Both the position numbers and the translations under genes were made by a program. The notes beneath the pieces were generated by a model that saw only the letters and a list, made by a program, of their open reading frames with translations, did no database searches and had not been told where the DNA came from. From the NCBI GenBank assembly GCA_037043015.1, contig CM073330.1:645263-709262 (forward strand): DNA of 64,000 nucleotides, in the 5' to 3' direction. The DNA is from Bryum argenteum. Taxonomy: Eukaryota > Streptophyta > Bryopsida > Bryales > Bryaceae. The first letter of the stretch is position 1. The number at the start of each line of letters is the position of its first letter. Shown piece by piece: positions 1 to 64,000 of this stretch.

Positions 1-1
1 T

Positions 2-1299
2 TTCCTCCAAGTTGTGGGTTACCACGACTTCAACGGAGGTGGCAAGGGTGGTAGTGGACCAACATCCGAAAAACTATTACTTCGTGTTGCCCATAAAGCT
101 CAACGAACCGGCGATCTATCAGGTCTCACAAAGGCAGTTTCTGACTATCCAGGAGCTGAAATGATTTGTACCCGCGACGCCTACCTTGAGGGGGCCGAGG
201 TGTTCGGATCCAAGAAACGTAAGGCTGATGTTCCAATTGGAGCTGATGATGAAACGCACAGACCTGACACCGTGAGCTACTCACGTCCTCGAATCGGGAG
301 AAGGGTTACCCGAGCATGTGCTGAAAATCTGAGTACTATCCATGAAGAGGATGAACTTGAGGAGCCACCGACATTACCATCCACTTTTGCTGGACCTAGT
401 ATTGAACGTGTGATCGCTGTTCAGGAGACTAAAGTAGACGAGAGGCTGTGGCACATTGCTCGTTTGAGGGAGAATTCTGCCAAGGCTTGTTGGGGTATCA
501 TGCGAAAGAGTAAAAATAAATGTGACTCACGAATTATTCAGAAGGGGAAAGCGACCGCAGCTCCAACTTACACCGGAGTATGGTAGCGCCCTCAAGATGG
601 GCCCAGAAAGTTGATCAGTTCTTTTTTTGTACGGATGATATTGACAGGTGTGTGAAGGGTCATCGTCGCAAATGGATTGAGCCATTCTCTCTAAGCCAGG
701 ATAGACCCCCTATTCTTTCAATATGGCCTGTTAAGATAGAGACTAACCTTACACGTGATGAAATGGAGGCGTTAGAGAATGCGGGATTTCGACTACCACA
801 AAAAGAACAGCTTCTTCCAAACCGCACTTTCAATAATGCTGCCCCACCAAGAGACTTGTCGCATATTCCAGTCCCGGAGAAACCGGACGTATTCTCTAGG
901 TCAAGAAGATCGAAAAACATGAAACGCATTCCAACTATGACTGCAAAACACATGAAGAATATTGAGTCTGCCACCTCAATGCACGCCAAAATTCTGAAGG
1001 TGACCACGATCCCGCAGCCTGGTTTTGGATGTATCGTAGACTTGGAGTCGGATTCGTATTTAGTTTATAGACTTTCAATTAGTAAATTCCCGGATTGCTG
1101 ATGCCCAGTGTTCAAGAAAACAATCTCTTCGTTAGGACGAAGAGATCCATACCGACCGTACAAGCACCTATACTTCATCACGGTATTGGTTTGCAAATTT
1201 GATCCGGATGCTGACCTCTTCATCCACGCGGCCACTCTTAGTTTCAATGAAGTGAAGAAGATTCTGGAGGGAGGAATCCTAGACCATGCTACAGATTAG
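2..1299 (+). pseudogene. Decayed SWIM zinc-finger protein remnant, 5' end off window
   Basis: Coding-like sequence enters from the left edge and runs in frame 2 to 586. It continues in frame 1 from about 580 to 1296, so a frameshift (or lost intron) separates the halves. The first half holds a basic KKRK stretch. The C-terminal part carries a SWIM-like pattern: FPDC, an in-frame TGA at 1099-1101, CPVFKK, then GRRDPYRPYKHLYFI. A SWIM finger is CxCx(n)CxH; here the residue between the first two Cys is the stop and the third Cys is replaced by Tyr. SWIM fingers are common in MULE-type transposases and plant FAR1-like proteins, so this is probably a transposon-derived remnant. The family is inferred from the motif only. 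Confidence 0.5.
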
Positions 1300-1741
1300 A
1301 ATGCCTTAAATCCCATCATTTACATACGCCATATGTAAGTCCTATGATTGGGTGTATGTGATATTACTTCACAACATATTAAATATAATTATACTAGTAC
1401 CTATATGTACAGCAAACCTTGCCAATTTGTCTAACTTGGAGTACTAATCACTTAGAAATATTACCTTATAAATCTCTTGACATTAACAAATTGTCATTTA
1501 CTGTCAAGTTTGTAGCTCAAGTCCAACCAAATTCAGGGAATTTAAACCCTATTTCCACGGGTTTGGGTCACTAAATCCACGGTAATAAGTTTGGAATATT
1601 CGAATATTTTCGAGAATATTCGAGAATTATTCTCTAATAAAAATATTATACTATTTTTAGAAACTTTTTTACTAAAAATACAAAGTCAGCCCTAAAAAAT
1701 CAAAAATCTTACCGCTCACCGCTCAACGCTCACACGGTAGC
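1300..1741. other. AT-rich spacer, no gene
   Basis: I see no coding signal. A patch around 1590-1665 has short self-complementary AATATTCGAATATT-like words. The segment at about 1705-1740 repeats CGCTCACCGCTCAACGCTC just before the foldback element. Confidence 0.5.
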
Positions 1742-1746
1742 AACGT
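1742..1746. repeat. Candidate 5-bp target duplication (AACGT), left of foldback
   Basis: AACGT at 1742-1746 recurs at 4767-4771, immediately outside the inverted-repeat arms. Five bp is the usual LTR-retrotransposon duplication size, but so short a match could be chance. Confidence 0.35.
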
Positions 1747-1748
1747 CC

Positions 1749-3149
1749 GCCAACAAATGTGCAACATTCATTTGTTTGGCTCAATGTTAATGTTTTGTCA
1801 AATGTTAGTTGAATATTGTGATGTAAGTATGAGGAGTTAAGGGTTTTGAATGAAAACCCTTAAATATTAATTGGAAGGTTAGAAAGTATTAACTTTTTAA
1901 GAAGACTTTTTAGAGGAAGTGGAGTCAATTTGAAGATTGGAGTAGGGTAAGAAGAAAAGGGGTAGTTGGTAGAGTAGGAAAATTAAACAATTAGATTAGG
2001 AACCCCACGATTGAAACCCAAAGTGTTGAAGGAAGAGTGGGGGATTTAATGAGTAGAGTAGAAGGCCCCACGATTGAAGCCAAAGTGGTGAGGGAAGAGT
2101 GGGGGCTATCCCTTTCCTTCAAGCCGGCACTCCTTCGACACACAAGATCAAGCTACAATCAATAAGTCTCTCATGGTTAATATCTTGTATGTTAGTAAAA
2201 TTGTTAGTCCTTGTTGGTTGGCTTCCATGGTGATTATTTATCACCTTGTGGCAATGGAAGCCACCATTGACCCTCCATCCAAGTGGCATGGTGGAGGGAT
2301 CATGGGACTTTTATATATTTATAGTGGTAGGTAGAGCATGGGCATGGGACTTGCTCCCCTGCATGGGTGGCAATTTGGCTCTATTGTTAGTACTTACCCT
2401 TAGTTACCGGCCAAGTAAATGGCCGGGTTAAAACTTGAGAGCAAGGGTATTTAAGCCTTGCTCCCAAGCTTGTTTATCATCTCTTTGTAATGACCCACTC
2501 AATCTAATTAGAGTAGGAGAAAGAAGGCCGTGGGCCTCCTTCTCCTCCATCTTGTTTGTCTCATATCTTGTTTGTCTACTTCTTCTTCTTTGTAATGTTT
2601 AGTTAGAGTAGGAGTAGGGAGGCAGGTGGACCTCCCTCTCAATTTTGTTTGTCTACCTCTTCTTCTTTGTAATGCTTAGTTAGAGTAAGAGTAGGGAGGC
2701 AGGTGGACCTCCCTCTCAATTTTGTTTGTCTAGCTCTTCTTCTTTGTAATGCTTAGTTAGAGTAGGAGCAGGGAGGCAGGTGGACCTCCCTCTCAATTTT
2801 GTTCCTTTTGATTTCTTCTTGAATTGCTTAGTTGTTGGTAGAAGAAAGAGGCCGTGGGTCCCTTTCACTCATTCTTTCATTTCCCATCAAATGTGTCTCG
2901 GTCTTTCCCTCATCAGTCGCTCAATTCTTCTTCAAATTGATTGTGATTTTTGTGGTAGGTAGCTTGTAAGTAGAGCTTTCCAACGGTAGTAAGCATGCTC
3001 AAATCCGAGTTGTAGAGAGGGAGAAATTTGCTCTCAAAGTCGGGGTGTCGAAAACAATTTCCCCCGGCAGTGAACAAATCAGCTGTGTTCAAACAGCAAT
3101 CAGTCCCAGAATTTTCTTGCTATGGTGTTGAGATTTCTAGGGCGGACAG
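1749..3149 (+). repeat. Left arm of the foldback
   Basis: Pairs with 3580-4762 on the opposite strand. It is about 215 bp longer than the right arm because it has one extra 77-bp unit and about 137 bp around 2806-2945 missing from the right arm. Confidence 0.8.
2570..2803 (+). repeat. Three tandem 77-bp units in left arm
   Basis: Each unit runs GTTTGTCTA, a TTCTTCTTTGTAATG core, a GAGTAGGGAGGCAGGTGG core, then CCTCCCTCTCAATTTT. The right arm has two copies (about 3790-3940). Confidence 0.8.
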
Positions 3150-3390
3150 AGCTCTAAGAGAGCTTTCCAGGGGTATATGGCATGCCCCGATCTGATCTTT
3201 CAAAAAGGAGAAATTGGCTCTTAAAGTCGGGGCGTTGGAAAAGTTTTCCACCCCGGCAGTGGCAAAAACTGCCACAGTCAAAGTGGAATCAGTCCTAGGA
3301 TTTTCACTCTTTGCTTTTGAGATTTTGAGGGTAGATGAGAAATCAAGTAAGCTTTCTAAAAAGCTATGGCACGCTTGATTCCGAGCTAGG
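2973..3390 (+). repeat. Diverged tandem units of about 185 bp at the foldback centre
   Basis: Units begin GAGCTTTCC, near 2973 and 3157, with a partial third at 3349. Each contains GAGAAATT(T/G)GCTCT, AAGTCGGGG and a CCCGGCAGTG(A/G) core, then an ATCAGTCC core. The first lies in the left arm; the second lies in the unpaired loop. Confidence 0.6.
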
Positions 3391-3579
3391 ATGACGACTT
3401 GGTGGCCCAAACACCAAGGGGCACTTTCAAGGTCATCCGGCGGGGGAGTTTTCTCCTCATTTACCTTCTTGTTTTTTCCTCTTCTTCTTGTCTCCTCCTC
3501 TTCTTTGTTCCCTGTTCTTCAATTCACCCCTTGTGACCGAAGGCCACCTACATGGTGGTTTTTAAAGCTCACATTTTGG

Positions 3580-4762
3580 CTGTCCACCCTAGAAATCACA
3601 ACAGCATAGCAAGAAAACTCTGGGATTGATTGCTATTTGAACACATCTAATTTGTTCACTGCCGGGGGGAAATTGTTTTCGACACCCCGACTTTGGAAGA
3701 AAATTTCTCCCTCTCTACAACTCCGATTTGAGCATGCTTACTACCGTTGGAAAGCTCTATTTACAAATTACCTACCGCAAAAGGAACAAAATTGAGAGGG
3801 AGGTCCACCTGCCTCCCTACTCTTACTCTAACTAAGCATTACAAAGAAGAAGAAGTAGACAAACAAAATTGAGAGGGAGGTCCACCTGCCTCCCTACTCC
3901 TACTCTAACTAAACATTACAAAGAAGAAGAAGTAGACAAACAAGATATGAGACAAACAAGATGGAGGAGAAGGAGGCCCACGGCCTTCTTTCTCCTACTC
4001 TAATTAGATTGAGTGGGTCATTACAAAGAGATGATAAACAAGCTTGGGAGCAAGGCTTAAATACCCTTGCTCTCAAGTTTTAACCCGGCCATTTACTTGG
4101 CCGGTAACTAAGGGTAAGTACTAACAATAGAGCCAAATTGCCACCCATGCAGGGGAGCAAGTCCCATGCCCATGCTCTACCTACCACTATAAATATATAA
4201 AAGTCCCATGATCCCTCCACCATGCCACTTGGATGGAGGGTCAATGGTGGCTTCCATTGCCACAAGGTGATAAATAATCACCATGGAAGCCAACCAACAA
4301 GGACTAACAATTTTACTAACATACAAGATATTAACCATGAGAGACTTATTGATTGTAGCTTGATCTTGTGTGTCGAAGGAGTGCCGGCTTGAAGGAAAGG
4401 GATAGCCCCCACTCTTCCCTCACCACTTTGGCTTCAATCGTGGGGCCTTCTACTCTACTCATTAAATCCCCCACTCTTCCTTCAACACTTTGGGTTTCAA
4501 TCGTGGGGTTCCTAATCTAATTGTTTAATTTTCCTACTCTACCAACTACCCCTTTTCTTCTTACCCTACTCCAATCTTCAAATTGACTCCACTTCCTCTA
4601 AAAAGTCTTCTTAAAAAGTTAATACTTTCTAACCTTCCAATTAATATTTAAGGGTTTTCATTCAAAACCCTTAACTCCTCATACTTACATCACAATATTC
4701 AACTAACATTTGACAAAACATTAACATTGAGCCAAACAAATGAATGTTGCACATTTGTTGGC
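3580..4762 (-). repeat. Right arm of the foldback
   Basis: Reverse complement of 1749-3149. The outer boundary is set by GCCAACAAATG at 1749 pairing with CATTTGTTGGC ending at 4762. Confidence 0.8.
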
Positions 4763-4766
4763 TCAC

Positions 4767-4771
4767 AACGT
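4767..4771. repeat. Candidate 5-bp target duplication (AACGT), right of foldback
   Basis: Matches 1742-1746. The junction falls at the end of a TTAA-type repeat copy (4772-5168), so part of that repeat's terminus may have been lost here. Confidence 0.35.
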
Positions 4772-5168
4772 TCTTCGGGTATTTTTAGCCAAAAACTCAT
4801 TTTCAAAAAAAATGATATAGATGAAAATAAAGATAAGCTATTCAGATCTCAACCATACAAACTTGTAATAGACTTGTAGTAGATCATGTGGACCAAAACT
4901 TGACTCATGGGACCTCATAGATTGCGAGATCTTAACATATTAGTGCGCAAAACAGGCTACAAAATACCATCATTTCCACTTTGAAATAAAAATACTACCA
5001 ACATGAAATTTGCAATAAAAAAATCAGCAACTAGAAAGTTGTTCATCTTCATCTCAAAGACACTCTTAAACCAAAAAAACTCATTAAAAAAAAAAATCTG
5101 GACTCAAATAGTAGCCTTGTAGTAGTGAAAACTGCCAAAAATTTTACAAAGGAAAAATAGTCCAAAAC
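4772..5168 (-). repeat. TTAA-MITE copy A, part 1, split by the hAT
   Basis: Read on the minus strand, this matches the right half of the intact element at 39939-40911. Shared landmarks are CTAGTTTTGGA then ATTTTTCCTTTGTAAAA, CTTTCTAGTTG, GATGATGG, CTATGAGG/CTATAAGG and a GTCCACATGATC core. The other half resumes at 22225 after the hAT. The left TTAA terminus is missing where the foldback abuts. Confidence 0.75.
5161..5168. repeat. 8-bp hAT target-site duplication (TCCAAAAC), left
   Basis: Identical to 22225-22232. Eight bp is the diagnostic hAT duplication length. The word occurs once, as GTTTTGGA, in the unoccupied paralogue at 40506-40513. Confidence 0.92.
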
Positions 5169-5179
5169 CAGGGTTGTCA
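5169..5179 (+). repeat. hAT left terminal inverted repeat
   Basis: CAGGGTTGTCA followed by a CGACCGG-rich subterminal region. Matches the right end over 11 bp, after which only GC-rich similarity remains. Confidence 0.9.
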
Positions 5180-5189
5180 GGACGACCGG

Positions 5190-5590
5190 ACCAGGGGGCG
5201 ACCGGTCGACCATGGTCCGGTCGTCCTCAGCCCCTAGGACCTGTCGGTGACATAACGGGTTTTTTATAATTTACCTAGGGTAAATTACCGTCCGACAGGT
5301 GGCCGACCGCACCCCCGTCCAGCCGACCGCACCCCCGTCCGACCGTTTGACGGCCGACCGCACCCGTCCGACTCTCCGACCCGGCCGACCCGGTGCCGGG
5401 AACGACGTTCGAGGAGGCCGGTCGCGGTCGGCGAGGCGGTCGGCCGCCGACCGCCCCGAGACCGGCGAGGTCGGCCGCCGACCGGGTGACGACCGGCGAG
5501 TCGGCCGCCGACCATTGTCGCGACCGGGCGAGGTCGGCCGCCGACCATTGTCGCGACCGGCGAGGTCGGCCGGCTCAGCCTCGACCACTT
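5190..5590 (+). promoter_or_regulatory. GC-rich CGACCGG block 1, upstream of transposase
   Basis: Low-complexity run of CCGACCG, GGCCGCCGACC and GCGACCGG words in otherwise AT-rich DNA. It ends about 50 bp before a TATA box. Long apparent reading frames on both strands here are by-products of stop-poor GC repeats. Confidence 0.6.
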
Positions 5591-5639
5591 GAATTCAACA
5601 GCAAATTCAAATTTCAACGGTCAAATTCGGGGTTGAAGG

Positions 5640-5647
5640 TATATAAG
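5640..5647 (+). promoter_or_regulatory. TATA box of the transposase gene (TATATAAG)
   Basis: Followed by GGCCTCATTTCACTTCC, matching the TATA-GGCC-pyrimidine layout at the other three cargo promoters. Confidence 0.6.
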
Positions 5648-6040
5648 AGAAGAGACACAAGGCCTCATTTCACTTCCGAATTGTGAATGCGACCCTAAGT
5701 CTCCGAGTTGCATAACTTTATGTTATGTGTCCGTTGCTTAGTACGTATTGAGTTCGGAAGTGCGAGTTCGTTTTACGAACTCTTGACATTTTTTTCTACA
5801 TATCTATTACCACGTTTGATCATTTTGAGGTGTCCTACCTATCAAAATGGCCAACAAATCATCCTCACCTTGGTTCACCGATATTCATGAAGTACAAGGC
5901 CAACCTACCACGACCCCAACTGTCCAATGCAATCTCTCGTCATAAGGTTATGAGCAAGAGGCTAGAACGGCGGTTTCGGTCACCTTGGTTATGAAGGCAA
6001 GCGTGGGGTCCGCCTTAATACAGTTACGCTTTGTCCAAAA

Positions 6041-8757
6041 TTGAACACCCGAGTGATGGATTTATTTCGAAGATGTGACGGGCGGTTCCCTCCACATAAT
6101 GGAGAAATGAGCGGTTTTCATTCAATACCATCGTCATCAGAAGTTCGAATGTTGGCACGCCAAGGTCCTTTGGTGGAGACTCTTGCGTGGGATCTTCAAG
6201 CTACCCTTCGATTCCATCAACACCTTTAGTTGGATCAATCTCCGCCGTTCCTAACTTTGCGGGACAAGGTGAGGGTTGGTGGGCATATCAATAGGGCGAT
6301 GAAACAATCTGTGATTGAAGATGGTTTTGTTGAAGCGGATAGGCGGGAACTAGACATACTTTGGGCAAAGTTTTTCTATGAAGCAAACGTACCGTTTGCT
6401 GTAGCACGGAATCCGATCTTCAAGGAAGCCGTAATGAAAACTGCTTCTTTCCGAAAACCATATGTCCCACCTTCTTACCATGACATTCGGACAAAGTTGT
6501 TGGGACAAGTAAAAAGTGATCTAGAAGGAAAACTAGATAGTAGACTCAAGGAGAGCCTTCGGAAGTTCGGGGGAACTTTAGCCATGGATGGATGGTCATC
6601 TGTGAGTAGTCGCCCTCTTGTAAATGCAATGCTAGTGACTCTATTTGGAGAGCTTTTTCTTGGCGCCGTCGATACTACCGGCAAAAAGAAAAGACAAGAA
6701 TGTATATGGCCTCTATCATGGTCAAGTTCATCAAACAAGTTGGCCACGAACGCGTTGTCCAAGTCCGCACGGACAACGCTTCGTAATGATTAATGCCTCT
6801 CGATTAGTCGTTGAGGATTATCCCCATATATTCATTCGGGGATGCGCCACGCATGCGATGGATTTGTTGTTGGAAGATAGGGGAAAGGCGTCATGGGTGA
6901 AAGAAACTTTGGAAAAGGCCAAGGGCTTGGTCAAGTTCATCAAAAATCGTCAAATGCCTTTAGCCGTGTTTCGTAAACATGAGACAAGGTTTAGCCTATT
7001 GATGCTGGGAAAACAAGATTTGCGTGCAATTTTATAATGATAGATCGCTTATTGCGGGTTCGCGATTCTTTGGAGCAAATGTTGTAGATCCCCAGTGGTT
7101 GTCATATGCCTCGAAGAAGTCTCTATCGGCTAGAGATAAATTACCGGAGTCCCATAACGTAAGAAAAGTGGTTTTGGATGACGGTTTTTAGGCGTTGTAC
7201 AAACTTCCGAGATATGGTGGCCCTGGTGAGTGTATGCTCTTCGGGAATTGACGGCAAGGAGCCTTGTACGGGCAAGGCTTTGCATATCGTTCGTCGGCTC
7301 GAGAAGCATGTGCGACGCTATCTACGAGAACCATTTTCACTCCCGACGGATTTAGCGGACATTGCGAAGGAGAACTTCTACGCAAGGAAAAAGATGATGA
7401 CAACAGAGATCGCTTTCTGTCTTTGGTGCACTTTTGAATCCTTATTTACTACATGACAAAGAGTTAGCGATGATGATACCGAGGTCTGGCATGGGTGCGG
7501 GCGTGTTCTAAAAACTCTATGTGCTCCGGGCACTTATCATGATGTGGCGAATGAATATATGGCATTTCGAATGAGGAGTGCACCATTTCATGAGATGTTG
7601 GATCCCTTCGAGTCGAAATGTTTTCCCTTTGTTTGGTGGGAAATTGAAGGGTTTGTTGGAAAACTCCTTGCTCCGATTGCAAAGCGAATCCTAGCTCAAA
7701 CGGTGTCATCGTCGGCGTGCGAACGCAATTGGAGCAGTTACTCTTTCGTTCACGATAGGAAGCGGAATCGGTTGCTACCGGAAAGGGCGAGATGACTTGG
7801 TCTTTGTATACACCAACTCAAAGTTACTTGCAAACGCAAAGTTAACGGATGAGAAGAGGTGGTACTCGGAGAACTTGGATGTAGAGGATCGTGACGTACG
7901 TGACTCGAGGATGAAGAAACCCCCATAACTCAATTGGTGAAGGCTTTTCGGATCACGTTTTGGAGGACCTAGAAGATGACCTCAATAGCATCCCCGCTAT
8001 GAGCTTGCAAGATGCTTTGAACGTCCCAAACACCACGTATGACTTTGTTGACGATGAAGCTGAGGCGGATGATCCAGATGAATTGTTGCCCCTAGCTCAT
8101 TTACCACGGTTTCAAAAGGATACCGACAAAGTCACATGTGATAATACCCTCGCATGCGGACTAATTCCAAATACGGACGAGAACGTTGTTTCGAATGTGA
8201 AAATCGTGGGGATGATACTCATGGCCGCGTCTTTATTACGTTGGATCCAATAACGATAAATATAGCGTCCGCCATGGCTGCGGACGAACTCGCTTTGCTT
8301 TCTTTGTTGCCTCTCGGTCTCTATTTCAAAAATGTGATTTAGAGGTCCCTACAGTGATGGAGAAATCTTCCAAACGTTTGGTGTCACTTTCAAATCAAGT
8401 GCGACCTCGAACAGTACGTTCCAATTCCGGCGGAATCTCTAGTGACTCGGATGTACCGCTTCTTCAATTGGGATACAAGAACCTTCCAGGAGGTTCAGGG
8501 CTACGGAAGAAGGAGCCTCCAAGAGTTATGACGAAACGTAAAGCTCCAATGCTTCCGTTTCTTCATGATAAACCGAAGAATCCCCTTGATGCCATTGAGA
8601 ATGCGGGAAAATTCAAGATCATTCATTCGGGAAGTCACAAACGAAGAATCAAACAAGAAGTTAGTAGTGATTTCGAAGATGACCCTACGGGATCTAGCGG
8701 AGCTGAAGTAAAAGGAGACAGCGATTATGCAATTCCTACCGATGTGGATGAATAGAC
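6041..8757 (+). pseudogene. hAT transposase (DUF659-like plus hAT dimerisation domain), frameshifted
   Basis: Several overlapping frames together encode a hAT transposase. At 6320-6700: ELDILWAKFFYEANVPFAVA, then the DUF659-like GGTLAMDGWSSVSSRPL. In a shifted frame near 6747-6774: ERVVQVRTDNAS ending at TAA TGA. At 6828-6885: PHIFIRGCATHAMDLLLED. At about 7700-7775: SACERNWSSYSFVHDRKRNR, the C-terminal hAT dimerisation signature. An acidic tail (about 7960-8250) and a basic/acidic segment (8354-8755, ending in TAG) follow. At least three frame changes and several stops mean it cannot make full transposase. No clear BED finger remains at the N-terminus (5880-6230). It converges on the RING gene. 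Confidence 0.85.
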
Positions 8758-8788
8758 ATTAATTACATGCTCAGACACGTAGTAGAGG

Positions 8789-8813
8789 TCTAGCATACTT
8801 CGTGTATGCTAGA
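8789..8813. terminator. Perfect 10-bp hairpin between convergent cargo genes
   Basis: TCTAGCATAC - TTCGT - GTATGCTAGA, between the transposase stop (8757) and the RING gene 3' end (9008). The position suits RNA-end processing for either strand; the role is inferred. Confidence 0.4.
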
Positions 8814-9007
8814 GATAGTATAGCTCGTGAAACTTTATTACCAAACTGTTGATATGTTCGTACTTTATTTTGTCTGAAAATGTCGGTGAATAGTCAACAA
8901 AAGACTATTACATCATAAGAAATAAAAAACTTCATTATAAAAACCATGCATTACAAATCCAAAATGGTATGCGACCCTATTCCGGAATCGTAACCCTCCT
9001 TAACCGT

Positions 9008-12000
9008 CTACGCTTCTCTTTGGATTTCTATTACATCGCAATCGAATGCTCTTCTCGTATCAATTGTATTTGCTATACTACGAGTCCGGGGTCTTTGGCT
9101 TGGTCTAGCAATTCTACCGCCCTCGTCGTATTCTTGATCCACCGCAGCAATTTCTTCTGTTGTTGCCCGACATCCAATCGTCGCCGCTCTCATTGCCATC
9201 ATCCCTTTTCCGTTTCTTGGGTGGGTTAGCATTTTTGGAACGGAAGATTTTCATGGCCTCCTCGATTCGTCCCACCACATCCTTCACAAAGGAGTCCTCT
9301 CACGTGATAGACACCAATAACTCCGGCCGGGTCTTTGATCATTGTCGTCCAATGAGTAATGATGTTCTTTAATGCGCGACTCAAATTTCTCTACCGCCTC
9401 CCGAAAAGAAAAGATGTCGTCTTTGAAAGATTCCTCCTTCGTTGAAATCCGTAAGTGTGCGGCCTCTTCCAACTTGGCTAGGACTAAAGCCCTTCCAATC
9501 GGCCTATCATCGTACTTCTTGTACTCCTCTCCAAACTCAATGTCACTTGTTACCTCATGCCACAAACCATCTTTCCCTTCTCCACTCTCTTTGGAGGGAA
9601 TCGGAAGAAACGATTGTGTTCGATGACTCCAATGTCCTCCAAAGTTGCGGCAAAACATCTCTCGTTGCTCATTGTCTTCAATATCTCGCGCCCTAATCTC
9701 CACCTCGTAGTCACGTGTCATCCAAAGCAATGGATCTGTCTCGCCTACATCATGCATGAGGAGTGGTGTTTTGATGTTGAACTATCCCATTCAAGTGCTT
9801 TCCCCACTCACGAAAGTTGTGAAGTTTCTTTGGAAGTTGATCCAAAGGGAGATTCCATCGGTTGAACTCGTGCCAGGTGGCATGACATCGCGCATCCCCA
9901 TCACTTCGTAGAATCTCGTGCTAATTGGAGAACGACATATAGGACATGATGATTTTCCCGGGCGGCGCTTGCTATGCAAGTAACATGAAAGTTATGGCCA
10001 CATTGGCCTAGTGTGTACGCTCCTTACGGACCGAAATGATATCGGCACATGCCACATTTTTCCTTGATATTGTCGGTGGGGGTCGCATGTGTAAACGACA
10101 TTTCGATTTGATTCCACAAAATGCGATGAGAATGAGTTGTATGGCACCCATCCTTACGCTACTTCCAAACTCCAATCAATATCATCATCTTTTCCCATCC
10201 GATTGAAATTTGTTCGCTCCATCATCTCCTCGACATCACCCCAAATAGTGACCTTAGTAGGTTCGTGTTCTCGTAATCTTTCGTATTTTTAAATTCCTCC
10301 AATGATGTATTCACATGTTCACTCGAACCACATGATTTGGCGGCGATCTTCTTGATTATGTTGTGCCTTTGAAACCATGGCCTCCCTATCTTGAAGTCGG
10401 TGAACCCAAGCCAACCAAGGCAATATGTTCTCTTCGCGTGGTGTATAATCCACATTTCTCAATGCCATTCGTATGGATTCTAGTTCAGCTCGTGCCTCAT
10501 CTCTCTGCTTCATCATCGCTTCCAATTGCATTTCCAATGTTTCTTTAGGACATTGATTATGTAGGCAATCTTTTCCCTTCGAATGTGTATCATCCTCTAC
10601 ACGCACGCCCCTCCTTCCATTGTCCTCCGATTCCGTATCATCGTCCAAATCGATGATTTGTTTTCCTTTCTCCTGCGTACTGAACCGTGCTTCCTTCTCT
10701 TGAATGTCCTCTACTGCCTCAGTAGGCCCTGGCTCGCATGATGGAGTACCTTTCATCTCCGGGCCATCACTCTTATTATTCCCATCATTATTAGATGGGA
10801 TAAGATCACCTTCCCTTTCGATCCTTTCTCCAATTTTTGAAATTGGAGAATTATCTTTAGTTCTGGGGACATCTTCTACATCACCTTCTTCGGGAGGATT
10901 CAAAATGTTCATCGCTTGCTCCATGAGATTGCGGTGAGTACGGGGATTTTTCGCTCATATCCATTAAGTTTGAAATCATAAACCACCTTGTCAATCACGG
11001 TAATTGCTACGTTATACTTATCCTGAAGACTTATAAACTCCTCCGTATCCTTTATCCTTGCTTTCACATACGGGAGCCATGCCTCTGATATCTTCTCGTA
11101 GTCTATAGCTGCTTCTAGCATTCGAGGCGTCATTATGGCAAGAGTTTGAGCCAATTCTAAAAACCGTGGAACCATAGCAGCAACAACTTCAACCCCGACT
11201 TTCATCTCGGTCCCAGCTTGCAATATATGGGTTTTTTTGGTGTCTTCCCACTTCATCTTCGTCTCACCATCTGGAATGGTTTCGTCGTATATGACCTTCG
11301 CTACTTCGTCAATATAAGTGAGATACTCTCGCAGTTTCTTGTTGCTTGGTACTCCATATAATTCTTCGAAATTTGACCACCAATCCTTCTCCATCTGCGG
11401 AGTAATGGAATCTGGCATGGATGTTGTTTCCATTGGTTTACTTGGCCCTGCCTCATTCGATTTTGGATTATTATCGGTCAAATTTAGGCCATTGGGAATA
11501 ATAGGGTTATCTGGAATGAGAGGGGAGAGTACCTCTTCCACTACATTCTCTAAGTCCCCCACCTGATCTTGCACTGCATTCGCCTCTTCCAATGACTGCT
11601 CTCCAACTGCGTTTACATCCCGAAGCCTATCAAGCTGCATTGTTCGTTTGATAGACCATCCGTGGCAAGAGGAATGTCCGTATCCTTTGTAACGACATTC
11701 TCATCTTCCGTTGTATCCTCTTCAGCCTTTTTTTTTTTTTTTTTCCTCAAAACCTCCAAAATATGCTTTGTCAAGGCGATTGTGGATCAAAGCAATCCGG
11801 GATATGCTTCTCGCTTCCTTTCAATGCGAAGCGGAAATTGAGTATTAGTTTGGTACGTGCTCCAATTTATCTTCATTTGTAGTATCAACTCAAAGATATA
11901 CCATTGCCAACAATTGGTAACAAAAGTACCCTTTTGTTTTGGCACGATCCCGAACAAGGCCCGCCATACTTCCTCCGCACGGTGGATAAAGTGATCATCC

Positions 12001-12291
12001 TTGCATGTTGCGGGTTGCAACAAAAGTTCTTGGTATGAATCGCATGACATTCTTTAGGCCAAAGCTTGCCAATGTGAAACATCTTCACATATTTCTTGCA
12101 AATTTGAGCGGTCCAATACTCCGTCACCTCCGATTCCCAACGCGTTCCGCTTTAATGTCTTCATTCTCTAAAATCTCCCAATTAGGTCCATGAGTTGCAC
12201 CTTTTTGTTTATTCCTCTTCTTAGGCGCCTCTCTCGATATCATCGAATTCTCCACCTCCATACTCGTGTTCACGTTCTCAGTCGACGTCAT
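9008..12291 (-). pseudogene. RING-finger cargo gene of the hAT, frameshifted
   Basis: The start is placed at the ATG at 12291 (MTSTENVNTSMEVEN), about 175 bp downstream of its TATA. Regions in order: a basic, disordered N-terminus; a motif at 12115-12054 (W..A..CKKYVKMFHIGKLWP) shared with the gene at 17862; a second shared patch ending INWSTYQT near 11850; an acidic linker, then a helical region with EKDWWSNFEELYGV (11640-10909); a coiled-coil region rich in E/K/R (10924-10319); a RING-H2-like finger near 10055-9930, CGMC, then CGHNFHVTC, then CPICR; a charged C-terminus. RING fingers usually mark E3 ubiquitin ligases. Frame changes near 12124, 11640, 10915, 9950 and elsewhere, and a stop inside the finger, show decay. 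Convergent with the transposase. Confidence 0.65.
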
Positions 12292-12464
12292 CGTGCAAGT
12301 ATCACCGAAGAATCCACGGGACGAAGCAGCCGCAACAAATGTGAAAAAAAACCGACCCCCTTCTCCTCTCCAACTAGAATGCAGCAGGCGCCTTAGCAAC
12401 TGGAGGCAATTCGAATTGGGTTACCATGAGGAGAGGAAGTGGTGGAAAATGAAGCCGGACGGCC

Positions 12465-12472
12465 CTTTATAG
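12465..12472 (-). promoter_or_regulatory. TATA box of the RING gene (CTATAAAG)
   Basis: Minus-strand order: GC-rich block, CACTATAAAGGGCC, then CTTCATTTTCCACCACTTCC, as at the other cargo promoters. Confidence 0.6.
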
Positions 12473-12479
12473 TGCCCTC

Positions 12480-12760
12480 ATGCCGGACCGGCCGACCGAA
12501 CCGCCGACCGGGCCTAGCCGTCCGAAGCCCCGGAGCGGCCGACCGCTCGCTGGACCGGCCGTCCGGTCCCCCGGACCTGCCGACCGCCCCCCGGACCTGC
12601 CGACCGCCCCCCGGACCTGCCGACCGACCCCCGGACCGGCCGTGGGGCCATCGGGACCGTCCGATTGATCGCCGGACCGCCGGGCTCGGCCGACCGACCC
12701 GACGGCCGAACCTTCGCAGGCCGGGCCTGGCGGAGCGGCCGCCGGCCGCCCCTCTAAACC
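12480..12760 (-). promoter_or_regulatory. GC-rich CGACCGG block 2, upstream of RING gene
   Basis: CCGGACCTGCCGACCGCCCC-type repeats occur three times near 12570-12630. Reading frames here are low-complexity artefacts. Confidence 0.6.
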
Positions 12761-12813
12761 CTAACCCCAAAATTTGTTGTGCCCCTTTACAAACCCTAGG
12801 CATCAACCAATGA

Positions 12814-15100
12814 AGATCTATCTATCTCTAAAATATTAAATTTGGGCCCTCGAAGTGGGCATTAGGACTTTATATTGCAAGATCCACTCTATGACCCACT
12901 TTGTAAAGTAGAGCTAAAGTTAAGGCACACTTTAAGTCCAAGTGGGCTCAACTCCAAATGGGCCCAACTTCAAATGGCCTCTAGTATAAAGTAGCCGTAA
13001 AAAGTGCCAAAACCCCTCAAAACCAACTTATTATGAATTTCACTTCAATCGAAAATGATGAAATTTAGTAGATTCTCTTGTGCACTAATAAATTATCATC
13101 TCGCAATCTATGAGGCTCTATGAATCAAACTTTTATGCACATGACTTACAAGAGTATGTTTTTAGGGCATCCTCAATGGAGACTAAATAACCGCCCTTTG
13201 TACCAAATTCTATGTTTTGAGTGATTTTGAATTAAAAATACAATTACCAACGTAAGAAGCGCATGTAAAAAACGTGAGATAGATCTCAAGAAATAAGAAA
13301 TGTGGATAAAATTTTATTCCCAAATTGTGTAAACTTTCCCTACAAATTTAAAGTTGTTTTATTTAAATTTGTTTTAGGTTTTTTTAAAAATTAGACCTAG
13401 CCGCTTAAAAGTTTCTACTTAACCGTCTCCTTGCAACGAATTTCTTATACTAATAGGATAATTATAAACTGGTAATTCTTGTTCTTCAAGAAGATAGATA
13501 GATACAAACTCCAATTTTCATATCGAATATAACAATTGTATATAAATATAACCAAAGAACTCACGACAAAAAATAGTCTCTTCCATCTTACCCATGAGTT
13601 TATATATCCACCTAAAAGTCTTTCTATAGTCTTTTACTTTCCAATTTCTAAAAACAAATCTTATTAATAGATCAATTATAGAAATCTAACTCTTCATGTA
13701 TGTAAACCATTTATATTTAAAGTAGGATATGTATATTTACGTATATACTATGTATTAATAAATTAGAATATGTATATTTATGTATGTACTTTATGTTTCA
13801 TAGTATAATATGTATATGAAGGTATATATTATATGTAATATATATTATAATTGTATCGTATTATTGTTGAATTTATTATAAATATAATATTTCTGTATAC
13901 ATCAATACATGTATAGTATATATACTTATGTATGTACTTTTTGATTTATAGTTCTCGCACACAAAGTAGAATTGATTTGCTTTACCTCTAAATATGTATT
14001 TAAGTAGAACCACTATTTATATAGAACTTGTTTACCTCTAAATAAAATCTTAGCATTAAATCGCTATTTATGTAGAGTGACTTTACCTCTAAATATGTTT
14101 TTAGCAAAAACCGCTCTATCTTTACCGTATAGTGTATATATATTATTTATTTTATTATTTTCATTTTAGAGGGGACCCCAGTTAAGAACCAACATCCCGG
14201 ATGAGACTATAACATGTCCAATATATATAATAAAGGAATTAGCCTACAAAGGTTTGTAAAATAATGTATTGGATATGGAAAAATAAAAATATTAGCTAGG
14301 GGAAATTAATAAATCCTAGACCATGAACCTTATATCCTATGCTCAAGTGATTTCATCCACAATATACTCTAAATGAAAAAGCAATGGCTATTCAAATCAT
14401 TCTATTCCCTAATCAATCCATCAAAGTTTCTAATATAAGAATAATCAACTTCATTTAACATAAAATAGAAGTACTATACGTGTACAAGATCAAATATGAT
14501 TATAACTTTATAAGTTAATGCCGTTATTGCCATATGTTAAAAACTTATAGGGTGCGATATTTTTATTAATTTATTTGTAACGCTTTTTACTTCTCTTAAT
14601 TTATGATCACAATATAGAAAACAATAGAACAATATATGAAAACATCTCCTTGTGAGAATGGATCAATATTTGACAAAAGTTGGGACATTCAAGAAATGAA
14701 TGAAAATTCATGGCCTAAAAGCGTTCTCTTCATTCAAATTAAGAAAGAATATTTGTAAGAAATAAAATCAATGAGAACAAATCTAAAACATGGACTCTCG
14801 CTAATAATAAGAATTGGCCCCATAACCTTCGTTTTCCTTCTAGAAAAAATGGGCACCAACTCCCAACACCTTCACTAATGGGGGAATAGGCATGGGAGAT
14901 ATGTTGGCCTTGACTCCTCTTGCAAGGAGTCCCTTATTATAGAATTATTTGGAGCCTAGAGTATCTTTGTCATAAAACATTCTTGTTTCTGACAAAGAGA
15001 TCTTCCCGACATTCCCTTGTCAGAACATTCCCTACCCCGATTTAGACGCCACGTGTACGCGAGACGCTAAATATAGAAATGCAAATATGCAATGCAGGGA
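12814..15100. other. AT-rich non-coding interior of the hAT
   Basis: No credible gene. The part at about 12990-13165 matches the central part of the TTAA-MITE family (GATGAAATTT, TTATCATCTCGCAATCTATGAGG-like). The rest is A/T-rich with ATATGTATATTTA words near 13720-13830, resembling old nested insertions. Confidence 0.5.
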
Positions 15101-15164
15101 AGTGAGAGAAGTTGAGGAAACGGGAGTTACGCCTTTCCGGGAGAGGCAAGAAGAGGAGGGGGAG

Positions 15165-15350
15165 GGAGGTACGCCGGCCGACCGACGGATAGCCGACCGG
15201 TCGGTCGGCAGGCCGACCGCAGGCCGGCCGGCCGGCCGGTCTCCGGGCCGGTTCCCGGTCGCTCGGCCGGTCCGCGGTCGCCGGGCCGGTCGGTAGGCCG
15301 GTCATGCGGTCGGTCCCATCGGTCGGCCGGGCACAAGCGGCCCATTGACC
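15165..15350. promoter_or_regulatory. Orphan GC-rich CGACCGG block 3
   Basis: Same composition as the four promoter blocks (GGCCGACCG, GGCCGGCCGG) but with no recognisable gene on either side. A minus-strand TATATTTAG lies near 15068. It may be the promoter of a lost fifth gene. Confidence 0.45.
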
Positions 15351-15378
15351 GATCGTACATCGCCATCGCCCGCTTCGG

Positions 15379-15397
15379 TTTTTTTTTTTTTTTTTTA
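15379..15397 (+). repeat. Poly-T run
   Basis: About 18 T beside GC block 3; equivalent A/T runs lie beside block 4 and in cargo leaders. Confidence 0.6.
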
Positions 15398-15439
15398 TTC
15401 TTAGTTTCCATTGTGTTCCTGGAATCTTTCAAAATTACA

Positions 15440-17335
15440 TAGGATCCTTTTTAAATTTTAATCCCTCTCACATTTCTGTTATTAGATTCTCAGTGATTAT
15501 TACACAATGAAAAAAGGAATCCTATGTTGATTTGTGAAATGCTATATATTCTTTATTCACGGATATTGGTTTAGTGGTTTAGGGTTCCGGGTTTAGGGTT
15601 TAGGGTTTAGGGTTTAGGGTTTAGGTTTATGGTTTACTTAGAGATTTCATGATTGCGGTAGCTTTGTTATATGAATTTTCACTTCAATCTAGAAGTGATG
15701 AAATTTCGTAAATTCTCTTGTGTACTAACATATTATGATCTCGTAGTGTATGAGGTTATATGACTCAACTTTGGGGCACATGACCTACAACTATAACTCT
15801 ATTTCAATATTGCATGGTTGAGAATGTAAGTTGAGGATCCTCATTTTAATATAGGACCCTTATTTTGGAAATGCGACATTTGGTAAAAAATGGACATTAG
15901 GTTTGGGGAGTCTATAATCTTAGATGCTATGTTGAATGTTGAAAATACTATCAATATATTCCTTGCAACAAACTCGTGATTTATTCCATGTCAATAATAA
16001 TAACAATGCGATGGAGAAAAGTGGCATTCTAATTGATTAAAAATATAAATCAATACTACACCATGCATACACGAATCCCTTATTTTCATTCCACACACAA
16101 TTGAGTTTCCAAAGATTTCCAACACCAATCTTTATAAGTTGATGCGATATGTTAAAAACTTTTAGAGTTGGATATTTTCAAAAATTTATTTGTCTCCTTT
16201 TTACTTCTCTTTATTTGTGATTGCGAAATAGAAAACAATAGAGTCCTCTTTCTATTACCTTTGTAAGAGGTAAATAAATAATTATTCAAATAAATACAAT
16301 AAAAAAATGGTACTAATAAATATGGAAAAAGAATATGTGCAAATTAAGTACAATGATATGTACTACATTATAAATATACTCCTACCTTAGTTCAAGGGTG
16401 TCAAACAAAAATAGCCAATAATAGAATGAGTTGTTTAGGCATAATGTTTTTTGATTAAGCCTATTCTAATGTCTAATCGTGGTCAATGTAAGGCCCGACA
16501 CGGTAATACCAAAGTTATGAAACTAAATGGTCACACATGCTCTATAAGTCTATTACAATATTACATGTTTGAGAATGTAAATTGTGCATCTTCATTTCAA
16601 TATAGGACCCTTCATTTGATAATGCGTCATTTGGTTAAAAATAGGCACTACGTTTGGGAGTATATAATCTTAGATCCAATTGGCAAAAAAAAAAAAAACT
16701 TATTTTGTTCCTTTAAGTCATTTTGAAGTATTCTAATTATAATGTGAATAAGAATGAAATTAGAAAATACGAGTAATTATTATATACGGTATAAATAAAA
16801 CCACGTCTATTTACATAAAACCTCTTTGTTGACATGGAAGACACAAATTAGGATACGATGAGATTCTATCATCCCCGGTTCTAAATTTGGGACGCATGTA
16901 TGTATAATGAAATTTATATGTTATATGTTTTATACGTACACATATTTTCATGAACGCCAATAGCCTTCTATTATAGTTCATGAGAAAATATATTTTTAAG
17001 CTAATACATGTTCATTGTAAATTTGTAACCCTTAACCTCAAATGCCCAAGGGGGTGTAGACTCTAGAGCCTAGAAACACACGTTTTGCAAAGTGCAAGAG
17101 ATGAAAATAAAGGTTAGCAATCTAGATCCCAACCGTACAACATTGTAGAAGACTTGGTTTAGGTCATGTGGAGGAAATTTGGACTCCAAGACTAGAACTA
17201 TTAAAAAAGAATTCCTTTCTTTGTGGGCCATGGGAAAGCATGCCTCATGTTTGAAAAAATCCAAAAAACAAGACTTGGTTCTCCATCAGCGTTCATTTTC
17301 TTCTCCCTATGGAAACCCAACAGTTGTTTAATAAA
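15440..17335. other. AT-rich non-coding interior with old TTAA-MITE fragments
   Basis: 15655-15830 and about 17085-17200 resemble the interior of the 39939-40911 element (GATGAAATTTC, TATGATCTCG, ACATGACCTAC; CTAGATCCCAACCGTACAAC). Nothing coding is seen. Confidence 0.5.
15592..15627 (+). repeat. Interstitial telomere-like run, about five TTTAGGG units
   Basis: Plant telomere heptamer in a short internal run with a variant copy just upstream; far too short to be a telomere. Confidence 0.8.
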
Positions 17336-17371
<36 letters not shown>

Positions 17372-17380
17372 AAAAAAAAC
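17336..17380 (+). repeat. Poly-A run abutting GC block 4
   Basis: About 40 A with one G, followed directly by AGCCCCGCCGACCGG. Confidence 0.8.
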
Positions 17381-17391
17381 AAACAACAAAA

Positions 17392-17712
17392 GCCCCGCCG
17401 ACCGGACGGGGGGGACGGCCGATCGGACGGACGGCGGCCACCGCGATCGACGGACGGCGGCCGATCGCCCTCGCGACCCGTCGGACGGCGGGTCGCGTCG
17501 GATCCGTCGCCGCGGCGGACGGATCGGTCGGCCGCGATGGCCCGGCCGGATCCGGCGGCCGCGACGGATCTGTCGGCCGTCGGGCGGCTGCGATCGGTCG
17601 CCAATGCGGCCATCGGATTGGCCGACCGATCTGGCCGACCGATGGCGGAATCGACCGCGGCCGACGGAGATCGGACGGCCGGAGGAACGGGCGAATGCCG
17701 ACCGCCGCGATC
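17392..17712 (+). promoter_or_regulatory. GC-rich CGACCGG block 4, upstream of Tyr/Gly-rich gene
   Basis: Repeats of GCCGATCGGACGG, CGACGGATC and GGCCGACCGATC. Contains GATCGGACGG at 17421-17430 and 17669-17678, a word also found at the 5' flanks of two host genes (36045-36073, 57878-57916). Confidence 0.6.
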
Positions 17713-17714
17713 GG

Positions 17715-17722
17715 TATAAATA
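17715..17722 (+). promoter_or_regulatory. TATA box of the Tyr/Gly-rich gene (TATAAATA)
   Basis: Followed by GCCGACCGGGGCTCATTTC and TTCTCACT, the layout shared by all four cargo genes. Confidence 0.65.
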
Positions 17723-17861
17723 GCCGACCGGGGCTCATTTCTTCTCACTCTGGTGTGCGCCTGGTATTTGTGGTTTTCCATGTCGATTGCGCTCTCTGAG
17801 TCCCCTCTTGATAATCGACGCCATTTTTTTTTTTTTTTTTTTTTTCTTGTGGCTGAACAAT

Positions 17862-19500
17862 ATGCCGAGGGAACGACGTACTAGTGCACCCAAGGGCAAG
17901 GCCCCGGAGATGGATTGGGAAGCAACTGACGATCCAAATTGTGTTGCCGAAGATGGATGGGAAGATGAACCGGCGAGAATTTGGAATTGCACCATGTGCA
18001 AGCGATATGTGAAGATGAAACACCTCATGAAGTTATGGCCAAGAAATCAAGCGATTATATCAGGGCCACGACGCGAAGGACTAGCCAGCAATTGCACAAG
18101 TCAACATTTCACACTTCGTTATCATGAAGTGACCATTGCCGTTGGAGTACGGAATACTAGGCCGGAAATCATGTTATATTCCAACATGGCTATGGTTTGG
18201 GCAGAAATCGTTCTACATAAGAACGTGAATTGGAGCACCGTAACAGGTTTGAATGTTGCCGGGTGGATCGGAGCCATGATTTCATACCAACTAGTTGGCT
18301 TGGAGCCAGTGATTGTATGCCCCTTTGGTCAAATCGGACATATACGGAGATGTCGGAAGTTCAAGATGAAGAAAGTACACCTCCAAGGAGATATGGAGGT
18401 CAGACACGAATTTCTCAAGATACACCTCCGAGGGGATACGAGGGTCAAACACAACATCAACAAGACACACCTCCAGGGGATACGAATGTCAATCAACATC
18501 AACAACATACACTCCGAGGGGATATGGGGGTCACACAGCAGATAATTATAATCGCAGCAATAACAGGGGTATGGTACCAATCTCTTTTGGCATAGGAAGT
18601 GGTGGGTATTATCCCGGTAGCAATATATACGGTCCAGGAACCACTACTCCTGAGACATATAGGCCGAGCATCCAAGGGATACGTACCAATCAGGAGGCCA
18701 ACACGATACAAGTCCGAATCTTTGGAGGAAGATATATGCCAACATATCCTCGGGATACATACGAGTCAGGAGGCCGATACGGTGGAATGAGTGCTCCGGA
18801 GAGCTATACGCCAACATATCCTCGGGAATTTAACGATGTTCCCGGCCAATATGGTAGAGGACCGAGTAGTCCAGAGTACCATATCCCAATACATCCAAGG
18901 GACACATACGAGTCTCGAGGCCGGTATGGGAGAGGACCTAACATTCGAGAAAGGTACCCCACAACGTATCCCTCTTTGGATCATACGATGCTCACAACCA
19001 ATACGGTAGAAGACCCGAGGTTCCGGATAGCTTTAGACCAACGTATTCAAGAGATACGCATGATCATCACGGCGAGTACGGTAGAGCTATTACCAATCCC
19101 GAGTACCGTACTCCAAGTCAAGCAAGAGATGAATACGAGCCCAGTTGGAATTACCGGAACAAGGATCATGAAGAGCATATCACTCAAGATATCCATATCC
19201 GGTATGGCCAACATGCATATGGGAGTAACAACACTCCCCCGCCACCATTCGAACTCGTGAAGAAGAAGATGCGAGTTTGAAAGACAACTACGAGAGGCAA
19301 CAATTCAAAGTCAAGCGGAGTACATCCGCAAGCTTGAAAATGATCGTATTTTGACGAGCGGCGCTTGTATGATGCTTATTCGCGAGGGCGGTACTCGGAC
19401 CAAGCGGGGCCAAGTGGAACACAATATGATAAGGACTAGGATGCAAAGTAGTTATACATTTACATATAGGCATGTTGTAATGTCTTGTACGTACATGTAG
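17862..19500 (+). pseudogene. Tyr/Gly/Pro-rich cargo protein with shared N-terminal motif
   Basis: The ATG at 17862 follows a poly-T leader and gives a basic start (MPRERRTSAPKGKAPEM). Residues 41-60 hold W..C..CKRYVKMKHLMKLWP; a second shared patch (NVNWSTVTG) follows near residue 125. Both match the RING gene, so the two genes are paralogous at the N-terminus. The frame then shifts into a long low-complexity region of Tyr/Gly/Pro/Arg repeats (about 18380-19130), units like YGRGPSSPEY and HPRDTYESRG. A coiled-coil end follows in another frame near 19270-19350 (AEYIRKLENDR). Two or more frame shifts indicate decay or unrecognised introns. No known domain is recognised; function unknown. Possible roles, by inference only: DNA or RNA binding with a phase-separating tail. 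It converges on the kinase-like gene. Confidence 0.6.
18660..19130 (+). repeat. Diverged tandem repeats of about 81 bp in coding sequence
   Basis: Repeating cores: CCAACATATCCTCGGGA, TACGAGTC, GG(C/A)CG(A/G)TA and a GGTAGAGGACC-like core. The period is a multiple of 3, fitting a repeated protein segment. Confidence 0.6.
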
Positions 19501-20430
19501 TATTTGGATGAGAACTCTATTCTCCATATGGTAGAGGTCATTTTTAAGACCTTCTTAACCATGTTTTGTTGGTAAACGGACATCATATGAATGATATACG
19601 GAATGTAGAACCATAACCTATATTACACATTTATTTGAGTAAATATGTTATGATTCCATTTATTAACCAGATTTGTTTAAAACTTTATTTGGGATTTGCT
19701 TCGGGAGGCGGTGTCTCCACGGTGCAAAGGGGAGTTGGCGATTGTTACCAACAAAATTTTGGACATATTTTTTCCCTATATGTAATCAAATGTAGTAAAT
19801 TCATGCAAAATTTGGGAGGCTCATTCCTCTTGATTGACATTCTTACAAGTTATTTTCTAAAAGCAGGTCCGAACAATACTATAGTAAAACATGCACGTCA
19901 TTACGTATATTTCGTATTATAAAGAACTTAGAGTGGGGTATGTGAGTGTAGGAGTTTGTGATTTTTGAGGTAACTTAGTTCTAACAGTTTTCCATAATCT
20001 AGAATTTTGACAAATTCTGAAATATGTAATTCAGAATTTACTAATACATTTTGAGCTTGTGTTGGTAATTTCTGGAGGCTGCCACTGTAAAATTGGTAAA
20101 TATTATGACTTAAATAATATTGGAATTTCAGTAGTGATTCGCTTATAAACATATGAGAAGAAAAATAGAAGATAAATCGCTAAATTTGAATTACCCAACC
20201 AACACTTAAAAATTGAATCAATAGGTTTTTCTGGGCTTTACCCTAAAGGCCTCATCCAAATGGTGCAAAGGGGCAAAATATTATAATAAACATAAGTATA
20301 CTTGGTGGGCCAAAATTTGAAAGGCATGCAATGCATTTGAAACAAAGAGTATTGTTGCACTGAAAATAGAACAAACATACTAATTCATAAACTATAATAA
20401 AACCGATATGCGTAAAACAAATTCTACGTT
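19501..20430. other. Spacer between convergent cargo genes
   Basis: AT-rich, no gene seen. It contains the presumed 3' ends of both neighbours. Confidence 0.5.
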
Positions 20431-20488
20431 CTCCTATTCGTAATTCGTCCGAAAATGCTCACGAGGCGTAGGCCAATGAAACATATCG

Positions 20489-21919
20489 CTAAACCGTGAG
20501 ATGATATGGGACAACCCTCCGGTAGCCGTCACGACTCTCGTTGCATACTCTATCCATGTAAAGATGGAAAGCTTGTGCAAGGTCTTCATTGGAGAATACC
20601 GAAGTATTTCGGTTTCCACGTTGCAAGCTCTCGTACGCCGTAGACATGGTCATCCCATTAATTCTTTGTGCTATACGGGCCGTGGCAAACTCCTCCGAAG
20701 CAATCGAGTATTTTGGAATAACCTGTAAATCCTCACCCGCTTTGTACAAGAACGCCACTCGTGGATCTACCCAATAACGTTTTTCGCAGGTCTCCACCAT
20801 CTCCTCACGTTTTGTAAATGTATAAAGGGATTGCATTGGTTCCTGAACCGTTGTGGAGAACCCCCAATCGCATACTCCGATATACACTCGTGATTCATCG
20901 GCGGGGAAGTGGAGAAGGATATTATCTGGAGATATATCATTATGGAGGTGGTGGCTCTTGTGGACCTCGTTCATGATATGCAACAACGCCCAAGCAAGCT
21001 CTGTCCGTTTTTTACGGAATCGAATCAGTTGATGCGCCCAAATAACTTCGTCGTCAGGGTAATTCCCAAAGTTCAAATGTACAAAGACATCGTCACCATA
21101 ATCCATATCGCGATTCAGCATCTCTCGAATAGTCCCGCCATTCCACCAAAACGCATAGCCTTGATTCTTCACTGGATGAATGGCCACAAAGCGGATCACA
21201 CCCGGGTGTCCAATCCTTATCGCCATAGACTCATTCATATGCTCCAATTTTGCCAACTCCGGTCGTGTCAAGTGGTGAATGGAAGTTTTTGCAAAGAAAT
21301 TCCCAAAATGGTTCAATGCCCGCAACACCTGAGCGAACTTTGACAATAGTACCATACCGTCCCTTCAACCTCGTGTGTCATCAACTCGTATGATTTGAGC
21401 TGTATCCGGAATGGTAACCAAATGAGTCAATCGCATGGTTTGAGTTTGTCGTCCCTCTAGCGATTGCCACCATGTTCCAGAGCCTCGACGGTGTGAATTC
21501 TTTGAAAATGCCCTCATTTGGGCAGAAAAACAATCAGCCCTATTCACCACGTCAACGAAATCCTCATCACCCTCCCGAAATATCCTCCCATATTTGGCTA
21601 TTACAACCTTGGGATTCCAGAGTGCATCCTTCACCCTATTCTCCAAAAACGACATGAACCCTCGTTTCTCTGTCTCTGCTACCCACTTCGGATGCTGAAG
21701 CACTTCTATCATGAGATCTCTCATTTCAATCTTGAACTTCTGGATGCCCTCCTCCTGATATCTCACATATTTGCTTTCCAATGCTCGAAGATCATTGGCC
21801 TCATAGAATTTGACGGTAAATTCTATCAAGAATACCTTACAAGCGTCGCTCGGGACCTCATGAGGCTCAAACTTCTCAAAGAAGTTCGCAACACCCTTCT
21901 TCTTCTTCTCCTTCGGCAT
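20489..21919 (-). pseudogene. Protein kinase-like cargo gene of the hAT, one in-frame stop
   Basis: A single minus-strand frame runs from ATG 21919 (MPKEKKKKGVANFFEKFEP) to the stop at 20489, 477 codons including the terminal stop, interrupted only by TGA at 21367-21365 (codon 185). Residues 1-180 are charged and helical, with no recognised domain. From about 185 a kinase fold is readable: a candidate VAIK-type Lys (FFAKTS, residue 211), a candidate helix-C Glu (near 221), GHPGVIRF, the catalytic loop HNDISPDN (20944-20921; Asp 328 and Asn 333 present, usual HRD Arg replaced by Asn), DWG in place of DFG (20869-20861, Asp 351 present), and a possible APE-region equivalent YWVDPRV. Catalytic residues are intact, so the ancestor was probably active. 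The TGA could be CGA or TGG mutated. Preserved frame elsewhere suggests recent inactivation or an untested readthrough. Substrate unknown. Confidence 0.75.
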
Positions 21920-22124
21920 CTTGATCCCAAAAAAGGAAATATGTAAAGTGTGAAGTTTTTAAAAAAACTTTTCAAAAAAAAAGAGCAAAAACTCCCCCCG
22001 TATAACAAGTGACTTCCTTCCTCCAAAAGACAAGGAGCCAGTGGACAGGAATCACAAAGAATTCCCAGCCAGAGAAACTCCGCATCCTCTCTTCGTGAGA
22101 ATGGAGGAAAGAAGTGAGAAAAAA

Positions 22125-22205
22125 GGAGGCCGGTCGGCCTTTTATAGCGGCCGACGGCCCGCCCTGGATCGGACGGCCGATCGGACTAGGTTTACCCCGA
22201 ATGTC
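22125..22205 (-). promoter_or_regulatory. GC-rich block 5 of the kinase-like gene
   Basis: Contains GGCCGACGGCCCGCC and GATCGGACGG (22167-22176), directly inside the right TIR. Shorter than the other blocks. Confidence 0.55.
22140..22146 (-). promoter_or_regulatory. TATA box of the kinase-like gene (TATAAAA)
   Basis: Minus strand: CGCTATAAAAGGCCGACC, then CCTCCTTTTTTCTCACTTC, about 220 bp before the ATG. Confidence 0.6.
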
Positions 22206-22213
22206 GACCGATT

Positions 22214-22224
22214 TGACAACCCTG
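22214..22224 (-). repeat. hAT right terminal inverted repeat
   Basis: TGACAACCCTG, the reverse complement of the left end. Confidence 0.9.
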
Positions 22225-22232
22225 TCCAAAAC
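22225..22232. repeat. 8-bp hAT target-site duplication (TCCAAAAC), right
   Basis: Identical to 5161-5168. Confidence 0.92.
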
Positions 22233-22729
22233 TAGACCCCTCGCACTCAAATCCATGCCTATTCTTCAATATATCCTCTATTGGGTCAAGGTTTCTACCA
22301 CTAAAAATAGACTATAATTGGAATCCATCCCCAAAAATAAAGTCAAAATCTAACGGTGGATGATGGAGATCTAGCTCTTCAAAAATCATCCATTTTTTCA
22401 CTTTTTTCATCGTAGAAACATCATTGCAAAGTCAATACCAAAGTTATCTAGATCAAAAAACTTCCAACTGCAAAGTTGTTGGGATGCATCTAAATATCAA
22501 ACCTGTGAAAAAAGATTCATGAACAAAAGCTGCCTTCACTAAAATCCATGCCATTTATTCATACTTTATTTTATGAATCTGAAATTTTTACCACATAAAC
22601 TATACTTGATTTGTGACCTAACCCAAGTAATTTTGTCAAAAACAGAGTTTAGATGAAGAAGTTATAGCTCTTCAAAGTTTTTGCCCTTTATCCAAAATGT
22701 CGTTTTTCGACACTAGGGACGTTTAGGGG
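22225..22729 (-). repeat. TTAA-MITE copy A, part 2
   Basis: On the minus strand it starts CCCCTAAACG after TTAA (22730-22733) and matches the left half of 39939-40911 throughout (ACATTTTGGAT, AACTTTGAAGAGC, ACTTGGGTTAGGT, GATCTAGAT/GATCCAAAT, ATCCACCGTT, GGTAGAAACCTT). It ends exactly at the hAT insertion site. Confidence 0.85.
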
Positions 22730-22733
22730 TTAA

Positions 22734-23459
22734 AGAAAGAAGAGGTCAACCAACGGTGCTTAGTGCTAAGTTCTTATAGTAATAAATTTTAAAATAATGA
22801 TTAAAAAAAATTAAAAATTAAAAATTAAAAAATAAAATATTTGGGCCCTTTCTTCTACAGTAGATTGCTTAGAATATAAGAGCTGCAATATAAAAGTTTA
22901 TAATCTCTCTATACAAGATTGCCAATTCTTTAACAGTACAGAAACTTGTTCTTAGTAAAAATTATCCATAAAGAGTAGAGCAAAATAGTATATGCAAATT
23001 TATTTGTATAGCAACATAAGACAACCGTTTCTGTGAAGCAGTTGTGCACATCTTTAGCTTGTGATGTTTTTACAGGAGTTGGCAGAATCTTAACAATAGA
23101 TTCACAATAAAGTAATAAAGTAGTAGAATTTTACATTTAAGACATTTGTAGAGCCGGTTAAAATATGATCTCAACCCTTAAACAATACAATGCTACATTC
23201 ATGATAATTATCCTTAGCAAAAGTTGGCATATATTATCAAGATTTTTCTTTTTAAAAAACACACACAGGAATCTTCTTCCAACACACTTACTCTTACATT
23301 GAATGTGTTTCAAATGTTCCAATGTGCTGCAATGAACTTGGTTCATATTTCAAATACAAATGTTTCAACAACATTCAAAAAGAATCAACAATCAATTTAT
23401 TATCTTATGTACTTTTTGATTCCTCAGATCAAATTTTAAAACTATGACAATATGGTTTA
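22734..23459. other. AT-rich spacer, no gene
   Basis: Nothing supported beyond short A/T-rich words near 22800-22850. Confidence 0.5.
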
Positions 23460-23959
23460 TTATTGCTCATTTCTAGGTGTTAGGCAAGCCCATGCCCTTG
23501 CAGTTGCTCCCTTCCAGCGCTCATTATAAATAGAGAGCATTATTGAATCATAGCGAGAGTCGTTGGTCTTTGGAATTCCTTTTAGAGATATAATTGGGAG
23601 AAGAGTTGGGCGTGGGCGTGGTGGGATGCCAGGGATGACATTGTCACTGAGAGTTGTGTTGCTTGCCGTTGCAATCACAACATAGTTGAAAACTTCATGA
23701 TTGTCGCTTGTTGGCTCTTCAAAGAGTTGAGCTCCAAAAAGGGGAAAGATGTTTATGTCTTTGTTCAAAAGACTTTTGCAAAGGAGCATGGTTTTGATTT
23801 GTCTCCAAGCCATTTGTAAATGCACCGCCAACAAAATACATGACAACATGAAGTTGTAATTGGGTCTATAGGAATCTCATAACAAATATGGCACCCCAAT
23901 GTATTCTTTGATCTTTCATTTGCTAACCCCAATTTGTTCTTTGATTTTTTATTTGCCAT
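23460..23959 (-). pseudogene. RMA/RNF5-like RING E3 ubiquitin ligase, frameshifted
   Basis: From ATG 23959 (MANKKSKNKLG) the frame reaches a C3HC4 RING: CHICYEIPIDPITTSCCHVFCWRC, then IYKWL and CSFAK. The last Cys pair is broken by a 1-bp loss near 23780-23790. In the next frame the text resumes as LCKSLLNKDINIFPLFG and ends with GIPPRPRPTLLP and a stop at 23460. RMA-type ligases have this RING, a (K)xxVPLYG-like segment, a Pro/Arg-rich IPxRP segment and a C-terminal membrane anchor. The anchor is not evident here. It looks intronless in this stretch, so a processed copy or decayed fragment is likely. Confidence 0.65.
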
Positions 23960-24019
23960 ATTCAGATTACAATATGGCCATGTCAATATAATAGGTGCAG
24001 CGGCAACAATCACATACAA

Positions 24020-25490
24020 ACATTAAATGCTTTGGTAACCCCATGATGGATTAATGATGTGTCCAACTAAGAATATGAAAGAAAACAAAAGGCATATGAA
24101 AGGTACCTCGGAGGAGTCTTATTTCTTTAAAAAATTATCAAAAGTTGTAGTGATACTCGAAGGGGCTATATAATATTGACAAAGTTTATATGAAAATCAA
24201 TTTAATATAAAAATATATGCAATATTACAAATTTTTGGAACTTATTGAATATAACAAGTTTAATTTACTTTGATACTTGTAGGCGACTTTTACTTTGATA
24301 AAAAAGTTATGGTGATTTATCTTCTATATACTTAAGTGATCACTATGCTCATCATTCATCCATAATTTAAATTCTAGAAGTTTTTAAAGTGATGAAAATT
24401 GTAAAAGAGACAAACAATTCCTTTGGAGTAGTGTTGTTGTGGAAGGAGAAAATTTGTAAATCAATAAATTAAATCATGTAATAATTTTTGGACTTATTTT
24501 AGAATATGATAGATTTAGAGTTCTTTACTCTCTCTAAATATAGATTTTTTTTGTTCAGCCAATGAGAATTACTTTTACTTTAATGAAGAAGGTATATTGA
24601 CTTTGAACTTCTATACACTTATGTGGTGACTATTTTCATCCCTTATACTTGTTTGTTTACTTATTATGTTTTTGATTTATATATCTTTGAAAAAATCAAT
24701 TTATTCTTTCTTTCATCAAGTAAATTATCAATGAATGTTCATAATAATGCCATGAATAGAGGACCATGTTAATGAGTTTCATTGAGCAAAGTAAAAGAAA
24801 AGATTTCTTGCTTGTTTTACTCTAGTCTCATGAAAAAATTCCAAAACAAACTTTTTGGATAGCAAGCTTTATTCTTATGATAGTTCAATATACAAATATC
24901 AATAGGAGTGCTTATATGGACTATTTTGGATCAAGATAGTCTTGGAATCCTAAACTATAAGTAAACTAAACAAGTTGGGGAGGACCAATGAAGTTGGTTG
25001 CAAGCAACTGTTTTGTATACATATGAATTTTTCACATTTTAGAGGTTTTTGAAATGTAAGTGAAAGATAAATCGACAAACATTGTTTTTATAAAAGTTGT
25101 CGTGTGTTGCACAAAAGACTAAATCCTCAAGGATAAATGCTTTGCACTCATGAGGTTGTAGAAGACTCATAAAATAGCAAGCATAGCAAAGGACTATTAA
25201 AATCAACTACAATTTAATCATTTGGTAAGTAATTTGATAAACTCATGAGTAGTTGGTTTTAATCCATAAAAAATAGTGAAACTCATAAGTGGGTCGTCTT
25301 CAAATAGAACAAGCTTCTCAACATTTATTGTATAGAGTTGAAGCTATTTGCAAATCTTAGGGATGCATTACACAATGAGTCCAAATGTTCATGGGGCGTG
25401 GCAAAAATCCTCTCATGTGATTGGTCCATGTCTTGGATCGGTGACAATTCTAATTAATAAGAAGCGTCAGCAAAAGTCAGTTAAGTGCCT
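24020..25490. other. AT-rich intergenic stretch, no gene
   Basis: No coding, RNA or clear repeat structure recognised over about 1.5 kb. Confidence 0.5.
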
Positions 25491-25784
25491 CTATGATTCT
25501 CCACGATGAAATTTGTTGAGCAGGATTCCTTCCAGCAATTTTCTTATCCACTGAACTCCCCGGGAACTCCCCGGGAACTCACTGACACTCTCTTTCATCA
25601 ATCCATCCTCACTCTCCGAGCATTCCACCGATCGTCTCACACCTCCTATCAATCCTCTGGCGCAATCACATTCTCTTTGGCTTGCTATCATCGCAGGAAT
25701 CTGGCACTGGGAAAGGAATGTGACAGGAGATGATCGCAATCACATCCAGATGAGCGCAATCGCATTCACCAGTTGAGAGGTGCG

Positions 25785-26120
25785 ATGGCGGCCAGGGTGC
25801 TGAGCTCGGGGGCCTTGTTGAGCTCAGTAGGGTCGTCAATTCAAGGCTCTCATCGAGCAGAATTGGTGAATGGAGCGAGGGTGGTGGCATGGCAGCAGAG
25901 GCCTGTTGGGGGAGTGGTGTGCATGGCGGCCAGCAAGAAGAAGGTGAAGGGCAGCAAGAAGGCTGGGAGCAAGGCTAAGAGCCAGAGCCACGGGTGGAGC
26001 TTTGATGCGTTGATGCTCGTGTGGGACGAGGTTTTTGATCGTTGTTGTGAGGATGGTGGACGCGCCGCTGCTATTCGAGCTCTCGGGCACAAGGGCTTGG
26101 ACAGGTACTACGCTTCTTAA
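25785..26120 (+). CDS. Small protein with transit-peptide-like N-terminus, unrecognised
   Basis: The 111-residue frame starts at ATG 25785 (MAARVLSSGALL), the first ATG in frame. Residues 1-48 are rich in Ser, Ala, Arg and Val and poor in acids, like a plastid or mitochondrial transit peptide. Residues 49-70 are Lys/Ser-rich (KKKVKGSKKAGSKAKSQ). The last 40 residues form a conserved-looking domain, SFDALMLVWDEVFDRCCEDG then ALGHKGLDRYYAS. Coding GC is high compared with the AT-rich flanks, supporting a real gene. I do not recognise the family; an organelle-targeted small protein is inferred. AAACCCTAAACCC follows the stop. Confidence 0.6.
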   Translation: MAARVLSSGALLSSVGSSIQGSHRAELVNGARVVAWQQRPVGGVVCMAASKKKVKGSKKAGSKAKSQSHGWSFDALMLVWDEVFDRCCEDGGRAAAIRALGHKGLDRYYAS

Positions 26121-26587
26121 ACCCTAAACCCTTGCAAGCCTTTTGCAAGAATTATGAACCCTGCAAGGATAGTTCTACCGTTTGTATCACTGCAATTCAC
26201 GAATTGTTGGATATCTATAAATCCCAATGTAAGTCAGTGAAGTCTATTACCTGTAAATTTTATCAAGCTTATGTATAGATTACTTCTTGCTGGTAAGTGG
26301 GGGTAGTCCAGGAGATGAATGTGGTCTTCCCAATTGTTTTCATAATTTATATTTTCTACCTTAATTTCACAGTGTAGCTGCTCAAGAAGGAACCTCACAT
26401 TACAGCAACATCATGTGCTGGTAACTGCAACGGGCGAACTTGTAAGCAAGATTGTTTCTAAAAGGTGCAGTATCAGAATAAAGGTGCGGGAGTGAATAAT
26501 AAAACTACGTAGATGTGATTTTGATTAGTGTGGGTACATTCTATACCTTGGTATGTTCTTTAGGCTGACTTTGAATCTGTGATTGAT

Positions 26588-27227
26588 ATGAAACAAGGAA
26601 GGTTCGGCTCAGGCTGCGTGCTGGTACAAGAGACAGTGCGCACATTGCCCAGGGGCTCAGCGAGCGGCTTCAGCAACCACGCACGTAAAGCTTCGGATGA
26701 GCCTCCAGCCTACGAAACCTTATCATGGAGTGCAGACTACGTCCCTCGCACTTTTGTCCTCGATCCTTCGTTGGCCCCGGAAGCCGCTCCTGCAAACGAA
26801 GCATCTGTGCTCGATGTCACAAATGAGGTATACTTACACTCCCGCTCTATTTCCATATACAGCAAAGACTCATATAAGGTCTCAAGCATTCGAGCATGGT
26901 GCGCAGGTGGTCGAAGACGTGCCTCTAGTTAGCCGAGAAGTGCTATTCTCGGTGCTGCGCGGAATGGACCGGACGCGCATCATGGGATTGACAGGCGATG
27001 ATGCCAGCAGCGTTACTGTTGAGAATGGGCCCATTGAGCCCCCGGCTCGGGACGCTGGAGGAGAGGAGCCCTACAATCCCAGAAACGAAGAGATTGTGTT
27101 GATGCTTGTCGTGATCGTGGACGGCCAACCTGCTGTTGGAGCCGATGTTGTCAAAGCTCGCCCAGATGGAGAGCTCCATTGGAAGCTAGAGATGCGGGAT
27201 TATCATACTCTGCCAATTCCAGTTTAA
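26588..27227 (+). CDS. Unrecognised two-exon protein, about 186 aa, maybe with an upstream exon
   Basis: Exon 26588-26827 ends GTCACAAATGAG and the next exon starts at 26907 (GTGGTCGAAGAC). A 79-bp GT-AG intron joins the frames in phase 0, giving DVTNE-VVEDVPLVSREVLF. The open frame extends upstream to an acceptor-like TTCTTTAG ending near 26563, so an earlier exon is possible. The C-terminal half is well ordered: SVLRGMDRTRIMGLTGDD, then NEEIVLMLVVIVDGQPAVGA, then GELHWKLEMRDYHTLPIPV. Coding GC contrasts with the flanks. No family recognised. Confidence 0.55.
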
Positions 27228-27901
27228 CCTGATTCTTTTACTGATCCAATCTGCTCCCACCTGACAAGCCATGCATCTTATTGTCTAGTATTTATTGGAG
27301 TTGTATCATAACTGAACAGCATTAGCAGGCATTATTGCTCCAATTGCAAGTGAAAACGTAACAACAGGCTGGGTGTCCATTATTGTATGGAAAGAATGCT
27401 GAGGAGATCAGCGTTTAATTGTAATGAGTTTGAACCGACTTTGGAAAATTTTGGAGTCTTATGAATGTTGGCTTACTATGTGATTAGAAAACCCGGACTG
27501 GATCAAATGCCGCTCGAGTTGCACGGCTCAATCTTGAAACGAGGTCACCTTCGCGAAAAAAACACAGAATCCAAGTTACATGTGGATGCTACTCCATTTA
27601 TTTCAATCTTCTATGTATAGTAACAATCAATTTCCTGTGAAGTTGTCAACCAAATTTACAATTGCCTACATACTCTATCAAACACGTCTGAATGCAGACC
27701 TAACAAAGCCTCGTCCTCACCGATTCCAGTTAAACCACGACACACATGCACGTGCATCTGGACGCCTAGTCAAGTGCGGAGAGAACCGAAGCTCCCGAAT
27801 CTCTCGAGCTTCGCTATCATGGTTGACCTTTGCTAACATTAATGCTCCAAGGACACAACACATTTCCTAACTTTCCAACAGGGAGGAGCAGTGGTTGACA
27901 T
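27228..27901. other. Intergenic, convergent 3' regions
   Basis: Lies between the stops of the gene at 26588 (+) and the glucosylceramidase gene (-). Presumably holds both 3' UTRs; no other feature seen. Confidence 0.5.
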
Positions 27902-30900
27902 TCATCCCGAAGCTTCTGTAAGAGACTTCTTCTTGTTACCACGCAGACAGTTGCAAGCTCTTCGGAGCTTCCTCAATTGCGGCAAAGGATTTTTGAGAGC
28001 AGATTGCATATTAGAAAATCCAGATTGATCACATTCGGAAGGTAACCCGTCGATCGAAGGAACTCGAGGGGCATTCGCAATGACCTCTGGTGGATCAAGA
28101 GCCCATTGCATCGACCATATGGCCAGAGGCCGCATGTATGCCAGGGACCTGAAATAGCCATCCATCGTCCACGCCTCTGGGGTTTGGAACCAATACCTAC
28201 AACCAAGAGAAGAGCACACGATCAACTTGAGAAGTCTATAAGGTCGAATATAGCACATGAATAATAACCCTGGCGTGGAAAATTGAGTACTCGATCCTAC
28301 TCCACAATATGGTTGCTTACCCAAGGTCAGACCAGCCGGCGGTGAAAACACCCTCAGCTGCACGAAAAGCCTGTTCGTGCATTCCCTCGTGAATCATGGC
28401 AGCAGCTACTGCATATGTTACACCTGTCCAAACCTCGCGAGATTGCATACAGGTTTCATCCACTTTGCCGTTCGGGTGCATCCCATTAACAGCCCCGAGA
28501 CGTCCTCCTTTCACTTTCATGACATTAAAATCATAGATTTTCTGTAACGCGCTGCGAGCTTTGGCATCATCAAAAAGTGGCGGTAGTCCAGAGGCCCAGG
28601 CATACCACTGACCTGCCATTTGGTCTGCCTGAAAACATGGAAATACTCATGTGAGAATGGAAACATCAGGTTATCAATGTACAATCTTAGGTAGACAACC
28701 GAGGAGAATGGATTTCCTCATGCCAAAGACAGGAAGATAATAAAAGAATTAAGTATAAGTGTATAAATACGTGTGAACATTCAGCAGCTGAAATCCCCGC
28801 AGTAATGTTTAAATCCGTCTAAGATTAACTGTGAAATTTGAACTGAAGCCGGACACTAAATGGCCGGAAGGAAATTTTGCTCACCTGTATTGATTTACTG
28901 TTTGAACTGTTGCCACTATCATAACTGAAGTAGCTCCCATTCCATAGTTTCTTAAGATAAGCTTCTCTTGCTTGAGCAAACTTTGCCTGGAAGTAGCGAG
29001 CAGCATTGTGTTCTTCAAGCAAGACAGCCATTGCTTGAGCAGCTTGTAAGGAAGCAATCCAGAGACCCCCACAATATGCACTTACACCATGCACAGTCCA
29101 TGTATCATAGGTTTGATCAGGAAAGCCGTCGTTTTCAATGAGACCATCACGGTCTCGATCAAACTGGTCGAGGTACGCCATGGCAGCATAGACAGCGGGC
29201 CATACTGCCCTCGCAAATACTTTATCTCCTGTTGCAACGACGTCCCTGTATACCTATGAACAAAGCAGCAAGCAAGATGCACGAATAAAGATGAGTTCGA
29301 GCTACAAGAAATCGAATGCTCGATGCCTTCTGGTTGAACTTTTCAATGCACGAAGTCACATAAAGTAAAGTGACCACTAAGGTACTGAATTCGAAGCCTA
29401 GTCTCTTTGCGAACTGTGTTAATGGAGCATATACTTACCTGCAAAACAAACTTGGCGTTCAGGTCCTTCCATCTACTTGTATCGTGTATGTTATAAGCAT
29501 TGACCTCCGCCCACGGGTCATGCTGTCCCAAATCATGTGGCACTGACCCGAAAACTTTCTTGATACCCACTTTTCCGCCAGCCATGAATTTGGTCTTCCG
29601 AGGATCATAAGCAAGGCAGCCAGCCGCGAAGTCTCTCTGAATAGATAGCTCCAACTTCGGAAAAAGCGCCAAAAGTGCAAATGAGGCATAAAAGTGAACA
29701 TCATATGTGTTCCACATAATATACTCTATACCCTCCAAGTACAGGAATTGGCCAATATTCTCCTCTCCCTCTTGCAGTAATGCCAATCCAGAAGGAAGCC
29801 CTGCAGATGTGCGCCGAAACTCACTCATGCTATCTTGGAGAGCTTTCAATATCTTAGTCTCAGCTGTATCCGGTAATGACGGCGTTAAAGGATCCGTTTG
29901 AGAAAGCGATGTCTCCAACGGAGCGTTTTCAGAGATGGGCTTCATACTGTCATTATCCGTGTCTGTTTCACCATCAAAAAGAGCTGTTGCGTTTAGAGGA
30001 AATCCTTGAACATGTTGGTACTCCGCGACTAGCCTCTCAGCAACCTCCTGATCTATCACACCTTTGGATGGATCTTTCTTTGCAGTGTACAGTTCCTGCT
30101 GAGCGACAGTAGGAAAAACTGGTGCGTCTCCTGATGTAGCTATGTTCTTTTCCGGTGCTGCAGCCGGTGCCACAGTGCTTTCAGGCGACGGTTCTCTACT
30201 TCCTCCGTGGTTTACCAAGCCTTCCTGACTTTTCGAAGGAGTTAGACCGCCATTTTCACGCGCTTGTATTGAAGCAGTCTTACTATTCACTGATGGATCT
30301 CGACGAAGAGGAGAACCAGGTGCCGACGTATTGGCTGAGCTGGGTTGTGAAAGTTCTGACTTTCCTTCCAATGCTGGTCCACCGTCTGAATAGCAACTCA
30401 ATAACGAAAACGTTAGTACGCTATATTCAAAGTTAGTACGATATATTCAAAGTGAGTAGAAGTGCAAATCGACGTCACGAGAAACTAAGACCCTGAGATA
30501 GCGCATGAAATGAACCCCGTCTCCTTACAAACCATGCACCACGACATTCCATCGAACTTTATGATGATTTAAGCAGCAGCCGTTAAATTAGACTTCAAAG
30601 ACTGGCTGCTGAAAGAAAACTAGCGATTTCGAAAGATAGAGCAGGGAATATAATCGTACGAACAAGCTTACCAGTCCAAACAGTTCCTCCTGCGACAAGA
30701 TAGTATAACTCATTGAAAAGTGTTACTCGATACCTGATGAAGATGGTACACTCATGAGTTAGCATGAAAAATCCAAGTATAAAAGCAGATGATCACATCA
30801 GTAGTACCAAGATTGACAGTCTCGTGGTACAATTCTTATGCACTTCGAACACCCATGGCAGCGTGAGGCAATGTAGCTAAAAGTATACAGTAAGCTCACC

Positions 30901-33900
30901 ATTCCGGAAGCGTCTCATTCTCTAAAACAGGGCGCTGCCACTTTTCAATTTCTTCCTCCCAATGATGATAACCTGAGACAATCGGTGAAATTCTTAAGTC
31001 AAATCACTTTTAGGCCGGAATTATTAGGCTGTCGGAGGAGGTCTATAACAAAAACCCTCAGTTACGTAATTGGAGTGACCATTGACACTGTGCCGATACC
31101 TTATAATCAATGAACCATATAACATACTATGATACCAATCTTAAACCACAACGCTATGATTGCATAAATGTCAAAGGCCGGATGAAAGAAAGAGCAGTTC
31201 TTCAAGCTCGTACCGCAAAGAGCATCGTGAGCAATTTCGGGAGCCGCATCACCGTTCGAACCAAAGAATTTCGTGTAACGCCTGCAGACATCCTTATTAG
31301 AAACATTCTTAATATACTCCAAGCCTTCACTAGGAAATTGCAAGAATTTGAGCAACATACATTACTTCCTAAGATGTTGATTGACTGTACGTAAATGAAG
31401 CAGTACTTCCTCACCTAAGGTACGATCTTCCTTTCAAAAACTTCACTTCAGGAGAGTCCCATGCTAATACGAAATCGACAGTTCGCTTCTCATTCGGAGG
31501 AACAACTATATGAGCAGCAACAGCTGCACCAATAACGGAACCCGGCTTCGAAGGTGTTGAGGTATGAATGGTACTCCAGTCATCCACATCTAAACGCCCA
31601 TGCTGCATGAACGGTCAAACGTTTCAAAATCTAAATTTGTTGCATTAGAAAATGACAACCAAAAACTCAACAAATTTAATTCTCTAATGAAGTACAACAA
31701 GGAAGAATTCTCGAAGTTTGTCGAGAGAGAATAACATCTCTAAGCTACTCAAATGCATGAGGTTTGAGTACTTGCTTACTTCTTTCATTCTGACCCACAG
31801 ATCCTTCGCTGTCATGCCCTGACCTTCACCTGACACTTGAAAGCATGGACATGCAGATATAGTCACATCTTTACTCTGCTTGGCAGCAATTGCGTAAGTG
31901 AGTGGTCGGCCTCCTTTTCGAGATGTTCTGCGAACATAAATGACAGTTTCAATATCAGAATGATAGCGAAGTTAATAATTTCAGTATTTTTTTGAACAGA
32001 AAGTTAACGATCTCAAAAAATCTCAAATATTCTCGATAATCAACCGAAGTGGATAACAGCGACACCACAAGTTGATCAAGCCTAAATTGCCGTAAGTCCG
32101 TTCCAATCAGGATTCAAGACAGAAGCCTATACTGATAAATATAAGAAATGTAAGGACTCGAATGAAGGCTTACTTGTGATTAAGGAGCACACCACGTACA
32201 CCGTCACGTTCCCTATATACCAAGACATCGACACGTTATCAGAAAAACCGTAATCGCCAAAACTAGGTGTATATCTGACGACAATAATTTGGACAACCAA
32301 CAAGATAATCTGTGGCGATAATACGTTAACTACATAGATTGTAGAATTCTCTCCATGACTACAGCAAGAACAGTAGAGTATTTTTCAATAATCTAAAACA
32401 CCATCAATTTGAAAGGGCCTTGACATGGTATACTTCCATCAGCTGTGCACCAGTCACTACTCTCACATCAGCTTAGGCAGAATATGAAGGGAATCTCGGA
32501 CAGAAGTGATCGGGAATGTTGAGAGAGGAAGGAGAACGTAGAGCTAAGAAAATCAGAAAAAGCGCACATGAACTCCGGTGGCATAATATTACATACGTGA
32601 AAGTCTCGTTGAAATGACCACCTGTTGTCCCACTTGTATTACCAATAGAATTCTGCACATGTTTTCACATACAAAAGTATCGGTATACACGAACAAACGT
32701 TACATAGCTTTGTGCATAACTTAAAAAGAAACTACCTCGAATTGTATCACCGATTTGGTCATAACTCGTGATAAAGTGTCACCGATTTGACATCTAACGC
32801 CACAACAAGCTTACTGTCTTAGATACTGAAACCCTTAAGTTTCTATATTACTTTGAAATCTAAGCAAAGTGGAGTCTTACCGCCCATGTAAAGAGGAGAT
32901 TGACATCAGCAACCTCTTTTCCGGTGTTGACAACCTGCAATAGAGTTGCAAACGCTTTAGTAACAAAGTAGGAGCAGATCTGAACATGAACATACGATCG
33001 AATTTGCGAGCAGATAAGCCGATGGGAAGTAAACAGATACGTACCACGTAAGAGAAGACACACGTGGGATAGCTGCTCTCTTTGTAGTTATGAGGAATAA
33101 AGGGAGATATTTGTCGACATGATATTTTCAATTCAGGGTCAGGTTCGCCTGCATGAACAGATTGGAAGTTATTTCACCATAAGGAATACCTTACCTCCGG
33201 TACTTGGGCCGGGCACCACCAAGATCAACGAGGTAACGGATACAAAAGCATACGTAAAACTCAAGTACGCATTGTTATTTACTAAATTAATCACCTTCAT
33301 ATATTGTCCAGGCTCGAGGAAAGAGAGCATGATACGTTGTATTTTGACCATCCATCTTCCAATCCCATGACGATATTCCATTTTCGTCATTTTTTAGCCT
33401 GTACATATGCAATACCAAAAGATGATCAGCTGACTGTGTAACGACCTTCATCGTGTTCACAATCAGAGCACTTAAATGAGCAGAGATTCGATTGGTTTGC
33501 TGCGATAGATAACCTAATTCCAAAAGGTTTCGAAAGCTTGAATGAGGAGAGCTTCGACACGAGCGTCCGGATGATAACAATAACATGTTGAGGCAATTAG
33601 TAGCTCAAATTACGAGATCACATATTAATCTATGGACTTACTTTTTAAGCTCAGAAGGCCTGCCTGGAGCAAGAACAGATGAAATTTTTTTGGGTACTCC
33701 ACCTTTCTGCCTTGTGACGAAAACCTGCACTCGCAGAACAATCGTACTTTACGTATAAAAAACACCGGGATCAAAAAAATTGCTCCGGGTGATATCGGTG
33801 TTACAGTCAGGATAGCCAAGAAAAGCCACTGATTGAAAACCACCTATGAAATGTCATTTCTATATAAAGGGTTGTATCGAGTTGCGATTGTGGTCTTAAT

Positions 33901-35466
33901 CCCACGATCCTTCTTGTCAAAGAAGGTCTACAGTCACAGGTGGTGAATACTAATCTCTTCTCTATAACAACCTTCAAGGATCAACTGGTCACTAATAAAC
34001 AAACATTTCAGGAATTAAGTTTACTAAGGCATGTCAATACGAGATGTACTCACCGAAAACTGGTTTGCTAGTATAGGAGCCTCGTCACAGACACCTGGGA
34101 TAATTTGCCACCGCCTAAACTCTCCACGAAATCCACGTCCAATGCTTCCCCCACTGCAAGGTTGACAGATAATTTTGCATAAACTTTCAATCCAATACAA
34201 AACATTCTAACATCAATAAGCTGCTTCGGATTGGGTTAAAGTCAATGGTTGACTTGGGCCACTACACGGCCCTTCACTTACCCCATTCCACCACACGGTA
34301 CACCATGACAGGCTGAGGGTTTGGTCTCCCGTCGGAAAGGATCTATTGGCGGAAGCTGCAGTTTGAGATTCCCGATGTTAAACCCCCGACAAGAGGTAAT
34401 TGAGAGCAAAAACGTGTGACATTCTCAAGTAGGGAACCCTATGCCTTGCTGGGAATTTCGCCACATTGCACATTCATCTGACCAGATCTTCGATTCAATA
34501 GCGAAGGTCACCTATTATCTAAGAATACAGCCTAGAGATCACCCAATGCTGAAGTATCTTCATTAAAGAATCATACTTCCGAGTGAGGAGGAAGCAGTCA
34601 CTTCATTCATGGCAGAAAGAAGAACTTGAAAATTACCCGTCCTTCGGACTTTTCCGATTGCACGTACGTCCACATCCGCATTCCCAATCGAAGCTGCAGA
34701 TGACACCATTAATTATTCAGCGCAAGGAAATTGTCAAGTAGAATAAGCACGTCATTGCCGAACCAGAGGGTCAATGTGATCTATCCTGGTTCCGAACATA
34801 CAGCAAGCGCCATAAGGAGCCTTAATGACCAGATGTGTTGCTTCTAGTATCAGATAATCACTGCGCCTCACAATAACCTGTGCGTGCCTTCTCAGTATCA
34901 ATGACTACTCATGGCATAGCCCTTACTCACGGCATAGCCCTTACTCACGGCATTGCCCTTGTCAATGTACTTCGGATCCTCGCACATTACTGAATTTACA
35001 ATTTGATCACCAGCAGACAGTGCTTATGATGCGGTACAGCAATCCAAATCGCAAGAATATTCACTACACATACAGATCGTTCTTCGCCCAATAATGTAAC
35101 CAGATAAAGCAATGAGACTCATGACAATACCATTTTCAATCCCTCCATGAAGGTCACTCGAAACTCCTTCAATATATCCGCATGGCTATTAATATTCCGT
35201 CGCCATGCCTGTCTCGGAGGAGCTCCAGGACCATCCTCCAGCTGAAAAAAAAAAAAAAGACAATACCAAGCAACAATGAGCCACAAATTATATTATACTC
35301 ACATTGAAAAATTGAACCACTCCAAAAATTCACGCACCAAAGTAAGAGTAGGCCCCTGGACGTAATCCGCAATCGGCCATGAATGTTGACGATGATGCCG
35401 CGCTTTTCCACTACTATTCAACGACGGCAGAGAACCTTCATTCGAGTGGTGCCCCTGCGAAGACAT
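27902..35466 (-). CDS. GBA2-like: Non-lysosomal glucosylceramidase (GBA2-type, GH116), 20 exons
   Basis: Hydrolyses glucosylceramide to glucose and ceramide. Exons (minus): 35466-35338, 35241-35131, 34693-34637, 34355-34282, 34153-34054, 33724-33642, 33398-33295, 33148-33045, 32934-32881, 32652-32597, 32212-32174, 31927-31780, 31602-31415, 31281-31214, 30972-30900, 30733-30672, 30385-29439, 29253-28885, 28628-28321, 28196-27902. All have GT-AG ends and join in frame to 1122 aa. Landmarks: [81 protein letters not shown] (GH116 nucleophile region); [11 protein letters not shown] (acid/base region); [13 protein letters not shown] near the end. Exon 17 carries about 200 Ser/Pro/Glu-rich residues not typical of the fold, making the protein longer than the usual ~950 aa. 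No signal peptide, fitting a cytosolic-face enzyme. The first-exon join is the least certain. Confidence 0.95.
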
Positions 35467-36200
35467 CTCCACACTCCCCTGATCTCCAACCCTACACTCT
35501 CCTACAATCTTCTATCTTCTCTTCCAATATCAGCCTCTTGAACTCCACAGTCCTCCATCGCCACCGTTAAACCATCTCACTGTAGCAACACCGCATTTCT
35601 GCAATACTAGATATTCCGTGCAGCTTCGAAACTCTCGACCGGACCTGATCCCACAACAAACATCAGAATTATTATATTCCGCGAACTCTGATCTTCCTCC
35701 TTCCTTCCAAAACCTCCTACCGACAATCCAAAATCATAACTCAATGTATGAAGCGCTTCATTCACCAGCCTACTAGATGATCCACCTTCGATGATTTCCA
35801 CAAACCTCAATCACTTCACTGAAAATTCCGCAAAATCACCGCAATAGACCAATTTTCAGCGGATTTTCAAATTAAAAAAACACCTCGGAACTGCCGATTG
35901 ATGATTAGTTGAATGGGATTGTAAGCAAGTGGAAATCTCGCGGGAGCGCAAATGGTTTGATCGATTCGAGAAGCGAGCTAGCGGAGCTGAGGCAGTAGAA
36001 GAGCAGTTGACTGGGAACGTTCCTGGCAAATAGTAGAGCAGGGTGATCGGACGGTGCGATCTCGATCGGACGGCGGACGGTGAGTGACGAGTTGCTTTTG
36101 CGACCGGTAGGGGCTGGGCGACCGGGGGGTGGAGTGACGGGTGGGGGTGGCAAAGTATCTTCGTGTGCAGCTTCCAAGTGGCAGCATCGGTGACCGACAA
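35467..36200 (-). promoter_or_regulatory. 5' flank of the glucosylceramidase gene
   Basis: Non-coding upstream region. GATCGGACGG occurs twice, at 36045-36054 and 36064-36073. The same pair flanks the other minus-strand gene at 57878-57916. Short frames here look like chance. Confidence 0.45.
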
Positions 36201-37080
36201 TTGGCAGTCGGCGGACCGGGTGTGTGAGGTATGTGTTCCGTAGAAGTGCCCTTATTGGCGGGTTTTGATTTTATATTTGGGTTTGTGTACCTACTGTGGC
36301 TACCGCTTATTGAATACATTGCCACGTGGGCAACAAGTCTTAAGTGCTATGCACTTGTCAACAATATATGAAATTTATGAAATATTTATGGTATCTCCCT
36401 TCCCCATTCTAGGAACAGGAAAATGAACAGAAGGAATCCAGTTTTTTCTCACTTCATGGAATATTCACTAGGTTGGTGAAACCATGTGAAGTTGTTTCAA
36501 TGTTGGCTAACCTTGTGGAGCTTTTTACAAAATGACTGAATTTTAGATCTAATTTGGTTATATATGTGTGGCAATGCCGCCGGCCATACTAGTCTTCAAC
36601 CAACTATCGTTGCATTCTCATCCTATCAACCCAAAAATAGCCATACTACTAAAGTATACTAAGAAAAAGAATAAAAACTCCAACATGTTTAAAGACCAGC
36701 ATAAATAGAGTGTTTGTTTGACCTATGCTTGGATGTATGACCGAAGGTCATTACACCAATGGCGGGACTACTAATGCCTCCGGCAGTGAACATTATGCTA
36801 ATTCCTACCTAGCTACTAGTATCGGATCACCGTATTTCAATGCTATGAGCATTTTTCATGGGCAAGGGAGGGGGATGGGTAAAGAGCCTAGGTTCTTGAA
36901 GAATAATTCTCATTGGCTAATGGGGGTTCCGAGAAACATTGGTAGCACTGAAAAGCGGGCGCCCACTAGTACTTTAGAGATACCCTGACATGGTATCGCC
37001 CTAAAGGACTTTGAGGTACCCGTATAATAAGGTCTTAGAACCCCACCATAGTTGAATAGACTATGGTGGTGCTATAGTAT
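36201..37080. other. Spacer with possible transposon debris
   Basis: A minor frame at 36725-36985 has no recognised homology. The text near 36985-37060 (GACATGGTATCGCCC, CCTAAAGGACTTTGAGGTACCC) has a faint likeness to the SINE body at 45570-45610. Confidence 0.35.
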
Positions 37081-37083
37081 ACT

Positions 37084-37670
37084 ATATATAACTAGTATGA
37101 TTCCTGTCGTCCCGACGGGAAAGGTCTTTACATGGTACTTTTAGAAAAGTATCCCGTGTCTACCATTTCCTCAAACGGTTTTTTTTCTCCCTTTTTCTCT
37201 CTCTTTATTCATATTTTTTATACATAAAAGAAGGTAGGTAGGTTGGTAAGGTCGTAGGTTGGTAAGTTCGTACGTTGGTAGGTTGGTACATTGGTGGGTA
37301 GGAAGGATTGCCGAACAGTATTTTATTATAGAAGTAGACTAGAAGGTCCCCGTCGTCCCGAAGGGGGAGCTCTCTATATATGGTACTTTTGAAAAAGTAT
37401 CCCGTATTTCCTCAAACAATATTATGTTCATTATTTTTATATATGTTTTCTTTTTAATTTTTTTAAATAATTATTATTGACATAATCCAAAAAATAAAAA
37501 TATATGTTTATTGTTTTACTTTCAGTTTTCTTTATCTGTTTTTTATTATTTATTTTTATGCACAATCCAAAAAACATAAAAAGGATAGGTAGGTTGGTAA
37601 GTTTGCAGGTTAGTAGGTTTGTAGGTTGGTACGTTGGTACGTTGGTGGGTAGGAAGGATCGCCGAACAGT
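37084..37670 (+). repeat. Duplicated module with GGTAGGTTGGTA minisatellites
   Basis: Two diverged direct copies, about 37084-37330 and 37333-37670. Each begins CGTCCCGA, TGGTACTTTT, AAAGTATCCCGT and CCTCAAAC, then runs AT-rich into GGTAGGTTGGTAAG-type repeats, and ends GGTGGGTAGGAAGGAT(T/C)GCCGAACAGTATT. The second carries an extra AT-rich insert. Confidence 0.65.
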
Positions 37671-37674
37671 ATTA

Positions 37675-38066
37675 GAGCGTCTCCAGCGGAGACTCTGGGA
37701 GACCAAAAAAATGGCTACCTGCTGCCAACCTCCGAAAGTGGAATCGCACCATTCACTCAGTCTGCAACGGTAGCATGGAAGTCGGGCTTGGCCAAGGAGG
37801 CCCAGGGCACGACCAAACCTCACGATATACACAGCTCTTTACACCGCACTTGAGAGCTGGTCAAAGCGAATATTCATGGGTTTTGCAGCTTTTCGTTTGA
37901 GCAACCAGGAGCCGGAAGTTGCTTCGAAGTCAGGAAGGGAGTACATTTCAGAGCGATCGTTGGGTGTGGTGCCACTGGACCGACTTTTCTGCCCTCTGGC
38001 ACATTCCCCAAGCTCGCCCAAAGCCTCTACCAAAGTCATTTCGCAGAGTCTCCCTTGGAGATGCTC
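37675..38066. mobile_element. Non-autonomous TIR element, PIF/Harbinger-like, 392 bp
   Basis: Ends GAGCGTCTCCAGCGGAGACT and, inverted, GAGCATCTCCAAGGGAGACT. TTA flanks both sides (37672-37674, 38067-38069), the 3-bp duplication expected of PIF/Harbinger. No transposase. Confidence 0.6.
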
Positions 38067-38069
38067 TTA

Positions 38070-39434
38070 TGTTATAGAAGTAGATATAGATAAGAGCATA
38101 AAAGAAGGGCATCTGCATCCACACTCTTGCAACTTCTTACTACTTATATCTGAATATTCGAATATGCACTATTCATCATTGCATTGCTGAGAAGGCGGAG
38201 GGGCGAAGGCGTGGAGGCAACACCGCTCGAAGCAGGACGGGGAGCACCCACAACGGCGCACGCGTTCCTTTCGGAGAGAAGATCACCGGCATGGGAGCCC
38301 AGGATTCCAAGCACGGATCAAGCTCTGGACTATTCTTCTCCTGCGAACAGTACTCACCGCTTAGGTGCGAACACTATCGTTCACCTCTTATTCTAGATTA
38401 ATACATTCATTGCATCTCAGAGAGGTGGTGAGCACATATTCTATCTCAGATTTTAAACCCAATCTGCAAACATGTTGAATATGATCTGAATATAAAAATG
38501 CCCAAGTTCGATCTCAGAAACTGAACGCAATAGCATCATTTACTAGAGACAACAAATGACAGAATTGACAACATGATGATCGATCTCGGATGCGGAAACC
38601 CTAACGACCATTGCAATTGTATGCCTGACACGAGAGCCTATACTTCACAAGCAAACTAGTAATGGCGTACAACTGAAGTAGGATTAGAATGGAACTGCTA
38701 CGATCCAACAAATCCTCATCGGATTGCAAAGATACAACCACAGATCAAAAACTAGGGTATCGATCGAACAGCCTGTTCACGATAACTGCAACTCAAATGT
38801 GCAGATTTTCACTAGAAAAAAACCTTAATTGTGAGCAGGAGTTCGAATCTACTGCATCTCTGTTTCAACCATAATGAGAGTGGCCTTGTATTTGAACTCA
38901 TGATCGATATCTTAGAGGGTTGGTAGACGAATGTAAGCTGTAGGTTTATTACAGCAGATGACTTGAATTTAAAGGAAGACGGTGGAAGTAACTGTAATGG
39001 AGAAGCACGGATGCTTCTAAAACAATTGGAGATATCAATGCAACCAAAATTTATGGCATTATATGTGGAATTTTGAGTTTCTAAAGTTCTGTGTGTATTG
39101 ATCTATTTGATTCAGATCGGATGAGCAGGAGTGCCATGAGTTGGTGCAAGTGCTTCTTTGGAGCTTGCTCGGAAAAAGAGTTTCTTGTGGACCTGTGATT
39201 GGGGAACATTTTAACGAAGCTTGTCAACATGGTTGTCAGCCATTTCTAAGACCAGAGTACCGTGAAGAATTTTCTTGTAACTTTCATCAGTTTTTGTCAA
39301 GTGATTTCAAGATTCAACCAACTATTTGGCCATTTTCATAAGCTAACAATGAACTCATTGTCAACTATTCTTGAACAATCAATGCAATAGATAGCCCCAT
39401 ACATGTGTTGGCCTCAAACTGCTGAGTTCAGCCT
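38070..39434. other. Spacer without recognised gene
   Basis: Short frames (38184-38396, 39141-39341) show no family signature. The right part probably includes LTR sequence upstream of the primer-binding site at 39533. Confidence 0.4.
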
Positions 39435-39642
39435 TGGTTGGGAGGTTGAGCTTAATAAAGTTCTTGGTTGTGCCATCCTAGCTTATTTGCGTTGTTGAGT
39501 TGGTAGTAAACCTATTACAGGTTTGTTACAATTGGTATCAGAGCATTGTAACAAACCTTTAATAGGTTTGCTACCAACTCAACAACACAAATAAGCTAAG
39601 AGACACAATCAAGAACTTTATTAAGCTCAACCTCCCAACCAT
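39435..39642. mobile_element. Palindromic LTR ends around a primer-binding site
   Basis: Arms 39435-39530 and 39547-39642 are inverted copies (about 90% by eye), ending TTTGTTACA and starting TGTAACAAAC. Between them lies ATTGGTATCAGAGCAT. The left arm is thus a 5' LTR end and the right arm an LTR end pointing the other way. AATAAAG in the arm is a possible polyadenylation signal. Confidence 0.7.
39533..39544 (+). other. LTR retrotransposon primer-binding site (tRNA-iMet)
   Basis: TGGTATCAGAGC, the standard plant initiator-tRNA-Met primer site, 2 bp after the LTR end TTACA. Confidence 0.85.
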
Positions 39643-41100
39643 AGAGAAGAGCTCACAAGAGCCTCTATCTTCTCACCCCCGAGCGTATATTTCCAAAGTT
39701 CCTTCCTCATGAACTAGAAGTCTATATCTAGTCTTTTACTTTCCTATCTCCTAAATACTTCTTATCAATAGATCAACTAGAGTAGTTTTACTCTTTATGT
39801 CTTTCCAATTTCTATTTAGAGTGGTCTAAGTCTAGTTGGAATCTTATCCATGAATCGATTGATTTAACTCTTTTCATTCTTTTACTATTTCAATGTCGAG
39901 TAGTCTAACTTCAATGCACCTCATCATAAGTTGTTTAACCCTTAAACGCCCACGATGTTGAAAAACAACATTTTGGATGTACATCAAAAACTTTGAAGAG
40001 CCATATCTTCTTCATCCAAGGTCCGTTTTGGATGAAATCACTTGGGTTAGGTTCCAAATCAAGTCTAGTTTGTGTTGTAAAATTTTCAAGCCCATACAAT
40101 AAAGTATTAATTAATGGAATGCACTTTAGTGAAAACAACTCTTGTTTTTGGGTTTCCAAGCATGGGGCATGTATTACCATTGCAAGCCAATTATGTGAAA
40201 TTAAAAATAGTTTTTCATGATTTTTTTTTTCATGGTCATGATTTTAAGGTGATTCTTAACAACTTTGTAGTGAGAAGTTTTTTGATCCAAATGATTTTGC
40301 TATTGGATTTGCAATGATGTTTTGTCAAGAGAAAAAGTGAGAAAATGGATGATATTTTAGGAGCTATATCTCCTTCATCCACCGTTGGATTTCAACTTAA
40401 TATTCTGGAATGGCCTCCAATTAGAGTCTTGTCTAAGTGGTAGAAACCTTAACAAGATCGAAGATGTTTTGAAGATAAGGCATGAAATTGAATGCAAAGG
40501 GTCTAGTTTTGGAGTATTTTTCCTTTGTAAAATGTTCGGTAGTTTTTACCATTGCATGGCTTTTATTTGAGCCAAGAATTTTTTTTGATGAATTTTTGTT
40601 GGGTAAATGACTTATTAAGATGAAGGTGAACATCTTTCTAGTTGGTGATTTTTTCATTGCAATAGGTATATTGGTAGCATTTCCACCTCAAAGTGAAAAT
40701 GATGAAAATTTGCAATTTGTTTTTGATATTAATATGTTATGATCTCCCGATCTATAAGGCCTCATGACTCGAATTTTGGTCCACATGATCTTCAATAAGT
40801 CTATTACAAGTTTGTACGGTTGAGATCTTAATAGCTTCTCTTGATTTTCATCTATGACGATTTCTATGAAAATGTGCTTTTCTGCTAAAAATAGGCTCGG
40901 GCGTTTAGGGGTTAACTCCTATACACATGGTCTCAATCTGGAGTGGTCTAACTTCAATGCACCTCATCGTGAGTTGTTTAACTCTTGTGCACATGGTCTC
41001 AATCTGGAGTAATTTGACTCCTATGCACTAAATATAGAGTTGTCTAACTATACTGCACATATTATCCACTTCGAGTTGTCTCCATTCATCCTCAACTAGG
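39643..41100 (-). repeat. LTR body with tandem units, interrupted by a TTAA MITE
   Basis: Continues the inverted LTR. Units about 60 bp long (GTCTAACTTCAATGCACCTC, GTTGTTTAACTC, ACATGGTCTCAATCTGGAG) recur near 39900, 40945 and 41000. Confidence 0.5.
39939..40911 (+). mobile_element. Intact TTAA-flanked MITE-like element (copy B), 973 bp
   Basis: Ends CCCTTAAACGCCC and GGGCGTTTAGGGG, with TTAA at 39935-39938 and 40912-40915. The adjacent tandem unit at 40978-40981 has a single TTAA in the same context (GTTGTTTAACTC), showing the unoccupied site. TTAA duplication with CCC/GGG ends is piggyBac-like. This copy is also the unoccupied paralogue for the hAT site (40506-40513). Confidence 0.85.
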
Positions 41101-42077
41101 AGTTGTATGTCTCTTATCATCTTATTATTTGCCACATGTCATCAAACGATTAAATCATTAATCACTAATCTTAAGTCACATGACAATCACCAAAATAGAT
41201 TGCAGGGGTTGTCGAGGCTCCTACCTCCATTCTCTTCTCATTGCTCCAAAAAATTTATCTGCATTTGTTTTCTGTTGTCTTGGGTGGTAGGGCAAGCTCC
41301 TGCAATGTTGTCGCTTAGGTAACTAGGGTTATTGGCAGCAATAGTTGAAGAGCTTTTGTGATCTCACTTTATTGTATATCTTTATTGAAAAATGATTTGA
41401 GATGGTGCGCTATTGAGCTTCATTAGTATTTTGTGGGGACGAAGAGGATTTAGTCATTTCGACATAGATGGTTTTGAACTTTTTGTTTTATTTTGTACAT
41501 TATGATTTTTAAATTCAAAATCAGTTTAGAAAGTCATATTTTATTCTAATCCCTAAGAGCCCAATCAACCATTTTACACGGCTGAAAATTGGTTATTTTA
41601 TTTTATTTTTTACTCTTTTAAAGTTTGGCGAGTTGGGAACCACATTCAATTTACAAAACCTTGTTTGGACTCAAAGATTGCTCACACCAAGCCTTCAAAC
41701 ACAAACATGGCGAAGTTCTGTTTACTATTGAAAAACTTACTATTTAGGAAACTAATAGTATTCTTATTATGTTATTAGTGGCATCTTTTATTTTATCATA
41801 TATGGTTCAACCAATAATATCAAATTAGAAGTATCAGTATTAGAAAGTGTAATATCTATTGATTTTCAAAGTATTGTCGCACGCTCTTTACTCCAACACA
41901 AAATTAATAGATACTACTTGAAGAAATCTAATCTAAGCATTGAGGTCTTCATATCGTCTCGCATATTGTCTTTGGAGAAAAACTTCATTGAAATCAGAAA
42001 ACTCACATTTTATAACACATCTAAGTTTTTCTCTATAGCCCTTGGGCCCTTATGTCGTATATAACACATGGAGCCTC
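41101..42077. other. Spacer, no gene
   Basis: AT-rich; one 71-codon frame (41107-41322) without family signature. Confidence 0.4.
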
Positions 42078-42081
42078 TTAA

Positions 42082-43297
42082 CGTTCCTTATCTTGTTTCT
42101 CTACATTTTGGATGAAGGGAGAAACGTTGAAGAGCCATAACTTTTTTATCTAGAGTCCTTTTTTGACAAAATCACCTGGATTGAGTTTCAAATCAAGTCT
42201 ATTATGTGTAATAAAAATTGCACAATCATATAATGAAGTAAGAATGAATGGCATGCATGTTAGTGAAGGCAGCTCTTGGTTTCAGAGTTTCAAACATGGA
42301 CCATGTTTTATCATTTCAAGCCAATTATGTGAAATTGAAAATAATTTTCAATGATTTTTCCAAATGATTGTGATGTTAAGATGAAACCTAAAATCTTTCT
42401 AGTTGGAAGATTTTCAATCCAAATACTTCCGATATGGGAATTGCAATAATCTTTGTGCTTACAATGAAAAAAGTGAAATAATGGATGATTTTTGAGGGGC
42501 TATATCTCCTTCATCCACCGTTGGAATTTTGTTTTTGTTTTTTGGATTGGTTTGCACTTAGAGTCTAGTTTAAGGTGTAGAAAACTTAACTGAGGCAAGG
42601 ATGTTTGTAAATGAGGTGTAGATTTGACTACAAAGAGTCTAGATTTGGACTCTTTTTTGTTTGTAATCTTGAAATTTTTCACCATTGTAAGGCTATTATT
42701 TGAGCAGATGATTATCTTCCAAATGGTAAACATCCAACGGTCAATTTTTTAACCCCTAAAGATCCACAATGTTTTGGGAGCTTGAAATCCCAACACTGAC
42801 CACTATGTACTAATGCGGGTACGTCCAACATTTTTGGAAATTTTTTATAACTTCAACCGTAGGATCTTGAAGTAGACTACCATAGGTAGTAGTGTGAAAA
42901 ATTTCAACCGTTGGATCATCATTGGATGTGAGATCATAACATTTGAAGTTGAGTGTAAATTTTTTTTGGCCTTGACGATAAAAGCCGAATCGGTGGCCGT
43001 GGTCGTTTAGGGGTTAAATGGTAAACATCCAACGGTCAAGATCATAACACCCGAAAGTTAATCTTCCAAGTTTTTATGGGCATTGTGAAGATTGGTTTTG
43101 AATTTTATGGAGGCTGCCCTTGGAGATTTGGTAAATTTGACTTGGGTAACTGTAGAACTTAAGTGATTTAGTATTGAACATGTCTTCAAAAATAGAATAA
43201 AAATCATAATAAATACTTCTTTAAGCTGCCCCATTTTGGCATACAATCACAATTTTTAGGTTCCAAGCTCCACAAAAACACCAAGAAGCTTTAGGGG
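42082..43297 (+). mobile_element. TTAA MITE copy C, diverged, with nested copy D
   Basis: TTAA at 42078-42081 and 43298-43301. The interior matches copy B (TTGAAGAGCCATAAC, GGCATGCATGTTAGTGAAGG, ATCTCCTTCATCCACCGTTG, GTCTAGATTTGGA). The left terminus is mutated. The 261-bp element at 42753-43013 lies inside. Confidence 0.65.
42753..43013 (+). mobile_element. TTAA MITE copy D, 261 bp, nested
   Basis: Ends CCCCTAAAGATCC and GTCGTTTAGGGG between TTAA 42749-42752 and 43014-43017. The word ATGGTAAACATCCAACGG with TCAA flanks it on both sides (42723-42744, 43018-43039). Confidence 0.75.
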
Positions 43298-43348
43298 TTA
43301 ACTCATGTTATAACTTGACCATTCAAAGCACACCATATCTCAAATTAA

Positions 43349-43573
43349 CCCTTACAAGTCCCTTGGGGATAGTATGTACGTTGTCGTATAATTAGGATTG
43401 GCTACCAACAAGAAACTCTAAACTGGAACCGTAATAGCTCACTAGAACCGCATTAATTCAAATGTCAACTTCTTCTTTGAACTCAAACCCATCAAAGGTG
43501 TGCAGTCACTCTAAATACAACCAAAATACACCGTATTCTACTGGTCGCCACGGCACGCTCAGACCTTTAGGGG
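43349..43573 (+). mobile_element. TTAA MITE copy E, 225 bp
   Basis: CCCTTACAAGTCCCTTGGGG to GACCTTTAGGGG between two TTAA sites. Nearly identical to the intronic copy at 51314-51537. Confidence 0.8.
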
Positions 43574-43577
43574 TTAA

Positions 43578-44602
43578 AGGATCCTTAATTGTGAGTACAA
43601 AACTTAATAATATGCCCAACTTTTGCAATATACTCAATCTAATAACTTCATCTCTATCTAAATCACACCACTTTGTAATAAAAACGCAAACTAAATAAGT
43701 CCACTACGCAAAGTCAAAACAAAGACACTTTTCCATTGAATCAACTTGCGCGGTCGAAATCCTACACCTTCCATTCTCTTGAATCTTTCCACATCACATG
43801 ATGGATGTGAATGAGGAACCCATTTACGAGAGGTACGTCTCCAAACAAAGGGTGGAGTCGTGGTGCGAGACCCAAGTTATACCAGACCAGATCTGGGGGA
43901 CCAACTTTTTTGGGTCCTCTCAACTTATCTGTTTTGCTGATACCCGCCCATTGTCTTTTACGTCAACATGGGAGGACTGAGTCGTGTGCAAACAACGACC
44001 CAGTAATGGAGGCCTCCCTCCATGTAGAATGTGATTCCATGGATTCGGTACCATCCTCCCTTTGCATACCAACTACCGGGTTAGAGGGAAATCAAGCAAT
44101 TTTTTGGTGGAGACCAGAAGGAAGATAAGTGTTCTATTGGACATTTGGGTAAACAAAAATGTCCTCATGAGATTTCAGGGTGAAAAAAATCATCACAATT
44201 GGAGGCAATCTTTTGATTTGGGACCTTTACATCATACTATTGTAGTTTAGGGAATTAGTCTTAAAGAGGACCAGGTATTTGCTTTCGAATGATGATTGAC
44301 TACTTTTAAAACTTTCAATTGTAGTGTTGAAGACCTCATGGGTGCTCCTTGAAATTTGCAGTGCCTAAACGAATTCATAATGCAATCAACCTTGTAGTAG
44401 GTGAGTTCCAACTAACATCCATACGGAAAGGGAATAGATTCAAAGATCCTCTACCCCAATTGACCAGTCAAAGCTATAACTTTCATCTTTCCAGTTGGAT
44501 TACGGTATGCTATAAATATACTCTTCTGTAACTTTTTTTTTTTTTTGCTAGCTTATCAATTGACAATGGCAAAGAATTGCAGCCATATTGTCTGATTCCG
44601 GC
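43578..44602. other. Spacer, no recognised gene
   Basis: Overlapping short frames at 43798-44250 have no family signature. Confidence 0.4.
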
Positions 44603-44606
44603 TTAA

Positions 44607-44967
44607 CCCTTAAACGCCCATGGGGTCTGAAACGGCAGCCCAAAATTGGATCACGGCATCTTTTGGACTTGGGCATCATGAATAGTGCACTTTTTGAACT
44701 TGGGCACCATGAATGAGCCAATCAATGATGAGCTTGCAACCTCCTACAAGGTTATGTACAACCCCAACCTACCTACCACAATCCTTTCAAACCATAAAAT
44801 CATACATACAAATTGTGATTTGAATTGTAAAATTTCACGTTTTGAATGCATCATAAGACGGTGACCAGTTTGACATCAAAATATAAGTGAAAAGTTGATT
44901 ACAGTGAGAGCTACAGAGAAGATTCTGTTGGAATCAAGCCCCTCAGGCTTGCTTGGGCGTTTAAGGG
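44607..44967 (+). mobile_element. TTAA MITE copy F, 361 bp
   Basis: Ends CCCTTAAACGCCC and GGGCGTTTAAGGG between TTAA 44603-44606 and 44968-44971. The interior is unlike copies B and E, so only the termini are shared. Confidence 0.8.
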
Positions 44968-45430
44968 TTAAGTATCAAATAAGGTCGAGACACACATACC
45001 CAAGGAGGCACTCATAACCAACTAGTAGAGTATTCCAGATCTGCTCACAGAAAACTTCCTCGTGAAGTAGTCATACTACTTCGGTTCATGATTGTATTTC
45101 TCTTGATTGATTGAATACATCGATTGAATAAAAAATAATCAAAAGAATCAAAAAATTAGTTTCTCCATTATCAAATTTAGGTGAACCTACATATTTCAGG
45201 TGTACCAGTAACATTTTGGCTTTCAAAATTCATTGTATATTGGAGTGAACATAAAAAATCAAAGTTGCATTTCTCATAATATCTATATCTCTTTGAAGGT
45301 AAAATCACCTTTCAGTGATGCTCCTCCCCTTTTTGTGGGAATTCTCTTAAATGGGTGCCTCAACCTTAACAAAGCCAAGAGTTGTATTTGAAGATGGACT
45401 TGGTTGCTTTCCATTTGTCCAAAAGACTCA

Positions 45431-45790
45431 GGCACCACAAGCCTTGGCTTGGTGGTTTGGGCTTAGGCCCCCAATGAGGAGGTCGTGGGTTCTATTCCCC
45501 ATGCCGGCATGGTGCTCACCATTATAGTCCACCCAACTATTGTAGGAGGTCCTTGGACCTTGTTGTATGGGTACCTCAAAGCCCTTTGGGGAGATACTAT
45601 GTCAAGTATCTTCAAGGCACCGGTAATTAGGCTAGAAACTAGCGTAGTTATAGTGTTGTCCACCCTCGAGAGGGGGAAGTAGTATTGATCTAATTTCTCC
45701 TTGTCCGGTGGCCATTGGTATATTAGCATTACGAACGGACACTTCATTCACGCCGGCCCCTTAGAAAGGACCGGAGTTTCTATCTATCTA
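45431..45790 (+). mobile_element. Intact tRNA-derived SINE, 360 bp
   Basis: Flanked by a perfect 13-bp duplication, TCCAAAAGACTCA (45418-45430, 45791-45803). The head has an A-box-like TGGCTTGGTGG and a B box (GGTTCTATTCC) about 45 bp on, giving an internal RNA polymerase III promoter. The 3' domain is AACGGACACTTCATTCACGCC, ending in TCTATCTATCTA. No coding capacity. Confidence 0.85.
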
Positions 45791-45803
45791 TCCAAAAGAC
45801 TCA

Positions 45804-48800
45804 ACTCCAGAAAACTGTTGCATGTACTGATTCACATGGTTATGGGAATTCACCTCATTCTTTGAGTGTAAAAGCAACAATGTCTCTCTATCATTGAGAC
45901 TTTTTGTTGTGAAGTCGCAGTGGGTGGACGTGTTGCTCAACCACGAACCCACTTTGTTGTACTTTCTTGTAGAGGAACATGCCTGTCACCCTTGTTACAT
46001 GGACCATCGAGATGCTTTCCATGTGCACACATCCTCTTGCCCTAATCCTGAAAGTATCCTTTCATCATTGCATCAGCATTGCAAATTGTTCAAAGTTCCA
46101 TCCAACAAAAACTGATTGCTAAAGCATGTTTAATTGGACTCACTTCATCTGCTCAAAAAAACTCAAACTCAAAATCCTCAAATCGTATACAATTTTGAGA
46201 GGTGGTTGCTAAAACAACAGCATTTTGGTTGCTTTTTACACACCTTTATATTTCTCCACTTTATGTTACCCATGTCTAATGTGCCACTTGAGATCTACTC
46301 CTGTATACTCAAACCACATACGCACTGGTGTTAGAAGAATCATGGAACTAAAGGAAACTGATTGTGCAAACTACACAGATGTTGTATTCTCTGCATTATT
46401 TCCTTGAGTGGGAAAGGGGCCAATTTTAGGCTTTTCCATCAGAAGAAGACCTCCCATTGACTGGTCATTAAAAGCAAAGACGCTCATGTGCACATGGTTC
46501 AAAAAATAGTGCTGATCAGCACAAGTTCATTACAGTGACACTGTGATTCTCCACGGATATCAAAAAAAGGGATATATATATATATAGCAATTGCATGGTG
46601 AATTATTGCGTAATCAGTCATGAAGTTAATACATCCTGCACAAGTTTCAAATGAATTGGACGAACCAAAAATTTCAAGAGAAAAATACACATGAACAAAT
46701 TCTAGGCACTAGGCAATCATTCATCTTGCATGTAGACTGGGCAGTCTACCTACATTCCTATGGATCAAAAGAGGGTGACTGTGGTTTGTAGTGAATTATC
46801 ATGGACCTGTACTCAGCAACAGTACATTGGTCAACAAAGCTAATCGCAAAATGTTGGAGACCAGACCATGATGAGCCATTGTACTGCACAGATTCCACTA
46901 GGAGCAAGGAAATATTTATCTAACCATTTTTGGGGATTATCCAAAGTTTGTGAAAATGTATGAGCATTTTATGCCAACAAGCCCTGAAGGTATTCATGGA
47001 CATTTAACAATTTTAATAAATAACAAAGGGTTTAGTATTTACCAATAGAAGAACATGTTCCTTGCACCCGACCAAAAACACTGTTGTAATCATTCCGGAA
47101 AGAGCTAAAAATATGTATCCATCAACTCTGAAACACATATATTTAAACCCTCATGGTCAAATGACGCAAGATTTTTTCCACATATTGTCATACAACAGAG
47201 ATAAAAGATTTCACCATTGAATCGTACAAAAACTTCATTTAAAATTTTTAGGTTTTTATAGAGTAAGTTTGGAGTGTTTTCTTGAAAAAACAATTAGAAT
47301 GCTTTGAGTATTACGGTGACTAAGTAAACAAGAAAAGCAATTGTATAGTTTGACTTGACCATGTAATACAGAATTATGAAGTAGGTATGAAGTTTTCTTT
47401 GATTTAAGAAGTAGGTATGAGGATCTTATCTCTTACCAAGGAATCTTATCTTTTACCAATGGATTTTATCTTTTGAAATCGGAAAATTGAAAACCTCAAA
47501 TCCTGCATAGAAAATCGGGTTAGATTTGAAGGATAACTCTAATGTGGAAAGAATTGAGGTTAAGTGGAAGGGCCCACGTACCTATGTAAGTGAAGTCCAC
47601 TCAATCACTCAAGCATGTTGCTGTGGCTGACATCACTGAAACGGCCAATTGCATGGGAGTTCGATGAGGGTCCTTGACTTGGGGCTCTTTGTCATCCAGG
47701 AGCTTTGCTGAAGTCGGTTACCTTTGACTTATTAGGCGTTCAAACAATGAATTTCTGTGTTTCCAAAATTGAAAAAGCAGGAAAGGAATGTGATAATGTC
47801 AAAAAAAAGAATGTCTAAGTGCAATTATGTGCAGTCAAGCCCTCTCTAGAGCAAGAGTAGTATTGGAAATGTATAAAACTAGCACCGCACTCTACAATGA
47901 CATTGTACTGTACATCAGAAGACTGTATCAAAGGCAACACCCTTGAGAGATCAGGACTCAAGGCTCGTATAGATGCTTTAATTAACAATTACAACGTAGA
48001 GAATCCTGCATTTTTGATATATATAAGCATCAATAATTTGATGCCCTGAAGTTTCATATAAAATTTACCTCCCTGTACTAGGTTAGGTCCAAGGTCAATT
48101 CTAGCATGGGGACAGCATCTTACAGCAGCATTTATCCATATCCCAAGACTTTTCTTTTCCACTCACGAGCCCTGCACGTAAATTGACATTTCAACGACGT
48201 GATTTCGTGTCAGCAATTCGCGGGGTAATTACCACAAGGTGTTGCTAAATATAACGAAGTGTAACACTGAAACATAGTAAAAAGTGAGATAATATAAGAT
48301 AAACAAACCAGCAGGCAAACCAGTAACGTGTAAAGAGTGAATAATATAACAAGTATATATTAAGTCTACGTCAATGATGCATCAAACTCAAAACTGAAGA
48401 AAGAAGTAACAGAAGAGTAAAGGTTCACAAGAATGTCGAATTGCAATCGAAGTGAGAAACGAAACATTATGGTTGCGACCTGCAGCGCCTTAGGCCAGCT
48501 CGTCCAAGTAACAGTTTCGCAAATTCACTCTCAGAAAAATAACAGATTCTCCTAATATCATTTGTTAAGTCTGGTGTTAGGATACAGCTTAGTATGGCGA
48601 CATCACTATTAACATCAAGAGCAAGCGTACAATAACATTATAATTAAAGAAAATGCCAATTATTGACTGATCTTAATTAGCCATGCATGGAGAAGGACAA
48701 AATCTGCATGCAATTTTTCTGACAGTAATTGTTCACCAATTAGTTTCTTTTCTGTGATTAGCAATCTCAAATTTGTTTAAAGATTTGGAAGAATTCATCT

Positions 48801-49370
48801 CCTTGATAATTTCACAGTTTCTTTGAGTCTCGCTGCAATGAAATCGGTGCCAATCATGTAGTTGCCTCCCTTAAATGTGCACTGGATAGCTGCTACAAAG
48901 GCATCCGTCTTTATTCTCCTCCTCATTGTCAAGCCGCCCCATCTTTCATCGGAATCTCTTACGCCAGATGCAAAGCTGAATTGTGGTCCTCAGGTTGAGA
49001 CCCACACATACGCAAGTGTGCTATTGTCCCCTCGTACTTTAACTGATGTCATTGACTGTCTCTAGTGGAACCTGAGCTTTACGACTCATAATTGCTTAGA
49101 ACCAGAGAGCTGAAGGTGTCGCGTTCGTCATCTTCAGCTACACGACGACGGATCTCCAATCTCCTTCTAGATAGATCGCAGCATTCAGCTCAATGTAGAA
49201 AATCAGAAAATCAGCTCAAACGAGGATGTATCCCTGCATACACGAGGACTTACTTCCAAACAACTCGAATGTAGATGAGCTGTTGCCGTGAACGATTCGA
49301 TCATTGATAGAAACAAAATACTTACGGAAGTGTTCTGTGCGTATTAGCCGTTAACTCGCGGACTTCAATC
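45804..49370. other. Long spacer, no gene recognised
   Basis: Includes an (AT)n run near 46574-46586 and a short GGA(A/T)CTTATCT-type repeat near 47420-47480. The frame at 48862-49065 has no signature. The last part is the 5' flank of the GH17 gene. Confidence 0.45.
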
Positions 49371-52300
49371 ATGGAAATGAGCGCGAATTCAAGAATGACG
49401 AAGAAGTTGGTGACAGCGCTTCTGATAGTTTGCTTCGCATTGCTAAACGGCCAATGCAATGCGCAACGCGGTAACAGGCCAACGCCAAGCCCTCCTCCAC
49501 CTGCCGTGACGACACCGCCTACCACTCCAGGCACTCCAGGTACATTTTTCCGCTCTTCTTGCCCCGTTCTTGATCCACATTTCAAAAATCAAGCACCGAT
49601 TTCACTGCCATTATTACTCTTTGAGATCTTACATTGCGACCTCCAAAGATAGCACTGATGAAAGATAGATTCAAAACAAGAAATCGCTTGTTTGATGTCC
49701 GACACTTCACTTCAGACGCTACATTCTGACTCTTCAAGTCGGAGTTCACCGCTGCTGTTTCTATATTGAACTCTATAGCACGAGATTGAATTCAAGTAGA
49801 TTTACTAAATTCTTAGCCATTCAAGATAATCCAGCTTCCAATTTCGGTGCACGCTAGTTTCCCGTTTCGCCTGTTTTCTTTAACAACGAAGATGTAAAAT
49901 CTCAATCGTAACTGGTCATATAAGTGCTAAGCTAGAAAGCGATGACCTCGCCACTCCAAGACTCTGCAGCAATTTCTCGACACTTTCATCTCTAACTCCA
50001 CTCACACCTTGACTACTGCTTATCATGAGCCCCTTATAATTTGCACGAGTACGTCGCTACCGCTAGCTTCACGATTCAGTACATTTCTTTGTTGCGCCTA
50101 AGCTGTCTATAAAACTTCAGCAATCTCGCGAGTGAAAGCTCTGCCTACAATTAACCATTCGCTAACCGTTTCTGCTCCGATCTGCAGCAGTCTCAAAAAC
50201 TCACTTATCTGCAACTCGAAAAATTTATAAACCACTGTCTCAAAGACTCTTGGCCATGGCTCTTATCCGAGCGTTATATCTTTTGGCTAGCAAATCTTTG
50301 GCTATGGTTTCAATCACAAGAATTTCTAATTAGTTCAATGCAATTCCAAATGGTCAAACGGCTGCTAATTTTAGAGATTACTGGAGCTGGTGCAGGGCCC
50401 GGGTATGGAGCGGAGGCAAAGACGATAGGGATAAACTACGGCACGCTGGGCAACAATTTGCCGACGCCGGCAGCGGCCGTGGGCGCCATCCAGGCTATGA
50501 AGATCGGGCGCGTCAAGATCTTCAACCCGAACGCCGGCATCCTGGCAGCGCTCGCCAACAGCGGCTTGGAGGCTGTGGTGGCCATTCCGAATGACCAGAT
50601 CGGTGCGATTGGCGCCTCGCAGTCGGCCGCTGACGCCTGGATTGCCGCCAACGTCGCGCCTTACTACCCCGCCACCAATATCGTCACCATCCTCGTCGGA
50701 AATGAGGTACCTCTTCATACCCCCTCAAAATTACCGGAGTACAGGAATATTCCTGTATTTTCAAATTTTGGCTACGTATTTCTGGCTAAATTTATGCTTA
50801 CTTACAGATAATAATTAGTAATTGAAATACCCATGATCAGAATATTTTAAACATTTTGGGAGTATGAAAAATTTATATATTTGTGAAAGATTCTTGGAAC
50901 AAATATAGCATAGTCTATGTACTCTAGAAGCCATGTTGTATTGTAGCCAGCAAGTTTGTGAAGGAAGTGCAAAACATTACAGAGTCAAAATTTGGTTCCC
51001 ATCATAATTTAAAACTACAAAAATTTGATTTCAACTCAATCATCTAGATCAATCCAAGTATTTTTGTCTCGTTAGATTTATCTTTTTCAATATATGCTTT
51101 TCAGATATATGAGAGAATATACATATACTAAAAACAATCATGAAAATTAAAAATCTCTTAATATGTAAGGTCCTACATCAACTTCTTGCTAAACTTACTT
51201 CCTCTCCTTTACATCCAAGTCACTTACCAAACATTTCTACTCTGTGGTTGACGACATTTTGTCTACTTTACACCATACATGCACTTGCTTTTATTGCATT
51301 GATTTCAGTTTAACCCTTAAAAGTCCCTTGGGGATAGTATGTACGCTGTTGTATAACTAGGATCTGCTACCAACAAGAAACTCTAAACTGGAATTGTAAT
51401 AGCTCACTAGAACCGCATTAATTCAGATGCCAACTTCTTCTTTGAAGTCAAACCCATTAAAGGTGTGCATTCACTCCAAATACAACCAAATACACCGTAT
51501 TCTACTGGTCGCCACGGCACGCTCAGACCTTTAGGGGTTAACCAAAAGCTAAAACTATTAGTTTTTCATAAGCAACTACTACACTTAGTTTCCTCATATC
51601 AGATGTAGAAACAATGTGCTTATGACAAAATTGTTGATGAATGAAACACTACAGCCTTGTTTGATAAATAAAGAAACGAACTATGAGCATTGATTAGATT
51701 TCTGAGATGTTTCTCAAGTAGTAGAGTTTTTGACTGTTTTGCAGGTTTTCTCGGATTCATCCCTTCCATGGTCATCTCTTGTCCCATCAATGCGAAACTT
51801 GCACAGCTCAATCAATGCAAGGGGATGGCCGATCAAGGTGTCAACAGCAGTAGCTGCCGACGTGCTCGCAAGCTCATACCCGCCGTCAACAGGCACATTC
51901 CGGACCGACATTGCGGTCCCCATAATCCTCCCGTTACTAACCTTCCTCTCAAGCACATCCTCCTACTTCTTTGTGAACCTCTATCCATTCTTGTCGTACA
52001 CAACAAGCGCAGGAGTGATCAGCATATCCTACGCGACGTTCGCAGCAGACGCACCGGCGGTTGTGGATGGCACATTGACATACACGAACTTGTTCGATGC
52101 ACAATTAGACGCCGTGATCTCTGCGATGGAGAAGCTAGGGTTCGGTGACGTGCGCGTTGCGGTGGGTGAGACCGGGTGGCCTACAAAGGCTGATTCGACA
52201 CAGACCGGTGCTAGTGTTGCGAATGCCGCGAGCTATAACCGACGGCTTGTGCGACGGATCTTAGCTTCGAGCAATTATGGGACTCCCAAGCGGCCTGATG

Positions 52301-52464
52301 TTTTTATCCCCACTTTCATCTTTGCACTTTTCAATGAGAATGAGAAGCCTGGGCCTGAGTCTGAGCGGAATTGGGGCCTGCTTTACCCCGATCTTACCTC
52401 CGTTTATGCTATTGACCTTACTGGTCAAATGCTTGATAGCCAATATGCCCCTATTGCGCCCTAA
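49371..52464 (+). CDS. Glucan endo-1,3-beta-glucosidase, GH17 family, 3 exons
   Basis: Exons 49371-49539, 50396-50706 and 51745-52464 join in frame to 399 aa. Start at 49371 or the in-frame ATG at 49395. A secretion signal (KKLVTALLIVCFALLNG) and a Pro/Thr linker (TPSPPPPAVTTPPTTPG) precede the TIM-barrel domain. GH17 marks: TIGINYGTLGNNLPTP; VTILVGNE, whose Glu is the acid/base; NLYPFLSY; RVAVGETGWPTKA, whose first Glu is the nucleophile; ALFNENEKPGPESERNWGLL. It hydrolyses 1,3-beta-glucans such as callose in the apoplast or wall. No X8/CBM43 domain or GPI signal is seen after YAPIAP, so it looks like a soluble secreted enzyme. The Pro-rich linker at the N-terminus is unusual. Introns are 856 and 1038 bp; the second carries a MITE. 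Confidence 0.93.
51314..51537 (+). mobile_element. TTAA MITE copy G in GH17 intron 2, 224 bp
   Basis: TTAA 51310-51313 and 51538-51541; nearly identical to 43349-43573. Confidence 0.85.
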
Positions 52465-53468
52465 CCAAGGTACAGAAAATTTCAGTTTTGCTAAAATTCA
52501 AATACAAAAAATGGTTCAGTACTAACGCAAATATCTGGCATGAATTGCAGGTGGGTTACATCAAAGGAGCTTCTAAGCCCCAATATATAGGGGAGAAACC
52601 AAGTTGATCTTTTCAACAGTACTCCGAATTTCTTTTTTTCCATAGGATTGCTATCAAAACAACCTTGACCAAGCATAAGCCAATCATTTTTTGCAATTTA
52701 CTACAGGTAATGATTGTAGGTCATTGATATAGTCTCCAGTTTGTGTTGCATTGACGTCCGAATTTGAAATCAACACCTTTATCATGCTGATTTTACCAAG
52801 TTTCTGATTTTACCAAGTTGCTGATTTTACCTTGTTTGCAAATGCATGTTTTCTATTATAGATAAATTTGTGACTAAGTTATGACCTGTATTGGTAAATG
52901 ACCGAAACTATTCCAAAATGTACATATGGTATAAAGGACACTGAGCTTCTTCACATCGCAAGTTCGAACGTGGTAAGAAATCGTGTGTTATCCAATGGGA
53001 GATTCAAAAAACAAGACTCCAAATGTAACAAAATAGAATAAGTGAAAGGTTCCAATACCAGGAAAGTGTAACAAAACTGAAGGAGTGGTGTCATGCACGA
53101 TAATGGTGCTAACTCTACAAGGAGAACCATGAAGACGATTTCGTGGCTCGAGGCCGTGAGTATACAAGCACATTAGCTTGAAGTTCACGATCAACAGGAA
53201 AATGAGAATGAAAAATCTTCTTTTCCTGCATAAAGAAAACACCTGTTCAATCATATGGTCACCGACACACATCTTTTCTATGCAAACACCTATGTTCCTC
53301 AAATCTAATCACCTACTGCACCTAAGAAACCAGTGAGAGAATGAGTGCCTTTGTGGTTGATGGAGTGATCACTCTTTGTGAGAACGATTGTGATGTTGAT
53401 ATGAATAACACTTAATACAGAAGGTATTCTATTGTCATTCATTTACGATCCACCATTAGGCTTAAACG
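52465..53468. other. Convergent 3' intergenic region
   Basis: Between the GH17 stop (+) and PIG-B stop (-). Small CTGATTTTACCAAGTT repeats lie near 52790-52830; no gene. Confidence 0.5.
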
Positions 53469-56400
53469 TCAAGAGCTACTACGAATAAGTGTCATCATTA
53501 ATACGGTAGAGAGAAGAGGACTGACTTCAAGAGTTGTAAGGTTCCTAGGATTACGACGCACCAGTGTGAACCCCTCCATCTTCAAAAACATGCTCACACG
53601 CTGCTCCAATGAATCAAAGAGCACGATATGGCTGGGAAGCTCCTCCGAAGTCCGGCTGCTGTACATGGTGTACAAGAAACTGACAGGATGGGCCATGAAT
53701 CGATCTGCCTCGTCCACATACCCCGGCTCATTACTGCACATAAGAACGTCGTAAGCTCAAAGTTGAGGAGCACTACAACTCTAATGAAAGTTACCGTACG
53801 TACGTACACCAACAAAGTACAGTATATGTGGTACAGAATACGGTCAGTATCCATAACCCTTTCGATAGATGGAAACAGGCAGGACAAATCAGATGACGTA
53901 AAACGGTAACGATATACTACAGATGCATGAATCTGCAGACGAAGAGATGTACCTTGGAGAGCAGTCCAAGAAACGCATCGGAATATTCATGTGTAGAGAA
54001 GAATAATAAGGGGTTGCATGGCAAGGCGTGAGGAATAACACACGTTCAACCCGCCCTGCTTGAGCTTCGCTAGCTAGATAATCCATCACTTCTTCGCTTC
54101 CTCTCTGTATCATTTCAATGAGTTGGTAAACTGCAGAAGCTGAAATAGGCATAACTAGGCATAATAAGGCAGAACAAGGCATAACTAATGTGAATAAGGA
54201 GATACCTGATGGATAAGAGAAGTATATAAAGCTGCTGGTAAGTTTGTCAACAATAAAAACATGAATATTGCCCACAGCTTCTTTTCTTTCTGTGCACCAG
54301 CTGGGTTTCCTTTCTGATAGGTCAATGCTATTGTCCTTCTAGCCCAAAATCCTGGTGGTTCCTCGGATGCTCGATCTGGATCCTTCGGATGCAGTTTGTA
54401 TGGATTATAGTCTACTCCTGGGATATAACCTGACGCTGTTGAGTAGAGCTTGATCCCATTAGTACGAACAAAAACGTTCGATTCCATCAACAAATCATCA
54501 AACCTCAACAATCGCATAGGCTAGAAGCAAGACATAACATCATATATTGAAAGACCTACGTCAAGATATCAATCTCCTCGCTCCAACTGTAGACGGTGAC
54601 TACATTGCCTTTAAGACTACAGAAAATATAAACAGCCAGGAAAGGGATGAATTTCGTGCTAAAGAAATAAATTTGAAACTGAATGTTACGAACAAGCGCG
54701 CATGTAAATTTCCAATTTCAGAACAAAAAAACAACCTATGAAATCCACTAGAAACATCAGCAGCTGAATCACCTTCCCAAGCCCACTTCTGCTCCAAAAC
54801 AGCAATTGCATAGCCAGCAAACATCATCATGAGCGGTAGAATTGGTAATATGAACCTGCACATCGACAGTTTGAGGTCTTCGGCGTTGCATTTCAATTGC
54901 ATCAACAGCTCGTATGCAGGATTATACTTTATAAGTCAGCAACTGAGGGAATCATACCTGAACTCTTTGTGACCCAACGTGCTGTAAACAGCCAACACCC
55001 AAGCAATCAAGCCGGCCAGCTGATGCTGCTGAGACCACCACATGCCCGCCAATGAGAATGGAATATACGAGAACACCATGACTGGCAACCCTTGTGAGAA
55101 ATACCAATGCCATGGATGTGTTCCATAAAAAGAGCCTCCCCCCGAGAGAAAGTTAAACTTGAAGAAGTTGACGAGCACGAAGGTCCATTTGCCATACATA
55201 ATCCGGTCCACCACAGTCATTAATGCAAGACATAATGTTCTGCACACCCACGACAGACCAGAACTTTATCAGAACTGGTATATGCACTCCAGGGATTAAA
55301 CAGTGCCTAATACGATCAGTTCAGAATCTACAGAAGGTGACCAGTCTACATATGCTTTGAAAAAAGTCCATAGAGTAAAGCATTAGAAAGTGAATATGCT
55401 TACTATTACCCAATTGGCAAAACATCTTCAAGAATATACTGCCATTTGTTTGTCGTTTCTCGCCAGTGAGCGACTCCAACATACAGCCAGGTTATAGCAC
55501 TTGTAGGCCGCATTACACAAGCCAGGCCAGCCGCAATTAATCCCAACTGTCGTGAGGTTAAAAGGCCTACTCGTGGCTTTGCTTTGTATATTGGCCACCA
55601 ATGGTAAAGAGCTATCGTTGTCAGAACCGTCTCCATGCAGTTTGCAAATGTGCGGGGCATGCAAAAGAAATTGAACCAATTTGATAGCTGGCAAAAGAGC
55701 TGGTAAATCATATCGAGGTCAAGGTAACAATCACGACTACGCTAAAAACACGAACATTGTCGACTTCTAAGCTCCATACATAAAAGAACAGAGGATACAG
55801 CCCATTGCGCAGCTCGTGCACCGAAGAGGCGATGTGTGAATTTATATAAGTAAAGATCCCCAACTGCTGCAATAACTGATTGAAATATCCGGGGGGCTTT
55901 CCTCTGCAACAAAAGAAAAATCGTTGTTCATAAGGCAGGAAATCTTGTCAGATCATGTGAACTTATCTATGAATATGAAATGGATAGAAGCCTAGACAGT
56001 TGAACCAAAGGTGCCAATCGGAATGTATAAACACAACCATGGCTTAACATGCTGCAACTCGTCTTGCAAACTCAAATGTGAAATAAGAATTTTCAATCTG
56101 AAAAAAAAGGAGCCTACATCAGCCACATCAGATAGAGAGAAATTGAGAGAACCATGAACCAGGTATTGTCGAGGTGAAGCACAGCCAAAGTTTTGTAAAG
56201 AGCTGCAAATACTAAAGGATGCACATAACTTCGAAGTCCTTGTTGCCACTCCCATGTCAGGTGCCCATACCTAAATTTCGAACACGAAAAGCAGTGTAAA
56301 GTTACAAATACAGCTTACGATATTCTAAGCTCACTACTTAAGAAGTTCAATACTGAATGACAAAGTTTTAATTGCCATGAACTACAGTTGTATCGATACT

Positions 56401-57011
56401 ATTCCTAAGGATGATCTTCTTGAGCTGCAAGTCTGCATACAAATACAGAGAAACGTCCAAGCTGTGGCTGAATTGAGAAACCAGAGAACGAGATTATACT
56501 GTTAAGTGTATGACCTAATTTCAATCGCCACACTGTAGGTTTTTCGATTTCTTCAAAAGTATAACTAAGATGTAATAAGATTCAGAACATGTCACAAGAA
56601 GATCAAGTTGGAAAAGCGAAATTCTGAAATTCTTAACTGTCTGCAACACACATTAAGCTCAGAGACGAAAGTTTATGGAAAGAACACTCACCCGAATACA
56701 GTGTGGTGAGCGACTTCCAATGCCTGCCAGTGCTCATCTGGATTGAAGTAGGTTTGCACCAAGAGCGAATTAAGCAAGCGAGCTATCAAGCAAACTTTCC
56801 AAACAGCCGCTTCGCTCCATATATCATCGTCGTTTCGTATCGGTGGCAGTATGCTGCTAAATGCTGTAGTTGGTGGATTGCTGCTTGTTGTTGTTTCGGC
56901 AAGATCCAATTTCTGCTGAGCAGCTTTCGACACCGGCTTTGGTTTTCGGTTCAACCCTTGGAACGGTACCGTCCGCCGCTTCACCTGCCTATAATTGGCG
57001 CTGGCGTCCAT
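53469..57011 (-). CDS. PIGB: GPI mannosyltransferase 3 (PIG-B/Gpi10), 9 exons
   Basis: Adds the third mannose to the GPI-anchor precursor in the ER lumen, using dolichol-phosphate-mannose (GT22). Exons (minus): 57011-56692, 56270-56153, 55903-55799, 55699-55410, 55239-54958, 54855-54736, 54503-54206, 54104-53953, 53733-53469; all junctions keep frame, 649 aa. Marks: the luminal GT22 motif [84 protein letters not shown] then [57 protein letters not shown]. Several hydrophobic segments fit a polytopic ER protein. The exon 2 donor is weak (ATG/GTTCTC), and exon 7 was placed at an internal AG to preserve phase. Confidence 0.95.
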
Positions 57012-57980
57012 GAGGCTTCACGCTACAACTGCATGGGAAGCAGATCCTCTGTAACAAGGAGAACCAAAGCATTAATTTTCAAATCCTCACCACAGCCCTG
57101 CATTGCAGATATCAGAAGAGCAAACGGAACCACATTATGATACCAAACCACTGCAAGGTGCTCAACTCAACCATCAAGCATTGTGTGCGCAACTCACTCA
57201 ACGTTGCTACAGAGCAGAAATTCCCTAATTCCGCCTCAACCAAATAATGCAGAGTGCTCGCCGCCGGAGCTGAAGCTGCTCACAAAAATGAATAAAGAGC
57301 AAGAATTACTACAAGAAACAGGATCAATGACATAGGAACGCAGTAGCATAAAGCTAAACCCTGGATTGCTCCCTCAGCAGGTATTTGTAATATGCAAAAG
57401 ACCGTATACATATACACTGTACGATATTTCGACTGGTATTTCTTGATCAAGATTGAGAACATTAATAAGGCACATTGATTTGCGACCGATTCGTACAATG
57501 ACTGTAGAAAAATGGAAAATATCTCAAATTGACACCTCACTGGACTGACTCACATCTTCTTCATAAGCCCTAAAATTGAGAAACCTTGATAATTGTCGTT
57601 ACAGGACCTTGGCACTGCGGATTTTTTGCAAGTAGAACAATTATAGCAAAGTTTTTGCTTGGCCGGGTTTATGAAGCAAAAGACGAGCAAGTGGTGATCG
57701 AATTGCGAGCAGATTTTTACCTTGTCAAGTGAAGCTACGAATGCCAATGCATGCTTCGAGACTCCAAGCAATCGCGAATCGCTCAATTGGCTGAAGCACA
57801 CTCGTCGAGGCTCCCAAAAACTTCTGCATAGAACCCTCGATGGTGCGCGGAAATAGGAGCCTCAGATGCTTGGGAGCGATCGGACGGTTGGATATGACCC
57901 GCTTCTGATCGGACGGCTTTTCTCGATGGTCCAGTGTGGTGTCGGTGAAGGGCTTGCCATTCTTATGATATTTTTTCATT
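57012..57980 (-). promoter_or_regulatory. 5' region of PIG-B, probably with a leader exon
   Basis: TTGACAAG/GTAAAAAT near 57720 is a good donor and TTGTTACAG/AGGATC near 57055 a good acceptor, so a 5'-UTR intron is likely. GATCGGACGG occurs at 57878-57887 and 57907-57916. An 84-codon frame (57979-57725) overlaps this; I do not recognise it. Confidence 0.4.
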
Positions 57981-59290
57981 TAATTTTTTAAACCTAGATT
58001 GTAGACGAATCCAAATTGATTTTGATGCAACAAAGTACATTTTAGGTTCTAAATTTTATAGAAAACATACTCTACCATTTCAATTTCAAGTATATTTCGT
58101 AAAGGATTATGTTCTTTGAAGAGGGCATCATGGAAACAAGGACCCACCAACGGACGCATTTTGGAAAATAAGGACCCGATAACAAAAGCATCACAAAAAA
58201 AAAAAAAAAAATCCACATAACAAGGGTACTCATGGAATTAAGGACACATTGAAGTCATCATAGAATGAAGGACCCAGTAACAAGGGCATCAAGGGCATCA
58301 TCGAAATAAGGACCCAATAACAAGGGCATCATCGAAATGAGGACCAGATAACAAGGGCAACACCCAACAAGTTGGTTGTTAAATTTGTTATGCTCAATGA
58401 AGGGATCAAATCCCATTGTAAACCATTGCTGGCAAATAAAATTTATTCATAAATTAAATGAAATTTTGATTATGTTGCATTATGTGTCACGTTATGTAGA
58501 GTTATGGATTAGCACAGTAGTTCTGTTGGCACATTTGAAGACATATGTATCAACCTACACCATAAAGTTCAAAGCAAACAATTGGTGGGATTAAAAATGC
58601 AATGCTTCTAGGCCTTCTAGGTCTTTGCTAATCGCAATGCTTCTAGGCCTTCTAGGTTTTTGCTAATCGCAATGCTTCTAGGCCTTCTAGTAGGTTTTTG
58701 CTAATCGTAGACCTTGCTCTTAATGATATTAGAAAAGAGTTAAGATACATCATGAAACAACCTTCATTTTGCTCAATAGTTTCTTATATTAACCTTTGAG
58801 TCATAATATTTGAGAAATTTTACTCAAAAAAAAAATTGTTTTTTGAGAAGCTTCATTACACACTATACAATACACACCCTTAGAGCTCAATTTGAAAGAC
58901 CTTCAAATTCTCTTTTGATATATCAATGTTTTCAAATGTGGGTTGTTTTCTTTTCTTTGAAAACACTTATTACAATTAAATTTGCATTTTATCTTAAAAA
59001 ATAAATGACGTCATATTTATCGAGAGGTATGGATCTAACCTTACAACAATATCATGGAAAAACCATGTCAAGAAATATTCTAAAAAGCTCAATGTTATAT
59101 ACCTTGTTACCATCAACCACAATTATATTCATCAATTCTAACATAAACTATTTTTAGGTATAATTAGTGTACAAAATTATTCATTTAAACCTTAATGCAA
59201 AATAGTCAAGAACATGAAATCAAACAATCACTTAATGATCATGTAAAAACCAACAAAAAGAAAAGACTCAACTATATAATTAAAGTGTAC
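57981..59290. other. Spacer with short tandem repeats
   Basis: 58240-58370 repeats AACAAGGGCATCATCGAAAT with AAGGACCCA about every 30-40 bp. 58599-58707 holds three 35-bp units (GCAATGCTTCTAGGCC, TTCTAGG, TTTTTGCTAATC). No gene. Confidence 0.6.
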
Positions 59291-59294
59291 GAAT

Positions 59295-59980
59295 TCAATC
59301 AATTGAAGCTATATAACTTCTAAAAGAATGATTTCTATGTAGTTTCCTTATACTATCTTCTTCAAATTTGGATTGGGGACAATTTGAATCAATAATTCTA
59401 TACAATGATCTCCACAAAACTTGGTTGAATGAATTCATATTACTTATTATGGAGTCTAGGTTTCCTTTTGAAACTCCATTGACCCATTCATTTAGCATCA
59501 CTGAAGAGGGTGATAGTATTTCTTTAATCTTTGGCCAACTTTGTAATGAAATTTTAACTTTTACTAGTTGTGAATAAGTCAAAGAGTTAAGAACATTTGA
59601 CCAATTTTCTTTGGCACATGGCATATTTAACTCATTTATTTCTAATATTTTAGCTCGGGCATCTTTGACAATGCCACACAAAATAGTACGTTTTTTTCTT
59701 ATTCTATCCAGATTTGCCAAATGTTCAAGTATCTTAATTCTTTCATCAAACTCCAAGCATTCTTGCTCTAATTCATTAAGACTTGACGACCGATCTTGGG
59801 CAATTTTTTCTTTTTCAGATTTACGGGTTTGTTGTATTTGCATCATAATATCATTGATCCACTATCTTAAACACACCGATTGATTTCTAGGAACTACTTC
59901 CAACAAATAGCTATCACATTCACCTTCATATCGTTTTGCAAAATTGTCAACATAATCTTCAAAACTAAAAAAAGTCATTC
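59295..59980 (-). pseudogene. Unrecognised coiled-coil protein remnant
   Basis: From ATG 59846 a 183-residue frame reads as charged helix: EKEKIAQDRSSSLNELEQEC, then EFDERIKILEHLANLDRIRK, RAKILEINELN, then SYIASID and a stop. The same frame extends upstream past one TAG (near 59867) with EDYVDNFAKRYEGECDSYLL and VVPRNQSV, so the original protein was longer. The AT-rich codon use matches its surroundings. Family not recognised; a decayed gene or transposon-borne frame. Confidence 0.45.
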
Positions 59981-61766
59981 AGTTGACTCAAATATTGTTG
60001 TTTTGATATAATTTTCAATATACATAGTGATCATCAAAAGTAGTGAATTTTCTTCGAAAGTCTAATATCCTATGTGCGATGAATTACTTGAAACCTAAAA
60101 CTTTTTTTCTATAGAAAATCAACACCTTAGTGTAGGACTCACTAATAGCGATAGAAAAAGGAAAAGGAATTTCAATAACCAATCTAGGGAAGATCCCACA
60201 ATCTTATCGTGCAATGTTTAACAATTGAAGATCTTAGCAAATAAAAAATGCTTCATGTCAAAAGAAATATTTATCTAACTCTCTATATAGCACCAATTGT
60301 TTGATTGTATGTAAGAATTTTGATAATTCATCAAACCCTAACTAACTGATAAGATTTGACAAAATTTTGGTGTACATTATAATAGTGTTACCAAACACTA
60401 CTTTAGAATGAGAATAATTCACTTAATAAATTAGCAAGTCAAAAAGATTGAGAGTCTTTACAAATTGTGATCCACTCTTCATAGGTGTTGTCCAAGTAGA
60501 GATACTTTCATATTGTTGAATATAGGTTATCAAAAAATAATTTTGTGTTAATATGTGTTTAGTTTCATATAGTGTTATTTTTTTACAAGTGAGGTTAACC
60601 ACTTTTCAATGCTCCATCATTCAAAAAAACTAAAATCACAATCATAATCATTGGTTTAAAATATGTACACTGGATATAGTCCTATACCACTGTTGGTATG
60701 TCATGTGGGCATATCATTAAGGGTAGGTCGAACGGAAACTATATTCACGCCAACCCATAGGGTCTGGTGTCTTCTTCTTCCACACTCGATATTGTGGATT
60801 AATTTATTGTGGCTTTGAAATATGGTGGTTGAGATTATGTTATTTCATAAATTGAGTTCACTAAACCCAATTCATTACCAAAAACAACAATTCTATAGAA
60901 TACTTCAAGATAACAACACAAGATAAACTTTGAAGTTTTTTCAACCATGCATACATACGTACATACACATATAATATTATTTTTCTTCATATTTTGGATA
61001 AAATTGTCTACTTATGACTTATGAAGAAACTAATCTTTGACATGAACAAAAATCATCAATATGTCAAAAGTCAAGCATTTACCAAAAAAGCTTGAATTGC
61101 AAAAATTGGAAGTAGTCTATATCTCACTAAGCAGTATGTTTCAACAATATTTTTTAGTGTAGATTTTTTTTTATTAATAAGTGAATCACTCCCATTAGTC
61201 TTTTGAACACATTTCTGAAATGAAGGGATTTCAATTTCCCTTTGTAAGTTTACTACATACAAAAAATGTGATCTTCAACAATATAAATTTGTTCTTGAAA
61301 CATCCAAATCCAAAAAGTTCACCGTAGGTACATCTATTGCTGTGCATTCCTATTTCCAATGGGATTTAAATTTTTATTGCATATGAGTACTATTAAAAAA
61401 GTGAACAGAGGTGGAATTATAATTTATTAGAATGATGAATAAATTAAGCAAATTGAGTGTGCCTGAACACCTACTTATGTGCATAGCCCCCTCCTAAATG
61501 CTTGTACGGTTACAAGGCACCTTTTTTTGACTTGTGCCAATCAATGATAACCTTGCGTTGATTGAAAAAAAATTTTAAAAAAAAATAAAAAAATAAAAAA
61601 ATAAATTCATGTGTGCACATTATTTGGTAAAACTTGCTTGAGAGAGTACATTTGTAGGTCACGCCCAAGTAAAGTATACGTGCTTCTACCATATGTGAGC
61701 AACAAAACGCAATAACGTAATGTTCATTGATTTGAGGATGGATGGTTAAGGACACTGTTACTTTAT
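59981..61766. other. AT-rich spacer, SINE-tail fragment
   Basis: 60690-60790 carries a SINE 3'-domain relative (GGTAGGTCGAACGG, ATTCACGCC). Nothing else is supported. Confidence 0.45.
60690..60790 (+). repeat. SINE 3'-domain fragment
   Basis: TCGAACGG, TATATTCACGCC, then GGGTCTGGTGTCTTC match the 3' part of the 45431 SINE; head and box A/B absent. Confidence 0.5.
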
Positions 61767-61768
61767 TA

Positions 61769-61962
61769 CTCCCTCTGTCCCATTCTTATTGTCCGATAGG
61801 TTCTTTCAAATGTACCTCTCAAGGGTCCCATGGACATATCATCAAGGGTAGGTCGAACGGGCATTTTATTCACGCCAGACCTACAAGGGTTTGGTATTCT
61901 TATTTACCTCTCAAGGTAGATTTGAGAGAACCTATTGGACAATAAGAATGGGACGGAGGGAG
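61769..61962. mobile_element. Stowaway-like MITE with nested SINE tail, 194 bp
   Basis: Ends CTCCCTCTGTCCCATTC and, inverted, CTCCCTCCGTCCCATTC, flanked by TA (61767-61768, 61963-61964), as in Tc1/mariner-type Stowaway elements. The arms pair for about 50 bp. The centre (about 61813-61905) is a SINE tail, GGTAGGTCGAACGGGC with ATTCACGCC. Confidence 0.85.
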
Positions 61963-61964
61963 TA

Positions 61965-62856
61965 CTTCATATTTTTATATTTAATTAGAAAAGAAGTTCA
62001 TTTCAACCACTCTCCCCAAAGCTTTCCACATGTCTCATAAACTTTCTAAAATTGTTCATCTACCTTGTTTCGGTTCAGAGTGTATTGAATCCAATCAATT
62101 ATTACATTAACTGGTTAAAAAAAAAAAATTAAAAAAAAAAAAAACTCAAATGAGAATCGGTCGGTTTCTGCAACCCTTACGGTCGAGTGTCCTAAAACCA
62201 CCACCTTCCCCATCTCTGTTATGTAGACCTTTCTTAAACCACCACAGTTGATATCTAGAAACACCAAATATTGACCAATCCCTGCAAAGAAAAAGCTAGT
62301 GGTTTTGGGTACCGCATGGTGTGACAATGGGAAAACCTACAGATCGGGTTTGGGTCACAGAAGTACTTTTACCTTCAGAAATTTGTATCTATTTCAGTAT
62401 TGGGCAGAAAATTCCGAAAAAAATTGCATTCTGTTAGAAAATAACTTTCCTACATGGGGAAAATATACCCCAAGAATAACTCTGCAAAAAAAAGCTCAGA
62501 ATCCTTAAGTTGGTGGTTTTAGGGCAGTCGACCTTACATCATCTGGACACATGAGAGCGGTGCCGTCCACAGTCCACCTTCCTGTGGACTATACACAGTC
62601 AATCAAGTCAACGCACACAAGATTACAATACATGTACATAGTAGGTGGGTCAAAGGCTCAAAGCGTCAACAGGGGCATTTATTGGCGCATAGTAGCCCGC
62701 ATTCCAGCACTACAGTAGTTCAAATTGGGTCGGTTGTGTTGTGGAGCAAGAAGATACCTGCCGGTGGTGGGCTATGGTCCATGGATAGCTCCGATCGTGT
62801 GCCCCCACCCATGCGTTTACTAACACGACCTTGCATATCACAAGCTCAGAGAAGCC
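61965..62856. other. Spacer, no recognised gene
   Basis: Near 62110-62150 lie two poly-A runs. Two short overlapping frames (62115-62508) lack signatures. The end may be promoter for the frame at 62857. Confidence 0.4.
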
Positions 62857-63104
62857 ATGATGGTCTCGCCTGAACCGCAGAGTCAGCTGGCCATGTCCAG
62901 CTTCTTCGCCAACTCCAGGTACGTCAATTGCTCAGACCTAGACTTCGTTGATGCTCTCGTACTTGCTTTAGCTGGAAAAGATCGTGAATGGGTTGGTGCT
63001 GTGAATAGAGGAACTTATGGAGGTAAGGGACTTGTGCGCTTCATGGAATCGATTTCCAGGGATGGCCTCTCTGTCAAACTAACTGTAAAATTTAGAATCA
63101 TCTG
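62857..63104 (+). CDS. Possible first exon of a gene running off the window
   Basis: ATG at 62857 opens MMVSPEPQSQLAMSSFFANS, then DFVDALVLALAGKDREWVGA and NRGTYGG, before a donor-like GGAG/GTAAGG near 63022; the open frame ends at 63104. Higher GC than its flanks. Family not recognised and no partner exon found, so this is tentative. Confidence 0.3.
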
Positions 63105-63105
63105 A

Positions 63106-64000
63106 TTGTCATCCTTTCTCGAAACTAAGATGGAGTAGGATTTCGTTCCTTGACTTCTGAGTAGAGGACTGACCTTCAAAATCATGAAATATGGTCAAAC
63201 ACGATTCTTCACCTGCTTGCGTCCTTCTCTCTTCGGAAAGTAGAATTATCTGATTGAACCTTTCACTGTAGGATCGATAACGATTCTTCATCTGCTCGTG
63301 TCCTATTCTCTTCGGAAAGTCGAGTTGTCTGATTGATCCTTTCACTGTAGGATCGGTAAAAATTCAAGATGGTGTAAGAATTGAGTTCCAAACTTTAGTA
63401 ATGAGGTGAGCGCTGACCTTCAAAAAGTTTGTTGAGGGAGAGTGGTCATTACGATTATATCCATGCGTTTCGGTCTCTCCACGCTCTTCATACTGCTATT
63501 TCTCTTCAGCAGGTTTACTGCAGAGTAAACAAAAGGTCTAGGATTAAGTTCATGCGTATTGAGTTAAGTGGTCGATTACGAGTGGAGTTCATAACCTTCA
63601 GGAAAAAATGTATTGTTCAGAAAGAGTGGTCAAATTCAATAATTTTTATGCGTTCTCGTCTCTTCATGCCGCTCTTGTGTCTGTATCTGCAACAAGCAAG
63701 AAAGAGATGTGAGCATTCTTGACCTTTCTTTAGACAGGCCAAGTTTATCCTCTCAATTTCGAATTCAGTGGCCAGTTGGAAAAAGTAGCAGTACGGCAGA
63801 GTAGGTGCAGTACGTTCCAGGGGCTCGTTTATTCTTTGTTCATTGAACATTCACGGTCCACAATGTGTAACCTTGAAGTCGTGGTGGGTAAGACCTCGAC
63901 AATTTCAATACATCGTTCTCACTAAGACTGTCAGGTTGGACTGCTGGAAAACACGATTAGCTGCACTTTTGACGATAGGGATCTTGTTTCTAGAAACACA
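63106..64000. other. Non-coding right end with duplications
   Basis: Besides the tandem pair at 63201-63358, segments near 63437-63490 and 63622-63675 resemble each other (GAGTGGTCA, ATGCGTTTC/ATGCGTTCTCG, CTCTTCAT). It may be an intron of the frame at 62857. Confidence 0.4.
63201..63358 (+). repeat. Tandem duplication, period about 79 bp
   Basis: Units share ACGATTCTTCA(C/T)CTGCT, CTCTTCGGAAAGT, TCTGATTGA and CCTTTCACTGTAGGATCG. Confidence 0.75.

What the first reader, a model, noticed from the sequence alone, without database searches (positions are those of the whole stretch)
5161..22232. A 17-kb cargo-carrying hAT transposon with exact ends
Perfect 8-bp duplication TCCAAAAC, matching 11-bp termini CAGGGTTGTCA, and a hAT transposase inside. 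Between the ends lie three further protein genes (RING, Tyr/Gly-rich, kinase-like) in two convergent pairs. hATs normally carry one gene and span a few kb; a hAT mobilising a kinase and a RING gene is, to my knowledge, not a described class.
Basis: partly seen in the sequence, partly recalled or inferred. Interest (0 to 1): 0.95.

Follow-up and report, generated by a model that had tools for sequence, protein, structure and literature searches.

The report
An 18-kb four-gene hAT transposon
The 17-kb block is a real jumping gene of the hAT type that carries, besides its transposase, genes for a RING protein, a tyrosine/glycine-rich protein and a protein kinase, and a second, well-diverged family in the same genome has the same four genes in the same order, so they look like parts of the transposon rather than random passengers.

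Summary
Confirmed. Window 5169-22224 (17,056 bp) has exact 11-bp inverted ends and a perfect 8-bp duplication, TCCAAAAC; an uninterrupted relative of the target with one TCCAAAAC lies at 40239-40770 of the window. It is one of a family ("E"): 57 of 71 exact left ends pair with a right end, 20 of them 17-21 kb apart; 14 of 19 such copies examined have perfect, different duplications. The ten copies read in full all have the same four genes, order and orientation. A second family ("K", ends CAGGGATGTCA, two copies read in full) has the same layout at 33-62% protein identity. Between families all four genes show dN/dS 0.26-0.45 at similar dS: they descended together under selection. The kinase's catalytic residues are invariant in 36 aligned sequences. 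CCGACC-rich islands precede each gene and include both ends. Best reading: an old, self-contained four-gene hAT lineage, probably of mosses (species not identified). What the RING, Tyr/Gly-rich and kinase proteins do is inferred only. New variant of a known kind.

The parts
5161..5168 (.). target-site duplication, left copy (TCCAAAAC)
   Evidence: present once in the related empty site at 40239-40770
22225..22232 (.). target-site duplication, right copy (TCCAAAAC)
5169..22224 (+). whole hAT element, 17,056 bp (E family)
   Evidence: ends and TSD; the ten E copies read in full are 93-97% identical pairwise over aligned bases
5169..5179 (+). terminal inverted repeat, left
   Evidence: the 21-bp left end has 71 exact copies in the genome, 0 for the reversed control
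22214..22224 (-). terminal inverted repeat, right
   Evidence: the 18-bp right end has 87 exact copies, 0 for the reversed control
5180..5650 (+). GC-rich CCGACC/GGTCGG island with TATATAAG at 5640: likely promoter of the transposase and left subterminal array (limits approximate)
   Evidence: sequence; GC profile and TATA scan
5847..8755 (+). hAT transposase gene (N-terminal CxxC..H..C finger, DUF659, Dimer_Tnp_hAT); frames broken in this copy
   Evidence: relatives E3, K2, K3
9005..12291 (-). gene 2: ~1,080-aa protein with an N-terminal Cys/His domain shared with gene 3 and a RING-H2 finger; broken here, one open frame in E9
12400..12770 (-). GC-rich island with TATAAAGGG: likely promoter of gene 2 (limits approximate)
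15160..15370 (.). smaller GC-rich island in the AT-rich centre (limits approximate)
   Evidence: 3 of 52 hexamers (E9) and 2 of 35 (K2) lie in the centre
17390..17735 (+). GC-rich island with TATAAATAG at 17715: likely promoter of gene 3 (limits approximate)
17862..19439 (+). gene 3: Tyr/Gly/Pro-rich protein with the N-terminal domain of gene 2; broken here, 430-aa open frame in K2
20434..21919 (-). gene 4: protein kinase with a helical N-terminal domain; frames broken here, open in E9 and K2
22125..22213 (-). GC-rich island with TATAAAAGG: likely promoter of gene 4 and right subterminal array (shorter here than in E9; limits approximate)
40239..40770 (-). related empty site: uninterrupted repeat copy matching both flanks joined, with one TCCAAAAC
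   Evidence: 77% over 535 bp, no gap at the junction

Best explanation
SHOWN: a hAT element of about 18 kb that moves as one unit and carries four genes in two convergent pairs (transposase> <RING gene, Tyr/Gly-rich gene> <kinase), with CCGACC-rich islands upstream of each gene, two of which include the ends. The layout is shared by two diverged families, and all four genes were under purifying selection between them. INFERRED: the transposase (zinc finger plus DDE core) binds the arrays and 11-bp ends, excises the element and inserts it with an 8-bp stagger. Because the same kind of array stands before every gene and at both ends, one element-encoded DNA-binding protein (the transposase, or the domain shared by genes 2 and 3) probably switches the four genes on together. 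Gene 2 is then a RING ubiquitin ligase and gene 4 an active kinase that change a host factor or the transposase so that transposition or expression escapes host control, perhaps DNA-methylation silencing. The confidence below is for the four-gene self-contained element; for the silencing step it is about 0.3.
Against: Within E the position-3 excess is not significant for gene 2 (49/50/67, p 0.16) or gene 3 (20/13/23, p 0.24). 14 of 56 E-type kinase hits have no exact right end within 4 kb, and 40 of 78 K-type hits have no exact K end within 4 kb (38 do): broken or varied ends are likely but not checked. TATA boxes were found in 4 of 4 upstream regions of the window copy but in only 3 of 4 in E9 and 2 of 4 in K2. 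dS of 1.1-1.3 is partly saturated. No expression, binding, ligase or kinase activity was tested. Pfam scores of the intact kinases are below its cut-off (23.9 and 20.8 against 31.7). The methylation hint is weak: C>T share of CpG differences is 61-79% in genes and centre but 18-47% in islands, and islands align poorly. The gene 2 model is unusable (pLDDT 35). None of the twelve copies read in full has all four genes open.
Confidence: 0.85

Rival explanations
1. Passenger capture: host genes were picked up by a hAT and are carried without serving the element (as in transduplication).
For: Short derivatives that lack some or all of the genes still moved (S1-S4, perfect TSDs).
Against: The same three genes in the same order in two families with 33-62% protein identity, dN/dS well below 1 for each gene, and no closer host kinase seen: the hits fall into the E and K identity classes, and those are the same places apart from three, one of which lies beside a K end and two of which were not classified. 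Only part of the candidates was scored (134 of 983, 76 of 951). Non-autonomous derivatives are normal for DNA transposons (general knowledge).
Confidence: 0.07
2. Two or more separate elements lying side by side, each pair with its own ends.
For: Two convergent gene pairs separated by a ~5-kb AT-rich centre with repeats.
Against: The outer ends carry the TSD in 14 of 19 copies; three empty sites lack the whole block; the same layout in the twelve copies read in full.
Confidence: 0.01
3. The extra genes act for the host (for example a beneficial kinase carried like Starship cargo), and selection on them is host-level.
For: Purifying selection between families would look the same.
Against: Dozens of copies in the genome, many with stops; arrays shared with the transposon ends; constraint visible in variants shared between copies but not in private ones, as expected for selection through transposition.
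Confidence: 0.06
4. Same four-gene hAT, but the extra proteins regulate the transposase itself (phosphorylation, turnover, timing in the cell cycle) rather than counter silencing.
For: Kinase and RING are generic post-translational regulators (general knowledge); similar upstream islands. CpG decay in gene bodies suggests that these copies were methylated anyway.
Against: None direct; islands with CpG o/e 1.0-1.5 against 0.7-0.97 elsewhere in E9 lean weakly to an anti-silencing role.
Confidence: 0.4

Closest known systems
Ac/Ds and other plant hAT elements
   Same: 8-bp duplications (recalled), 11-bp inverted ends, subterminal repeats, hAT transposase (PMC3260210: only the search listing with the start of its abstract was seen: 4.6-kb Ac, Ds sharing 11-bp TIRs and some subterminal repeats).
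   Different: Ac is 4.6 kb with one gene (recalled); here ~18 kb and four genes.
TET+ fungal DNA transposons, including hAT7 and IS3EU with alpha-kinase (PMC12730594)
   Same: DNA transposons, some of them hAT, that carry accessory enzyme genes, in some families with conserved order; TET+ IS3EU has an alpha-kinase gene in the orientation opposite to the transposase.
   Different: Fungi; 7-bp duplications in hAT7; a TET/JBP gene passed between superfamilies. Here 8-bp duplications and a kinase of the ordinary protein-kinase fold, a RING protein and a Tyr/Gly-rich protein co-inherited with one transposase lineage.
VANDAL (MuDR) elements with a protein that regulates their own silencing
   Same: An accessory protein acting sequence-specifically on its own element is the model for the array-rich islands (one sentence in the introduction of PMC12730594; details recalled).
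   Different: Other superfamily; no homology tested; function here not shown.
Lanisha
   Same: A DNA transposon lineage that I recalled in connection with moss genomes (recalled).
   Different: Described as similar to EnSpm, in a group with 2-5 bp duplications; this element is a hAT with 8 bp.

Membership tests
hAT superfamily | 8-bp target-site duplication | tested here: met
   14 of 19 E copies (window included) and 5 of 8 K copies perfect; three empty sites with one copy
hAT superfamily | short inverted ends of the CAGGG type (consensus recalled) | tested here: met
   CAGGGTTGTCA (E), CAGGGATGTCA (K)
hAT superfamily | transposase with DUF659-type core, hAT C-terminal dimerisation domain and D/D/E motifs | tested here: met
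   K2: DUF659 4e-32, Dimer_Tnp_hAT 2.2e-11; E3 has MDGWSS, CTDN, CERNWS (reading of these as the DDE residues recalled). K2 itself has N for the first D
transduplicating (Pack-type) hAT | recent gene fragments close to a host parent, no own transposase | tested here: not met
   transposase present; kinase and gene 2 in single open frames in E9; beyond the E copies the best kinase hits are the K class at 55-64%
protein kinase (eukaryotic protein kinase fold) | Gly loop, beta-3 Lys, alpha-C Glu, catalytic Asp/Asn, DFG-type Asp | tested here: met
RING-H2 finger protein | eight Cys/His ligands in RING spacing | tested here: met
   zf-RING_2 9.5e-08 in E9, above cut-off; seven ligands invariant in seven gene 2 proteins, the eighth in all but the frameshifted K2 piece
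ubiquitin ligase | E3 activity | not testable with these tools
   -
VANC-like anti-silencing factor | binding to own-element motifs with loss of methylation | not testable with these tools
   only motif arrays and a weak CpG pattern
Starship / Polinton / Teratorn type giant elements | tyrosine recombinase, polymerase B or herpesvirus genes | not tested
   no dedicated search; the Pfam scans of this element's proteins listed none

The most novel reading that the evidence does not exclude
An old, moss-wide lineage of multigene hAT transposons that encodes its own control module: arrays of CCGACC-type motifs at the ends and before every gene form one regulon driven by element-encoded DNA-binding proteins (the domain shared by genes 2 and 3), and a RING ligase plus a kinase disable or re-time host silencing. 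A virus-like gene programme carried by a simple cut-and-paste transposon.
Probability: 0.3. Interest if true: 0.9.

Novelty: new variant of a known kind. Interest (0 to 1): 0.78.

Why it matters
hAT elements are thought of as one-gene, few-kb transposons. A lineage that has kept a kinase, a RING protein and a third protein next to its transposase through deep divergence, in many copies, says that these proteins matter for being a transposon. It offers a concrete system in which to ask how plant DNA transposons act on host signalling, protein turnover and silencing, and it warns that some 'kinase' and 'RING' gene models in such genomes may be transposon genes.

Tried and rejected
Virus origin or virus relatives of the kinase (the only gene tried): viral-contig scans with the protein and with alignment A1 gave no confirmed relative, nor did the bacterial and archaeal genome contigs. 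Against that, one kinase hit (P0018, 51%) is filed under a Bacilli MAG on a 2.9-kb contig; I take it as contamination, untested. A protein in Scenedesmus annotated with RING and hAT domains (P0091) looked like support for a RING-transposase link, but its N-terminal RING part reads like a merged host gene model; not used. Structure of gene 2: predicted from seven sequences, pLDDT 35, unusable, so the shared N-terminal domain of genes 2 and 3 has no fold assigned; Pfam found nothing convincing there. The kinase's N-terminal ~160 residues were barely tested by the fold search. A further kinase family like Ceratodon P0032 in this genome could not be looked for: the tool did not complete. Proteins P0034/P0076 (kinase, transposase) and P0054/P0062 (gene 2, transposase) have the same longest-contig lengths and sources (27,639 ena; 8,444 jgi), which suggests the same linkage in other organisms, but the contigs could not be fetched and this is not counted as evidence. 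Paper searches showed no description of such an element; the library lacks most subscription papers, no paper in it holds Ceratodon purpureus with sex chromosome, transposon and cut-and-paste, and Repbase was not searchable. Recalled 'Lanisha' as a candidate: EnSpm-like, rejected.

Full report
What was checked. The element is 17,056 bp.

It is a mobile unit. The two flanks joined with one target copy match an uninterrupted repeat in the same window (40239-40770, minus strand, 77% over 535 bp), with a single TCCAAAAC and no gap at the junction. Two sister copies (E4, E3) sit in K-family sequence for which copy K2 gives the empty site (95.4% over 565 bp and 87.1% over 551 bp), again with one copy of the 8-bp target. 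Of the 14 insertions whose flanks were joined, these three gave such a site among the loci held; the search did not reach the rest of the genome.

It is a family. In the 258.8-Mb genome (25 contigs) the 11-bp end occurs 313 times against 49 for the reversed control; the 18-bp right end 87 times and the 21-bp left end 71 times, both 0 in control. 57 of 71 left ends have a converging right end within 100 kb: 20 pairs span 17-21 kb, 13 span 6.5-9 kb, 3 are under 2.5 kb, 4 are of other sizes up to 15.4 kb, and 17 span 22-91 kb, probably nested or false pairs. Target duplications were read for 19 copies of 17-21 kb (window and E1-E8, ten more; E7 has a variant left end and is not among the 20 pairs; two of the 20 pairs were not read): 14 perfect and all different, one 7/8, four with at most 3/8.

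The copies hold the same genes. Ten E copies were read in full (window, E1-E9) and each has transposase (+), gene 2 (-), gene 3 (+), kinase (-) in that order. Among the 20 pairs, 16 contain a scored kinase hit; two of the other four (E1, E3) were read and have it; two remain unresolved. Of 56 E-type kinase hits (66% identity or more), 42 have the exact right end within 4 kb in the right direction and 14 do not. One search lists 136 rows: 56 E-type, 78 K-type, and two second pieces of split hits that I dropped; it scored 134 of 983 candidates, so counts are lower bounds.

A second family. The 78 K-type kinase hits are 55-64% identical. The end beside them, CAGGGATGTCAATCCGGACG, has 101 exact copies, 0 in control; 38 of the 78 have it within 4 kb in the right direction (100 of the 101 ends were listed). 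K2 (16,938 bp, C1:16963399) has a perfect duplication GACACCAC, the same four genes in the same layout, and open frames for transposase (951 aa, from within the N-terminal part), gene 3 (430 aa) and kinase (508 aa); gene 2 is in two overlapping frames. K3 (16,865 bp) has the same layout, duplication 6/8; six further K pairs gave four perfect and two 7/8. Identity to E proteins is 60-62% (transposase main part) and 33-58% (other parts). Of 48 K transposase hits (7 second pieces dropped), 24 have a scored kinase in the expected place and orientation within 6-30 kb, none in any other arrangement.

Selection. E versus K dN/dS: transposase 0.26 and 0.44 (two parts), gene 2 0.45 and 0.27 (two parts), gene 3 0.29, kinase 0.29, with dS 1.09-1.32, partly saturated. 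Similar dS suggests that the four genes have travelled together since the split. Within E, variants shared between copies favour codon position 3 in the transposase (p 0.009; C-terminal part p 0.048) and kinase (p 0.006); gene 2 (p 0.16) and gene 3 (p 0.24) do not reach significance; the p values are not corrected for several tests; a non-coding control shows no significant bias (80/61/61, p 0.17), and private variants are flat everywhere. So copies decay neutrally after insertion, while the lineages that spread were constrained.

Control regions. In E9, 49 of 52 CCGACC/GGTCGG hexamers, and in K2 33 of 35, lie in four 1-kb bins that hold the upstream regions of the four genes; two of these are also the ends of the element. 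Five of the six pairs of upstream regions of E9 match each other; the transposase and gene 3 regions do not, and such GC-rich repeats match easily. TATA boxes: 4 of 4 upstream regions in the window copy, 3 of 4 in E9 (none found for gene 3), 2 of 4 in K2. CpG-to-TpG decay is marked in genes and centre (C>T or G>A at 1.5-3.2% of CpG cells against 0.4-0.6% of other cells, the latter counting A and T too) but makes up a smaller share of CpG differences in islands; island alignment is poor, so this is only a hint.

Host and spread. The closest named relative of the kinase is from the moss Ceratodon purpureus (P0002, 78%); a second cluster named from Ceratodon, P0032 (45%), stands for 126 sequences. 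The window also has GH116 and GH17 gene pieces. The host is therefore probably a moss; the species was not identified. 52 kinase, 5 gene 2 and 45 transposase relatives were found, mostly on unnamed records. Kinase queries found none confirmed in viral or prokaryotic contigs, though one hit bears the name of a Bacilli MAG (P0018).

Judgement. An old four-gene hAT lineage is well supported; its biochemical programme is a hypothesis. DNA transposons with accessory enzyme genes are known, including fungal hAT7 and IS3EU (PMC12730594), so this is a new variant of a known kind, not a new kind.

Noticed in passing
L025, L026, L027 (C1:8007085, 21922407, 31421148): Three 7.2-7.4 kb elements with E-type ends and perfect duplications but no match to any of the four genes: large non-autonomous relatives. 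Genome-wide 13 pairs span 6.5-9 kb; three of these were read (L026, L027 and the deletion derivative L028), L025 has a variant end and is not among them.
   Followed up: partly
genome contig C1: K-family transposase hits are concentrated on the 44-Mb contig C1 (36 of 48, against 17% of the genome), perhaps a low-recombining or sex chromosome.
   Followed up: no
window 40239-40770 and 42371-42709: Further copies of the repeat into which the element inserted; identity of the repeat not known.
   Followed up: partly
window ~15591: Short telomere-like (TTTAGGG)4 run in the centre of the element; 0-4 units in the other E copies.
   Followed up: partly
L059 4813-7665 (-): K2's otherwise open transposase has N where relatives have the first catalytic D, so an open frame does not mean an active copy.
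   Followed up: yes
L015/L016 and L013/L014: E copies nested inside K-family copies, so E was active after those K insertions.
   Followed up: yes
window 29346-30446 (-) and 50155-52461 (+): Host gene pieces: glycosyl hydrolase family 116 and family 17.
   Followed up: no
P0091 (Scenedesmus): Protein annotated RNF32 with RING and hAT domains in one chain; probably a merged gene model.
   Followed up: partly
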